The notes beneath the pieces are model-generated. The model was given only the letters and a program-made list of their open reading frames with translations, made no database searches and had not been told where the DNA came from. Below, in pieces: positions 1-64,000 of a DNA stretch of 64,000 nucleotides; position 1 is the stretch's first letter; every line of letters starts with the position of its first letter. Source of the DNA: Darksidea phi (lineage: Eukaryota; Ascomycota; Dothideomycetes; Pleosporales; Lentitheciaceae); NCBI GenBank assembly GCA_030770425.1, contig JASJFT010000010.1, forward strand, positions 1 to 64,000, in the 5' to 3' direction. The position numbers and the translations under genes were made by a program.

Positions 1-3000
1 TCAGAAACCAACGGTGCGACAAACGTTCTATCGGCCCTAACCCGGATCCCGTATAAAGGTACGTACAACGCATAACAGTATACGACTAGAATAATTAAAA
101 ATCTTAGTATAAGAATAAAAGGACGGAATAGCTTTCTATTAAACTTCGCCTATTAGTAGAAAGAGAAAAAGAATATAATAATATAAACTACTAGCGCTAC
201 GACGTAGTTATTAGGTTAGAAGACTAATACTAATATTAGTAGATCTAGGCGAAATAATAATACCAACTAGCTTATAATAATAGAAAAGGTATATTAGAAT
301 AATATCTTTTAGAAGATTAAGAGTATTAGATATATCTTTTTATTATTATTATTATACTTAGTCGAAGCTCTATTAGTTAATATTTAATATAATACTAGCT
401 AGCTTTAAATAATTACCCTTTATCTACCTTTAGTCGAGTAACCAACTACCCCTTAAATAGGAAGAAAGCTCGTCTAATAAAGAAAAAGAAAGGGTTTTTA
501 AGATAGAAGATTTATTATTTATAAATATACCCGCTAGTACTTTAAAATAAGACTAGCCCGGAAAAAGAAAAAGTAAGGAAGAGAAAGAGGTAAAGTATAA
601 TTAAAAGAAGAATCGTCTAATTCGATTAATTTATAAGAAGTTAGAGAAGAAGAGTATCTAGAATAGTTATATACCTTATAGTAGAGTTAGTAAGATTAGC
701 TTAGATAATAGCTCTAAGAGTAAAGATAAGTTAGATAATAATAAAGATAATATAATAGACTATAAGCTTTATAATCTAAAACTCTAAAAGAAGAAGTTTA
801 AAAAGCTATTAGTACTAGTATTTAACCTACTAACCTTTAGAGTAGCTACTATCCTAATAATAGAAGAATTCTAGTAGAGAATTAATAAGAGAACGAATAT
901 CTACTTTCTATTTTTACTATATAATTCTAATATACTATAATTTACTAATATAGATATTACGTAGTTTTTAAAGAACTATAAGTTTAGCGCGAATAGAGTA
1001 AAGTAGAATAAGTAGAATAAGAAGAAGTTTCTTCTCTATTTTTATAATTCGTTTTAGAGAGCGTATATTATTAAGATATATTATTATATAATACTAATAT
1101 AGAGTTAGACTACGTTTAAATCGACGTTTTAGAAGAAATATACTAATAGAGATATTAAATAGTAGAAGACTACTTATACCTTTCTTAAATTATAGCTAGT
1201 AGAAGTCTATTAATCGTCCCTCCTACTTAATAAGTACTATTATTAGTTCTTAATATATAGTAGTAGAGCGTTAAATCGATTATAAATTATAAAGATTAAG
1301 CTTAAATAGCTATTCTTTAAAGGATTAAAGTACGACGACTAAACGATAGTTATATTTAGTATAGATAAGAAGTATTAACTAGTTAATAAAGATATTTATT
1401 CCTTTAAACTAAAGAAGATATATTAATACCTCTAATTATTATATAAATAGGAAGAAGCTATACTTATTTTAAGCCTAGATACTAGTCTAGTAGCTAGCTA
1501 GCTAGTATATAGGAAGATTAAAGTTTATATTAAGTAGTAACTTTTCTACCTAGTCGAGTTCCTACGTTCTTAATAATAGGAGCTCGCGGTTCTATTAGGA
1601 AGGTCGATAGTAATTACTTAGCTACTACTTAATCCTTATATTAAGTAGCTAGTTAATAGTATAAAGAGATTAGTCTTAATCTAATAGTAGTTTATTATAT
1701 AATAGTAGATTATCTTTATAACCTAATCTATATTTATATACGAGAATAACTATTACTATATCTTTTATAAACTAGTTAATTCTATTCTTTATCTTAAGTA
1801 TAATAATAGATTATACGTAAGCTTCTATAACTAGATATAAAACCTAAAGATAAATATATAAACGAACTATCTAGTAACTAGTAGTAATATAAATATTATT
1901 AAAATAGTAAATAATACTATTAATAATAGATTATTAGTTCTTAAGAAGGAGGATTTAGAGAAAGCTATAGCTTTCTATTATATACTATAGGAGTAACTAG
2001 TAGTTAAGAGTACTAAAGTATTATTAATAAAGGTAAATAGTATTAAGATATAAAGCTAGAATAGTCCTCTTATAGTAGCTAATAAGATATTAGATAACTA
2101 TATTACTAAGCTAAAGCTAAAGGTAAAGATTAAGAATATTAAGCCTATCGAACTTTTAGTAGAAGAAGTTAAAGAGAAAAAATAGTATTATATAGAGCTA
2201 CTTAATTAGATAGTAAAGCTTAAGAAGATTAAACTCTTTTAATTAAGAAGAAAAATATAGTATAGAGGGCCCCCTAATTAAATATTAAAGGCTTAGCTAA
2301 GTAGAGAAATATTAGACCAAGCTCTAAAGAGATATTATTTAAAAGAGTCTTTAGCTAAAAGCTTATTATCTATCCTATTATATAGTAAATAAAAAAAAGA
2401 GTTTAATTTAATCGATTTTAGTTATCTATTCTACTAATTCTCTCTTCTAACCCTTCGACTATAGATTATAAGCTCTATTACTCTATTTCTAATCTACCTA
2501 TATACTATACTAGTACTAGATTTATTTTTATAGTATTAGTATTTAATATTATTTTCTCTTTACTACTAGTAGTAGGAATTAAATTCTTAAAAGTATTATT
2601 ATTATCTTCTAAGTTAATAGCCTTTTTATTCTCTTCTTATAATTCTTCTATAGTAGAATTATTAAATTTAGTAGAGTTATTAATTTCTTTTCTAGTAATA
2701 GTATCTATAGTACTAATCCTAGATTAAAATAGCTTAGAGCTTATATTCTTAACTATAGAAACCTCTTTCTTATAACTTCCCTTAGTTAATCTTACTTTAG
2801 TAGATTTATAACTATAATAATTATCTTTAATAAAATATAAAGATAAGCCTTTACTAGTTAGTAAACTAAGGCTTACTAGGTTAACCCCTAATTTTAGTAT
2901 ATATAATATATTAATAAGTTTAATAAATTTATTAGTACTAGTAAACGTACTATTTATATTAGGATTCTACTAGCTATAATAGTATTAGTAGTATTATTCT

Positions 3001-6000
3001 ACTTACTACTAATATTAATAGGTTTAAAACTAGTAAATAGCTCTTTACTATAGTAAGTATAAATAGTAGCTTCGAAATCTAGAATAAAAGTAATTATATT
3101 ATTACTACTAGTATTAGAAGCTATTCTATTACTATTATAACTAGATTTATTAGCTTTATTTTTAGCCTAGTAATTAGATTTTAGGTATTATAGTACTAAT
3201 CTATAATTATTTATACCTATTATATACTATATCTATAGTTATAGTACTTTCTTTACTAGACCTTACTATATTAAATATATATAACCCCTACTCGTTCTAA
3301 TATTAGCCTTAATTCTAGTACGTCTATACTATAATAACTACTATATTTACTACTATATTTATATATACGTCTATATAATAATAAGATATAATAAGATAAA
3401 TAGGTACTAAGATATTAAAATAGTAAAAGAGTTATATTTAAATAGAGATAAGATAAATTCTTAATAAAATATACTAGTAGAACGTTATTAATAACCTTAA
3501 TAGTAACTATTCTTATAGATACCCTATAGTAGTCTTTTCTCCTTAGTACTATAGATTATATAAAAATATAGCTATTATAAAGTCTCTATAGTAGCTTTTT
3601 AAAACCTTATTATAAATTTAAATAAAAAAATAAAAAAAGGTATTATAAATTTTTTATAGTATCTTTCTTTCCCCCCCCCCTATACTATAGTATCGAATAT
3701 TCTATCTTACTATATACGCCTAGATATATATAGTAAGATAATCTAAATCTTCTAAGATTTATAGAATAATAAAACTATTATATAACCCTTTATTATTATA
3801 ACCCTAGCTAGATATTAGTCTAAAAACCTAGTATTTACTAGAAGATATAAGATAGTATATATATAGTATATATATAGAGATAAGTAAGAGAAGAATATAA
3901 TAATTCTTTTTTCTTTCTAAAAAGCTAACTACCTTATTAGGATTAATAAGTTATTAGAACCTTTATCTAAATACTACTACTACTACTATTCTATTTAATA
4001 GTTTATATAATAATATTCTTTCTTATACTTATATCTTCTAGTCGTAATAAAGTCTATATAATATCTATCTAGTCTTTTCTTATTACGATATCTAGGGTTG
4101 TTTTACTAAGCTTATTACTACTATAATACTATCGTATTCTATTAATATTAATATACTTATACCTAAGAAGTAGCTTTATTATCTTATTATACCCTTAGAG
4201 TAATACTTTATATAGGGGTTTATAGTATCTAGCTCTCTCTACTTCTTTCTTAAGTATAGTATTTAGATAATTAGTCTCTTCTAACTTAATTTTATTAGAG
4301 TTACTATCTAAATACCCTTTATATATATCTATATCTATTAGTAAATAATTTACCTTAATTTTTTAGTATTAGAGAAGTAACTAAAGTACTTTAATATATT
4401 TATATTATACTACTAAATCTAGTACTAAATCTTTCTAGCTTCGAGTATTAATATCTATTATATTCTATTATAACTAGGTCTCTATATTCTTTAAAAAGTT
4501 ATATTTAACTATATATTATAAAGGTATAAGGGCTTTTCTATTCTTATTATTCGCGAATAAGTCCGGGCGTATCTAGTTTCTACTATATTTACTAAGTTAT
4601 ATACTATTAGTAGTTAAGTTCTCTTATAGTCTATAAATTTAATAAAAGTATTACTATAGATTATTCTTATATATTAATTAAAAGAAATATCTATAAATAG
4701 TATAAAGATATTTTATCTTATTAATATAGTAACGAGTTTATTTATATTAACTAAGATTTATTACTAGACTAAAGTCTTTTATATAGTATTTATATTTATA
4801 AGATTTTATATATATCTTAATATATTAACTAGTTTAAGAATTAGTAATAATTCTATAATACTAAAGTATAGCCGTCTTACCTATATAACTTCTAAGTAGA
4901 AAGAATTCTAAAATAATATTAATATAAAAACTATTTCTCTACCTCTATATTTTAAAATAGCTATTCTTTTTATCTTTATTCTAGTACTAAGCTTTTTATA
5001 TAATAGAGGCTAGGGACTTTAGTATACTTTTTTACTACTTTAGTTTATATCTCTCTCTCTCTAGAGTAGCTACGCTTTATTTTATAAAGGATATCTATAT
5101 AAAATCTTATTAGTTATTCTCTTTAAATATTATAGAGGGATATATTATAGCTAAGGATTATATTAAAGTAGAGTAAGTCTACTATATATATATCTTTATT
5201 ACTAATTTTTTATTCTTTTATAACTCTTCTTATCTTTATATCTTAAATAGTAGGAGTTTAAAGTCTATTTAGTTATCTTAGTATTTATTACTATAAGTAA
5301 TAACGTACGACTTTTTATAATATTAATATCTTAGTAGATTATATAATCTTAAGAAAACTTAAATCTTTAAGATATAGTCTTAAGATTATCTTATTAAGTA
5401 GTCTTTTAATATAGGTATTCCCTAATCGTAGATACTAAAGTAAAACTAACTATAAATAAAGGTTTTTTCGTTACTACCTATAATATATCTACTAATCCTA
5501 AAGGAAAAGACGAAAATAAGATAGTTACTAAAGAATAGACCCTTTATAAGAAGGGTAATCTTTTATTAATCTTTAAACTTATAAATAGCTTAAGATAAGT
5601 AGATAAAAAAAAATAATAAGTATAAATATACCTTTTTAGTTCTATAAGCTTCTTATTAGCTAGAAGTACTCTTTTTCTTTAATTAATTAGCCTCTAATAT
5701 AACTACTAGTAGAGTTTAGTTAAACTATATACTACTAATATCCTTTAAGAATAGTTCCCTATATAGTCTAGTTAGATACTAGTCTAGTTCTTATTTAAGT
5801 AATATTAGTATTCTAAACTTCTATTAAGATAGTTTTACTTTATTAACCTATATAGACTTCTCTAATAAAGAAGAGAACTTAACTACTATAGAAGATATTA
5901 GGAACCTTACTAGTTATAATAGTACTTTAAGTATACTACCTAATCTTAATATATTTAAGATTCTAGTACCTACTAAATAGCTAGTTAATACTAGGAACTA

Positions 6001-9000
6001 AGAATAGTATTACTTTCTACTTGTTTTAGCCTTTATTATAGAGTTACCCTTTTATTATTATATTATAGTTTAGACGAAGGCTTCTACTCTTATTTTATCT
6101 AAAGCTATTTATACTAATAGTCGATTTATACCCTAGTTAGCTTTAACTATTCTAGTCTTAGCTAGTATAAGCGTATTTATAAATATATCTATAAGCTAAC
6201 TATAATAAAGATATATTTCTACTAATAAAACTAGTTAATATAAGAGTAAATATTATAACTATACCTAGTTTAACTATACTACTATCTTTAAAAAAGGTAC
6301 TAAGTTTCGTCGTTATATATATATAGTATATTAGTAATAAAAAGGTCTAAACTATTAATACCTTATTAAATTATATAAGTATTAATATCCTTATATAGAT
6401 AAGATTTAATTTTATATAAAAAAGATATATAAGTTAAAGCTAGAGAGGATATAAAAGGTATAAAGGCTAGATATAAGATCGACTAGAATATATATCTATT
6501 AAGGGAATTTACTCGTTATTTTCCTAGAGAAAGTACTTTTCTATTTCTTTCTTAATTAATATTAGATTATCGTCTACTTATTTATTTATTTTTTACTCTT
6601 TACTAGTATAGTATATTATTAACTATCTATAAACTTACGTAAGAATTATAATACTTTATAGTAATATACTTTAGAATCTTAAAAGATAGTCTTTTATAAA
6701 TAGTAAATATAACTATACTAACTATTAGTAACTATAATTACGTACTAGTTAGATAGATTAGTTAGATTTTTTACTATTATATCTTTTACTACTATAGTAC
6801 TCTACTATAAACGCTTTAGGATTATACGAGTAAGGTAATAAGTATAGTCTTCTTACTATAGGAAGATTAACTAGTATTAGATTCTAATAATAAGACTATT
6901 CGACTATAGGTTTTAACCTAGAGGAGGAACTCTATCTAACTAATACCTTTTAAAGAATAGAATATAACTTATATTTAAAAGATAATACTATCTTAAGGTC
7001 GTCTAAAGTACTTATTATATTATATTAAACGAGGCTAATACTAGTAATTATACCCTTAAAGAATACCTTATTAGTAAAGTTAATATCGACTTTATCTATT
7101 ATTCTATTAATAAGTTATTACTACTTAAGAATAATACTTTAGCTTTAAGTAAGATATTATAAAATAATAGCTTATAGAAGATTATTAAAATAAGTTATAT
7201 ATTTATTAAAGATATTAAAACTACTAGTAAGATAGAAAAAGGTTTATATAGAAGATTATAAATACGAATAGAATAATATTCTTAACTATTTAGAATTTAA
7301 CGTATTATAAAAATATAACGTTATAATTCTTAAGTTTATTAAGAATATTTTCTTAAAAAGAGTTAGTAATAACCCTATACTTTAATACCTATATACTATT
7401 CTTTATAATAATAATATTAATATTATTAGAGGCCTTCGAGAAGTATAGGTTAATTAAAAAATACTATACTAGAGAATCTAGATAAGCTTTTTATAATAAT
7501 TATAGACTATATTAATAAAATAATAAATATATAGCTTAGCTCTCTTCGTTATATTATTATAATCTTAATAAAATTAATCTATTAACGACTATAGTCTATA
7601 TACTAGGGATATAAATATATATAATTATATTTTCCTAATTTAGTTTATTAGGCTTTTTACCCCTATTAAAATTAAATAGTCTACCTTCTAATATTTTTTT
7701 ATTTTTAAAAAGTTAGATTAATAGTATTACTTTCTAAAATCCCTAAGATAAGAAGATAATATTCCGAATTTATAAAGAGAGAACTAAATCTAGTAAAAAC
7801 TAATAGAAGTATTTAATTTTATATTACTTTTTCTTTAAATATTATATTTTTTTTTTTTTTCTCCTAAGGAAAAGCTATATTACGTAACTATACTATTATA
7901 GGAGAGTTTTTCTACTTAATAATAAACTATATATATCTAAAGACTAATACTAAAATTTTAACTATATATAAAAAGAGTAAAACGCTTAATATCGGCTAAT
8001 TATAGAATAGTAAATAGTTAATACTAGCTTTATTTAATATAAGCCTTAATACGCGGTCTAGAGAAAGGGGGTAGAATATAAGAGAGAGGAACTACTAGAA
8101 CTAAGAAATAGAAACTAAAGGAGTAGCGCTTATCTACTATACTAAATAAGAGGAAAGGTTGGTAGAGTTTTATACTAAAATTAGAAAAGTTCTCTAATTA
8201 TTATATAATTAAACTATATAATATTTACCTATAAGTCTACTATATTTACGTTAAGTAACTACTATAAAACTTTAATAATTACCCTTCTCTCCTATAATCC
8301 CCCCCTAATATATCTTTTAAACCTATTCTATATTACTAGCTCTCTCTTTACTACGATTTTATTACTTTATTATCTTTACCTTTATCTCTTTAATCTCCTT
8401 TAGGTCTTAAAATCTATAGATAACTTAAAATATCTTTATTATATACTCTATACTCTTCTTCGTCTAAAGATCCTCCTATAGAAATTTTATAATATACTCT
8501 TTCTATTAAATCTTAAGATTCTTAGTAAGCTAGCTTAGTCTTAATAGCTACTATTTAAGAAAGTTCTTTTTATTATCCTTATTTATCTTAACGTATATTA
8601 AGCGAATACTAAGCTAATAAATCTATACTATTTATAGTATATTTAGTAGATATATAAATTAACCTTTTATATATACGAGCTATAGCTCTATAATTATAAG
8701 CTTATTATATTCTTTCTTCTAAAAGGTATAATTATAATTAATAATATTATTAAATTTATAATTTAGATATTCTTAGGTATAGATATAGATATAGACTTAG
8801 ATAGTATTATTATAAAGAATAGTACTACGTATAAATATACCCGTAGATTAAAATAAAATAAAGTAGTAATCTACGAAGATAATATAGGAAGTTATTCTAT
8901 ATTTAGAAAGTAAGATAGGCTTAAGAAAGAAATAAAGAAAGTATTTAATATTTAAAGAATTACTACGTCTATTTATACTATTAAATATACGAATTATATA

Positions 9001-11030
9001 GAATAATATATTAATACTTTTATATACCTCGTCTAAAGGGCTATATCTATTTATATAATTTTTAGATTTTAGCTTTATACTTCTATATACTTAGAAATAA
9101 TTATATAAATTTATTATATATTATATATACTTTAAGATAGAATCTAGATTAGGGTTAATAGTATATTTAATAGATTAAGATTAAGTTAATAAATTCTATT
9201 ACTAGAATAACTACTTAGAAAAAGATCTAATCTTATTCGTAAGTATTAAGAATTAAATTAAAGATTACCTATAAGAAATTAAACTCCTAGATAATCCTAA
9301 AATCTTTTCCTTATATATTTCTTATAGTCTAGTTTAATAGTAGTAATAGTTATATTAGCCGAGTTATCCTAACTATTAATACTAATAGTAGTCTTAATAG
9401 TTCCCTCTTAGTAACTATTACTACTAATAATAGTTATATAATATTAGATTACTAACTAAGCCTTATAAGCTAAGCTTATAGCTTCTTCTAAGCGCCCTAT
9501 ACCTAGTAATCTATATAGGATTATAATACTTACTCTTCCCTCTAAAGCTTTATTTTTAAAGGTATTACTTTTTAATCTTAAGTCTATTTAATAGTATTCT
9601 AAGAGTCTATATAATTTTTCTTATACTATACTATATCTCGCGTATATATACTAGTAATTCTTTTAACTTAGTCTATTAATTATTTTAGTTATTACTAAGG
9701 TATAAAAGTAAGTAACCTCCTATTCTATAAGGGTTTATATCTTATTCTTAATTTTTCTTCTAGGTCTTAATAATATCTAGAGTTTCTTATAAATCTTCTA
9801 AGATCTACTATTATTATTATACTAATTATACGTATATTCCCTCTCGTTCTATATTAATATCTTATTCTTATTATTATATTACGGAGTCTTCTTATACCTA
9901 TATAGTAGATCTTAATAGTAGTCTTTATATTAAGTATATTCGTTATAACTTAAAATATAATCTAGTTATAACTATAAAAGATTAGAAGAAGATAAATTAT
10001 ATAGAGACTAATCTTTAGAAAAAGCTATTAGTTACTTAAGTCCTCTAAGATAAGACCTTTACTTACGAAGAATATTTAATAAAATAGTTTTAAGAGTTAG
10101 AATATTATAAGTTTAAAATAAATTATTATAAGCTTGTATCTATTAAAGAGCTAAAGTAGCTAGAATAAGAGGAAGTTAAGTAATCTACCTCTACTAATCT
10201 AGATAAGTTTACTAACTTCTCTACTTTTCTAGATAGTTAGAAGTCTTTTTCTCTAGGTACCTTTAATAATATAGTTTAACCCTCTAGTAATATAGTTTAA
10301 CTAATCTCTAGTAGTCCTATAAGTTCTTAATTAGTTTTTATATATTCTAGCTAGTATACTATTCTACCTATCTAACTAAATACTCCTATTAATATCTAAC
10401 CTTTTATAGTTCTTAGAATTTCCTTAATCTTATACCCCTTATCTTCGAGCTTAATATTAGTAGCTACTTTAATATTTTTTAGTACTAGTTCTAGCTTATT
10501 AGTAAGGTTAATTTCTTCTATAAGGCCTTAGTTTATAAGGGAAGAATACGATATTCTTAAGGGATAATACGTAGTTATTTACTAGTATTTATACTTATAT
10601 ACTAGTATTATTATTAGACTACTACTATTATTACTTCTTAACCCTCTTAAGACCCCCTATACTTAGTAGAGGTATAGATATTACGTTCTCTATATTATTA
10701 TAAAGTTACTATAGATAAAAGTAATAATCGATATTTATTATAAGAATAAATCTAACTATTTAGACTAAAGTATAGTTTTTATTAATTATATATATATTCT
10801 ATTCTAATCCTAATCCTAATATCTCTTTATAAGGGTTAATTAGCTACTACTACTCTAGTTATAGTATATCTATACCTCTAGTAGTAACTAATAGTTTAGT
10901 ATATTTTATAAAACTCTAAGCTAGATTTATAAACGCGAATTAAGCTATAGTTAAGATATAGCTTCTTACTAAATTATTAAACTTACGAATCTTACTAGGT
11001 TTAGCTTAAGTTTTTCTTTTTAAATCTTTA

Positions 11031-11220
11031 AGTAGTTACTTAAGTTCTTTAGATAATAGTAGTAGTATTAATTTAAGAAGAGCTTTAATAGCTCTTCTTA
11101 AGAATCGAACCTTAATACTCTTAGACGTAGAAGTAGGAGACGGTAACTTATTAATTAAGTAAAAGTAAGATATTTTTAATACTCGTCTAGGAATTAAAAT
11201 ACTTAATTTTTACTTTTTAT
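11031..11220 (+). repeat. Direct repeat, copy 1 (pair with 12,008-12,200)
   Basis: A stretch of about 190 bp starting at AGTTACTTAAGTTCTTTAGA and running through CTTAGACGTAGAAG and TTATTAATTAAGTAAAAG recurs about 975 bp downstream in the same orientation with scattered differences and small indels. It is inside the RIP block and is likely part of a duplicated transposon or a nested repeat. Confidence 0.75.
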
Positions 11221-11577
11221 TCTATTTAAAGCCTCGGAAGAGACGTTAATTTATTAGAAGACTTATTATAATACTACTTTAAGAATTCTACTACTATAAT
11301 TAATAAAGCGACGACCTTAATCTTTTAGAAGAAGATAGACTTAGATAATACTAATAGAATAATAGAGGAAGAGTCGTTTCTAGTAAGCCTCTAGTAATCT
11401 TAATACCTTATTACTAGTAATTTCTTTTACTTTCTAGTATATATCTTTCCTTAGGTATATACTCTCCGCTATAGTTATAGAGATAAGAGTTATATATTAT
11501 ATAAGAATTATAAATTAAGTTAAGTTAAATAGTAAAGGTAGATAGCTATAAGTAGAAGGCTTTTTATCTTAGTTAAG

Positions 11578-11664
11578 AAAATTTAAAATAAAGCTATTAT
11601 AGAGACTTTATACTAGCTTTTATCTTAGCTATAAAAATTTAAAATAAAGCTACTACGAAGACTT
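11578..11664 (+). repeat. 56-bp tandem repeat, left of the gap
   Basis: The word AAAATTTAAAATAAAGCTA begins at 11,578 and again at 11,634, a 56-bp period. Each unit carries a GCTATTATAG/GCTACTACGAAG arm and CTAGCTTTTATCTTAG. The same array resumes right after the N gap, so the gap interrupts it. Confidence 0.8.
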
Positions 11665-11901
11665 NNNNNNNNNNNNNNNNNNNNNNNNNNNNNNNNNNNN
11701 NNNNNNNNNNNNNNNNNNNNNNNNNNNNNNNNNNNNNNNNNNNNNNNNNNNNNNNNNNNNNNNNNNNNNNNNNNNNNNNNNNNNNNNNNNNNNNNNNNNN
11801 NNNNNNNNNNNNNNNNNNNNNNNNNNNNNNNNNNNNNNNNNNNNNNNNNNNNNNNNNNNNNNNNNNNNNNNNNNNNNNNNNNNNNNNNNNNNNNNNNNNN
11901 N
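11665..11901. other. Assembly gap (237 N)
   Basis: A run of N. Both flanks are the same 56-bp tandem repeat, so the true length and copy number here are unknown. Confidence 1.
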
Positions 11902-12007
11902 AAAATTTAAAATAAAGCTATTATAGAGACTTTATACTAGCTTTTATCTTAGCTATAAAAATTTAAAATAAAGCTACTACGAAGACTTCGTACTAGCTTT
12001 TTATCTT
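11902..12007 (+). repeat. 56-bp tandem repeat, right of the gap
   Basis: Repeat starts at 11,902 and 11,958 reproduce the unit seen left of the gap almost base for base, including CTACGAAGACTT followed by CGTACTAGC. Diverged relatives of the unit (AATAAAGCTACTACGGAG) recur near 12,980-13,130. Confidence 0.8.
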
Positions 12008-12200
12008 AATAGTTACTTAAGTTCTTTAGATATTAGTAGTACTATTAATTCTTAATAGCTCTTCTTAAGAATCGATCCTTAATATTCTTAGACGTAGAAG
12101 CTAGAGATAGTAACTTATTAATTAAGTAAAAGAGTAAGATATTTTCGGCGCTTATCTAAGGATTAAAAATACTTAATTTCTACTTCTTATCCCGTTTAAG
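12008..12200 (+). repeat. Direct repeat, copy 2
   Basis: Second copy of the element at 11,031-11,220. It shares AGTTACTTAAGTTCTTTAGA, TCTTCTTAAGAATCGA and TTATTAATTAAGTAAAAG, with small deletions. Together the two copies bracket the 56-bp array and the N gap. Confidence 0.75.
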
Positions 12201-13740
12201 CCTTAAGAGAAATATCTAGTCGTTAATTAGGAGGTTATTAATAAGGTACTTAGGTCTCTTTATAGTAGGAACTTACGTATTTATAATATACGTAGAACTT
12301 AATAGTTTTTTAGTCCTATTAATAACTATTAATAAAGACTTCTATATTATCTTATAGATAAAATCTATATAACTATAATTATAATAATATAGTAAATAAC
12401 TTAGCTAATATACTTATAATATAAGTATCTATTATCTTAAAGAGTTAGAACTAGAAGAGAAGAAGCTAACTAGATAGATAAGGTTAAGGTAAATAAGAAG
12501 AAGTACGAGGTAGAGTAAGATAGCTAAGGTAAATAATATACCCTTTATTATCCTAGATAGTAAGAAGAAGAAAGATAATAACTATTTACTAGGAGAAATA
12601 GTAAAGTATATAAATATAATATAATAATAGATTTATAGTAAAATTCTTTATATACTTTTTAGCTAAGAACTACTTTAAGTATTCGAATATAGGTAATAAT
12701 ATCGCTATCTAGTCTATTAAGTTAGGAAGATTATTTAAGAGATCTATATTAAGTTTTAGAGTTAAGGAAGATAAAGGGGTATTAAAGAGTACTAAGAGGT
12801 TTATAAATAATATAAGAAAGTTACTACCCTACTCTATAAAAGGGTTAAGTAGAGATAAGAATATTCTATTCTAACTTTAATATCTATTAGATATAAACCT
12901 TCGCGCGGTTAAATATATACTTATCTAAGACTAATAAGTACTAGAATTTAGATTTAGAAGTACTTATAATAGCTTAGATTATAAAGCTACTATAGAGACT
13001 CTATTATAGCTTTTAATCTTAGTCTTAAAAATCTAAAAAAATAAAGCTACTACGGAGTCTCCGTAGTAGATTTTTATCTTAGTAGTAAAAATTTAAAAAT
13101 AAAGCTACTATAAAAAATCTAGTAGAGCTTATATATCTTTATACTAATCCTAAAAGGGTATATAGTATATAGCTAATCCTAATACTTTAACCTAAAAAAG
13201 CTACTATAGAAAATCTATAGGAGCTTTTATAAGTAAAATAACTATCCTAGAGAATCTATAAAAGCTTTTTTTAGCTAAAATATTTTCTTAGTATACGTAT
13301 ATAGGCCTTTTTTATTAGGATTAAGACTAATCCTAATAAGATATATAATATAGAGTTTATACTTAAGATAGGAATAAAGAAAAGAAATTAAATAGATAAT
13401 AGTTTAATTACGTTAATAGATAAGGATTAATCTAGATTTAAATTAATTATAAGAAAGAAAACTATCTAAGAGATTTATAATTATTATATATTAATTTAGT
13501 TTCCTTAGATTTATAGAATTTATAGCTCTATTCTTTAATAGATTTACTAATTTATAGATCTATAAATCTATAGAATCTATATTTATTAAGAACTATAGAT
13601 TTATAGATCTATTATATAACTTTTTATTCTTTAATTATAAGATTCGTATTATATTTCTTATTAAAGTTTATAATAGATTCTACCTTAGATATTTCTATTA
13701 GCTAGTATTTTATAGTTTATATATAATTTATAATAGTATT

Positions 13741-13925
13741 TATATAAGATATATATATAGTATAAAGACTATTATATAAATATATAATATATATAAATAA
13801 ATATAAAATACCCTAATACTTATCTAATAAATAGAATATAATATATTAAATAGTTTACTAGTACTTATATAAGATATATATATAGTATAAAGATTATTAT
13901 ATAAGTATATAATATATATAAGTAA
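13741..13925 (+). repeat. AT-rich direct repeat pair
   Basis: The string TATATAAGATATATATATAG followed by TATAAAGAYTATTATATAA occurs near 13,741 and again near 13,867, a spacing of about 126 bp. The copies differ by a few transitions. Non-coding. Confidence 0.6.
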
Positions 13926-14629
13926 ATATTTAATAATATTAGAGGTATATTATAGATATAAACTAATATTTAATAATATTAAAGGTATAAAATAAATATA
14001 CTATAGATATAGATTAATATAGAATACTTATATAATATATATTATACTATATAGTATTATACTATATTTCTTATAATTTTTTTAAAGTAAACTTTTTACT
14101 AATATAGGTCTAAAATAAAATTTCTTATTTTAAAAGATTTTAAATCTTTTCTTTAAAATAGTTTATTATAGAGTAGATTTTCTCTTATATAAAATTCTTA
14201 TCTAAAGCTCTTATAACTTCTTATTAATTTATTTATATTCTATTTAGTATATACTCTTAAGATTTCGCCTTTTATATATAGATAATATAGCTATCTTTAG
14301 ATAAAATATCTATTCTTATTATATAAGATTTTAAATAGAAATATAATATAGATAACTACTAATAACTATATAAGAATTCTATTATTATATATTTTCTTAA
14401 ATATATTTAATATATAGTTAGTTTTATACTACTAATTATTATAATTAAGAAGTTCTATTAATAATACCTCTTATTTATAGTATTAGGGATATTCTATTAT
14501 AATATTTAAAAGATTTAAAGTACTATACTTAAATAGTCTATTTTACTCTAATTTCTTTTATTAAAGAACTAGATAAATAATTATTAGTAAAGATATATAA
14601 TTAGTAGGTATTAATATAAGAAAGCTAGC

Positions 14630-14712
14630 TAAAGATAAGAGATAAATATAAGAAAGCTAGCTAAGAATAAAAGATAGATATAATAAAAAAGTTAACTAAG
14701 AATAAAAGATAG
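14630..14712 (+). repeat. Tandem ~37-bp repeat
   Basis: About three copies of a unit containing AAGAAAGCTAGCTAA(A/G), AATAAAAGATAGATATAA. The last copy has diverged. Inside the RIP block, non-coding. Confidence 0.6.
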
Positions 14713-15060
14713 ATATAAATAGGATACTAGTATTATTATAGATAATTTTTATACTATAGATAGTATTAGTATATTAACTTTTTATTATTACTATTAATCT
14801 TCTAATTAGACTTTATAGTTTAGTATTATATATTATTTCTTATTTAATATCTTAATATTTAAAATATTATCTTATTATATTATATATAGCTTTATAACTC
14901 TATTATTATATATAATTACTAGGATTATATTTATATTATAAGCTATAGTATAAATATTACTATATATAATTATTAGAATTATATATTTATAATAAAGTTA
15001 TATAAATAGATTATATTATATAGATATTATATAGATATATAATTTAGTAACTAGTTATAA

Positions 15061-15106
15061 AGAATATTAAGTAATATTAAGTAATATTAAGTAATATTAA
15101 GTAGTA
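15061..15106 (+). repeat. 10-bp minisatellite (ATTAAGTAAT)n
   Basis: Four head-to-tail copies of ATTAAGTAAT close to the border of the RIP block. Confidence 0.75.
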
Positions 15107-15361
15107 TTAGGGGTATAGAGAGTATAGAGCGCGTATACTATAGGTATAGACTATTTACTAGCTATACTAACTTATAGCGAACCTTTTATCGATATAGTAT
15201 AGATTAGAAGTAAAAATAAGCGAGCTTTCTTCTCTTTTAATTATCCTAGCTAATATAACTATTATTAATTTATTTCTAAATATTAGAAGTATAGAATAGA
15301 CTATTCTCTATAATTCTAATTAATTAGATTTAATTAATCGCGTCGTATTAGGTTATAATAA

Positions 15362-17288
15362 CTAGATTTCGAAATTCTTCTCGAGGAAAAATTCGCCAAG
15401 TCCAACCGGTTCTTCTACCTAAACCTAACAACTAACCCTCTTTACTCTGTTTCCAGAGTACTCCAGAACCAACCTTACTTTGGTCGAATCTCGCCAGTCG
15501 CTTCGTTACATCTGAACTTCGACCAAATCTACGGGTGGATCAAATATTGCAAGTCGAAACATACTACATGTAGTACAGCTGCAAGACCTAAACGACCGAC
15601 CAAATACTTCTATCTAATCGACACTCGATTCAAACGCATCATACCAGCGCCTGACTACTGTCGATACCTTGCGCTTAGTTACGTATGGGGCGGTGTACCT
15701 CAATTTAAGTTGACCGAAGACAATGTCGATATATTTAGCCGAAGCTTCAGTCTTCAAGACAAGTACTTGACCAATACCATCCGTGACGCGATTGAATTGA
15801 TAGTAAAGCTGGGCGAGCGGTACTTGTGGTGCGATGTCCTCTGCATAATACAGGACTCCAACAGCATCCGACAGCAAACCCTAGACGACATGGGCCAGAT
15901 CTATTCTAGCTCATTGCTCACCATCATTGCCGGGACTTGTTCGTCAGCAAACGATCCTCTACCCGGAGTCACCACCAAACGGGTCTGGAGACAATGGTAT
16001 CAAGAAGTGTCGAAAACTCTGACTCTCTCTGCGCATTTCGATTTCAAAGACTTCCTCGAAGACCTGACGTACAACGAAAGGGCCTGGACGTGAGTAGGAA
16101 TGACTCGCTTCATGAACGAAGAGGCTTTGCTCACCGCTCGCCAACAGATTCCAAGAATTCCAATTAGCGAACCGCCTCCTCATCTTCGTACCAAACGGTC
16201 AAGTCTACTTCTCCTGTAAAGAAGCCGTCTACTCAGAAGACGTAAACCCCAGAGCAGCGCTTGAGCCAGACGCGGCCATACTTACCGCTTCGATGGCAAC
16301 GAAGTACGAACCTGACCCTTATAATTTACCAAGTACATATCGACGATCAGTGCAGGCGTATACAATGCGCAAGATGACCGACCCAAATGATGCATTGAAC
16401 GCATTCGCTGGATTATTGCAAAAGATCTGTAACGTCCGATGCGTGGAGGGTCTCCCGGTACCGCTATTTGACTGGGCCCTACTGTGGCAGCCTGCCGAGC
16501 GTTTACAGCGACGAGAAGGATTCGCAAGCTGGTCTTGGGTAGGTTGGACTGGAAAGGTGCAATGGCTCGATGAGAGGCCGTGGAGTCGGATTACTGAGCA
16601 CTTGTATCCCGCTTCTACCGAGACAGACTGGGCTAAGAGATGGCAAAGAGAAGATTGCTGGGTTCGGTGGCATAGTTCTTCAGGCGTGAATTGTGACTCC
16701 GCAGCTTTCCTCCTCGATGGTCCATCTTTGCTACAAGAAACCACGACTAGTCGATCGAGACACGAAGAACGATTCCCCAAGCATCCGATTTCACAGAACC
16801 TCTCTCCCACCCCTTCATTGATGTCTGAACGCCTTCAAAGCTTGCCATACAGTCGGCGTAGTCAACGATATCTTCAATTCTGGACCATGTCGGTAAACCT
16901 CGAAATACTTTTAGACACAACTGCCGTTATGCGCAACGACAGCCTTGAGCCTGAAAATACTGGCAATGGACTGCGTCGATTTCTCCTTCGCGGCAGAGAT
17001 GGACAGGACTGCGGCTGGGTTCTCCTGGACCATAGTTGGGTTCAACCGTATACTACTAGGGATGCAAACTTACAGGAGTTCATCCTGCTGCTGTCAGATG
17101 CTAGATACGGTGAGGTAGTAGACGGTGTTCGAGTCTCCAAAACGCCGCGGAAGTGGGAGTATAACATTATGATGATTGTATGGAAGGATGGCATAGCCGC
17201 GCGAGCGGGGATAGGAAGAATAGACAGGGATAGTTTGGATGGTACTTTTGGACCTGGTGTAGAGTGGAAGGAAATTCTACTTGGATGA
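15362..17288 (+). pseudogene. HET-domain (heterokaryon incompatibility) protein, 5' end missing
   Basis: Two exons, 15,362-16,089 and 16,148-17,288, joined by an intron with GTGAGT and CAACAG ends that restores the family motif AWTFQE. The HET domain is clear: ALSYVWGG, then the stretch around YLWCDVLCIIQDS, then YSSSLLTIIAG. HET proteins control non-self recognition after hyphal fusion and trigger cell death. The C-terminal part after the domain is long and unremarkable. The reading frame is open from 15,362, just after a TAA at the edge of the RIP block, yet it contains no ATG before the HET domain. The start was either lost when RIP spread from the neighbouring repeat or lies in an upstream exon now unreadable. 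If an unseen start exists, the rest could still be functional. Confidence 0.75.
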
Positions 17289-17781
17289 ATTCTACTATAA
17301 GCTATCGAAACTAAGTTATTAAGGGTCTACCGTAGTAAGTTTATATACGTTTTTTAGATTATATTTTCTAGATCGAAACCCTCTACGAGTATATAACGTA
17401 TAAAAGCCGCTGAGCTCGATATAGGCCAGATACTGAGCTCACGCGATTAGTCGTTCAATCGCGAGGGCTCTAGATATTATATAAAGATCTAATACTATAC
17501 CCCAATTCTTAATAAGGCTGTCCTAATTAAGGATAGAGACGCCCTTATTAAATAGAGACGTCCTTATTAAGAATAAGGAGATAGTACTATAGTATATATA
17601 ATATTATTATAGAAATTCTAGAATTAGGGGGGTTGGGCCCTAATTTAGAGGTGCCCCCCCCTCTATTAGGGGTGCTCGGAACCGTAGTGATAACTACTAT
17701 ACTATAATAGCTTCCGAACTACTAGGACCTTATTTCTCTCCCTCTAGTCCACCACTACTTAGCTTCCGAACTACTAGGACC
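17289..17781. other. Intergenic, AT-rich, with a small inverted repeat
   Basis: No gene. An inverted repeat lies at about 17,499-17,512 (ATTCTTAATAAGG) and 17,560-17,573 (CCTTATTAAGAAT), with related arms between them, like a MITE remnant. A 52-bp duplication occupies the right end. Confidence 0.5.
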
Positions 17782-17812
17782 TTATTTCTCTCCCTCTAGT
17801 CCACCACTACTT
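17709..17812 (+). repeat. Perfect 52-bp tandem duplication over the MFS stop codon
   Basis: The 52 bases 17,709-17,760 are repeated exactly at 17,761-17,812. The second copy contains the stop codon and last codons of the minus-strand MFS gene; the first copy lies just downstream. Identity of the copies implies a recent event. Confidence 0.95.
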
Positions 17813-19174
17813 AGCTCTTGAGCTAGACGGTCGAACTTGTCTTGGGTCCATTTGGCCGCGCATACGAAGAGAGCAGCGGAAATCGTCACTGTACCCGCCC
17901 ATATCTGTGCCTTAAGGAAGCCTCCATTGTCGTTTTGGATTAAAGCACCTGCGGTCGGCGGTCCTGCTAACGATGCAAATGCTAGTGCAGAACACACCAT
18001 TCCGAAACGAACGCCTAGCTTGCTTGGGTCCGTGGTCAATGATGCGAGTGCGCCAACGAACACTGTTCGAGGTATATAGTATTAGTCAATGCTCGAAGCG
18101 CGATCGGGAGGGCTGGCTTCTTAGAGGTAATTTCAGGATAAGTCGTGCTAAAGATAAAGTAAATGGAAGGGACGTATACTGACTTCCTTGAGTTGCGCCG
18201 GTAGCGAGTCCGTAGAATACGGAATACACGTACAGACCACCCACGCTGCGAATGGGAATCCAGACGAACAACATGATAGCGAGGAATGTCGTTGAAACAA
18301 TCAAGGTAGGCAGTGAGCCAAAGTATCTATCGGCAACGAATCCGAGCAGCGGTCGTACTGGCATTCCGACGGCGTTGATGACCACGAGCAGGTTCACAGC
18401 TTCCTCCGGAGATAGGCCAACGATCGAGGTCGCATATGTGTTTACGAAGAAAAAGCAAAAGTACAGCGCCCAGAATATTAGAAACACGCCGATCGTGAAG
18501 AGAATGTACGTAGGCTCCGAGAATGCGTTCCATTCGACAAGTGGACCCGCCTTGCGCGGTGGAAGACGTGGCCGAAGGAGAAGGTTGATGACGATTGCGA
18601 ACGTTAGAGCGATATAGCCTTGCACCTGGACTGCGCGAGGGAACCCAATGGTCGGCTGAAGGTGTTGGACGACCAAAGGGAACAGTATGCTGCCGGTGCC
18701 GCTCCCAGAAGCAGCCAACCCTAAGGCCATTGCTTTCCTTTCCTTCCAATACGAGCCGATTACAGCCACGGCCGGCATATATAAGGCGCCCATGCCGAGG
18801 CCGGTACAAAGGCCTTGCGCGAGGAATATCTGCCAGTACTCGGTCGCCAGGCTTGTCATGAAGGTTCCGAGCACGATCAACACAGAGCCCAGTAGGGCTG
18901 TGTGCTGAGCGTAGCCCGCATCGGCGGAGCGGCCGGAGAATGTTCCTATGAAGAAGGTAAAAAAGACTTGTAGGGAGCCAATCCAGGCGATTTGCGACTC
19001 TGGCAACGACAATGTGGTCGTATAATGAAGTTGATAGATGCCAAATGAAGCAGAGTATCCCCATGTCAGCGCATTGATGAGATGACCTGCGAGGATCTGG
19101 AGCCAGGCCCGAACGCCGCCGTCCGGGGCGGGGCCGGGTTCTTCTTGGGCGACTGAGAAAATTTTGAATGACAT
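17782..19174 (-). CDS. MFS transporter, monocarboxylate-permease type
   Basis: Two exons: 18,184-19,174 and 17,782-18,062. The intron (GTCAGT donor, GACTAAT branch, AACAG acceptor) rejoins the conserved GATQG and FVGALASL motifs. The product of about 423 residues starts with a short tail ending in APDGGVRAWLQ, the usual opening of fungal monocarboxylate-transporter-like MFS proteins, followed by about 12 hydrophobic segments. GLGMGALYMPA and GLAASGSGTGS are typical signature stretches. The start chosen (19,174) is the ATG just before this tail; upstream in-frame ATGs would add a non-conserved leader. Substrate cannot be read from sequence. It is separated from the UstYa cluster by pseudogenes, so membership in it is doubtful. 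Confidence 0.88.
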
Positions 19175-20342
19175 GACGCTGATCCTTCTACCCTGACAGA
19201 GTGAGAAGATGGGAGAAGGGGGAGATATCTGCGGGAAACGTCGGCGGTGGGTAGTCTGGGCAAGTCCCGAGACGGTGTCTCGTAAATGATGAATGTATAT
19301 GAAATGAGTGCGCGATTGGTCTTTCAACGCATTTTGGCAGTCTTTAGCTTCAATCCTCCTACGATGCATCACATTTATATCCCAGAACACGGTGGTCCAG
19401 TAGGGAAACGATGTTCGCGGGGCGGGGTAGGCCGATAGCTTGACTCAGAGCCGCGATTCGCGCGCCCTTATCTCGGTGAAACTAGTAACAGCAGGAGTAG
19501 GAACCTGGGTTGTACCTTACGCCCTGCAGCATTCCGCTTACCTATTTCAACAGCATCGCCGATACCAGAACCTGTGCCTCAATTGTGCAGCGCATCTCCT
19601 TGACCGCATAATACCTTGCTGATCCAACGCTATGTATACGTGCAGCGGCAAAATCTACGTAGAGATGACTGGTTCTGGGGGTTGTGCCTTACGCCCTGCA
19701 GCATTCCCCTTACCTATTTCAACAGCATCGCCGATACCAGAACCTGTGCCTCAATTGTGCAGCGCATCTCCTTGACCGCATGATACTTCGCTGATGCAAC
19801 GCTATGTGTACGTGCAGCGGCAAGACCTACGCAGAGACGACTGGTTCTGGGGCATGTTTTGCTATCTGCATCTCTCGTTCAACCACTACCTTTTCGCATC
19901 CTAGGAAGGCGCGTACGCCTTATCGAGTTTACACCATCTAGTAAGCTGACAGCAGGTCGTAGGCTTACATGGGTATCAAATACATCGTTATAACCAGTTT
20001 AACTATACCATGGTCGCTTGGAGGCTGGTATTTACAAAGCTACGTCATCAAGCCGCCAATACAAGGTTGCGTGTTTTTGGGGTCTAGCCTGTTACGGAAA
20101 GCAGCATCGCCGTATTATGTATAGCACTCGGGACCGATAAACGACGAATACACTTTGCTTAGATAAACCTTACGGAACATATCTATATATTTACCTAGAG
20201 TAACTACTAATATTAGCTATATATACTACTAAGCCTACATTAGTTACCGACATACCAGTAGCCGATTCTAGACTTCGCCGTAGAGGAAAAATTGGGCGAA
20301 GATTGCCATATCAAAAAGTAATGTACCTAGACCATCTACCAG
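19175..20342. other. Intergenic with a 172-bp tandem duplication
   Basis: No gene found. The promoter of the MFS gene lies at the left end, the duplication at 19,509-19,852, and the rest is moderately AT-rich unique sequence. Confidence 0.5.
19509..19852 (+). repeat. 172-bp tandem duplication
   Basis: Copies 19,509-19,680 and 19,681-19,852 share TTACGCCCTGCAGCATTCC, the block around CAGCATCGCCGATACCAG, and a GACTGGTTCTGGGG end. About a dozen differences are visible and most are G/C versus A/T transitions, consistent with mild RIP acting on a young duplication. No coding potential is obvious. Confidence 0.9.
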
Positions 20343-21260
20343 CTACGGAAGATTTACCAGTATATATCTACTATAAATCTTCCCCGTATTACAGGACTGG
20401 CAGCGGATTGAAACGGCGCTGGTCGGGTTAAATGCGATAATAGAGAAGACATACATGAAATTCCCCAAGCAAGCGAAGAGGAAAAATAGTATGGAAAGTC
20501 CCTCTACGGGCTCGCGACGCCAGTTCAAATTAATTGAGGGAAGTGTAAACCAAAATAAAACATAGCGCAAAGCTATCCGAATTCTTGACCCCAAATATCA
20601 AACGTAGGAAGCTCCCGAATAGGGGACGGACGGCCACTGCTTACAGAGTAGTAAATAAGGTACCAGCTAACCATGCCTGTAGTACAAACCAAGAGAATGG
20701 CCACTATATTTCTTAAATGCATCTGTAAGCGGGTATATATAGGAGGTGTTGCAGGCTCTTCGGGCACTATAGGTAAAGCCGAGGGAAATTGAGAGTGAGT
20801 TTCGTTATTGTTTCGGCTTTGCCTCTCCTCAGCTGCGGGCCCATCCCGTAATGTTATTCTTTCGTTCGGTTCTCCTATTTCTATTGGCATTGGGGTGGTA
20901 GGTAAGACTTCTTCTATGTAAGCCCCTATAGAAGAAGCATTGAGCCAATAATACTATATCGGCTACGGTGAAGTATATGGCAAGAACGATCATGGTCGGC
21001 AGGACGCCCTGGAGCATGGCTCCCATGGGATTCGGTTTGATGACCGAATCTCGTGTTTGGCTGGATACCTCAAAGGCACCTTTGAAGGGTTGTATTTGGT
21101 AGGCTATTACAAGCTTACGAATAGACTGTAGAGGATTTGCCTGGAAAGAGACAATAGCAAGACCTATTCGGCCCTCTTTCGGGACCTTTTCAGCGCGTTG
21201 TTGTGGCGGCATGGCTGATAGATGAGATGGACGGGTGCGCGTTTTGGTGGGGTCACCCAC
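20343..21260 (-). pseudogene. PQ-loop repeat membrane protein, decayed
   Basis: On the minus strand the segment GAMLQGVLPTMIVLAIYF and, further on, EGLSILFFLFACLGN match the PQ-loop family of vacuolar cationic amino-acid exporters (Ypq/Rtc2 type). The pieces lie in different frames. A one-base shift near 20,925 follows QCFFYRG. A TAG interrupts the frame just after WGQEFG near 20,573. A second shift near 20,545 is needed to reach the second PQ loop. The N-terminal PQ loop is not recognisable. Transmembrane segments survive around GMVSWYLIYY. Sequencing error is possible, but three lesions make decay more likely. Confidence 0.7.
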
Positions 21261-22003
21261 CGATAAAACATGTTACAAGGAATCTCTTATTGTACTCAGC
21301 ACCTGGGGCAGGGATCTAGACACAACCTTGACGATCTTCGAGGATGATGACCGAAGACCCGTGATCTGCCCCACAGAGATGACGTATGTATGCATAGTCT
21401 GGCTCACAATGTATGTGGGGTTCAGAACTGATCCTACGCAAATTAACGACGCTGCGGGCATTCACAGTCCTAGCCAAACTAGGTTTGCTGATCAGTTTTT
21501 CAAAACCTATGACTTCTAGTATTAGATGTCGAGATTGCATTCCGTGTTGTGTTCTCATATTTTATGGCAAATACGATATCATGCAGCGAGATTGTCACAA
21601 TTTACACTCTATACTGAAGCTTGTACGCGAGGCCTGCCACTGTATTCCCTCGAACCTACGAAAAGGTGCTGAGCAGGGGCTAGGGCCCTGTAAAAGGGTA
21701 AGCCGTCATACCCCGCGCCGTGATTCCCTGTCTGCGGCGCTCAAACCCCTACTAGACAACTTTCTTTTAGTCGAGGGAACATGTCCATTAGGGCCCCAGT
21801 GAGGTCCATGGTCATGTAACTACCCCACAAACACGGTATTTTGGTGTTTCGCGTGGTTCCAGTGTTATAGTACGGCTTTCACCGATTGAAACTTCCTCTC
21901 GGAGTAGTTCATTTGCCTGTCCTAGGTGTGCTAAGACCGGACCAAGCGTAAAGGACTTTCCCTCATATTTTACCAACTACTTGTACTGCGCGATAAATTC
22001 GTA
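21261..22003. other. Intergenic, no gene seen
   Basis: Scattered short open frames without family motifs on either strand. It contains the presumed promoters of the flanking relics. Confidence 0.45.
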
Positions 22004-23349
22004 ATGGAGGAAGGTTGGACCAGTACGGTCGATCCGAAAGAGAAGAAAAGAATTCAGAATCGCGTAGCTCAACGCGTATACCGTATGTTGTACCATGAGA
22101 CTGTGGTCTATTAATAGACAATCACTTACTACACGAGATAGGGCAGAAGTTGAAGTCACGCATCCGCGACCTAGAGGAGCAGCTTGAGAGCGTTGCCGGC
22201 GCTTCGACACACAATGATACATCGAAGCCGTTGTCCTCATATGACGATCCAATATCGTCATTCGCAATACCAGAAGTCTCGCCGACAATAAACTCCGAGC
22301 CCATATCGGACGAATTGGGTACGAGTTCCAGCGACGCTACGTTTGTTGGCGATCATGCTCCAAGGTCGCTCCTGGGGTCCGACACCGCGGTCGAATCGGG
22401 TTTCAACGCAATCCCACAAACTAGCATTGTAGCTCAGCTGGACTCACTATCCCGGACTCCGGAGGAAGTTCAATTTATAGATTTTGAATGGCTTCTGACG
22501 GATTCGGGAGCGTTGAAAACCGTGCTAGAACGCACACAAGTTCACTCACCGTCAGTGGAAAGAGGACGCAAAAACCCAGACCACAGCCAAAGTCTGTCAA
22601 GTACATTGCTTCCGCGACATCTCGGTTCATCGGATTATGTTCAAGTCGGTGGCAATAGGAGTCAGTCAGTACCAATAGCACAAAATACCGGACACGAAAC
22701 ACTGCTAAGACCCGATGTCACAAGACTGGAGCGACTCAGTCTTCTAGTGGGATGTAGCAGACATCTCGGCTTCAGCTATTTAAACGAAGCGTTGTCAGTC
22801 TACTATACTTCCGACCTGAGCAATCAGCAATATTATTACACGAGCAGTGAGTCAGACGACTCACCAACTTCCTTTCTACTATCAGAGAACATTCAAAACA
22901 TTGGCCGACTTTGGAGCGGGGCAATTACGTGAGAGGGACACTGAGAAGTACGGAAGACATATATGCCGAGGAATGTAGACTAGCGAGGATAAATCTACGG
23001 GATCAAGGCATTATATAGGCCTGACACAGAAAGAATCCCAGGTTCATCAGATGTGTCAGATCACACGTGTTTTACAACTGGAGGTTTGTTCTACATCTCT
23101 AGCTTCTGCGGTACAACAAACGCTGACACATCACGTTTGGATCAGATTCCAAATACCTGGACCTTGATTACAAGCATCATACTACATACCGCTATGCCTG
23201 GAGAGCCTCAACGACCACAAACCATCTTGATGGTCATGATGCTACTCTGTTACCGTAACCAGGATCCTATCACTACACTTAGTCTATGTCAGGAGTACCC
23301 ATACCAACATGATGGTACGAACGATAATGGGTCCGATCTTCTCCATTAG
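22004..23349 (+). pseudogene. Fungal bZIP transcription factor, frame-broken
   Basis: Exon 1 (22,004-22,082) ends in the basic region NRVAQRVY. An intron 22,083-22,141 joins it to RQKLKSRIRDLEEQLES, so basic region and leucine-zipper start are contiguous, matching fungal bZIP factors (NxxAQRxxR). Exon 2 is open to a TGA at 22,930-22,932. Immediately after it, in another frame, TLRSTEDIYAEECRLAR matches the conserved C-terminal segment of this family, and QIPNTWTLITSI...MVMMLL (23,1xx-23,25x) matches the next conserved block in yet another register. At least one indel therefore breaks the gene. It lies upstream of the UstYa cluster and could once have been its regulator (inference). A short, still expressed bZIP product ending at 22,932 remains possible. 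Confidence 0.7.
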
Positions 23350-23841
23350 ACAGCAAGTTGAGTTGTTGGAGCTTATCCGTAGTACTTATAATGCAACATC
23401 CTAGTACCCGTTTGCCAACCTCTGTGCCAGTTTTGAATACAGTCAGGAGCATAACTTGACTAGCATGTGATCATGGTGGTGATTCGCTGGGGATAAAATC
23501 CCCAGCGCTCTCCGATCCGACGTCGATTTCCTTAGTTTCTTCAAACTTGACTCCCAATCCATAGTTCTCCCTACGATCTACCCTTGTAATTAATTGATGC
23601 GTATAAATTCTGCGGGGAAATGGTTTAATAACACCCTATAGGGCATCGAAGAACTCATCAAGCAAGCATTCCTCCACGTCGACTTCATCGGGCTTCACAT
23701 TATTGAAGGCCGTGCCACATCCACTTATCACCCCGTGCCACATCCATTCATCACCCCGTGCCCTTCAGATGCTCCGACACGGTCACGATAGTCTTCTTGA
23801 TGCCATCGCGTTCCTCGTTGTCGTCTCTATGCTTCCTTGGC
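23350..23841. other. Intergenic, no gene; short 23-bp tandem repeat
   Basis: No coding evidence. CGTGCCACATCCACTTATCA and a near copy follow each other at about 23,710-23,756. Confidence 0.5.
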
Positions 23842-25075
23842 CTATGCTTGCGGACTGTCGCTTAACGCCAAGAACTGCCCGTCATGACGACGCTTTGGGT
23901 AGCTCCCCACTGAATTCAGGTTCAGATTTCGAAGCCCATAAGGTCCGGGCCTGCCGCCGGCGCCGCGGCTTGTCGAAGAAGTTACAACTTTTGTCAGCGG
24001 TCGAAGGGTTGGGATAGATGCTGCGATGAGGACCATGTAAGCTTCGAGTCTGGTGACAGTCAGTAAATTCTCAAATGGGAGTTGTGGTATGTGAGATCTC
24101 ACGTCCACCAGACCGCTAAGTCACACATGGCATCTGCGAGGATATCATTAGCATCTAAGATACCGGCCGGTGATATCAGGCTCTCGTACAGGTCGGGTCG
24201 CCCTTCTCGTTGATAGCGCGTAGAGATATGGTCTTCTTGATGGAGCACACCATCGCGCTGTCCCGTTCTTATTAGCAAATTCACCCAGAGCCGTTCCGAA
24301 TATCACCTACAACACTCCGAGGCCCATAAGCACGGACAAGGAAATTTTCGTTGTCAATTTCATGTTGAGATTCCAAAACAGGCTTGCTGGAAAGAGTGCC
24401 AAAACCAGGTCCACGACGGAGCATACAGCTATTCATGTAAGCTAACCCAAGATGTGTTCACGATGCAAGAAGCTACTTACATCCTTGGAAATATCCAGTA
24501 TACTGCTGTACTTTTGGGTCCCAGCAGTGCGCCTTTGGATTCGTGCCCCAAAATTCGTAGATCGGCTGACACTGAGCGAAGCTTATAGTGACGGTACCTA
24601 CATCAACAACGAACTGCGACCAAATGACGAACCAAAGGCATCTCTTTGGCCACTTCTTGGGAGGTACTAGCTGCAATAGCAGGAACGCGTACGAAATGCG
24701 TCCGAAACAGGGTGCCATAATGGAAAAAAACTCGCAGAGGTATACATATTTGATGGAGAATCCGATCTGCTCCGGGCTGAGAAACTGGATATGGCGACCT
24801 AGGCCCCAGTGCACTGAAATGGTGCAGAAAACGCTGTTACCGAGACACAGGACCTGCGAAGGTGTAAGAAACGTCGGTATAAAACAAACAAGGACACCCA
24901 CGAAGGTAAACAGGATGAGCCAGTCGTCAACTTGGAACCGTTTGATTATCCGCAGCCGAACGTAGCAGCGTACTGCGATGACGAGCAGAGCGATGCCCGC
25001 GAATACCCAGGCTATCACCAGCAATGTTGGCCCTAGATTCTCCGCAGCTAACGATGTGCTGTTTTCTGATGTCAT
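23842..25075 (-). CDS. Fungal rhodopsin-domain integral membrane protein
   Basis: Five exons: 24,481-25,075, 24,311-24,428, 24,190-24,257, 24,103-24,133 and 23,842-24,049. All four introns have GT..AG ends and three show GCTAA branch sites. Splicing gives a continuous 339-residue protein whose phases all agree. Seven membrane segments are expected: the first around LLVIAWVFAGIALL, and diagnostic family stretches are FQVDDWLI, CSVVDLVLALFPASL, FWNLNMK, AVWWTLEAYM and AASIPTLRPL. This family (PF20684-like, often called rhodopsin domain or PTH11-related) is abundant in plant-associated fungi; its ligands are mostly unknown. It is transcribed away from the first UstYa-like gene and shares an approximately 330-bp promoter region with it, so co-regulation is plausible. 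An ATG ten codons upstream (25,105) is an alternative start. Confidence 0.88.
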
Positions 25076-25405
25076 ATTCTGGAAATGGGCAAAAGATTGA
25101 AACAATGTGGGATATGCTTCGAGGTTCTACTGATTAGTTCTGAGATTGCAAAGGAAGGCGAGACGGAGTTCCATGATAAAGGGGTGGCAGCACCTCCATA
25201 GCGCCTGCTGCCACTCTCGGCCTTATTCCCGGCCCCATTCCTAGCCCCAAACTCCAAGGGACCAACCGGCATAATCTGCCGTTACCCAGAAAGCTCACGC
25301 GCCGCCGTTCTATTGCAGTTAAGGCTGACAAAGTTACATTGAAATGTAGCGCTGGAAGGTTTCCAAGTCAAAACAACTCTCTGCTCTCCCCTCCTCCATT
25401 CTACG
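25076..25405. promoter_or_regulatory. Divergent promoter, rhodopsin-like / UstYa-like gene 1
   Basis: About 330 bp between the start codons of two divergently transcribed genes. No clear TATA box or factor site can be asserted. The right end is pyrimidine-rich (CTCTCTGCTCTCCCCTCCTCC), as is common just upstream of fungal start sites. Confidence 0.45.
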
Positions 25406-26316
25406 ATGGACTCTGTCACAGCAAGCAAGTACAAGCGCGTCTCAGGAGATTCGGAGACCGAACGTTGGGAACAGGAGGATGATATTGCAAGCCAAGGCAC
25501 CCTCGACCGTGGAACGCTTAGACTGGCCATCTACCTCCTCGTTCCCCTTCTTTTGATCTCACTCTTCATGAATTTTGTTTTTGTTTCCCAGGAGTTTGGC
25601 GCCGCGTCGGGCAAGTGCAGTTGCAAGTCTACATACGGTATTTCCCTTATCCTACTATGGCGGAGACACTATCCCTAACGCCTGTGAGCGAATATTGAGA
25701 TCAACAAATACCCCCGAGAGATCTATCCCCATCAAGAATACGTCGATGAGGATAATTTGACTGCCACAGCCCTTGTGTGGGAGGCACTTAGCGGAGATCC
25801 TGGCGTAGTAGCCCTCAATGACGAATTCGTCGCAGCTAAGAAGCTACCCATGGCCATGCGATACCCGTGGGATGAGTCGAAGGGTGTCTATCTCCTTCAG
25901 GGTTTTCACAACCTTCACTGCATTGTACGTCTCACTCACTCAGGTTCCAATGAACTGACACTGAGTCGGCGACGCAGCGAACCGTTTTCCGCTCGATCAT
26001 GGACTATCATCATGGTAGGCCCCAGCAAATCGCCCTAGTACACATCTTGCATTGCCTTGATGAACTCCGACAAGACGTAATTTGTCACGCAGATGATACT
26101 CCGCGGTATGCCGGACTTCAAAGCCCACCCGGCACTGGAAAAGGACAGGCCAAGATGTGCGGAGACTGGGCCAGCCTGGAGAAGTGGGCCGTACAGAACA
26201 CAGCATGCTTTCGGCATGAGGATGAGATCGCCGATCGCATGGTGAATCGGTTCAAATTCTGTCCGGACGGATCACAGCCCTGGTTGGAGAAGAAGGGTCC
26301 GCATGGAAAGGTGTAG
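25406..26316 (+). CDS. UstYa-like (DUF3328) oxidase 1
   Basis: Three exons, 25,406-25,637, 25,689-25,924 and 25,978-26,316, encode 268 residues. The N-terminus is cytosolic and charged, followed by one membrane anchor (about residues 37-60, LAIYLLVPLLLISLFMNFVF), then a lumenal domain. Both family signatures are present: HNLHC at the end of exon 2 and HILHCLDELRQDVIC, that is two HxxHC motifs, the second followed by the classic DDTPRYAG. The context RYPWDESKGVYLLQGFHNLH is typical. UstYa-family proteins oxidise and macrocyclise core peptides in ustiloxin-, phomopsin- and asperipin-type RiPP pathways, and act in some non-RiPP pathways (cyclochlorotine). The C-terminal 50 residues with a conserved Cys pair are long for the family. 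Introns are 51 and 53 nt with correct phases. An 86-bp duplication begins at its stop codon. Confidence 0.9.
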
Positions 26317-26478
26317 AAGAAAAACGGGCACGGGGCGTGTCGAATCAATGCGGTGAAACATTGGGTATGCGTAGTAGCTTTTTAGTTGAAATAAAGGTGT
26401 AGCCTAAAAACGGGCACGGGACGTGTCGAATCAATGCGGTGAAACATTGGGTATGCGCAGTAGCTTTCCAGTTGAAAT
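26307..26478 (+). repeat. 86-bp tandem duplication spanning the UstYa-1 stop
   Basis: Copy 1 starts at 26,307 with AAAGGTGTAG (containing the stop codon) and copy 2 at 26,393 with the same word. Both continue through CGTGTCGAATCAATGCGG and GAAACATTGGGTATGCG to GTTGAAAT. The few differences are mostly C/T and G/A transitions. Confidence 0.9.
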
Positions 26479-26876
26479 TATACGAATCCGGTTGACTGAA
26501 GGACCCATTCATGTCGTCATTAGCGGGACGATCACGATCTTGGCAGGTCTTGGCGTGGTTCCAGTGCCAGGGCCTTGGGTCTGACCAAAACGCACATGGG
26601 GCGCACTTTCCGCTCGAAAGGAAGGCGCGGAACCCCCCTCATGACTACGCCGCAATATACCTTAATATACCTCGAAAGGAGACGGTCAGACACGGGCAGG
26701 ACAAGCTCAGCGCTTCTGCAAGACCGCTGCCACGGCGGCACAGTGCGCGACTCGTTGGTTATATGACTTTAGCTGTCCCTACTCCAAGGCGTGCCGCTGC
26801 GCTCTCCACCCAGCTTCCCTCTTCGAGTCACCGGCCTACCTTGGCGGCTTCTGAAATCTTGCATTTCGCCTTCACC
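26479..26876. promoter_or_regulatory. Upstream region of MFS transporter 2
   Basis: No gene supported. It precedes the second MFS gene and presumably holds its promoter. The bases before the ATG (CCTTCACC) suit a fungal start context. Confidence 0.4.
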
Positions 26877-28319
26877 ATGTCCGAAAAGGAAAGCCATAGT
26901 CCCTTTCCAGAACCGACCCCTCGGGAGGGTCGACACGAAAGCCGTACTGCTTGGCTTCAGGTGCTGGGGGCCTTCTGCTTGAATGTCAACACCTGGTAAG
27001 TGATACAACACTTGTCATATCGGCGTAGGCATGCTGATTACGGCAGGGGTCTACTGGGAAGCTACGGCGTTTACCAAACATATTACTCCCTCCATCTCCT
27101 ACACGAGTTTTCGGCCTCGGAAATCTCCTGGATTGGGTCCGTGCAAGGATTCTTCATGTTCCTGTTCTCGTTCTTCATAGGCCCCGTGTTCGACGGCGGT
27201 CATCTGCGTTCCCTCCTCTGGGTCGGCTCTACGCTTTCCGTGCTGGGTTTCTTCATGACTAGCCTCTGCACTCGGTACTGGCAATGCTTCTTGGCGCAAG
27301 GAGTCGCCATGGGGATTGGCTTCGGATGCCTGTATCTCCCAGCCCCGGCTCTAGTCTCCATGCACTTCCAGAGACACCAGGCCTTAGCGATGGGACTCTC
27401 CTCTTCTGGGAGTGGAATAGGTGAGATTGCCCTGCAGTTTATATGTCAGGCGCTGCTTACCTTTAATGCAGGCGCCGTTATCTTCCCCCTTGTCTTCAAC
27501 CAACTCGAACCACACATCGGCTTTGGCTGGGCCACTCGGGTCCTGGCTTTCATTCTTCTTGCCACTTCAGTGATCCCGCTCGCCCTCATGCGTTTTCCGA
27601 GCCCGGCGGCTCCGGGGGCTGAGCATGCGGGCACAGGTCACGAACCTCACGGACAAGACGCACAGCCTCTGGATACGAATGCACCCGCATTTTTTACCCG
27701 CGTCCTTCGCAATCTCGTTGATGCATCGGCATTGCGTGATGCCCCGTTTGCCTTCTTGCTTACCGGACTTTTAACTACGTTTATGGGCATCTACACTATT
27801 CTGTACTACGTAAACCTCTTAGCCATGCAACGGACTACGGCCGTGCCCAATGTGACTTCTTCTATCCTGGTCATTGTAAACGCCGCTTCGACGGTGGGCC
27901 GGATAGCACCTTCCGCTCTGGCTGACCGTGTCGGCCCGGCCCACGTCTTGGCCGCAACGGCGTTGTTCTCTGGCGTCTTAGTTCTCTGCTCATTGGCCAT
28001 TAGCAGTGCGGCGGGAATCATCGTCTGGGCTGTTGTATTTGGTTCCACTGCAGGCGCGTTTATGGGTTTGCCAGCCGCCGGAATCGTCAGTGTCAGCAAC
28101 TCTCGAACGAAAATCGGAGTGAGGCTTGGTATGACGCTGGGAACGGTGGGGTGCGGTGTTTTGGTTGCGGAGCCGATTGCTGGTGCAATTCTCGGTCGCC
28201 GCAATGGAGGTTGGCCAGGGCTAGTAGCATGGTCGGGCTCGTTGATGCTGGTCGGCTTCGTGTTCGTCGCGGCGGCAAGAGTCGCAAAAGTAGGCTGGAG
28301 GCTTAACAGCGCAGTCTGA
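26877..28319 (+). CDS. MFS transporter, monocarboxylate-permease type (cluster exporter candidate)
   Basis: Exons 26,877-26,995, 27,047-27,420 and 27,472-28,319 give 446 residues. Intron 1 (GTAAGT..GGCAG) restores NTWGLLGSYGVYQ. The second intron (GTGAGA..TGCAG, 51 nt) has no in-frame stop but is supported because its removal rejoins SSSGSGIGGAVIFPLVFN, a conserved MFS stretch; retention would insert 17 residues. About 12 hydrophobic helices, the opening EGRHESRTAWLQVLGAF and the motif GFGCLYLPAPA identify the MCT-like branch. It lies between a UstYa-like gene and the O-methyltransferase, so export of the cluster product or self-protection is the likely role (inference). It is not a close copy of the MFS gene at 17.8-19.2 kb. 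Confidence 0.9.
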
Positions 28320-28439
28320 TGGGTAGTAACATGACGCCATTACGCCCAAGTTCCCCATTCGTAAGACTGCTGAGCAGAGATTATAATGAGTTTCATTATC
28401 TTTCGAGCGCTGTCCACGCTAAGAAACGCACAAGCGCCA

Positions 28440-29883
28440 TCACAACTCCGTGGTAGGACCTATCTCAGCCTCGATGATACCGTCATGGTCGAAGTGCTCC
28501 CAGAGCTTAATATTGATGAAGCCGGCTTCTTCAAGGAGCTTCGTCCACTGTGCCTTCGAACGTTCCATTCCTCCGTTGAAGGTCATCATGACCAAGTCGA
28601 ACCTCGCCTGTATCTCAGCAGCGCCTGTATCGGGCAAGATCAACTCATGAATCAGAAGCTTAGAATAGCCAGGAGCCATCGAGGCACGGATGTTCTTCAG
28701 GATAAGGTAACAGTACTTGTCAGACCAATCATGGAGGATATGATGGAGAAAGTACCCTCTTGCACCTAGCGCCGATTAACATGAGAAATAGCCATCGGTT
28801 AACCCTTTACTCACCCCTGACGGGCTGTTCCGTGAAGAAGTCGTGTGGCATCTTCACGATTTTCGCACCAAGTGCATTTTCGGCGATACCATCCAAGACT
28901 TGAGGCAGGTCTTGGAGTACCAGCATCCCCTCACAGTGCTTCGGAGGCGAGCCGAATGTCGAATCAAATGCCAGCAGGTCATGTCCTTTGCCTCCCCCAA
29001 TGTCGACGAGTAAGGTTGAACTTTTCGAGGAATCGAAACCAGTGAGAAGGCGCCCGTGGACGTCGTACCATTCGTGCCAATATTCCCTAGCGCCCATGGT
29101 ATTACCCATAAATAAGTTGAAGTCCTGGAACAAAGAGGGAATGGACTGAAGGAAGTCGAAAATGTTGTATTTGGTCTGGTTTGCGTATTGGACGAAGCCG
29201 TCCGTAGGCTCGCTCGGTGCTTTGTGCCCGGTCTCGCGTAGGAACTTCGGTGCCTTGATGGCGGAATTGATGAGGACATCGAAACTGAAGAGAGTCAAGG
29301 AGTGTTTTCTAGGATTGAGGAGTGGGGAATGGGGAGCTTACACGAATCTATGGCCCGCAGCTATTGGTGCAGAAGCCATGGCTTTCGTTGTCTCATTGGC
29401 ACTCCACGTCTCTCGACCTGGCTCCTCTACGAAGTCCACTGCGGCTAGTAGTCGCAGAACCCTGGCTGCAGGAAAGGTTATCTTGACGTTTCTTTAAATC
29501 CCATGGTTGCCCACTCACAAATGAGCACTTTCTCTCCTCCAGACCCAAGTGCCAGCTGTTCCGAGGAAATGGCACTATCACTTGCTGAAATGAGCTTAAA
29601 TAAGTCGAGATCCACGGCTATTCGAGCTGCAATCGAGATATAAGGCTTGGATCATGGTCAGCAGGGGCAAAATTCGCGGGAAATATTGAGACGCTCTCAC
29701 TCTAAAGACCAGATCCGTTGCTCGATTCACAGGACCTTCAAGGGCGGCCGCAAGCTTTCTAGCTAGAGTGAGGGTTTCGCCTTTTACAGCCTCATCTTTC
29801 AAGATCTGAGAACTATCGATTTCTCGAAGCTTCGAAACTAGTGAATGGACATCATCGCCTTCAGCGGCTCGAATTTCGCTCAT
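28440..29883 (-). CDS. SAM-dependent O-methyltransferase (COMT-like)
   Basis: Five exons: 29,701-29,883, 29,519-29,645, 29,342-29,465, 28,815-29,284 and 28,440-28,765. All introns are 49-57 nt and all phases agree, yielding 409 residues, the usual size of fungal plant-type O-methyltransferases. An N-terminal helical dimerisation part contains AARIAVDLDLFKLIS and SRVLRLLAAVDFV. The SAM-binding motif is LLVDIGGGKGHDLLAF. The catalytic-histidine region reads YFLHHILHDWSD, and the C-terminal motif is EEAGF. It transfers a methyl group to a hydroxyl, probably on the cluster product (inference). It is divergent from the repeat-peptide gene, with 487 bp between the starts. Ustiloxin and phomopsin clusters also carry methyltransferases, but whether this one acts on a peptide cannot be told. 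Confidence 0.9.
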
Positions 29884-30370
29884 GGCATCAAACTATGCGA
29901 TAAGACGGCGGGTACGTAAGAGCGGAGCAATCGAGCTTGGCCGAAAATGATGGCGAGGAACGATGAGTACTCGAGAGGTAGGGCAATTGTTTCTGAACGC
30001 TGTGCGTGAATCCATGGAGCTTCGCCGCACCGGTGTGGCAAGGCAGCCAAGGCGCTTGTGTTGTGCGACACATTCATTTATTTCGGGCTCCGGAGAAAGT
30101 ACGAGCTATCGGCCAAGGCAGAGGATAATCCTGCGCGCTATTAGCACATTGCATGCCCGGGACACCTGCCGAATTCAGAATTCAGAATGCAGGTGACCAT
30201 CGCGCATCACCATTGCTACGCTGTATACCTCCGTACGATTCCGAACGTATGACATATGAGAAGCAACATCCCACGATCGCATCCGCGATTTCTTCAAGCA
30301 CTGGCCACCGCCACCAAACCGAGTTCGTCCCAGCATTTCACGTCCGATTCTCTTCACTTCCTCACCCACC
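29884..30370. promoter_or_regulatory. Divergent promoter, methyltransferase / repeat-peptide gene
   Basis: A 487-bp region between two divergent starts, with no gene of its own. The last 90 bases before the peptide ATG are C/T-rich (TTCTCTTCACTTCCTCACCC), a usual fungal core-promoter feature. A direct repeat GAATTCAGAATTCAGAATGC lies at about 30,172-30,191. Confidence 0.45.
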
Positions 30371-30649
30371 ATGAAGGTCTCCATCGTTGCGCTCTCCATC
30401 ACCTTTACGCTGGCATTGGGTGCAGCAATTCCCAAAACTGGAGTCGGTAAGGAAACGTATTCCCCTTCAAAAGGTTTTCTTTTGTTAACATCGAAGCCAG
30501 ATGCTGATGGCGCGGTCAACTATCCGGCCAGCATCGACACCTCCTGGGTCGATGCGCAAAACCAGGTCAAAAGAGCAGACTCGGACGAAGCGGTTGTCTA
30601 TCCTGCAAAGGTCGATTTGAGCTGGGTTGATGCGAAGGACAAGGAATGA
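30371..30649 (+). CDS. Candidate RiPP precursor: secreted peptide with two 26-residue repeats
   Basis: A short gene with a signal peptide (MKVSIVALSITFTLALGAA) followed by two near-identical 26-residue repeats. The shared pattern is D-x-D-x-A-V-x-Y-P-A-x-[I/V]-D, then x-S-W-V-D-A. The first repeat ends in the Kex2 site KR; the second runs to the C-terminus. A 54-nt intron, 30,447-30,500 (GTAAGG, TTAAC branch, GCCAG end), is predicted. Removal gives 74 residues and brings the first repeat next to the leader; retention keeps the frame and gives 92. A signal peptide, KR-linked repeats with an invariant Tyr, and neighbours of the UstYa, methyltransferase, MFS and P450 families are the hallmarks of dikaritin-type RiPP precursors. 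I do not recognise this core. A secreted non-RiPP peptide or pheromone-like product is the alternative; no pheromone motif is present. Confidence 0.8.
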   Translation: MKVSIVALSITFTLALGAAIPKTGVGKETYSPSKGFLLLTSKPDADGAVNYPASIDTSWVDAQNQVKRADSDEAVVYPAKVDLSWVDAKDKE

Positions 30650-31344
30650 TTCGCTGTGTAGAGTAGATGGCATGGGACAATGCTACTCCTCAAGGGGTAG
30701 GCTTCGTTTTACTACTATCTGCTATAGTGATCTTTATTCAAGAGGAAGGACTCTGTTTGCGTTTGAAAATCTACCAGTCGCTATTGTCCTCTCCCTTTGC
30801 AGAGAGTAATCGCATTGACATAGTACCAAGCGATTTAATGCTAATTCCTTTCGTGCTCGGTGGAACCAACTGCATGACGTGAGCATAAAACCGGGTGGGG
30901 AAGAGCATGGCCTGGAGATTGCAAACGGGGATAGATCCTTGTGTAGGATACTTTATCGGGGATATGGACCCCTGTAGCGGATGCATACGTTATTCATCCT
31001 ATTGCATGATAGCCCAAGAGAACTATTGTAGCATCAATACTGCAGTGCACCCACATCGCAGGCTAAAAAGTCGCAAATTGGAGGCCTAATTCTGCAAGTA
31101 GCACATGCCTCTGCAACCGTCCCAGCACAGAACTGCACCATGCAGATTTGATTGGAACCAAAACACCGCGTGACCGACCAACCTAAGAGTCAAATGCTTA
31201 GACGGCCTTGAAGAGGCAAGGCCTCCAATGTAGCATAAAGCCTAGATAACGCACAGCATGTCACCGAAGGAATGACTATTGGCTATCTAGCCCGTAACTC
31301 CCTCCAAGCTGCTCTTTGCCTCACCCCGGGCATACACCTGCATG
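30650..31344. other. Intergenic between convergent genes
   Basis: The repeat-peptide gene and the second UstYa-like gene converge here. No coding evidence; it holds the two 3' ends. Confidence 0.5.
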
Positions 31345-32390
31345 TCACGGCATAGGCCTATCCAATGAATCCACATCATACAAATCAAAAACCCGCTGCC
31401 CGGCCCAGTCATTCAACGCTCCCCAGTCTATGCATTCGTGTGGGCTGACATCGAAATTGGTCGGATAGAACGCTGCTGGCTTGTCTGGATGCTGTGCAGT
31501 GTCATTGATCCATCGGAAGGTGACCAGTGAGATATCGGGCTTGCACATCAAGGTCTCCCTGAGGTATTCGACACAATGATCTGAATTGCGAGGAGTGAGC
31601 GAGTGCATCCTGTCCACGGAAAACGGTTGGGCTACTACGCACCTGCATGCTTCATCTGCCTCTCTATTGCAATGCCCGATTCGTTGGCATGGTAGTACTC
31701 CTTGTACATCATCCGCCGTACGAGTTTCTTTGCGGGACGTTAGCATGTTCTTGCGAGAGCAAGCGAGATACTGAAGGGCCCATACCAGGCAGTGAAGGGA
31801 GTGAAATACACTAAGCGATGCAATACCAGCTGTGCCGTCTTTCGTGTAGACTGAGCTAAGCCCAAGCTTATCCAGTTCGGTTCGCGGTATTCGGATATTG
31901 TCATCTACAGCACGCATTTCAGCAAACGGGCCTCTCCAAATAATATTGTGCAACTTCTGTGAGACACCTACTTTGAAGTAACTCGTGCCATGCCTCCTCC
32001 AGCTCCGGACGCGGCGCTCCGGTGAACGGGTTTCCTTCGAGCTTGGTAGGGAAATACCGTGGTTCGGGTTTAAGCACTTCTCTCGCTGGTACTATTCACT
32101 CATCAGCGCGGTCTTGGTGTGGTAAACCTAGAGCGTATACATGGAAGTTGAAGAGCCATTTCATTCTTCATGGGACTGAAGTGAACGATGAAATATCCGA
32201 TGAAGGCCACCGAGTAAATGCAGATTAAGGTTAGGTGCAAGGTAGCCCATGGATTCCATGTGCTTCTCTTATTAATGTAGCGGTTCAAGAGGGCACTCAA
32301 AGAAGTACTCTCTTTCAACTCGACTTCTTCTTCGATTGCCAGAAGACGTTGAAAAGAGAGGGAATCGTCGTGTTCAGGGCGGAAGGGCAT
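31345..32390 (-). CDS. UstYa-like (DUF3328) oxidase 2
   Basis: Five exons: 32,141-32,390, 31,972-32,091, 31,786-31,904, 31,643-31,727 and 31,345-31,580, giving 269 residues with all phases consistent. A cytosolic N-terminus (MPFRPEHDDSLSFQRL) precedes one membrane anchor (TLHLTLICIYSVAFIGYFIV). The lumenal domain holds the conserved PARPELEEAW-like segment (APRPELEEAWHELLQ), the first HxxHC motif in FHSLHCL and the second as HADHC in KHADHCVEYLRETLMC, followed by the family signature PDISLVTFRW. The HADHC motif appears only after splicing intron 4, which supports that model. It is probably a peptide-modifying oxidase or macrocyclase of the cluster. It is divergent from the third UstYa-like gene. 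Confidence 0.9.
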
Positions 32391-32762
32391 GACGAATGGA
32401 TGTCGTGGAGGTAGAAGTGCAACTGGGTGGAAGTGCAACTGGGTGGAAGTGCAACTGGGTGGAAGTGCAACTGGGTGGAAGGAGCGTTATTTGGAGACGG
32501 AGAAGTCCGAAGACGAAAGCCCACGGAAGCTGGGTGCAATAAGATGACAAGTGAGGAAGGAGCTTATTACGTGTGCGACGATCGCTCCGGGGTATCATGC
32601 AGGGATGGAAAGACCACAGCCGAAAACCTGCTGCGCCGAGTTGAACCCGCACTGTATATCCCGCTACTCGCAAGTTCGGCAACTATCCAAGCACTTCAAA
32701 CTTACGAATCTGTCCCGTTAGCAATGCGATTTCCCTCTCAGATACCCACCATCGGAAACTCG
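32391..32762. promoter_or_regulatory. Divergent promoter of UstYa-like genes 2 and 3
   Basis: A 372-bp intergenic region driving two oxidases in opposite directions. It holds a 16-bp minisatellite close to the start codon of gene 2. Confidence 0.5.
32415..32481 (+). repeat. 16-bp minisatellite in the divergent promoter
   Basis: AAGTGCAACTGGGTGG begins at 32,415, 32,431, 32,447 and 32,463, with a partial fifth unit at 32,479. Four perfect units. It lies 25 bp upstream of the minus-strand start at 32,390, so it is probably in the 5' leader or core promoter of UstYa-like gene 2. Confidence 0.95.
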
Positions 32763-33558
32763 ATGAGCGCGTCCTACAGTCAGCTTTCCTTAGAAGACGA
32801 GGGCCGTACCGTACGGAAAAACAGGTATCGGGGGTTATCCTGCCGTGATATTCTGGTTGCAGCCATCTCTGCGACGTTCGGCGCAGTCATCGCACTTGCA
32901 TTCTCAACTAGAACTAGGACGGCGTCGCAAGACTTCTCTAGTGGTACGTATAGTGACGGAGGATGTGGGCGTATACTAACTTCCCCGTATTTAGACGTGC
33001 CTATCGCCTTGGTCGAAAGGGTTTTTACGTATAACAAGAGCTTCGTGGGAAATCCAGTGGATGGTGATGATGTGCAGGCAAACTGGGATTCGCTTGTTCC
33101 AAGTATGTGTCTCTTTTAAATTGAGAGCGGGTTATTTCAATGGAACTAACAGTATCAGTCGGTCGAGGGACTGTCGAAGAGCCAGCAGGTTCCCACAACT
33201 TCTACACCCTATCCGTTATTCATCAATTGCACTGTCTGGTACGTACGTCTGGAGCCGCGATCGAATCCATACTCCTAAGTCGGATACTGACCGCCTAAAG
33301 TGGTCTCTCCAGCAAATGCTCTATTCCTCAAACCCTGATACCAAGGATTCGGCGCATCAGCGACACGTCCGGCACTGCGTCGACTACCTCAGACAAGGTC
33401 TGATGTGCGCTGCCGATACAACGTTGGAGCCAGTCGACCCCGCCCTCGGCGGGGTCACAGGCTGGGGAGACCTGAGGAAGTGCAGGGATTTTAATGGGTT
33501 GAAAAGTTGGGCTGAGAAGCGACGAGCGAGCAATGAACGGGGCTTTAGGGACCGCTAG
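32763..33558 (+). CDS. UstYa-like (DUF3328) oxidase 3
   Basis: Three exons, 32,763-33,102, 33,159-33,238 and 33,301-33,558, encode 225 residues. One membrane anchor (DILVAAISATFGAVIALAF) follows a basic cytosolic N-terminus. The lumenal part carries HQLHCL at the end of exon 2 and HVRHCVDYLRQGLMCAADTT in exon 3, giving the two HxxHC motifs, then LEPVDP and GWGDLRKCRDF, all usual in this family. Introns of 56 and 62 nt are in phase and the second has an ACTGAC branch. It diverges from UstYa-like gene 2 across a shared promoter, a common layout for UstYa pairs that work as partners. An in-frame ATG at 32,724 would add 13 residues. Confidence 0.9.
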
Positions 33559-34534
33559 CCTAAGTCAGATCGGGGCCAGCGCCGTGAACAAAACCCTTAA
33601 ATGTCCACTAACCAGTGTGATTTTCGCTCCTTTGAATATTCGGTTTCGTTCTCCGGCGTTATCACCGTTCTCGCGTAAGTTTCTGCAAGGCTTGAACAGA
33701 CTACACTCGTACTTCCTGCACGCAAAACAAAAACAAGCTTTGGGTCGTGCGTCTGGGCGCTTGATGTCTGGACATACTAGAATGTAAAGAAGCAGTAGCC
33801 AAAACAGGGAGCAAAAAGTTCTTCATCATGGTACGCATTCCGCGGATTCGAGAGTCTGGTACCCAAATGGCTGTTTGATTTTTCCGGCATCGTGTGGTCC
33901 TCCTCAGACTATCTATCTAGCAGGACACTTTCCTCGTATCTGCCTGAGAATGGGCCTTACTACTCAAAATACGGCAATGTCCATTCTGTATTTCGCAGAC
34001 ATAATAAGGACAGTGTCGGGGCCAATCAATGAACCGGCTGCGCGCTCCGGGAATTATCATGATGTTGATTTCAACAAAAGCCGGATCCCGATGCTGGGTT
34101 GATTCTTCTATGCAGCGAGTGTGCGGCGAGCGATACCTCATGTTGACCGTCTCCAACCGAGCCGAGAAGTGATGGAGGATGACATGCACAAGACCACTCA
34201 TGTTCAAGACGCACATAGGCGCCGTGACGACCTCATCCTTGCTCGCATAAAGATGTCTCGCTTAGCATAGCCAGGTTTCTGCCCTCAGCCTTCCGGCCAA
34301 CACGCACACTCCCTGAGGGCTAATCAATCTTCGGGGAGTACAAAATATTGTTGAGAATCCAAAAATATCCGTGGTGTGGAGGCGTCACTCCTGGACTCGG
34401 GATAGCGTTGCGGGGCCTCGGGGGGCGTTTAGTGATCTATTATTGCGGCGTAGCATAGGCGGCGGCAACACCCATCTCTCGCTCGTACTCTACCAGCGCC
34501 GACTCCGCAACTCCCGCAACAACATTCTAACACT
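33559..34534. other. Intergenic, no intact gene
   Basis: No intact frame with family motifs. It separates UstYa-like gene 3 from the P450 gene and contains the P450 promoter. Confidence 0.45.
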
Positions 34535-36482
34535 ATGGCCAGTGTAGGGAGCATTGCTCTGTCCCTTGTTGGAGCATATTCGGTTTTGTGGATCCTGAGG
34601 GCCGTTTACAGACTCTATTTTCATCCATTATCGCATTACCCCGGCCCAAAATTGGCGGCCATCTCAAAGCCATGGTGCGTACTGTCGCGCACGAACCTTT
34701 CCGTTCACAAGGCCATATCATTCCTAATCGCGATCATACAGGTATGAGTGGTATTGGAACTTCTACCAGAATGGCATGTTGCTATTTGAGATCGAGCGAC
34801 TTCATCAGAGGTTAGGTAAGAAGGATCGCCACCAACCTCACCCCATTGGGAGTCTGAGTTGCAAGCTGATGAATAATTCCGAAAGGCCCAGTAGTTCGCA
34901 TCGCCCCTAATGAGCTCCATATCAACGACCCAGGAGTGTTCTTGGAGATGACAAAAGTGGGTTCATCTTTCACAAAAGACCCCGGCTTCTACGACTTCAT
35001 CACTTTTCCGGGGACGTCAATCGGAGAAACCGACCCTGTTCGCCATCGCATACGAAGACAAGTCTTGACCCCCGCATTTTCGCCCGCCCGAGTGCAAGAG
35101 GAACTTGCGCCAATGGTCAAAAGTAAAGCCGATCATTTGATGAGCCGTTTTGAAGAGTTCGCCGTCCGCGATGAGCCCGTCAACATATTCATGGCCACGA
35201 AAGCCTTCACGATGGATGTCATCTCTAATATTGTATTCGGAAAGGAACTGGGCTGTATAGCTAATCCGAACTTTCGTAACAAGTTCATAGAATATCTCCA
35301 CTCGACATTTGAAATGGGTTGGACTGCTACGGCGTTCCCGAATCTGACGCGTTTCTCACTTTCTTTGCCGGAGTGGCTCTCAGAGAAGCTGTTTCCTATT
35401 CCTATCATGGAGTTCAAGAAGGTGCGTTGACTGGCCGATATCAGAGATTAGTCGAACTGACAGTAGACCAGAAATGCATTGGCTTGATGGATAGTTACCT
35501 TCGCGAACGTGACGCCCCCACAATCAGCAGTCAGGACACACCAAGTGGGAGAAAGAAATTTAATCGGTCCGTTGTCATTGATCTTCTGTATGACCCAACA
35601 TCAGCCAAAGATCATAGTGTTCTCAATGCTAGCCAGCTTGCCGAGGAGGTCATTATGCTTCTCTCCGCCGGCAACGATACGACGTCCAACTCTATGATCA
35701 TCGGTATCTACCAGGTCCTAAGACATCGAGATGTCTATGAGAGGGTTACCAAAGAATTAATTACGGCCTTTCCAAGAGCCGAGGAAGGTATCACCTACGA
35801 CCAAGCTAGAAAAATACCTTATCTGGTGGGTAGATGGATGCCATTCTTCCTCTCTTATGGCTAACAGGGTCTTAGGCAGCAGTTATCAAGGAGATTCTGA
35901 GATATAGCTCACCCTTACCGGGAAAGGCTCCACGCGTTGTTCCCCCGGCGGGTTGGACCTTGTATGGCAAGAAGGTTCCAGCAAAGGTACGCAAACATGA
36001 GCAAACCATAGTCAATTCGAATAATTGTTGACATTTCGATTAGACTATTATATGCACCTCGTCGCATCTTCTCAATCGACATGCCGGGATCTGGTCGGAG
36101 CCCGATCGGTTCCTGCCTGACCGATGGCTCCTCCCGGATTCCTCCCATCTCGAAAAATACATGGCAAGCTTTTACCGTGGATCCAGGCAGTGCCTGGGGA
36201 AAGAGTAAGTGTCTAGTATATGACCAGCTTCGCCCCATCTAATTCCATGTAGCCTGGCGTATTGCGAGATGTTCACGCTGATCGCAAATATGTTCCGTCG
36301 ATTCGAGCTCGAAATATACAATACTACCGATGCGGATATGGAATGGATCGATCTGCTAATGACATTGTAAGTGCCCAGCTGGACTTCATCGAATGAGAGG
36401 AAATTCTAATCGTGGTTCTAGCTTCCTTGGCCGCAACTTCCACGTAAAGGTGAAGGTGAGGATGGATTCCGGTCAAGGCTGA
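34535..36482 (+). CDS. Cytochrome P450 monooxygenase
   Basis: Eight exons: 34,535-34,674, 34,742-34,815, 34,886-35,421, 35,472-35,825, 35,876-35,986, 36,044-36,204, 36,253-36,366 and 36,422-36,482. Introns are 48-70 nt and every junction keeps phase, giving 516 residues. An N-terminal ER anchor precedes the hinge HYPGPKLA. The I-helix oxygen-binding motif is [10 protein letters not shown], the K-helix ExxR is in [12 protein letters not shown], the PERF-like motif is PDRFLPDRW and the haem-binding loop is [17 protein letters not shown] with its Cys ligand. The enzyme is therefore complete. It resembles fungal P450s of secondary metabolism; the exact CYP family cannot be assigned. Sitting at the end of the UstYa cluster, it could hydroxylate the peptide. 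The short exon 5/6 spacing and the 50-nt intron 35,422-35,471 are my least certain junctions. Confidence 0.9.
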
Positions 36483-38369
36483 TAAACGCGGCGGGAAAGC
36501 AAAGCTAAGTAATTGTCGGACCTGGATTGATTCCTCATAATCCTGTGAGACGAGAATCTTATCTTCACGAGGCGAAACTCATCGATGCATATCAATGCAC
36601 AAAGCTCGGCTGATGCAGGCCAATCCTGTAGTCCACACCATTGAGCGGAGATGTTGGTGTTGGGATCGTATACTGTATATAGCGTTGTAGTTTAGTAATA
36701 CCGACAGTTGTATTGTTTGGGCTACATTTTTTTTATTTGGACGTGAAGGAGAATGTTAATATGTCTGGAGGGCGTGCAGACAGAGACTTGCTTGCCCACC
36801 CAACACTTTCACTGTGGTCTTTAGCGCGGACCGGTAGTTTTAGGTCGGCGTGTCCAGACGCGCTTACAGTTCTTGTGGCTGCTGACATACGTATGCTACG
36901 TCGTCCTGTAGTCCTGCGCCAGGCACCAACCGTATTATCACTGTAATCTCTGGTGTACGCCGGCCGGAAAGTGTATTTCGCCGAATGGTGTACTCTGGAT
37001 TGAGACTGTTTGAGCTGGAGTCATGCTGGGCGGTCGTTAACTATGGCGCTTGTCCTTGCGTCGCCGCTTCCGTTCTCTCGTCGAAGTGGGCTCCGTCTCG
37101 AAAGATATTACGACGTGGGAGTAGGGGGCTAAGGACAAGAGACTGAGACTTCGTGCGCAAGTTCCAATCAAGTCCGTTCGGGACGAATTGACGTATTCTC
37201 TTGAGGATCCGTCTTTGGTTTAGGATATGCCATTCAAATTACTATCAAGGCTTGCTATTGAGCTTACATACGCTTGTCAGTGTAGCTCTGATCTTAAACG
37301 TATATAATGTGGCGATATGCCCGAAGCGAGGGACCATCGCTAAGAAGCGTCGCGATAAGGACGGCGGTTTCACAGCCGCATTCAACATCTTCTTACTCCT
37401 AGAGTTCAGCGTCACTGAGCAGTCCTGCCTTTTGGAATTTGGCTCTGACGCGGAAGTATCCTTCTATAAGCGCACCTCGAAACTGTCTGTAAAGCCTTCG
37501 GCTGCGAGCTAGGCGAGATTCGAGTCAAGGCGGCTATCGATTACCGCGAGCGTGTTAGGCTATTGCTTTCCGAAGGAGGCTCACTTGCGAAGAGATTGGG
37601 AGATAGTGAGTTGACGAAGCGAGGTGCCCTTCTGCCTATAGGTAATATCTTTGGGCGTGCGCGAATGGGACAACGGCTGTGATCGTGCACAACGACAAAC
37701 CTTCCCCTTACAATTGATCGAGAAACTTACTCTACGAGCCCTAGAGAACGTGAAAGCAAGTAATTTATTTGCACCAACAACACAAGTTGTTATTGGGACA
37801 ATATCGGCGCGGAGGAAGATACTAGAGAATCTCGGCATGACGGAGGAGAGGCTGAGCTCTGTGGACGCAGCGGGGTGGGCGGATAAAAAGATAAAGTATG
37901 GTATACCGCAAAGGATATACGGAGTAAGCGGAGTGCAGAGCGCCGGACCGGTGAGGTTCGTTTTGGGGGGAGGAGCGTGAATGTTTGGGTTAACCGAAGC
38001 AGTGTCCACTATAGAAAACGTATTTTTGCTCGATGGTACGTTGTGACTGCAACATGTGTAAGCTGTCTTCTATTTCTGATTCTTCAACCAATATATTCAG
38101 GCAGAATCCTTACACTTTTGTGCAGGGCATCTATTGAATCAAGGCGGCAAGCTTTCCGGATCAGGAACTGGCAGCGCCATTGGCAGTCAATTCCATCAAA
38201 TCCCCCGGCTTTTACAATGCAACTTCATTTGAATTTATATCGAAACCCTAGGTTGCACCCGCGCACATCGCGCTATGGACAGCGACTTCGCATTTAAGAA
38301 GATGCAAAAGCCAACACCTAGGTTGCGCCATATGCTTACTACGGCTACAGAAAGTTGAGAGCAAAAGGC
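36483..38369. other. Intergenic, mostly without genes
   Basis: Apart from one unrecognised open stretch (37,515-37,980) nothing convincing is seen. It marks the likely right border of the cluster. Confidence 0.4.
37515..37980 (+). other. Unrecognised coding-like remnant
   Basis: Two plus-strand frames look protein-like by composition. The upstream one reads AIDYRERVRLLLSEGGSLAK and onward to ELTKRGALLPIG. The downstream one runs from about 37,651 to a stop at 37,980 and includes FAPTTQVVIGTISARRKIL and KKIKYGIPQRIYGVSG. A GTAATA at 37,641 could be a splice donor, but no full model can be built and no start is seen. I do not recognise the family. It may be the 3' relic of a gene. Confidence 0.3.
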
Positions 38370-40230
38370 ATGACTATCTACTGGTTAATACTCCTCATTC
38401 TGAGGCTTCACCTACACCTCGTGCAGTCCGCCGCCGTCAGCCAAGAAAACACATCGGACACGCGGGAGAATGATGCCAGTGACGATTTGGCACCCTCGGC
38501 ATTCACGGCACTGACACCAAGACCGGATTTGTTTAGCATTCCATGCTTCGCGTGTCTCATGGAAGAATGTCCCGAGGTTCGCAGATACGGTGCTAACGCC
38601 ACAATCTGGATGAAGTGCGCTGTGGGCGGCACCCTTTCCCCGGCGTTCGGCGAGTAAGCGAAGTCTCGTTCTATAATTAGCCCAAATGACTCAAGTATTG
38701 ATGATTGGAATAGCACCTGGGCTGAAACGGTAGACGGTTGTTACATTGTAAGTGCAGGCTCCACTCCTACTCAAGCCATCACATCGCTGGTTAAGTTAAG
38801 AATTCTGACTGGCATAGATGTATTCTGACTTCCAATACTATCCCCACCGGTCCAAGCGAGAGGCAGCGGCAGACCCTATATGCGATAGGGAAAAAGCACT
38901 TCGAATGCCCAATGCTACCCTGCCGCACGCCTACAAGCGACAAGATCCCGAGCCCACACCCACCTACTTTCCCGCCATCGTTGATTCAAAGCACGACAAA
39001 AAGTGTCTTGTATGCGCCGATCCATTATGTCAAGTCGAGACGACCTATACGCGCAATGCATCAATTGAGCTAGAGTGCTGGACCGTCTCAACCATGGGAC
39101 CTGGCGAAGTGATCTCATTCCCGAACTATGACGAGCGATGGGTCATGACCAAAGAAGGCTGTTACCTCGCCCTGAATGAAGTAAGCATTCCGAGCTGCAC
39201 AGACCCTAGCGCCTCGAGGTGTATGCCATACTGCGAACCACCTCCTCACTACTGGGCCACCATCAAAGACTACACATTGGCCAAAGAGTGTGCGACCAAC
39301 TGCTCAGGCGCAACGGGATGGCTCCGGTGGGCTTATGTGGCCGACTTCGACTGCTGGGATTACGGGGACGTTGTGCAAGGCAATAATACCTGGTACAAGG
39401 GAACGGAGGTCAAGTACGGAAGCAATTGGTACACCGCGTGGTGGCCAAAAGCCGCACTTGGCCAATTTGGAGGCACTGGTGAGCCGCCTAATCGATGCCT
39501 TCCGAACGGGAACTCGACCGAACCGGAGCGACGGAGGCGGACTCTCTCATCCGGTCGTGGCGTAAATCGAGATGCAGATTATGCCGAGGCCAAAGCAATC
39601 GGACATGCCGCACCTAGAGCCGTTCAAGTGGTATATGCCTACGTGAACGAAGTCGACACTCGGTGCCGTCTCTGCACGAAAAGAATCTGTCCATACTACA
39701 CAGTTTACCAGCCGGGCGATAACATGGAATTTAACTGCTTTGTATACGGAAGCGTTGTCGATGGTAGCGATATCTGGCTGAAGTCCGGCGAGGCGGTCCG
39801 ATGTTACGTGCCTCGGCGCTATATTGTCCTCAACGGAGGATCTTCGATAAGTTACTGCCGTGACGATACTCGCCGTTCCATATCTTCGTCTGAGCCCGTT
39901 GTTCAGGACAAGCGCCCAGCTACCGTCGCCCAAAGAGCTCTAGCGCCTCAGGTCTCCGATCCTTCGCAGTCTCCGGATCCTCCAAATATCGATGGATGCC
40001 AGAACAGTCCAGAGCAATGGGAGCAATGGTGTTACAACCAGGCATTAGCATGTTGCGTGAACCGCACCAAGATCGGTCTTTACTGGGATTGTTCAAATGA
40101 GAGGTATACCATTCAGTGGAAGGATGCATGTCGAGATCTAAGAACAAGAACAAATTGCTCAATAGCTAGGAGGCTGGGGAATCAGATGGAGGGTTGCGAA
40201 GGCGGGGACGTTTATAGGGACCCGAATTGA
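38370..40230 (+). CDS. Large secreted protein with repeated Cys modules
   Basis: Exons 38,370-38,653, 38,696-38,747 and 38,818-40,230 give 582 residues. A signal peptide (MTIYWLILLILRLHLHLVQS) is followed by at least three modules that share C-x2-C-x4-C, then 13-14 residues to another Cys, then a W/I...GCY(I/L/V) end. The modules are seen at PCFACLMEEC, KCLVCADPLC and RCRLCTKRIC. A fourth, looser unit contains TGWLRWAYVADFDCWDYGD. Several dibasic sites (YKR, DKR) lie between modules and could be cut by Kex2. The C-terminal third has another Cys-rich stretch (CQNSPEQWEQWCYNQALACC). Several Asn-X-Ser/Thr sites suggest glycosylation. I do not know the family; the modules may be SH3-like. It is not obviously linked to the peptide cluster. 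An in-frame ATG at 38,355 is an alternative start. Confidence 0.8.
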
Positions 40231-42549
40231 CCGAGCCTTGCCAATCTCGAATTGGGGGCGGAACCCGAGCAGTGAAATTGGTTAAGGTGCAGAACGCTAG
40301 GGAACAGGAGGCACCACATCTGTCGCTAATATTCGCCCCGTAACTTACTCGTAATTGCGGAAGTACTGGGCTCTTTATACTCAATCTATCATTAACTCGA
40401 GGTACAATCGAACATATGAGGTATCGAATGAGTAGCAGCCATCGCGTCGTCATACTCGTGGAATAACCCAAAAAGGTGATGCAAAAAGGAATTTCATCCC
40501 GAATACCTTGAACGCAAGAAGTTCGTTGTAACCAATTATAATACTGCTATCACAGCCTTATAGTTCTTGTTAGGAGGCTTTTATTCACAATATAGGAGGC
40601 TTAGAGTATTATACGCCGTATCGGACTAGTCCCATAAATTTATGTTCTAGGCTACCTTGGGCCGAAAGTAGATACGGAAGGTAAACGTACTACACTCAGG
40701 ACATTGGCGTTAGATGGGTTGAGCGATCGGTAACTGGATATCAACATTATTGGCTTGCTAACTAGGCAGTCAGTGTGGAGGATTATCTTCGGGAAACGAC
40801 TAACAAATATCTGCCTTGTCCAACTGGGAATCATGAGTCACATCCCATCCATTCGACAAATATCTGCGTTGAGTTCTTGAGCGCTGATGAACGGGAAGAA
40901 CACGCTTGAAATCTCACGCCCAGACGGCGGTCTTCTTGATGTAGGATTGGAGGCCAGGCGGCTGATTTCGCCTGACCTCTTACCTCTGCGGAAGGCGGTA
41001 CTAAATGGACTGGTACTAGTTCCTCTCGTTCACTCTTCTGGATAACTTATATAGGTCCGCACTACCAAATCAAGCAGCACGAAGCCTTTCAAGAAACCGT
41101 CAACTCCAAGCTCTGCTGGTATATGTGGGCGCTGTAGGCATCTCGCCTTATGCACCCTGAAGAGCCTCTTTCAATAGTTTGGCCTGTCTCTCTCATCGTC
41201 CTGTCTCCGTTTCACTGGGCTGTTCCCTCCAAAGCCTCTCACCACTGCTGTCCTGTCGTCGTAGGCCGCGTAGGTTGCGTACTCGTACGCACTACGCTAT
41301 CTTAAGACGCCCCTCCGAGTCTCCTAGTTCTACTAGATAATTCCCTGTAGAGAGGCCTTGATATTTTGTTTGTAGCTAGAGGCCTACAGACTTAATAAAT
41401 TTCATCTGTGCAATCGTTCACCTTTAACAACTTCTCATAGGAAAACGCTTCCTACCGGCATGGTGACAAGCACCCATGTTGACGCATTTTGCAAGCATTA
41501 CACCCCTCCGAAATCAAGAGTCAGGCTTCGAGCATCACGCATCAAACGTCCCTCGAATCAAGCGACCGGCACATTTTCAAATGTCTGCCAGTCAAATGTC
41601 TGCCAGAGCTAGCACAAAAAAAAACCCCGCCGAACAAATCAATAAGATGGACAGGGGGAAGTGGAAGGTAGATTGCGGAGAATGCAGCCGAATCCAGTAG
41701 CGGGTGGGCCGGTCGATACTGTCTTGTTGGCTTTGGCATTGCCGCCTTGTCTTCCAAGCAGCCGCGCGCTCAAAGCATGAGGTGCCCGCATGCGGGCCTT
41801 CTACCCGCACCTGAGACTTCGGCACCACGACGCTATCGCATGTAATTTATCGTCGTTAACGGGGTACCTAAGCGTCTCCGAGTGCTCTGCTAAAAGATCT
41901 CGTGATTTTACAACTTAAAAGGAGCTCTACAGCCTCCGCAGTTTTGGGTGCGGACGTCCGGAAATCGTATGCAAAGCGGAGACGCGCGCCATCTGATGAA
42001 ACGCGCAATGCGTCCTCCCACATATGAGAACCGTAGCCTGTGCGGGGTAACGTTGCAGAGCCAGGAAGCCGCAAATCAACCACGAAGTACCCAAGCCACG
42101 TTTCATGCCTTTTCAGCCCACAGCCTCGCATCATGTTCATGCAAGTGGAGGAAAGAGTAACTATCCGAAACGTTTATGAGGAACCACAATGTCCTTGGTG
42201 GTGGGGCACTCAGGGGTCTTAGCACAGCCTTCAAACGCCCTCCAATAACCTCTCCCAAATGCTGCTATTCTGCGGCGGGGTCGACCTGAGTCTTGGGCGT
42301 GTACCTCCAAGCCTCATCGAAATTGGAATAGCGTTCAGTATTTGGGCAGGCTGTGGCACAGAACTTTATGCATCGAGTGCGCGCTAAAAATCCAGTATTG
42401 GTCTGGGTATATGTTAGATTGGAGAGCCACCGAAGGTCTTGTGGGACAAAGATTCGTCTTTTCTTTGCGTGCGGTTGCATCAAGCCCCGACAAGTTTGCT
42501 GCAACATATTGTCCTTATTTTTACCACATTTAAGCCGGTTTGTTTCACA
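40231..42549. other. Gene-poor intergenic region
   Basis: About 2.3 kb without a convincing gene. It contains a dispersed repeat (40,421-40,533) and a 15-bp tandem pair (AAATGTCTGCCAGTC) near 41,580. Short open frames here have no family features. Confidence 0.45.
40421..40533 (+). repeat. Dispersed repeat copy A (pair with 49,749-49,864)
   Basis: It shares GGAATAACCCAAAAAGGTGA, then AAAAAGG(A/C)ATTTC, TCCCGAATA and ACAAGAAG-like ends with a segment 9.3 kb downstream, in the same orientation. Differences are mostly transitions. A non-coding transposon remnant is likely. Confidence 0.8.
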
Positions 42550-43894
42550 ATGGGCATCAGTTCAAAGTCGCCCTACGACTCCTTCGGCCAGTTTCCTCCA
42601 GAGCAACGAAAGAAGAAATTCTGGGATCCAATTACTACACTGGGCATCATCAATCCCAGTAGAGGGTGTCTTACCTGTGTCGGGTATGCACCGACCTGTG
42701 GCCGGCGATGTCGCAATCCGATTAATCAGGCGAACCGAGCATCCGCTTTTCGACTTCTAGAGGACCTATCTTACATTGATGTGTCCACTACAGACATCGA
42801 CGCAAAGCTCCACCAGATAGCGAGTCTTACACTGTGTTTGAGGTACCATCAAAGCCAAAAAAGCGACGTGGTCGAGAAATGGTCCAGGATGATTGATCAA
42901 CCGCAAACGGCGTCGAGGAACAGCACCGACGTCAAGATAGACCCAGATCGAATTAAAGAACGATTGAAGGATATGGAGCAATTACTCGCACGTATTCTGG
43001 AGGCTCAGGGGGCGGATGAACTCAATTCCTCTTCTCCCGCCAGCCAACGTTGCCGAAAGCAATACGAGTGGCAATTACTCGCACGTATGCTGAAGGCTCA
43101 GAGGGCGGATGAACGCAATTCCTCTTCTCCCGCCAGCCAACGTTGCAAGACGAGAGAACAAGAACGAGAACACCAGCAGCAGAAACGTGAAGAAAGAGAA
43201 CGAGAGGAAGAGGAGCGAAAGAAGCGCGAGGAGAAAAAGCGCGAGGAGGAGAGAAAGCGCGAGGAGGAGAAAAAGCGCGAGGAGGAGAAAAAGCGCGAGG
43301 AAGAGCAACAAGCCAGAGACAGAGAGGCACGCGAACGGGAAGAGAGAAACGAGCGCATTCGCCAGAGAGCTGAGCAAGCGAGGAAAGAGCGCGAACAAAA
43401 AGCAAGGGAGCAGGCCGCAAAGGAGAGGGAAGCATGGGACAAAGTATGGCTACACTATGTACTACAATGGGACGATATCAGGAGTAAGTTCTTGTCTATC
43501 TCAAGTTTTCGGCTAGGACATACTAACCAAGATCCAGAACAACGTCTAAAGGACACTTCAGTATGTATACAGCATCATCTTGCACCGTAGGATTACTAAC
43601 AGATTGATTCAGGAGAAGCTGCGAGAGATCATACCTTGGCCTGTCAAATCTGGCGACTGGAGAGATGTATCGGGATCTGCTGTCGAAGAATTCTTTCGGA
43701 AGGCCCCTCCCCAAACAACCAGTGCCGAGAAGATGCTTGCGATTATGAAGATGGAATGCTTGAAATGGCATACAGACAGGATTCCCAGAATGTTTGGAGT
43801 AATAGAGGACAAAACTCTAGCGGGCCTCTTTAACACGGTGGCTCAGGTCGCGATTAAGATAAGAGCAGAGACAGGACGCCAGCGGGAGCGATGA
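42550..43894 (+). CDS. Coiled-coil protein with Cys motif and J-like C-terminal domain
   Basis: Exons 42,550-43,483, 43,538-43,560 (only 23 nt) and 43,613-43,894 give 412 residues. The N-terminus holds a Cys cluster, CLTCVGYAPTCGRRC, followed by RLLEDLSYIDV. The middle is a highly charged coiled coil of KREEE-type repeats (about residues 205-300). The C-terminus reads IPWPVKSGDW, then FFRKAPP and MKMECLKWHTDR, which resembles the WHPDK-like block of fungal proteins loosely named NF-kappa-B inhibitor-like or J-like. The usual HPD is replaced by HTD. The microexon is supported because it keeps phase on both sides and avoids stops. A 31-residue unit (QLLAR..SSSPASQRC) is duplicated internally. 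Biochemical role unknown. Confidence 0.78.
42981..43150 (+). repeat. 93-bp in-frame tandem duplication inside the coiled-coil gene
   Basis: ATTACTCGCACGTATKCTG begins at 42,981 and again at 43,074. Each unit ends in TCTTCTCCCGCCAGCCAACG. The frame is preserved (31 residues), giving two copies of a Q-L-L-A-R...S-Q-R-C segment. Confidence 0.9.
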
Positions 43895-45201
43895 GATTTT
43901 ATGTATGCGCTGAAAGCAAAAGCTTCAGGATGTTGCTATCAGAACGTCAACAACAATGCTAATGAGCGACGGGTGAGCTAATAGGCGGGCGGCGGCATAT
44001 GACCGTATGGTAAGCAGCGTTCCTAACAGATAACTGCTTCCTAGTGGGTGCGAGGGTCCTGCTGGGCGTATCGACAGCTGGTATCGTGCCTACAGAACTA
44101 AGGCCGGTGGGTGCCAGTAAGCTAGCCTATAGGGTTTCCACATAATAGATGAACTCCCGCCTTTCAATGTCCGCGCCTTTCTTGCTGACCAGGCGGTATG
44201 CGTACGTCCTTCATCCGCCCAAACACGACCCCAGCTCAAATGGTGCCGGGTCGCGAAGCCTACATTGGTGCTCCAGCTGACTGTGTTTTAAAGTTGCCAT
44301 CTGCTTTACATGGCGCTCAGCGGCTCAAGCTATGGTTCAAGAGGTGCTTATCCCAACAATGATTTTGGATGAGAAGGACCACGTCTTCAAACCATTACTA
44401 CGGCTAAAGCTTGGATAGGAATGTGTTAATGAAATGAAGGCGCGCATTACGGAGTTCGGTATTGAATGGTCGGCCGCGCAAGAGAAGGTTTTGGCATGTG
44501 ACTTTGATGTTTGATTATTGGTGCATATGCTGTGCAATAGACTACACTTGATAGAATATTTCCTAGAAGAACGCGTCTAAGAGCCATATCATAATTGAAG
44601 CTATACTGCAATCCGCCAACTCTTACCGGCCGGCTCCTAAGTGCGCCACACTCTAGAGCCCACTTTTCTCTCATCCTACTCCAGATAGATTCAATCCTTT
44701 AAGGCACACATATGGGATGTAAATGAGTAGCACCAGCTGTGTCAAAGTGTGTGACTGACATAGGACGATAATGCAGAGGCGTCCTAACAAGGGTCCTGAT
44801 CGATACGAGACAGTAAAAGCAGGGGGTTTCAGGGGTTGTGCTAGCACGACGGTTCCGGAACCATATTTCCAGCGTACTGTTGACTACCGTGAATCCAGAT
44901 ACCGTGTCAAAAATTATGTTATTCAAAAAGTGGCGTTTTCCGTTATTAAAAATGTGCGCAGCTGGTAGTATATCCGGATCACAGACATGCCAGCCGGGGA
45001 ACCCCCCGTTTTCTTCGTCTTTCTGGTCGTCGTGCCTATGCTACATTCTAGGACCATCCCGTATATCGCTGATCGTGAGCCTCCATTTCGCGAGGGTTAT
45101 TCGGATTCACTGCCAAGGAAGGATGGCGTCGCGGAGTCGTCAAGCTGGGGTATTTACGTTAGCTTCTTGATATCTCCATGTTAAGCAAACGTTTCCATAA
45201 C
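43895..45201. other. Intergenic, no gene seen
   Basis: 1.3 kb with only short frames lacking motifs on both strands. Confidence 0.45.
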
Positions 45202-46412
45202 TTACTTCGCATTTCCATATCCCGCCTCAGATCCCGGACTTCTCGTGTCGTCTCTCTGATACCTGCTCTCCTCCATCCCGACATAATATTCCGCTTTAGG
45301 CTCTGCTCTTCCTACAGGCGGCGACGGCATCGTACCAACGAATCCCATGTTATCGTGTGGCGCGTGGCCCGGTCCCACAGCAGCGCTACTTCGCGAGGAA
45401 GCAATATCACTTTTCGGTGCGAGGAATGAATGGTGTGGATACATCGAAGGGTTTTCTGGAGGCGCAGTACTGGTACGGTTCACTTCCTGTTTGAGCGACC
45501 TTGAACGGCCGATGAAGAAGAAGAGGGCTGCGGCTAGGGCGAGAATGGCTGCACCTGCCACAGCGATGCCTGCAATAGCGCCTTTAGAGAGTGCGGAATG
45601 TGATGATGTTGAAGCCGCCATGGCCGCAGCTGTCTCGGTACTGGTTGATGTTGAAGACGAAGATGCGGGCGTCGACGAAGCAACCGAAGCGCTCGACGTT
45701 GGAGGAACAGAGCTGCCTTCGGGTGGGAATGGCTCGCCAGGGTTTAGCATGTATGCGGAATCTTTCGCGAGCTGTCGTTGCTTTTCAAGAGAAGTGCTTG
45801 CATTCTAGAACATATAGGTCAGCCTCATACTCTTCACTATCGGCGATAGCGGTAAAAGACTCACAGGGTTGATCACAGCGACCATTCCGTAGTTGATGCA
45901 TGAGCCTGGGGCCGAGCAGTACATGAATATCGGATCTGTGTCGTTGATCCGGAGTGTCCAAGTAGGAGGCTGTAATAATTAGCAAGAGCATACGGTTGGT
46001 AAATCGTCACTGAACTCCTTACATCATCCAAGATAGCGTCGACGGGGTTAAATCCAGAGAAGAAACCCGTCTTGCCCCTTCCGGTCATTTCGTACGGGAT
46101 GCATGGGTGCTCATATTCGGCGCGCACGACTGAGTGATTGGGAGGGAAGAATTGGAACTCGATGAGCTGTCGCCACGTTAGACTACGTTTTATATGATGC
46201 GCAAAGAAGTATTGGGCTCGTACATCACCAGCTTCGGCCTGAGTCACTTCAGGCTTGAACTTGTGGTCGATTCCAACACTGATAGTATGGGTTTGCGCCG
46301 GAGCCGACGATGTAACTGTTGGGGCAGCCGAGGACTCTTGTCCAACCGCAGGTGTGAGCAAGTGGATCAGTATAGTGGAAAGAATTCCAAATGAACCTAG
46401 CGAGAATTCCAT
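45202..46412 (-). CDS. Membrane-anchored cupredoxin, serine-rich surface protein
   Basis: Exons 46,224-46,412, 46,023-46,166, 45,865-45,969 and 45,202-45,804 give 346 residues, all introns 53-60 nt and in phase. A signal peptide (MEFSLGSFGILSTILIHLLT) leads to a cupredoxin domain with the family motifs VGIDHKFKPEV, IEFQFFPPNHSVVRAEYEHPC and FMYCSAPGSCINYGMVAVIN. The His, Cys and Met residues in these motifs are the usual type-1 copper ligands, although the final histidine near CSAPGSC appears replaced, so copper binding is uncertain. A Ser/Thr-rich stalk, one transmembrane helix (AIAGIAVAGAAILALAAALF) and a cytosolic tail follow. Such extracellular serine-rich proteins sit at the plasma membrane and cell wall. 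Unrelated to the peptide cluster as far as can be seen. Confidence 0.88.
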
Positions 46413-47415
46413 GCTGAGGTTGGCAATGGGGGATAGACGGGATGCCAGAGATGAAAGAGCGTGAAACGAAATGGGTGGACGGGAGAAAGAGGCTGGCTCC
46501 CCAAAGCTTGCCCGTGTTAGATAGCATCTCAAGAAGCCAAGCCGCGGCTGATCGGTTCCCAAGCAGATAGGCAAAATCTGCCGAATGGGATCGCATCTCT
46601 CGTGTTCAGCTTTGCAGCTTTGACCACTTGGTGGCGACGCTCACCACTCGTGGCAGAACGCCAAACCAACCAGCATCGACGGAAACCGACCCCAACCACG
46701 AGCGATGTGGGTATGCGAAGAGACCATTGGATTGCTAAGAATCAGCCTTTCTTGGTTCTTTTGGCGTACGCATCGGCCGTACATATGGCAAAGCCACAAA
46801 ACCAGCTAAAGAATTCCAGTGCATATATATAGAACAGCCAAATCTCTAGGTCGATTCAAAGATTCTAGAATATAAGACGCCAACACCCCCACGCTATGAT
46901 TAAGATCACGTCACAGCCGACCCAAGTCTTTCCTCAAGCATTTCACTCGTCCTGGGCTCAATTCCTACTACCTGTATTAATCCCTATGGAGGGGGAGATA
47001 TGTCATTATGCGTTCATCGATCATCTTAGAACGAACAGCCAAGACCTATATTCAGGTCAAGCCTGCCGGTTTAACTGTACAAGGCAATAAAACAAGCAAA
47101 AACAACTTGGCGAAAGCAGTAACGCAGAATATACGGAAGTAATGAACAGGAAATATGGCAGAAGTAAATATGAACCGAGTACGACCAATTACAGCCTGTG
47201 TAACTAGCCGTCTGAATAACATAGGTACTTGAAATGGAGCTTATGAATCCGGAGTATCATGGCCTGGTAAAGACTGGAGGCCAGCCACAAAGAGTTAGGA
47301 TTTGCCTCGTTCTCTTCCTACAGGTATTTTAAACTACTGCGATGAGCGTAATCGTAGGTCGCGGAATGCTAAACTAGCTTCGGTTACCAGATCCGGTGGC
47401 TACAATCGAGAGCAT
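46413..47415. other. Intergenic, no gene seen
   Basis: Promoter of the cupredoxin gene and about 0.9 kb without coding evidence. Confidence 0.45.
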
Positions 47416-47952
47416 CTACAGCAGTGCCATCGCCACAACAAATATCACCAAAACCCCCTCTTTCCTAATTCCCCTCTTCAAATCGTCCGCCCCACCCGTA
47501 GCATTCGGATTCTTCTCCCCTGTGATCGTTGCCAGCGTCACCGCCGCCGCGTCAGTCCCACTCGCAACCCTCGTCGCAGTCGTACTGGGTGCCGCCGACA
47601 CAGTTACAGCCGTTGGATACACAGCGTCCTGCGCGCTCGCAACGTCGCGATCACCCTTGATGTTCTTACATGTCGGGTCCGCACCGCATGCTGGCTTGTC
47701 GGTCCCACAGCAGTGTGGGTTGTCCCACGAGTCGCAGGTGTAGGGCGTTTTACCGTCGGGGAGTTGGCAGCATACGTCGAGACCGTCGTGGCAGATGGCG
47801 GTGCCGGAGTCGGCGGCGCAGAGGATGTCGAAGTTAGAGGCGGGGCAGGAGAGTAGGGCATCGCGCTTGAGGGGGTGGGATTGAGGGGGCCCGAGGGCGT
47901 TCGCGGCGATGGTGCTTACGATGAGGACGAGAAGAGTGAGTGGCTGATGCAT
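47416..47952 (-). CDS. Small secreted Cys-rich protein, likely GPI-anchored
   Basis: An uninterrupted 178-residue frame. A signal peptide (MHQPLTLLVLIVSTIAANA) is followed by a KR site, then about ten closely spaced Cys, including CHDGLDVCCQL and NPHCCGTDKPACGADPTC. A Thr/Ala/Ser-rich linker and a hydrophobic C-terminal tail (VLVIFVVAMALL) follow, the layout of a GPI-anchored cell-wall protein. Function unknown; small Cys-rich surface proteins are common effector or wall candidates. The ATG at 47,952 is chosen because the signal peptide starts there; an upstream in-frame ATG at 48,030 would hide it. Confidence 0.75.
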   Translation of the reverse strand: MHQPLTLLVLIVSTIAANALGPPQSHPLKRDALLSCPASNFDILCAADSGTAICHDGLDVCCQLPDGKTPYTCDSWDNPHCCGTDKPACGADPTCKNIKGDRDVASAQDAVYPTAVTVSAAPSTTATRVASGTDAAAVTLATITGEKNPNATGGADDLKRGIRKEGVLVIFVVAMALL

Positions 47953-48643
47953 ATTGGGTATATTTTGTTTTAGAGTTAAAAGATGGTTATGAGATGGGGA
48001 GAAATAATCGTTGTCTGGGAAGCTTTGCACAAGAGAGGTCTCTTTATCTAGAGTCGGGAAAAACGTCGGTACCAGCTAAGTAGTCGGATCAGCGCGTACA
48101 TGCTGCAGTGCTTCGTATTCAAATATTATTAGGACCGCAATTTGTGTCTACAGCGCGTGCGAGTAGCAGGACATAGTAAATCTTGTCCAAATGGATATTC
48201 GGTCTTACTTCTCATGAGCTCTCATTCGCACGCCGGTGCAGGGTCAAGCGAATGTCAATAGATCTTCTCGAAACCTGAAACGCCAAGAGCCAGATCCGGG
48301 AACTGTTTCCTACTTTCGTGTTCTCAAAATGCAAACGTGTTGTGGGGGGTTGAATCGTTCCAACCAGTAAGCGTTATGGCGCGCGTGGCTGCTTTGCGCC
48401 GAGGGCGCGTACCTGCATTCCAAGGTTTTTACTACAAGCGCCATACCGCTTCTCCGGCCCGTAGTATTAGCTTATAAACCTATATAAAGAGAAAATCCAT
48501 TATTCGATGCTTCCTGGTACTAGTGAACCTTACGTAAACCGTACGTACGTGGTTTTCTCGGCTATAAAAAAGGGATGTAGCCTAGCACGATTGACATTGA
48601 GTCTCAAGCAAAAAGCCCGTAGCCTCCCCAATCTCCAACGCAC
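47953..48643. other. Intergenic between divergent genes
   Basis: No gene. It holds the promoters of the Cys-rich protein (minus) and the phosphoesterase (plus). Confidence 0.45.
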
Positions 48644-49422
48644 ATGGCTCTCCAAATTATCTCGGACCTCCATCTCGAGTCTCCAAAAGCCTACCGCGCG
48701 CACCCCACCTCGTCCTCCTTGGCGACATCGGCAACATCACCCCTCACAAAACCGACTTAGTAGCGTTTTTAACTCAACAGCTCCTGCAATTCCACACTGT
48801 GCTTTTCGTGCCCGGAAACCACGAAGCATATTCTTCAGAATGGCTTGCTGCTCTCGCCATTCTTCGCGTCTTTGAGGAAGAGGTACGAAGCCATACTGCA
48901 CTTGGAGAATTCATCTTGCTCGACCGCGCCGTTTTCCGACTGCCTGAAGAAGGTGTCACTATCTTGGGCTGCAGTCTTTTCTCTTCCATCCCGCCTGAGA
49001 GTAAAATGGCAATCGGCAAAGGGCTGAATGACTTCTCCCAGATTAAGCACTGGGACGTGAGCGCGCATAACGCGGCGCACAGGCGAGACGTTGCATGGCT
49101 GAACGCCCGGGTCGCAGACCTTGAACAGTCCAACACGATGATAATCATTCTCACACACTGGGGCCCATCTGTGGATGCTCGCTCAATCGATCCCAAGCAG
49201 AGTGCTAGGCTTCCGAGCGCCTATTCGACAGATTTGTCTGACCAGCGATGCTTCAAGAGTAGCAACGTCAAACTTTGGGCTTTTGGTCATATGCACTATA
49301 ATTGCGATTTCCAGGCTGAGCGTAGCGAGAATGCGGGATCATTAAGGCTATTGGCGAATCAGAGGGGATATGATTTCGCCCAGGCTGAGGGATACAACGG
49401 GGAGAAGACGGTAGAGGTCTGA
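48644..49422 (+). pseudogene. Calcineurin-like metallophosphoesterase with a frameshift
   Basis: The ATG at 48,644 opens with MALQIISDLHLESPKAY, containing the first metal motif DLH. The second motif block, LVLLGDIGN, follows in a different frame. The remaining motifs are intact in that second frame: FVPGNHEAY, LTHWGPS and FGHMHYN, ending at 49,420-49,422. The switch lies near 48,690, where several residues of the family's usual spacing also seem missing. No splice signals fit there. All five metal-binding motifs are present, so the lesion is either recent or a sequencing error. An internal ATG-less downstream product would lack the first motif and should be inactive. Confidence 0.75.
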
Positions 49423-49748
49423 TCGGAGACATTTGTGCATATGAACATCTAATACACGGTACCCTCATTGTCTACACATTCCAGATCACCCTACCTTGAC
49501 AAAAATGAGCGTACCATGTAAGAACCTTAATTGCTAGTTGAATCCAGTTAGCTTTAGTCATGGCCTAGTACTAGTAGACTAGTCGGCGTAAATGCTGTAC
49601 CTATGAAAATTTATCCGAAATACCCCCAAGGTGTAGTTCCGTTAGAGAGTCAATATCTTTATGGTCTCGAGACTTGACGGCTCGCAAATAAATGACCAGA
49701 TTAGATTGCAGGGCGAAAAAGTAGAGTACGTGAATGCATAGTCGCTAA

Positions 49749-49864
49749 TATCGAATAAGTAGTAGCCATTACGTCGTTAAATTCGCGGAATAACCCAAAA
49801 AGGTGATACAAAAAGGCATTTCGTCCCGAATAATTTGAATACAAGAAGGTGGTTGGTTGTAGTC
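49749..49864 (+). repeat. Dispersed repeat copy B
   Basis: Second copy of the element at 40,421-40,533; see there. The flanking word GTCGCTAATAT also occurs near both copies, suggesting the original unit was longer. Confidence 0.8.
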
Positions 49865-50441
49865 ATTGCCTGTGATTGCCTGAAGTTCATGTCACGGCAT
49901 GACTGCGAAAGCAACGGCTCGAGCCTCATGAAAGAGGGCGTGGCGCGTGCCATGATGTTGAGTACATAGTCGCTAATATAACTGTCAATTAGTCCAAATC
50001 CCGGAAACAAATCCAACGACACTCGGATTCATCTACTGTCGACGGTTGACGTGCACTCACAATCATTCGGGGGCGGGCATGCTAAGACGCTATTTCCCCC
50101 ACCGTTCTGACTGATTTCCGTATGCAATCATATCTGCAATACTTGGCTTCACAATATTTTCCTGAGCGGCGAATTTGGGTTTCGTTTAGTAGCATAGCCT
50201 CGGCATCACCGGCATCTGTGCATTTATTCGATGTCATTGCTCGCAACCCGTAGGAGTTCGTCTCGAAGAGGATGAGTATGGTCGGTGGAGTGTACGGAAT
50301 GAAAATTTGTGGCTATATCCTTAATTGTCGTTCCGGCGGTTGGTATATATGGAGTCTAAGTGGCGCTTAGCATGAAGCTCTATTATCGTGTATAAGGCGG
50401 GTATAGCACCTGTACTGTGTACAAACTCCTTCTGCGTTTCG

Positions 50442-50487
50442 TGCGGACCTTACAAAGAAGACTCCTACTGTGCAAATCTAAAACAAG
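50442..50487 (+). repeat. 46-bp dispersed repeat, copy 1
   Basis: TGCGGACCTTACAA, then GACTCC, CTGTGCAAATC and AAAACAA occur in the same order and spacing at 58,473-58,518. Confidence 0.75.
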
Positions 50488-50682
50488 TAAGAGACCCGGC
50501 AACTCTCCTTTATCACTTAAAGAGATCAATAATCACATCATATCCATACAAATTCTTCAAATGTCTTCCCATCCCACTCCCTCCAATTGCTCTCCTGTAG
50601 GATGGCGCACGATTAGCTTCTTGCTCCTATCAATGGTTCATGATTATCTTGTTGCATCCATCATGCACATTAAGTAACCCAG

Positions 50683-53194
50683 TCATCCCTCGGAAAGCAC
50701 GCCGCCCCCGCTTCCCTTAATCGATCCTAGATCGTATGTGCCCTCAATATCCTTCCCTTCCTTCAATATATACTGTCTCGTCTTTTGCACTCGATGCTTT
50801 ACATCCGCCAGCAGTGGCACTAATCTCATCCTCACCTTCTCATTGAATTTTGCGCCACCGCGCAGCGCATACTCCATGACGTGGTATCTTGAAACATGAT
50901 TGAGCAGCATCATATCGAATGGAGTCGTCGTGCTTCCCTCCTCTCGGTAGCCTTCTATAGTCATGCGCTCGGTCTTGGGCCTGGCGAAAAGCAGGCCTTT
51001 CAGCTCGGTGGCATAACCATGGTAATTGAAGTGTATAGCGCGGTCGGCCGTGAACAAGGAGTCGAAGTCCTGGTCATTAAGAGCATGCGGGTGCGTGCCC
51101 TCCGTTTCTAACACCATCAAATCCGTCACATTGATCACCCGGACGCGGAGCTCAGGCACAAGCTCGCGCAGCAACTCAGCAGCCTTCACGACTTCGAAAG
51201 TGAGTTCTGCGCCGATACCGACCAGTACAACATCTGGGTTCAATCCACCCTCCGTAGATGCAAACGGCCAAACAGACGCGCCGGCGCGACAGTGCGCCTC
51301 AGCCTCTTCAGGAGAGAGGAAGACTGGCGACGGCTGCTTGGACCCCAACATCAAGTTGATGTAGTTCTTGGATCGCAGGCAGTGCGCGAGCGTCGATAAG
51401 AAGCAGTTCGCATCAGGTGGGAGATAGACACGTGCAGCAGTAGGTTTGAGATTCAGCACTGCGCCGATGAAAGAGGGGTTTTGGTGGCTGAAACCGTTGT
51501 GCTCTTGCCGCGTCCATGTTGATGTTTCAATGTAGTTCAAACTACCGATGGGCTTTCTCCACTTCGTTTCCATCGCCATCTTACCAAATTTTGCGTATTG
51601 CACCATCATGGTGTGGATGATGCCGAGAAAGCTCTCATACGATGGGAACAAGCCGGTTCGGCCCGTCAAAGTGTATCCCTGAAGAAAAGCTTGACAACAA
51701 TGCTCTGATAGAATCTCAATGACACGACCGCCTCGCGCGTTAGAGAACTCGTCCCATTGGAAGTTGCGAGTCGTGTCCTTGAGAACAGCGCTCAGCTTGT
51801 TGCTTTCAAGCTCATCTGGGGAGAAGATGCGGAGACCCTTGGGGTTCGCTTGTAATGCTGCATCTATGAGTGTGCCACACTGTTGCATTGAGGAAGCTTC
51901 TGCACCCTTCTCGACACCGAACCTTTGCCAGTCCGGCACCTCAATACCCACGTACGGGTCATAAGTGTCTTTCACTTGGCCCAACTTTTTATCGTCTTTG
52001 GTTGGGACGATACTGAGTACGTCATCGATGGGTGTCCCATCTGCCTTGAAGAGCTTCTCGGGTCCGTACGACTTCAGCCAAGCTTGGAGGGCTTTGAGCT
52101 GCTGCTCATCAGATTTCGCCTTTACAAGCGGTACTTGGTGCGAATGGAAGGATCCTTCGACGATTTCGCCGTCTACTTTCTTCGGACCACTCCAGCCTTT
52201 GGGCGTCCGCAGGATGATGACAGGCCACTGTGGCTTCATTATCGGATTCCCTGAGCGTGCAGCCTTCTGAATTTTTCGTATCTCGGACAGGGCCCACTCT
52301 AGTGAGTTGCCGAGATCTGTATCTATGTCTTCAAGGTCCTGAACAAAGCGTGGTTGGTATCCGTATCCTGTGAACAGAGCGGTGAGCTCCTTGTCATCCA
52401 TGCATCCGTATATTGTGCGTTCACTGATCTTGAACCCGTTTACATGCACAATAGGGATGACTGCGCCGGATTCAGCAGGGTCAATATACTTGTAGCCATG
52501 CCAAGCTGTCGCCGTAGGACCAGTCTCTGCTTCTCCATCGCCAACAACGCAGGTAACCACCAGATCAGGCTTATCCATCACGGCGCCAAAGCTCACCCCG
52601 AGTGCATACCCCAGCTCGCCGCCCTCATGGATCGCTCCAGGCGTTTCGGCGTTGATATGGCTTGGAGGTCCTCCGGGAACCGAAAACTGCGTGATCATGT
52701 TGTGGAGGCCTTCCTTAGTGCGACTGTATTGGGGGAAGAATCTCCCCATGGAGCCTTCCAGCCATAGTGATGCTAGGATTGCCGGAGCACCATGACCGGG
52801 GCCAACGACGTAGATCATGTCGAGATCATGCTTACGCACAAGGTAATTCAGGTGTGCGTATACGAGAATGAGCCCTGGGCATGTTCCCCAATGCCCGAGA
52901 AGCCGTGGTTTGATGTCTCCGAAGGCTAGATCGTTCTCAAGCAGCACGTTGTCACGCAGAAAGATCATGGCTGGTACCTTATCAACGGCCGAACTTGTCT
53001 GCACAAATATTTCAAGATGTTTACGACGTACCGGCTGCGATGTAACATGCGGCGCGCTTGAACGCTTTCAAGCCATTTTCCACATTCTCGGGCAGTTTCT
53101 GCTTCTCGATTTTGACATTAAGCGATAGAATCTGATCGGGGATATGCGATGGCTTAGGCTGTGGATTCGGTCGGTCAATCACTTCGCCCGGCAT
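50683..53194 (-). CDS. xfp: Phosphoketolase (xylulose-5-P / fructose-6-P)
   Basis: Exon 1 is 53,032-53,194 and exon 2 is 50,683-52,970, joined across an intron with a GTACGT donor and ACCAG acceptor to restore ACYIAAAMIFLRDN; total 816 residues, full length for the family. It cleaves xylulose-5-phosphate or fructose-6-phosphate with phosphate to acetyl-phosphate and an aldose phosphate, using thiamine diphosphate, in the cytosol. Clear motifs are GHWGTCPGLILVYAHLN, VVGPGHGAPA, GDGEAETGPTATAWHG (cofactor binding), HVNGFKIS and ETSTWTRQEHNGFSHQNPSF. It starts 362 bp from the divergently transcribed acetate kinase, which uses its product. This XFP-ACK pairing is known in fungi. Both ends look intact. 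Confidence 0.97.
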
Positions 53195-53556
53195 TTTGCC
53201 TCAAAATCATGCGATTCCGCAATCAAACACGAGTTGAGTTAAAGAGGTGTGGATATTGCAACAGTGGTTTCTAGGACCTTTTCTGGATGTCAAGGTGGGA
53301 GAACGCTGTCGGGTGCACGGTCCGAGGCAATGACGTAGAGCATACCTCAGCCTATCCAACCACGCACCGCGACGCAACGCAACCCACCGCAGTGCGAGCT
53401 ATTCGTTGGTTCCAAGATCCGCGCGGGTTCCGAAGGCATAGGGCTGCATTTCTGATGCAGCGATGACGAGTGGGTGCGACTTCCAATCACTCAGCACGAT
53501 TCTTGCCAGCGACCAAATCGTGCGTGCCCGCGAGTACAGACAGTTCCCTCGCGAGC
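53195..53556. promoter_or_regulatory. Shared divergent promoter of phosphoketolase and acetate kinase
   Basis: 362 bp separate the two ATGs. The segment CACGCACCGCGACGCAACGC is notable but not a site I can name. The arrangement suggests joint regulation. Confidence 0.6.
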
Positions 53557-54863
53557 ATGGACGTCTTCCTCTCCATCAATGCTGGCTCCTCCAGCGTCAA
53601 GATCTCTGTCTTCAAAACCCCCGAAAGCGATCATGGACCCGCGCAACTCGCGGAAGCCGAAGTCTCGGGCCTAACATCCCCACCCGCGCGATTGAAATAC
53701 ACCCGTGGCGAGGAGAAGATCAGAGGAACCGAGCTACAAGGCATCAGCTCACAAGAAGACGCATTCCGGTGCATTCTCGATCACCTGACTAAAGACGAAG
53801 GCCTCCCGGAATTAGCAAAGAAGGAAGACATTCGCTTCATGTGTCACCGCGTGGTCCACGGAGGGGACTACCCCAGAAGCCAGGTCATTGACAAAACAAC
53901 GTACCATCACATCGAAGAATTGAGCGATCTAGCGCCTTTACATAATGCGCCAGCTCTCAGCATCGTGCAAGCAGCCTCACAGATTCTACCTCATTCGAAA
54001 AATATTGCGTACTTCGACTCTTCGTTCCACGCGACTATACCGAAGCATATCAGGACTTATCCGATAGACCAGGACAGAGCTAAGAAGAACGGACTTCGGA
54101 AGTATGGGTTCCATGGCATTAGCTACTCTTTTATCGTTCATGTTGTAAGCTTCCGTGTCCGATGCGTGAGTTATTGCCTTGTACTCACAACACCAAGGTA
54201 GCAACACATCTTAATAAGCCAAAAGGCGACCTGAACATTATAGCCCTACATCTCGGCTCTGGCGCCTCAGCGTGTTGTATCAGAAACGGTCAAAGCTACG
54301 ACACATCTATGGGTCTAACGCCACTTGCCGGTTTGCCCGGCGCCACTCGCAGCGGCTCCATTGATCCATCCCTCATGTTCCACTTCACTCATGAAGCCTC
54401 GAAACCTTCGCACAGCGCCGCCGGAAAACTTCATATCACACAGGCGGAACAAATACTAAACAAGAATAGTGGCTGGAAGGCCCTCACTGGCACCACCGAT
54501 TTCGGCAAGATTAGCTCCAGCGACCGCGAAGAAGATATTCTAGCTTTCGACATATTCGTCGACCGTATCTTAAACTACGTCGCTCCGTACTTCACAAAGC
54601 TAAACGGCCAAGTCGATGCACTAGTCTTTGCCGGTGGTATTGGGGAGAAGGGAAGTAAGTTACGAAAGGTAGTCGTAGACGGGGTCAAATGCCTAGGTTT
54701 TGCATTGGATGAGGGAAAGAACGAGATGCCAGATGACGAGGTTGTCGCAGATATAAGCAGTGAAAACGCAAAGTACAAAACACTGGTAGTTCAGACGAAT
54801 GAACAATGGGAGATGGCAAGGGGGGTAGTTGAGGAGAAAGAGAGATTTGTGAGTAAGAAATAG
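53557..54863 (+). CDS. ackA: Acetate kinase
   Basis: Exons 53,557-54,144 and 54,198-54,863 give 417 residues. It interconverts acetyl-phosphate plus ADP with acetate plus ATP. All family motifs are seen: SINAGSSSVK at the start, CHRVVHGG, YFDSSFHATIP, KYGFHGISY, then after the 53-nt intron ALHLGSGASAC, DTSMGLTPLAGLPGATRSG and VFAGGIGEKGS. The chosen ATG is the one directly before the conserved N-terminal strand; an ATG 29 codons upstream would add a non-conserved leader. Its neighbour, phosphoketolase, makes acetyl-phosphate, so the two genes form a complete two-step route to acetate and ATP. Bacterial in origin by family; no sign here of recent transfer since both genes have fungal introns. 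Confidence 0.97.
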
Positions 54864-56001
54864 ATCCTGTGTGAGATAGGTGGGATTGTGACCCTGTCAT
54901 TATCATTTTCCGTACTGTCCATACAACGTATAAGATTTGGTTCTGCAGCGGAGCAAGGGAGAATCGAAGGCAAACCCTAAGTCCAAGTGTTACACTACCA
55001 TATTATAGACTAGAGCTTGCACCAGTTCAATTTCTCAACCTCAGTTGTTTCCAACTTCAACACCAGCCTCCGAAGACAGCCTTATGAACCCTTTTCCACG
55101 ATCAAGCTCACCACGCTTCGCCTCCTTACCATCACTTTCGTTGTCCGCGCTTCCGCTGGCGAGGCACCTTCTTCAAGTGACTTGACCGCCGAGAACACCA
55201 TCACTACCCGCCTAGAGGACACCGTACCTATCCCCACCCACCACCTTCAAACCGACAACGCCCATGGCGAAGCTGGCGTGACGTAAAGAGGCTGCAAAGG
55301 CTGTTACGTGAATGCCACCGGCTGCAAAAACTCCAAAACCGTTTCCATATACCAGGGTACCCAGAAGCCTGGCACGACTATGATCCTTTCCAATACCACT
55401 GTGTCTACCGGCAGGGTGAGGCGGAATGCTCGCTTGCGAAGCGGTTTAATGATCGTATCAATCGCGCGTGCATTCTCGGCTGCGGCAATACTGGAATGGG
55501 AAAGATTGCTGTTATACATATTTGCGTTACCTTATAGTGGTTAAGAGCTAGGACAAGACCTTTGATCGAAGGTGGTCTCCTTCTCATGGACAGAGAGGAG
55601 GCCGGCGTCCTACCCTTCATCTCCGGCCTCTGCCACATTACTAAGAATATGATTTGTTACTTTCTTGAATAACTTGCAATGTGCTCGGGACTCGCGCATA
55701 TGCTTTGTAATGCGGCGACGATTCCACGTAACATTGAAGGGTAACCTTTCCGTACTTTAGGGATGATCAGCGTAGACTTGGACAGTTGAGCGCGCTCAAT
55801 CTTTCTGAAGTTTTCTTCAAGGATGACACCAGTTGCTCGTCTCTACCGCAATGGGTCGGAACAATTTTCACGGTGCGACATGCTTTGACAGAGTTTTGAG
55901 GATGCCTAAAAACCAAGGGCATAAAGAGCACCTCTCCAAAATAACGAGACAGACTTCATGCAGTTACAGCTGACGGCAGGTACTCACACGTTTTCTTCAC
56001 G
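54864..56001. other. Intergenic with a small secreted-protein relic
   Basis: Apart from the relic at 55,104-55,434, no gene is seen. Confidence 0.4.
55104..55434 (+). pseudogene. Possible relic of a small secreted Cys-rich protein
   Basis: The frame beginning IKLTTLRLLTITFVVRASAG looks like a signal peptide whose ATG has become ATC. It is followed by an acidic Thr-rich part, a TAA at about 55,284, and then, in the same frame, GCKGCYVNATGCKNSK with regular Cys spacing. A lost start and an internal stop argue for a dead gene. No splice pair removes the stop convincingly. Confidence 0.4.
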
Positions 56002-57053
56002 ATGAAGTTACTAATCCACATCTACACAATCTTTACCATCCTGCCTGCCTGTGTCGGCGCACTTTCAAACTTCGACGACTAGGCCCACGAACGCATTCAG
56101 CTGGACGGTATTTCAATCCACTTCCGCTACCATGGCACAGCCCCACCGATCCTTGTCGTGCACGGCTTCTCCCAGCACTCCCTTACCTGGCACACCATAA
56201 AACTATACAGTCATTGCACCAGACAATCGTGGTTCCGGCGACTCCGCTCTTTCGATCGCAAACACCTACACTGCGGCGGCTGGCGGCGTCGACCTGAAAG
56301 CCATCCTCGACTACCTCAACGTCACGAGCACATACGTCTTCGCACACGACAAAGGTGTTGAACGTGTTATGTCGCTAGCCATTGAACATCCGGACGTAGT
56401 AGACCGTATCATTCTCACCGAATACGTGCCCCCGGGCTATGGATACAGCACCAACGTAACAAGCCGCAATCCGTATCAGAGCTCGCAGCTTGCCTTCTTT
56501 GGCGTCCCCGATATAGCCGAGTTCTTCATCTCGGGGCGTGAGAAGCGAATGCTAAGTTGGTATTTCTTTCATGCTTCATATGCAGATACAGCCGCGGTCT
56601 CGGATGATCATTTGACAAAATACACAAACGAAATTTCCAAGCCAAAGTTCTTGAGAAGCGGAATAGAGTACTTCGCTGCGATGTCGGGGGACGAAGCATA
56701 CCTCACTTCGACATTTAGCGATGGGAACAGGCCCCATATGCCAATGTTAGTACTTGGAGGAGAAGCCAGTCTTACACCGGTCGCATTGATTGAGCAGAAT
56801 TGGGCCGGCGTGAGCGACAGTTGCGTCGCTGACGCTATTCCCAAAGCAGGATATTGGATTGGTAAGTTATTTACACCTTGAGTTTTCCGCGCGCACTACT
56901 CCCGAGTCATGGCTGATGCGTTGGTTTAAGCGATGGGAATTCCCAATGAGTACGAGTCGAGCATTGCGATTCTTCAGTGAGGGTGAGCAAATACCGGGTG
57001 TCGATCTGTCGTGCTCGAAGGATAGGGTGACGTTGCAAGGTGGGATCTTTTAG
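56002..57053 (+). pseudogene. Alpha/beta hydrolase (epoxide-hydrolase-like), secreted type, broken
   Basis: The ATG at 56,002 begins a signal peptide (MKLLIHIYTIFTILPACVGA). Codon 27 is TAG (56,080-56,082). The frame then continues with ERIQLDGISIHFRYHG and ILVVHGFSQHSLTWHTI, the oxyanion-hole region. Near 56,205 the frame shifts, with a few residues lost, into TVIAPDNRGSGDS, and the rest of the lid and core domains follows. The nucleophile elbow reads AHDKGV, with Lys where epoxide hydrolases have W or another residue after Asp. A GTAAGT at 56,863 suggests a last intron before a C-terminal exon ending IPGVDLS..DRVTLQGG. Two independent lesions indicate a pseudogene. Confidence 0.8.
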
Positions 57054-57844
57054 GATATGTCAAGAGATTAGTCAAATGTAGAAGGGTAACAGGATGAACA
57101 GTGATGGGAAGTTACGCATCTTTCAACTTAGACCGTATTCGTAGTACCAGTACTACATAGACTCAGTGCCATATTTAAAGATATATGCAATGCCGTGAGG
57201 TGATAACAAGAACATTTCTAAACCTAGACCTCCGCATATCACTCGGGAGTGATTGGAGCTATATGCAATTCTCTGATGTTCTTGTGAAGACAAACCCCCT
57301 CTCAGCTGCCACCTACCCGACTTCTTCTGCATGTTGAGTTCAACGGTTCCTATACCGATACAGGAACAACTGCCCCAAAAAAGCCCAGGGGGAGCCAAGT
57401 ACCAGGACCGGTCAGTGTACTCTCATCAACGACCCAAACTCGTCAATCCGAATTGTGTCCCACCCGTAGAGATCATCGAGTACGTTGCTTAGGCATTCAC
57501 TCCATCGGTTAAGAGGATGGCGGAAGCTTGTAAAGAGATTTTACATCACTAGGAGGATGCAAAGCATGAGATCAAGAGAAACTAATGTCACACATATGAA
57601 CCACTAGAGCATTCCATAGCGATTCATGTCTAAGAGGCAATGGTGGATCGTTTGGGTGTATGTCGAGTCACCATCTGAATACGAAAGGCAATAGCCATGA
57701 GCAGAGGTGAGAAGTCCAAAATAACACTCTCTTCATATTTCCTTCCATTCGTGTTGCTAGTGTTGCCCAGTCCTGTGAGCATGTCCCGGGGCATCGAGAA
57801 GACTCCGGTTTGCATGCCGCTCTCCGCCGAGACTCCTTCTCGCC
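57054..57844. other. Intergenic, no gene seen
   Basis: Region between the hydrolase relic and the 3' end of the next minus-strand gene. No coding evidence. Confidence 0.45.
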
Positions 57845-58363
57845 CTATGCCCCCTTACTCAACGTTTCGTACATCGCAAGTTTCTTCGGATTCGTTGCCC
57901 CGATCTTGACATGGTGCGCTAGGGTTAACTCCTCCGCCACCCGCTTCCTAACCTCCGCGATCTTGGCCTAGAGTACTCATCAACATCGATCTGACTTGTA
58001 CGAGAAGGATCGTGGAGCACGCACGCAACTCTCTGTGCAATACTCTAACCTATGGCCGAACTGCTCCTGAATCTCTGCAGCCTCCGAGGCCTGCATGTTG
58101 GCAAGAGTATGAGACACCGAGTTCAGCCGGGCGGTTTGATCTTCAAGGGTGCTCAATATCGCACCGAATCGTCGGCCAAATTCCTTCTCGTCGATGTTGT
58201 CGACGTCGTCCATTAGGGCGTCCGGAGCGAGCACAGTCTTGGTGGTCTTCTTGACGCTAGCCACTGCTTTCACCCCATCCCAATCCTTCTCTACGGTCTT
58301 CACAAGGTAACCCAAAACAAGGAACTTAAGTAGCAGTATGAAGGTGACATTTCCCCGAAGCAT
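57845..58363 (-). CDS. Small membrane-anchored coiled-coil protein, unknown
   Basis: Exons 58,025-58,363 and 57,845-57,967, joined by a 57-nt intron (GTGCGT..CTCTAG, TGATGAG near a branch), give about 153 residues. An N-terminal hydrophobic anchor (VTFILLLKFLVLGYLV) precedes an acidic helical region (DALMDDVDNIDEKEFGRRFG) and a heptad-like segment (LEDQTARLNSVSHTLANMQ), ending in a basic helix (AKIAEVRKRVAEELTLAHH). I do not recognise it. The splice model is plausible because the second exon continues a charged helix, but an unspliced form ending at 57,980 cannot be excluded. Confidence 0.5.
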
Positions 58364-58777
58364 ATAATTTAACTGGTGAGGATGACCTAACAAGGGCGCG
58401 AATTATAGAACAAGCGTCGAACTCTGAAGGGCTCTCAAATCTATTACCTAGCAATCATGTGGTATAGCGAGCTTGCGGACCTTACAATAGAGACTCCCCC
58501 TGTGCAAATCCAAAACAAATTGGTATAGCGAGCGACGCAAATTGTTGGAAACTGCTAGACTGGGGCTTTCTATTGTAGTTAAGTTTAGACAGTGCGTGGA
58601 TGAGAGAGCATCGCGACTGACCTGAAATTTCCGCACCACACCACACTGGCTAACTCAGATAACTAGTCTATGGGGCGGAAGTGATACGCTTCTATATAGT
58701 AACATGGTGTATGCCTACAGACTCTCTTTCGTATGCTTCGTTCCTCCTCACGTCCACACCGCCCTTGTTTGCAATTG
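58364..58777. other. Intergenic with 46-bp repeat copy 2
   Basis: No gene. It contains 58,473-58,518 and a doubled word GGTATAGCGAGC at 58,461 and 58,521 that brackets it. Confidence 0.5.
58473..58518 (+). repeat. 46-bp dispersed repeat, copy 2
   Basis: Second copy of the element at 50,442-50,487, flanked on both sides by GGTATAGCGAGC, which could be a target-site-like duplication. Confidence 0.7.
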
Positions 58778-59593
58778 CTAGATTTTGCACAGCGTTTGCA
58801 GCACCTCCTTGTTGCTTGAATGGCTGTCCTTCACCACCTTGATCACTTCCTTGAACTCTGCAATCCCCGCGTCGCCCACGCATTCGTATAGCCAACTCTC
58901 GCTCGTGCACACCACGGCACCTTCTTGCCTTAGTCGCGCCAGCGCAATCGGCACCTCCTCCTTATTGCAGCTGCTGACGCCATCGGCAATGACATAGACC
59001 TTGTGGCCTTCGCGGATGAGGTCGAGGGCGGTTTGGGTAACGCAGATGTGGGACTCGATGCCGACGATTACGCAGGAGAGGCGCGTGGAGAGGTTTGCAA
59101 TGGCGGCGCGTACTTTTGGGGTCCTGCACACATGTTCCGTTAGTGTTGGGCGGTAATCTCAAGGGAAGCCTGGAGGTGCATACACCATGGAGAAGAGCGT
59201 CTTGTCATCGTGGACGACGGTTCGGATGCCGCCCGGCTGGTCCAGCATGAGTTCCGGACATGTTTCTCCGAGACGCGCTTTGTTCTGTGTGGTAGCGAAG
59301 ACGGGGATGTTGAGGATCTGGCCTGGGCGACGGTCAGTGTGGCCTCAGACGGTGTCGATGTAGGCATGTGCATACTTGCTCGCAGCAGCTTCTGCGTCGT
59401 GGTGATCACGCTCGAGAACTCATGGATGGCCGGACGGAACTTCTCTTGCAAGTCGCAGATACTGTAGCAGCATCAGCCGGCGCAACCCAAGGCGATGCTC
59501 GGATGGCGTACAAAAGCGCGGGGTTCGCTGTGCAGCTGTGAGCGCGGGTTGTGGGGCAGCCATGGTGAGCTTACTGATGCGGCGTTGGGCCAT
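58778..59593 (-). CDS. Isochorismatase-family hydrolase
   Basis: Five exons: 59,575-59,593 (19 nt), 59,512-59,527 (16 nt), 59,376-59,461, 59,184-59,322 and 58,778-59,123, giving 201 residues with all phases consistent. The two microexons are needed to build the family N-terminus RRITNPALFICDLQEKFRP. The catalytic triad of the cysteine-hydrolase superfamily is visible: Asp in ICDLQEK, Lys in the TTQNKARLG region and Cys in GIESHICVTQTALDL. The length and lack of extra domains fit the ycaC/isochorismatase-domain group, whose true substrates are often unknown. The C-terminal helix (KEVIKVVKDSHSSNKEVLQTL) is longer than minimal. It probably acts in cytosol or mitochondria. Confidence 0.85.
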
Positions 59594-61059
59594 TGTATGC
59601 AGACTCTGGGGGCCGAGATTCGATGTAGAGGGTGTTTGTGTATTTGCCTTTGGCAGTGTACCGCGTGGGAGCAGAGTGCGCAGCATCGTCGTTGGGGTGG
59701 GGGGGCTGAGGAAGGCTCCGTCCCCTCCCCTCTCACTCCGCGGACGTTGGAAGGGGGCGCGATCTCGGGCGGGCTGATGACATATGTACCCTATACCCTA
59801 CCTGTACCCTATACCACAGTCGCCGTAGCTGGCCCTCTACTGGGCCGGGGGTCGGGTCTGAAACAAACGAGGCGGCAACCCCCCGATGTCGACACACGCA
59901 CAATGTCCGTCTCCAAATTGCCCCAATCTCCCTGCCTAAGTACTGCCCTCGTTGCGCTGCCGTGATTGGCGAGGGTGTCCATTTTACTAGCCATGCACTT
60001 TGACGTCGGGCTTCCATGTTGACCACGCGTTCGCGCCCTCACGCCTTCACGCCTCCCACGGTGATGACGGCCGATGGTCCATGGGACGGTGACATGTATG
60101 ACAGAAGGCGGCACATCCTCAGCTACCGCACCCGTACCGCCCTGCCCCGCTGCCTCTCAGGCCAGGCACTCGACAGGACGCAGCTCTCGACTGCAATGTG
60201 CTCGCACCAGCAGGCCTGTGCAGTCTCACGACAGTGCCTCGAAACCGCTCCTCCGCACGTGTCGAAGCTCCCAGTCATCGTATTACTGTGTACTTGACTG
60301 TGGAGCGTGACGTCTGTCCGTCAGCGCGTCTATTTCTGCTGCCAGTCGGACCATGGAATGCGACCTTGGGCGTGAATTAAGTCATCCTGACTGCTAATTA
60401 GTTACGCCAGCCGATGATTACCAGAGTAGAGGCATGGGCTGAAGCGCTTGCTGTGCGACCGGACGGCGCCGTCAGACCCCAAGGTCAGATTTCGTCGGCT
60501 TCAGCCTGGAGGGTGCGAGGCGTAGCGGCGCATGGGTATACTGTGTAGCTGTGTAGTCTTCGAGGGGGCGGCAGCTTCTTTGTGGGCTTTGTCGCCTTTG
60601 TCGCCATGTCGTGGTCCGCTGGGCACGGGGATAAGGGTCAAGGGCGGCATGGTCAATTGGTAGCTTGAAGGAACTGCGCAACCCTAAGCGCCGTGCACCC
60701 CTCATAAGCAGCAGCGGAATCAGCCAGTCCTCTCCGGCGCCGCAAGTAGGGCAGACTGCTGCCCGCTGCTGTGCCTGGCCTGCGAACCTGACTCGAACTT
60801 TGTGGAGGTGCGGTGCGTTCCCTCATATGCACTGTCCCAAATACGTAAAGCGCCGTCCGTTCACCTCATCACTTCCCACAACCACCTTTCACTCTTTCAC
60901 CCCTTCACGGCCAAACAATTCCTTCGGCGCAGCGTGGCCGTGACCGTGACCCTCCAGCCGCTTCGCACTCACCTCCACTCGCTCGCTCATCTCGCCTCGA
61001 ATTCCCCTCTCGGCGGCGACCCCAGTGTCTAGCTGCTTCGACGCCAAACCTCCGCTTGA
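59594..61059. other. Intergenic, GC-richer leader region
   Basis: About 1.5 kb between divergent genes. A C/T-rich tract at about 60,860-60,910 is probably the promoter or 5' leader of the polymerase gene. No other gene supported. Confidence 0.45.
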
Positions 61060-64000
61060 GTGCACCCCAAGTACATGACCAGCGTCCCTCGCCATAACTC
61101 TGTCCATCTTTACACGAAACATCCTACCGCCATTCATTCGGGCCCTCGTCGGACCAGCGAGCCAGTCGCGGTACCAGGGCAACCTCCCGCATCCCTTTCG
61201 CTCAGTAGGCACTATCCCCCACTCCCTGCGCCGCTGCGGGCTGCCCCCTCGAGTGCCCTCTTGCTCCTACAGCCGCTCTTGCAGCTGTCCCGCATCGACG
61301 AATTGCAGTCCAGCGCCCCGCTCGCGTCCTCTCCCGCCGTCATCGTGTCGGCGCCCGCAAAGCCCACCCTGAAGGCCCGGGACCCTCGCCCCGCGGCCAA
61401 GAAACCCTCCATACACCCGGCCCTGGCGCGCGGACAACTCGATGGGAGCAAAAGCGCAGTGCATAGCGTGCCCAGGAACGCGTCGATGACGTCCAACGGC
61501 CATGCAAACATGGGGGGCAGACGGGAGGAAGGAGCGCTGTATGCGCGTGCCCAGCGACCGTCAATTGTCTCCCAGCATTCGAATTCGGTGCCCTCCACCC
61601 CGCTCCAGGTCGCCCGCCAGTACGAGTCGCGGTCACGGTCGCCCTCGCCCAATGACGGCCTGGGCAGCCACTCCCCACGCTCCGTTTCCAGCGAAGCAAA
61701 CAGCACCATGCCTACCTTGAGAACAGGGCGCGTGTACAGATGCAAGTACGAGACGAACGCTGCAAACGGGAAGAGGCGCATGGGCTATGACTCGGCAGAC
61801 ATCCTTGAGAAGGCAAAAGAGGAGCCAAAGAAGACGCTGGACCCCAATGAGGACGATAAATTGAGTGGCGATATGCGCGAGCTGTACGACCGGTTACAGC
61901 CAACAGACGAGAACACGCAGAGGAGAGACCAGTTTGTGAAGAAGCTGCAGGCTATTCTGGAGACGGAGTTTCCTGGCAATGAGTTCAAGGTGCATGTGTT
62001 TGGCTCATCCGGCAACATGCTGTACACGAGTGAGAGCGACGGTAGGTCTGCGCGTAATTCCTAGTGCCGCTCGCTGCTAACCACCATGACAGTTGACATA
62101 TGCATCCAAACGCCCATGACACGGCTGGAAGAGATGCATCAGCTCGCCGAAGCCCTCGCAAAGCGTACGTGCCGCATGGCCCATTCGTGTGCACAAGCTG
62201 ACCCTAGTAGACGGCATGGAAAAGGTCGTATGCATACCGCAGGCCAAGGTCCGGATCGTGAAGGTCTGGGATCCTGTGCTCAAGCTCGCGTGCGACATGA
62301 ATGTGAACAACACGCTTGCTCTGGAGAATACCCGCATGATCAAAACGTACATTCAAATTGACGAGCGCGTCCGGCCCTTGGCTATGATTATCAAATACTG
62401 GACCAAGCAGCGCCTCTTGAACGACGCTGGTAAGCACCCCGGTGTATTTGTCTCTATCCCATCTAACATGCAATGCAGCCATCGGTGGCACGATAAGCTC
62501 CTACACATGGATCTGCATGATCCTAAACTTTCTCCAAACGCGGGACCCGCCCATATTACCAGCGCTTCACAATCTTCCATACAGGGCGAAAGACCAGACC
62601 ACGGGTAGGCCCTCAGAATCCGGATTTGCCGACGATATTGCCAAGCTCGCAGGCTTCGGCAAGAAGAATAAGGAGTCGCTTGGGCAATTGCTGTTCCACT
62701 TTTTCCGAAAGTACGGGCACGAGCTAGACTACGAGAAGCACGTCATATCTGTGCGGCGCGGATGTCTGCTCACCCGGGAGCAGAAGAATTGGCATCTAGC
62801 AGGACTTCAGAAAGAGGCAAGGAATCGTCTGTGTGTGGAGGAACCATTCAACACCGAGCGCAATCTCGGCAACTCGGCAGATGAATTTTCGTGGCGAGGT
62901 GTCCATCTCGAATTACGACGGGCGTTCGATCTGCTTGCAGACGGCCAGTGCCTGGATAAGGCTTGCGAGCAGTACGAATTTCCTCCAGAGCTGCCCGAGA
63001 AGTCGACCGTCTTCCAGAAGCCGAAGTCTACAAAACCTACGTTGACCTCAAGCCTGCCTGCCCGTAACGGTCGCAACGGCGGTCACCGTGGCGGTAGAGG
63101 TGGTTTCAACGGGAAAGGCAACGGCAACGGTAATTATGGCCGACGCTCTTCAAGTAGCGCATCGTTCGGTGCAAACCGACCACCCTTTCTCAATAGTCCG
63201 CCGATCGCCGGGATGAATGGACCTGACTACTTCCCTCGAGGCCTAAATGAGCAGCTGCACGATCAGCTTTTTCAGCAATACCAGATGCTCGAAATGCAGT
63301 CCAACACATTGAGGGCCCAGCTCGCTGCCCAACAACGCGCACAACAGGCACAGCACGTGCAGGCCGTCCAATTGCATGCTCACGCTTTAGCACAGGCACA
63401 ACAAACTCGCGGGCCTACTAGTACAAATGGCTCTCCGCAAAAGTCACCGTATGTGAATGGCCGCTCCAGCCCGCATTTGACTGAAGCTGGTCTCGCGGCA
63501 AATCCTGTGCCTAACTTTCTTTACCACTACCCTGGATTCTACGACCCGACACAAGGCTCCACGGTCGCAGCACAGGATGGTCCGCGGACGAACCCCTCAT
63601 CGCCATCGCTTACCCACAGCGTACCAGGACTTCGCAGGCAGGTACATCGAGCCTCGAATGCAAGCGAAACTACTTCTATTCGCTCTCAATCGCAGCCTGC
63701 ACGAGGAGTCCCACAACAAGGGATCGTCCCAGGGTCCGCGCCAGGGTCCACCCCCATACCTCAATTCTACGATCACACAACCTTCGCCGGCTACCCGATT
63801 GTGAGTTCCACTCAAGAGACGCCGAGCTCGCAGTCCGCAACAGATACTCAGTGCAGCCCGCTGTCTACAAACCCCGAGTCAGTGGCTCTTTCCGATCATG
63901 GGACGCCTAAGGAGTATGTAGGCTACTATGTGGACGAGCAGTCACCACCACGCCCATTGCAAGAGTACAGCGTCTCCCATTACCCATCGCTTACCGAGCT
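61060..64000 (+). CDS. Cid1/Cid13-type poly(A)/poly(U) RNA polymerase, 3' end beyond window
   Basis: Exons 61,060-62,041, 62,093-62,164, 62,211-62,429 and 62,479 onward (open at 64,000). The nucleotidyltransferase core has the motif VHVFGSSGNMLYTSESDVDI, completed across intron 1, with the DxD metal ligands. HGMEKVVCIPQAKVRIVK follows after intron 2, and IIKYWTKQRLLNDAAIGGT and SYTWICMILNFLQ across intron 3. The PAP-associated domain contains SLGQLLFHFFRKYGHELDY. It is followed by a long Gln/Ala- and Gly/Arg-rich disordered tail (GGHRGGRGGFNGKGNGNGN). These enzymes add A or U to RNA 3' ends in cytoplasmic RNA turnover. The start is uncertain: the frame is open from 61,060 but the Pro/Ala-rich beginning could be leader, and the ATG at 61,486 (MTSNGHANMGG) is a good alternative. 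Confidence 0.9.

What the first reader, a model, noticed from the sequence alone, without database searches (positions are those of the whole stretch)
25406..36482. Candidate undescribed dikaritin-type RiPP gene cluster
Seen directly: three separate proteins with the paired HxxHC motifs of UstYa/DUF3328, a complete P450, a complete O-methyltransferase, an MFS transporter and, in the middle, a secreted peptide with KR-linked repeats. Known: fungal RiPP pathways of the ustiloxin, phomopsin and asperipin type are defined by UstYa-family oxidases next to a secreted repeat precursor cut by Kex2. Inference: these seven genes form one pathway making a modified cyclic peptide. No tyrosinase-like gene is seen, unlike ustiloxin, so the chemistry may be simpler or different.
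Basis: partly seen in the sequence, partly recalled or inferred. Interest (0 to 1): 0.93.

Follow-up and report, generated by a model that had tools for sequence, protein, structure and literature searches.

The report
Conserved UstYa-linked fungal peptide gene cluster
A fungus carries a small gene cluster that very probably makes a chemically modified, ring-shaped peptide; close relatives of its peptide precursor occur in very different fungi, often on the same piece of DNA as one particular enzyme gene, and we saw no description of it in the papers we could search.

Summary
Confirmed and extended. At 25406-36482 lie three intact UstYa/DUF3328 genes, a P450, an O-methyltransferase, an MFS transporter and a secreted-type precursor with two units joined by KR.

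The precursor belongs to a conserved family: 52 hits, five of them in the profile itself, 48 at E<=1e-3, in Dothideomycetes, Sordariomycetes and Eurotiomycetes. The unit is D-x-D-E-A-V-V-Y-P-A-x-V/I-D-x-S-W-V/I-D. A separate search with UstYa-B gave 36 relatives; 15 share a contig with a precursor hit, some with locus tags 2-4 apart. This ties precursor and UstYa-B into one RiPP system.

Best reading: a dikaritin-like (UstYa-dependent) RiPP pathway with an undescribed core, probably cyclised through the near-invariant Tyr. No tyrosinase or S41 peptidase was found on this contig, and the dibasic Kex2 linker is not conserved (24 of 49 linkers). Linkage of P450, OMT, MFS and UstYa-A/C in relatives, and the product itself, are untested. 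New variant of a known kind.

The parts
30371..30649 (+). RiPP precursor gene, exons 30371-30446 and 30501-30649 (intron 30447-30500, 54 nt, in frame): 74 aa, signal-like start (by eye) plus units DADGAVNYPASIDTSWVDA and DSDEAVVYPAKVDLSWVDA with KR between
   Evidence: one donor and one acceptor/branch-point set 54 nt apart; segment 4 of 18 identical to P0001 versus 60 of 74 in the flanks; relatives; annotated relative P0002 lacks the segment
31345..32390 (-). UstYa-B, 269 aa, 5 exons, hydrophobic N-terminal segment, HSLHC + HADHC; next gene to the precursor; its relatives share contigs with precursor relatives
   Evidence: 162.8 bits; 36 relatives
32724..33558 (+). UstYa-C, 221 aa (or from a second ATG at 32763), HQLHC + HVRHC; divergent from UstYa-B
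   Evidence: (94.9 bits)
25406..26316 (+). UstYa-A, 268 aa, HNLHC + HILHC
   Evidence: (61.2 bits)
26877..28319 (+). MFS transporter, 446 aa, introns 26996-27046 and 27421-27471
   Evidence: (scanned with the second intron in)
28440..29883 (-). O-methyltransferase (Dimerisation + Methyltransf_2), 409 aa; best-scoring solved chain is MpaG'
34535..36482 (+). Cytochrome P450, 516 aa, 8 exons, heme motif [10 protein letters not shown]
22004..22932 (+). Small bZIP-like gene, 289 aa (basic region KEKKRIQNRVAQRVYRQKLKSRIRDLEEQLE); candidate cluster regulator
   Evidence: bZIP_1 at 23.3 bits, below the curated cut-off of 27.6, so tentative
24476..25126 (-). Fungal rhodopsin-domain frame (one exon read), between the bZIP-like gene and UstYa-A; membership doubtful
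   Evidence: 67.4 bits, cut-off 27

Best explanation
This is a UstYa-dependent RiPP gene cluster built round a conserved precursor family that I found described nowhere in the held library. Shown: the genes, the family, and the contig linkage of the precursor with UstYa-B. Inferred: the signal peptide (read by eye) sends the precursor into the ER/Golgi lumen. A Kex2-type protease cuts at KR between the two units here, and perhaps at a single Arg in relatives that lack KR. UstYa-B, perhaps with UstYa-C as UstYa pairs with UstYb in ustiloxin, being a membrane-anchored copper oxidase by family, cross-links the core through the Tyr of YPAx(V/I)D. P450, O-methyltransferase and UstYa-A then oxidise and methylate the ring, and the MFS protein exports it. 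The window's precursor would give two congeners (cores with S-I and K-V).
For: Seven genes open after splicing. Precursor family: 52 hits at E<=10 of 7990 candidates scored, 48 at E<=1e-3, five of the 52 being rows of the profile. Conservation counted without fixing the position in question: among 97 units found by their Trp side, Tyr is kept in 97, Pro in 95, Ala-10 in 96; among 99 units found by their Asp side, Tyr in 98, Trp in 96, Asp-18 in 93. Linkage: 15 precursor/UstYa-B pairs on the same contig, 14 with the same named organism and one on an unnamed 2,919-bp contig; the smallest named contigs are 46, 49 and 84 kb. Locus tags ISF_09178/09180, AB5N19_14058/14060, N7540_000145/000149, and Uu.00g120090/120110 (two genes apart if numbered by tens, which I assume). 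Both HxxHC motifs in the window's UstYa-B and in 35 of 36 relatives; the exception is P0087, and in P0086 the two stand only 8 residues apart. [quoted passage not shown] No PKS or NRPS seen among the ORFs I looked at (one search list by eye; by Pfam).
Against: No expression or chemistry data. P450, OMT, MFS, UstYa-A and UstYa-C were not tested for linkage in relatives. 21 of 36 UstYa-B relatives have no precursor partner in the hit list. If the 15 pairs were genes placed at random in 40-Mb genomes, 0.61 would share a contig, mostly because of four chromosome-size contigs. The Beauveria gryllotalpidicola pair is 21 tags apart and both members look degenerate. The UstYa-B model was of low confidence (pLDDT 59.5). 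No promoter word was shared beyond background.
Confidence: 0.85

Rival explanations
1. Precursor and UstYa-B (with UstYa-C) form the RiPP core, but the O-methyltransferase, P450, MFS and UstYa-A belong to a neighbouring or decayed small-molecule cluster.
For: The OMT's best-scoring solved chains are MpaG' and LepI, which I recall as polyketide-pathway enzymes. UstYa-A has the weakest Pfam score of the three (61.2 bits) and is the UstYa gene farthest from the precursor. DUF3328 enzymes also act in a non-RiPP pathway, cyclochlorotine (PMC12435403).
Against: The OMT lies between MFS and precursor, inside the run of genes; no PKS or NRPS was seen in the ORFs looked at; all these genes are open.
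Confidence: 0.25
2. The precursor is an unmodified secreted peptide (signal or effector) that only happens to sit among UstYa genes.
For: In one survey 6120 of 7878 KEP genes had no DUF3328 gene nearby (PMC7329392 passages). High conservation across classes would suit a signal.
Against: Recurrent contig sharing with one UstYa group (15 pairs); Tyr and Trp almost always kept.
Confidence: 0.06
3. The cross-link joins Tyr and Trp (eight residues apart) rather than Tyr to a beta-carbon inside YPAxVD.
For: Tyr in 97 of 97 Trp-anchored units and Trp in 96 of 99 Asp-anchored units. A benzofuranoindoline-bearing fungal RiPP class is in print (Nie et al. 2025, seen only as a reference; that such a ring joins Tyr and Trp is my recall).
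Against: The Trp may simply be part of a follower recognised by the enzyme. Asperipin-2a links Tyr to beta-carbons, and ustiloxin and phomopsin link Tyr to Ile (PMC6514808 and PMC7329392 passages).
Confidence: 0.25

Closest known systems
Dikaritins: ustiloxins (YAIG/YVIG), phomopsins (YVIP core), asperipin-2a (FYYTGY)
   Same: Precursor with signal-like start and repeat units with KR, DUF3328/UstYa genes next to it, core with Tyr; a P450 and methyltransferase are known from the ustiloxin cluster and a transporter from asperipin-2a (passages).
   Different: No tyrosinase or S41 peptidase found on this contig (asperipin-2a also lacks a tyrosinase); an OMT instead of an N-methyltransferase; AVVYPAx(V/I)DxSW instead of EDYxI; two units instead of 8 (PhomA) or 16 (UstA); dibasic linker not conserved in the family.
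Conserved KEP motif 3, DADAATXYV[A/V]D (Le Marquer et al. 2019, PMC6339444, passage)
   Same: Also from Pezizomycotina; its DADAA-x-x-Y start resembles this family's D(A/S)D(E/A)AVVY.
   Different: V[A/V]D instead of PAx(V/I)D after the Tyr, and no SWVD in the motif as printed; that survey set at least three repeats. Common origin not tested.
Lichen RiPP Clan R1 (PMC12048977, passages)
   Same: Two UstY homologs with an O-methyltransferase between them.
   Different: Has a tyrosinase and FGE-sulfatase; no conserved repeated precursor was found there.

Membership tests
Dikaritins / ust-RiPS | DUF3328/UstYa gene(s) with HxxHC...HxxHC near the precursor gene | tested here: met
   three genes; the next gene on one side is UstYa-B
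Dikaritins / ust-RiPS | Precursor with ER signal peptide and repeated cores separated by Kex2 sites | tested here: inconclusive
   in the window: hydrophobic signal-like N-terminus (by eye, no predictor run), two units, one KR; in the family 24 of 49 linkers have KR or RR, 48 of 49 a K or R
Dikaritins / ust-RiPS | Core with Tyr | tested here: met
   both window units; Tyr in 97 of 97 Trp-anchored and 98 of 99 Asp-anchored units of the family (the exception is a His unit in P0015)
Dikaritins (phomopsin/ustiloxin subset) | Tyrosinase homolog (UstQ/PhomQ) in cluster | tested here: not met
   27 matches in the genome, none on this contig; asperipin-2a's four-gene cluster lacks one too (passage)
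Dikaritins (phomopsin subset) | S41 peptidase in cluster | tested here: not met
   7 matches, none on this contig
Dikaritins (phomopsin/ustiloxin subset) | ED-Y-x-I core | tested here: not met
   core is AVxYPAx(V/I)D
KEP (Umemura 2020 definition) | at least 3 tandem repeats of 8+ aa between KR, KK, RK or RR | tested here: not met
   the window has 2 units; definition from a PMC7329392 passage; 12 of 53 sequences have three units, and some of these (e.g. Beauveria with QKRS linkers) might meet it
Dikaritins / ust-RiPS | Oxidative macrocycle in the product | not testable with these tools
   needs mass spectrometry

The most novel reading that the evidence does not exclude
A deeply conserved fungal RiPP, found in insect pathogens, a dermatophyte relative and plant-associated fungi (lifestyles recalled), whose 18-residue unit has stayed nearly fixed across three classes while its processing linkers differ between dibasic and monobasic. 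UstYa-B and its partner would join the Tyr and Trp into a new macrocycle, and the fixed sequence would mean a conserved target or an endogenous signalling role rather than a fast-evolving toxin.
Probability: 0.2. Interest if true: 0.82.

Novelty: new variant of a known kind. Interest (0 to 1): 0.63.

Why it matters
A UstYa/DUF3328 enzyme was shown to be copper-dependent only in 2025 (PMC12435403), and few peptide substrates of the family are worked out. A precursor/enzyme pair kept together in several fungal classes gives a natural substrate set (about 50 sequences) to define the recognition sequence and the cross-link. It also suggests that catalogues requiring three or more dibasic-separated repeats miss conserved fungal RiPPs, and it offers a family-level signature (D-x-D-E-A-V-V-Y-P-A-x-V-D-x-S-W-V-D plus UstYa-B) for annotation.

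Tried and rejected
Shared promoter word for a bZIP regulator: the best 7-, 8- and 9-mers were shared by 4, 3 and 2 of six upstream regions, no more than in 200 random draws from the rest of the window; dropped.

A second precursor locus in this genome: none seen. The spliced precursor found only this locus, and P0006 found it plus one match at E 0.42.

Structure: AlphaFold2 of UstYa-B relative P0067 with 36 rows gave pLDDT 59.5, pTM 0.38. It has one well-scored helix at 45-68 and the two HxxHC motifs on neighbouring helices (152-167, 178-200), as in the CctR description, but I judged it too weak for a fold search and ran none. No solved chain resembles UstYa-B by sequence at E<=1.

Identity with asperigimycin (name and Aspergillus flavus origin recalled): the paper is not held. 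None of the organism names shown for the 52 precursor hits is A. flavus, so I think it is a different family, but I could not compare cores.

Literature: the strings YPASID, YPAKVD, YPASVD, AVVYPA and VDLSWVD occur in no held paper. Further searches. Of the papers cited I saw passages only, except PMC12435403 (abstract and section 3 part 1). Most subscription papers and all supplements were not available, so 'undescribed' holds only for this library.

Gene tree of UstYa-B: largely follows taxonomy (11 label changes against 22.9 in shuffles) but is poorly supported (12 of 34 inner branches starred; the three named Pleosporales group at only 74/38). Penicillium herquei falls beside Aspergillus homomorphus (96/88), a possible transfer, not pursued.

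Counts: two of 102 units were too short for all positions, and its pattern fixed D3 and A5 and limited positions 1, 6, 8, 9, 10 and 13, so I recounted with anchors on either side. Gene models that failed (wrong offset or splice site) were replaced; the MFS model scanned still held one intron.
Full report
What is there. The window is the first 64 kb of contig C2 of a 51.35-Mb, 477-contig assembly. By its nearest relatives it is probably a fungus of the Pleosporales: UstYa-B is 75% identical to a Lophiostoma macrostomum protein and 73% to one of Karstenula rhodostoma, each over about 69% of its length, and a precursor relative is in Phaeosphaeriaceae sp. PMI808. The order of Lophiostoma was looked up; the others are recalled. 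I built spliced models for the genes in the finding and for a bZIP-like gene. Pfam confirms UstYa three times, P450, O-methyltransferase and MFS over their cut-offs; the bZIP match is below its cut-off. Ten flanking ORFs scanned against Pfam gave HET, another MFS, phosphoesterase and alpha/beta-hydrolase domains and six without a match. I saw no PKS or NRPS there or by eye among the ORFs of 130 aa or more.

The precursor. The ORF 30371-30649 reads 92 aa, but it contains one good donor and a branch-point/acceptor set 54 nt away. Against relative P0001, which is also read through, this segment is 4 of 18 identical while the flanks are 60 of 74 identical (binomial p about 1e-7). The annotated relative P0002 (76 aa) lacks it. 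So the spliced precursor is 74 aa: a hydrophobic signal-like start ending AAIPK, then DADGAVNYPASIDTSWVDAQNQV-KR-ADSDEAVVYPAKVDLSWVDAKDKE. The two units are identical at 13 of 23 positions, with a score reached by 0 of 5000 shuffles.

The family. A single-sequence search gave 5 relatives of 9 candidates. A profile of the window precursor and these five gave 52 hits at E<=10 (the five included) of 7990 candidates scored, 48 of them at E<=1e-3. Organisms named include Phaeosphaeriaceae (Dothideomycetes), Beauveria, Cordyceps, Clonostachys, Seiridium, Xylaria, Nemania, Hypoxylon and Biscogniauxia (Sordariomycetes), and Aspergillus, Penicillium and Arthroderma (Eurotiomycetes). Classes were looked up for Lophiostoma, Arthroderma and Seiridium, the rest recalled. 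No name shown gives a function. Counting units found by their Trp side (97 units; 52 of 53 sequences hold the anchor), Tyr is kept in 97, Asp-3 in 97, Ala-5 in 97, Pro-9 in 95, Ala-10 in 96 and Asp-13 in 95. Counting 99 units found by their Asp side, Tyr is kept in 98, Ser-15 in 93, Trp in 96 and Asp-18 in 93. Positions 11 and 14 vary. An earlier count with one pattern agrees but had fixed or limited several positions. By that pattern sequences hold 1 (16), 2 (25) or 3 (12) units; some are unspliced fragments, so these are lower bounds, and the last hit (P0052, E 0.23) is doubtful.

Processing. Only 24 of 49 linkers between units hold KR or RR, yet 48 of 49 hold at least one Lys or Arg. The named Pleosporales member, the window and most Hypocreales members have KR or RR; none of the Xylariales and Aspergillus linkers does, and they mostly have a single Arg (DAR-S). 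So 'KR-linked repeats' is true of this window but is not what the family conserves. One KEP survey demands at least three repeats between dibasic sites (PMC7329392, passage), another at least four fragments after KR/RR (or KK) cleavage and three repeats (PMC6339444, passage). The 41 of 53 sequences with fewer than three units, the window's precursor among them, would fail these filters as they stand. The nearest published motif I found is DADAATXYV[A/V]D, motif 3 of PMC6339444 (passage).

Linkage. UstYa-B was searched alone, without any use of the peptide, and returned 36 relatives at E<=1e-5 of 784 candidates. If these were genes placed at random in 40-Mb genomes, 0.61 pairs would share a contig, mostly because of four chromosome-size contigs. 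For two of those four the locus tags are 2 and 4 apart (Seiridium, Penicillium herquei), for Anthostomella they are 120090 and 120110 (two genes if numbered by tens, assumed), and for Aspergillus steynii the numbers tell nothing. Cordyceps fumosorosea gives 2 apart on a 150-kb contig. One pair, Beauveria gryllotalpidicola, is weak (21 tags apart, divergent). The other 21 UstYa-B relatives have no precursor in the list: five are on unnamed contigs under 2.5 kb, and for the 16 named ones a missed small gene, a 90%-cluster representative from another strain (as in Beauveria bassiana, where both occur in different records) or true absence cannot be told apart. I count this as strong evidence that precursor and UstYa-B work together. 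I had no searches left to ask the same of UstYa-A, UstYa-C, P450, OMT or MFS.

Mechanism. In ustiloxin, UstQ/UstYa/UstYb are needed for the first cyclic intermediate; asperipin-2a needs one DUF3328 protein and its four-gene cluster has no tyrosinase (PMC6514808, passages). [quoted passage not shown] The window's UstYa-B and 35 of its 36 relatives keep both motifs. The model of relative P0067 has a like order of elements (a hydrophobic helix, then two helices with one HxxHC each) but low confidence. I therefore infer: secretion into the lumen, copper-dependent cross-linking through the Tyr, proteolytic release, and P450/OMT tailoring with MFS export. Which atoms are joined is open; Tyr to a beta-carbon in YPAx(V/I)D is my first choice, Tyr-Trp the second.

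Membership. Met: UstYa genes beside a Tyr-bearing precursor. Partly met: repeats and Kex2 sites. Not met: tyrosinase, S41 peptidase, ED-Y-x-I core. [quoted passage not shown] I file this as dikaritin-like (UstYa-dependent), not as a phomopsin- or ustiloxin-type dikaritin.

Novelty. No held paper contains the motif strings, and in the listings of searches on UstYa, DUF3328, dikaritin and fungal RiPP I saw nothing that describes this family. Supplements and most subscription papers were out of reach, so a member may already sit unnamed in a table. It is a new variant of a known kind, of interest because the pair is widespread and the unit nearly fixed in sequence.

Noticed in passing
1-15300: AT-rich block (GC about 0.20-0.26) with strong RIP-like signature (TA/AT 1.57; (CA+TG)/(AC+GT) 0.01) ending about 10 kb left of the cluster.
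   Followed up: partly
32410-32481: 16-bp unit GGTGGAAGTGCAACTG repeated 4.5 times between the divergent UstYa-B and UstYa-C genes, i.e. in their shared upstream region.
   Followed up: no
26307-26478: 86-bp tandem duplication (92% identical) that begins in the last codons of UstYa-A.
   Followed up: partly
19507-19850: 172-bp tandem duplication (94% identical) left of the cluster.
   Followed up: partly
38818-40227: 470-aa cysteine-rich open frame without Pfam match right of the cluster.
   Followed up: partly
UstYa-B relatives P0070 and P0077 (tree): Penicillium herquei UstYa-B groups with Aspergillus homomorphus beside two other Aspergillus sequences (96/88), a possible transfer of the cluster.
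   Followed up: no
genome G000: About 24 UstYa loci in the genome (31 exon-level matches, merged by me); those outside the window were not examined for precursors.
   Followed up: no
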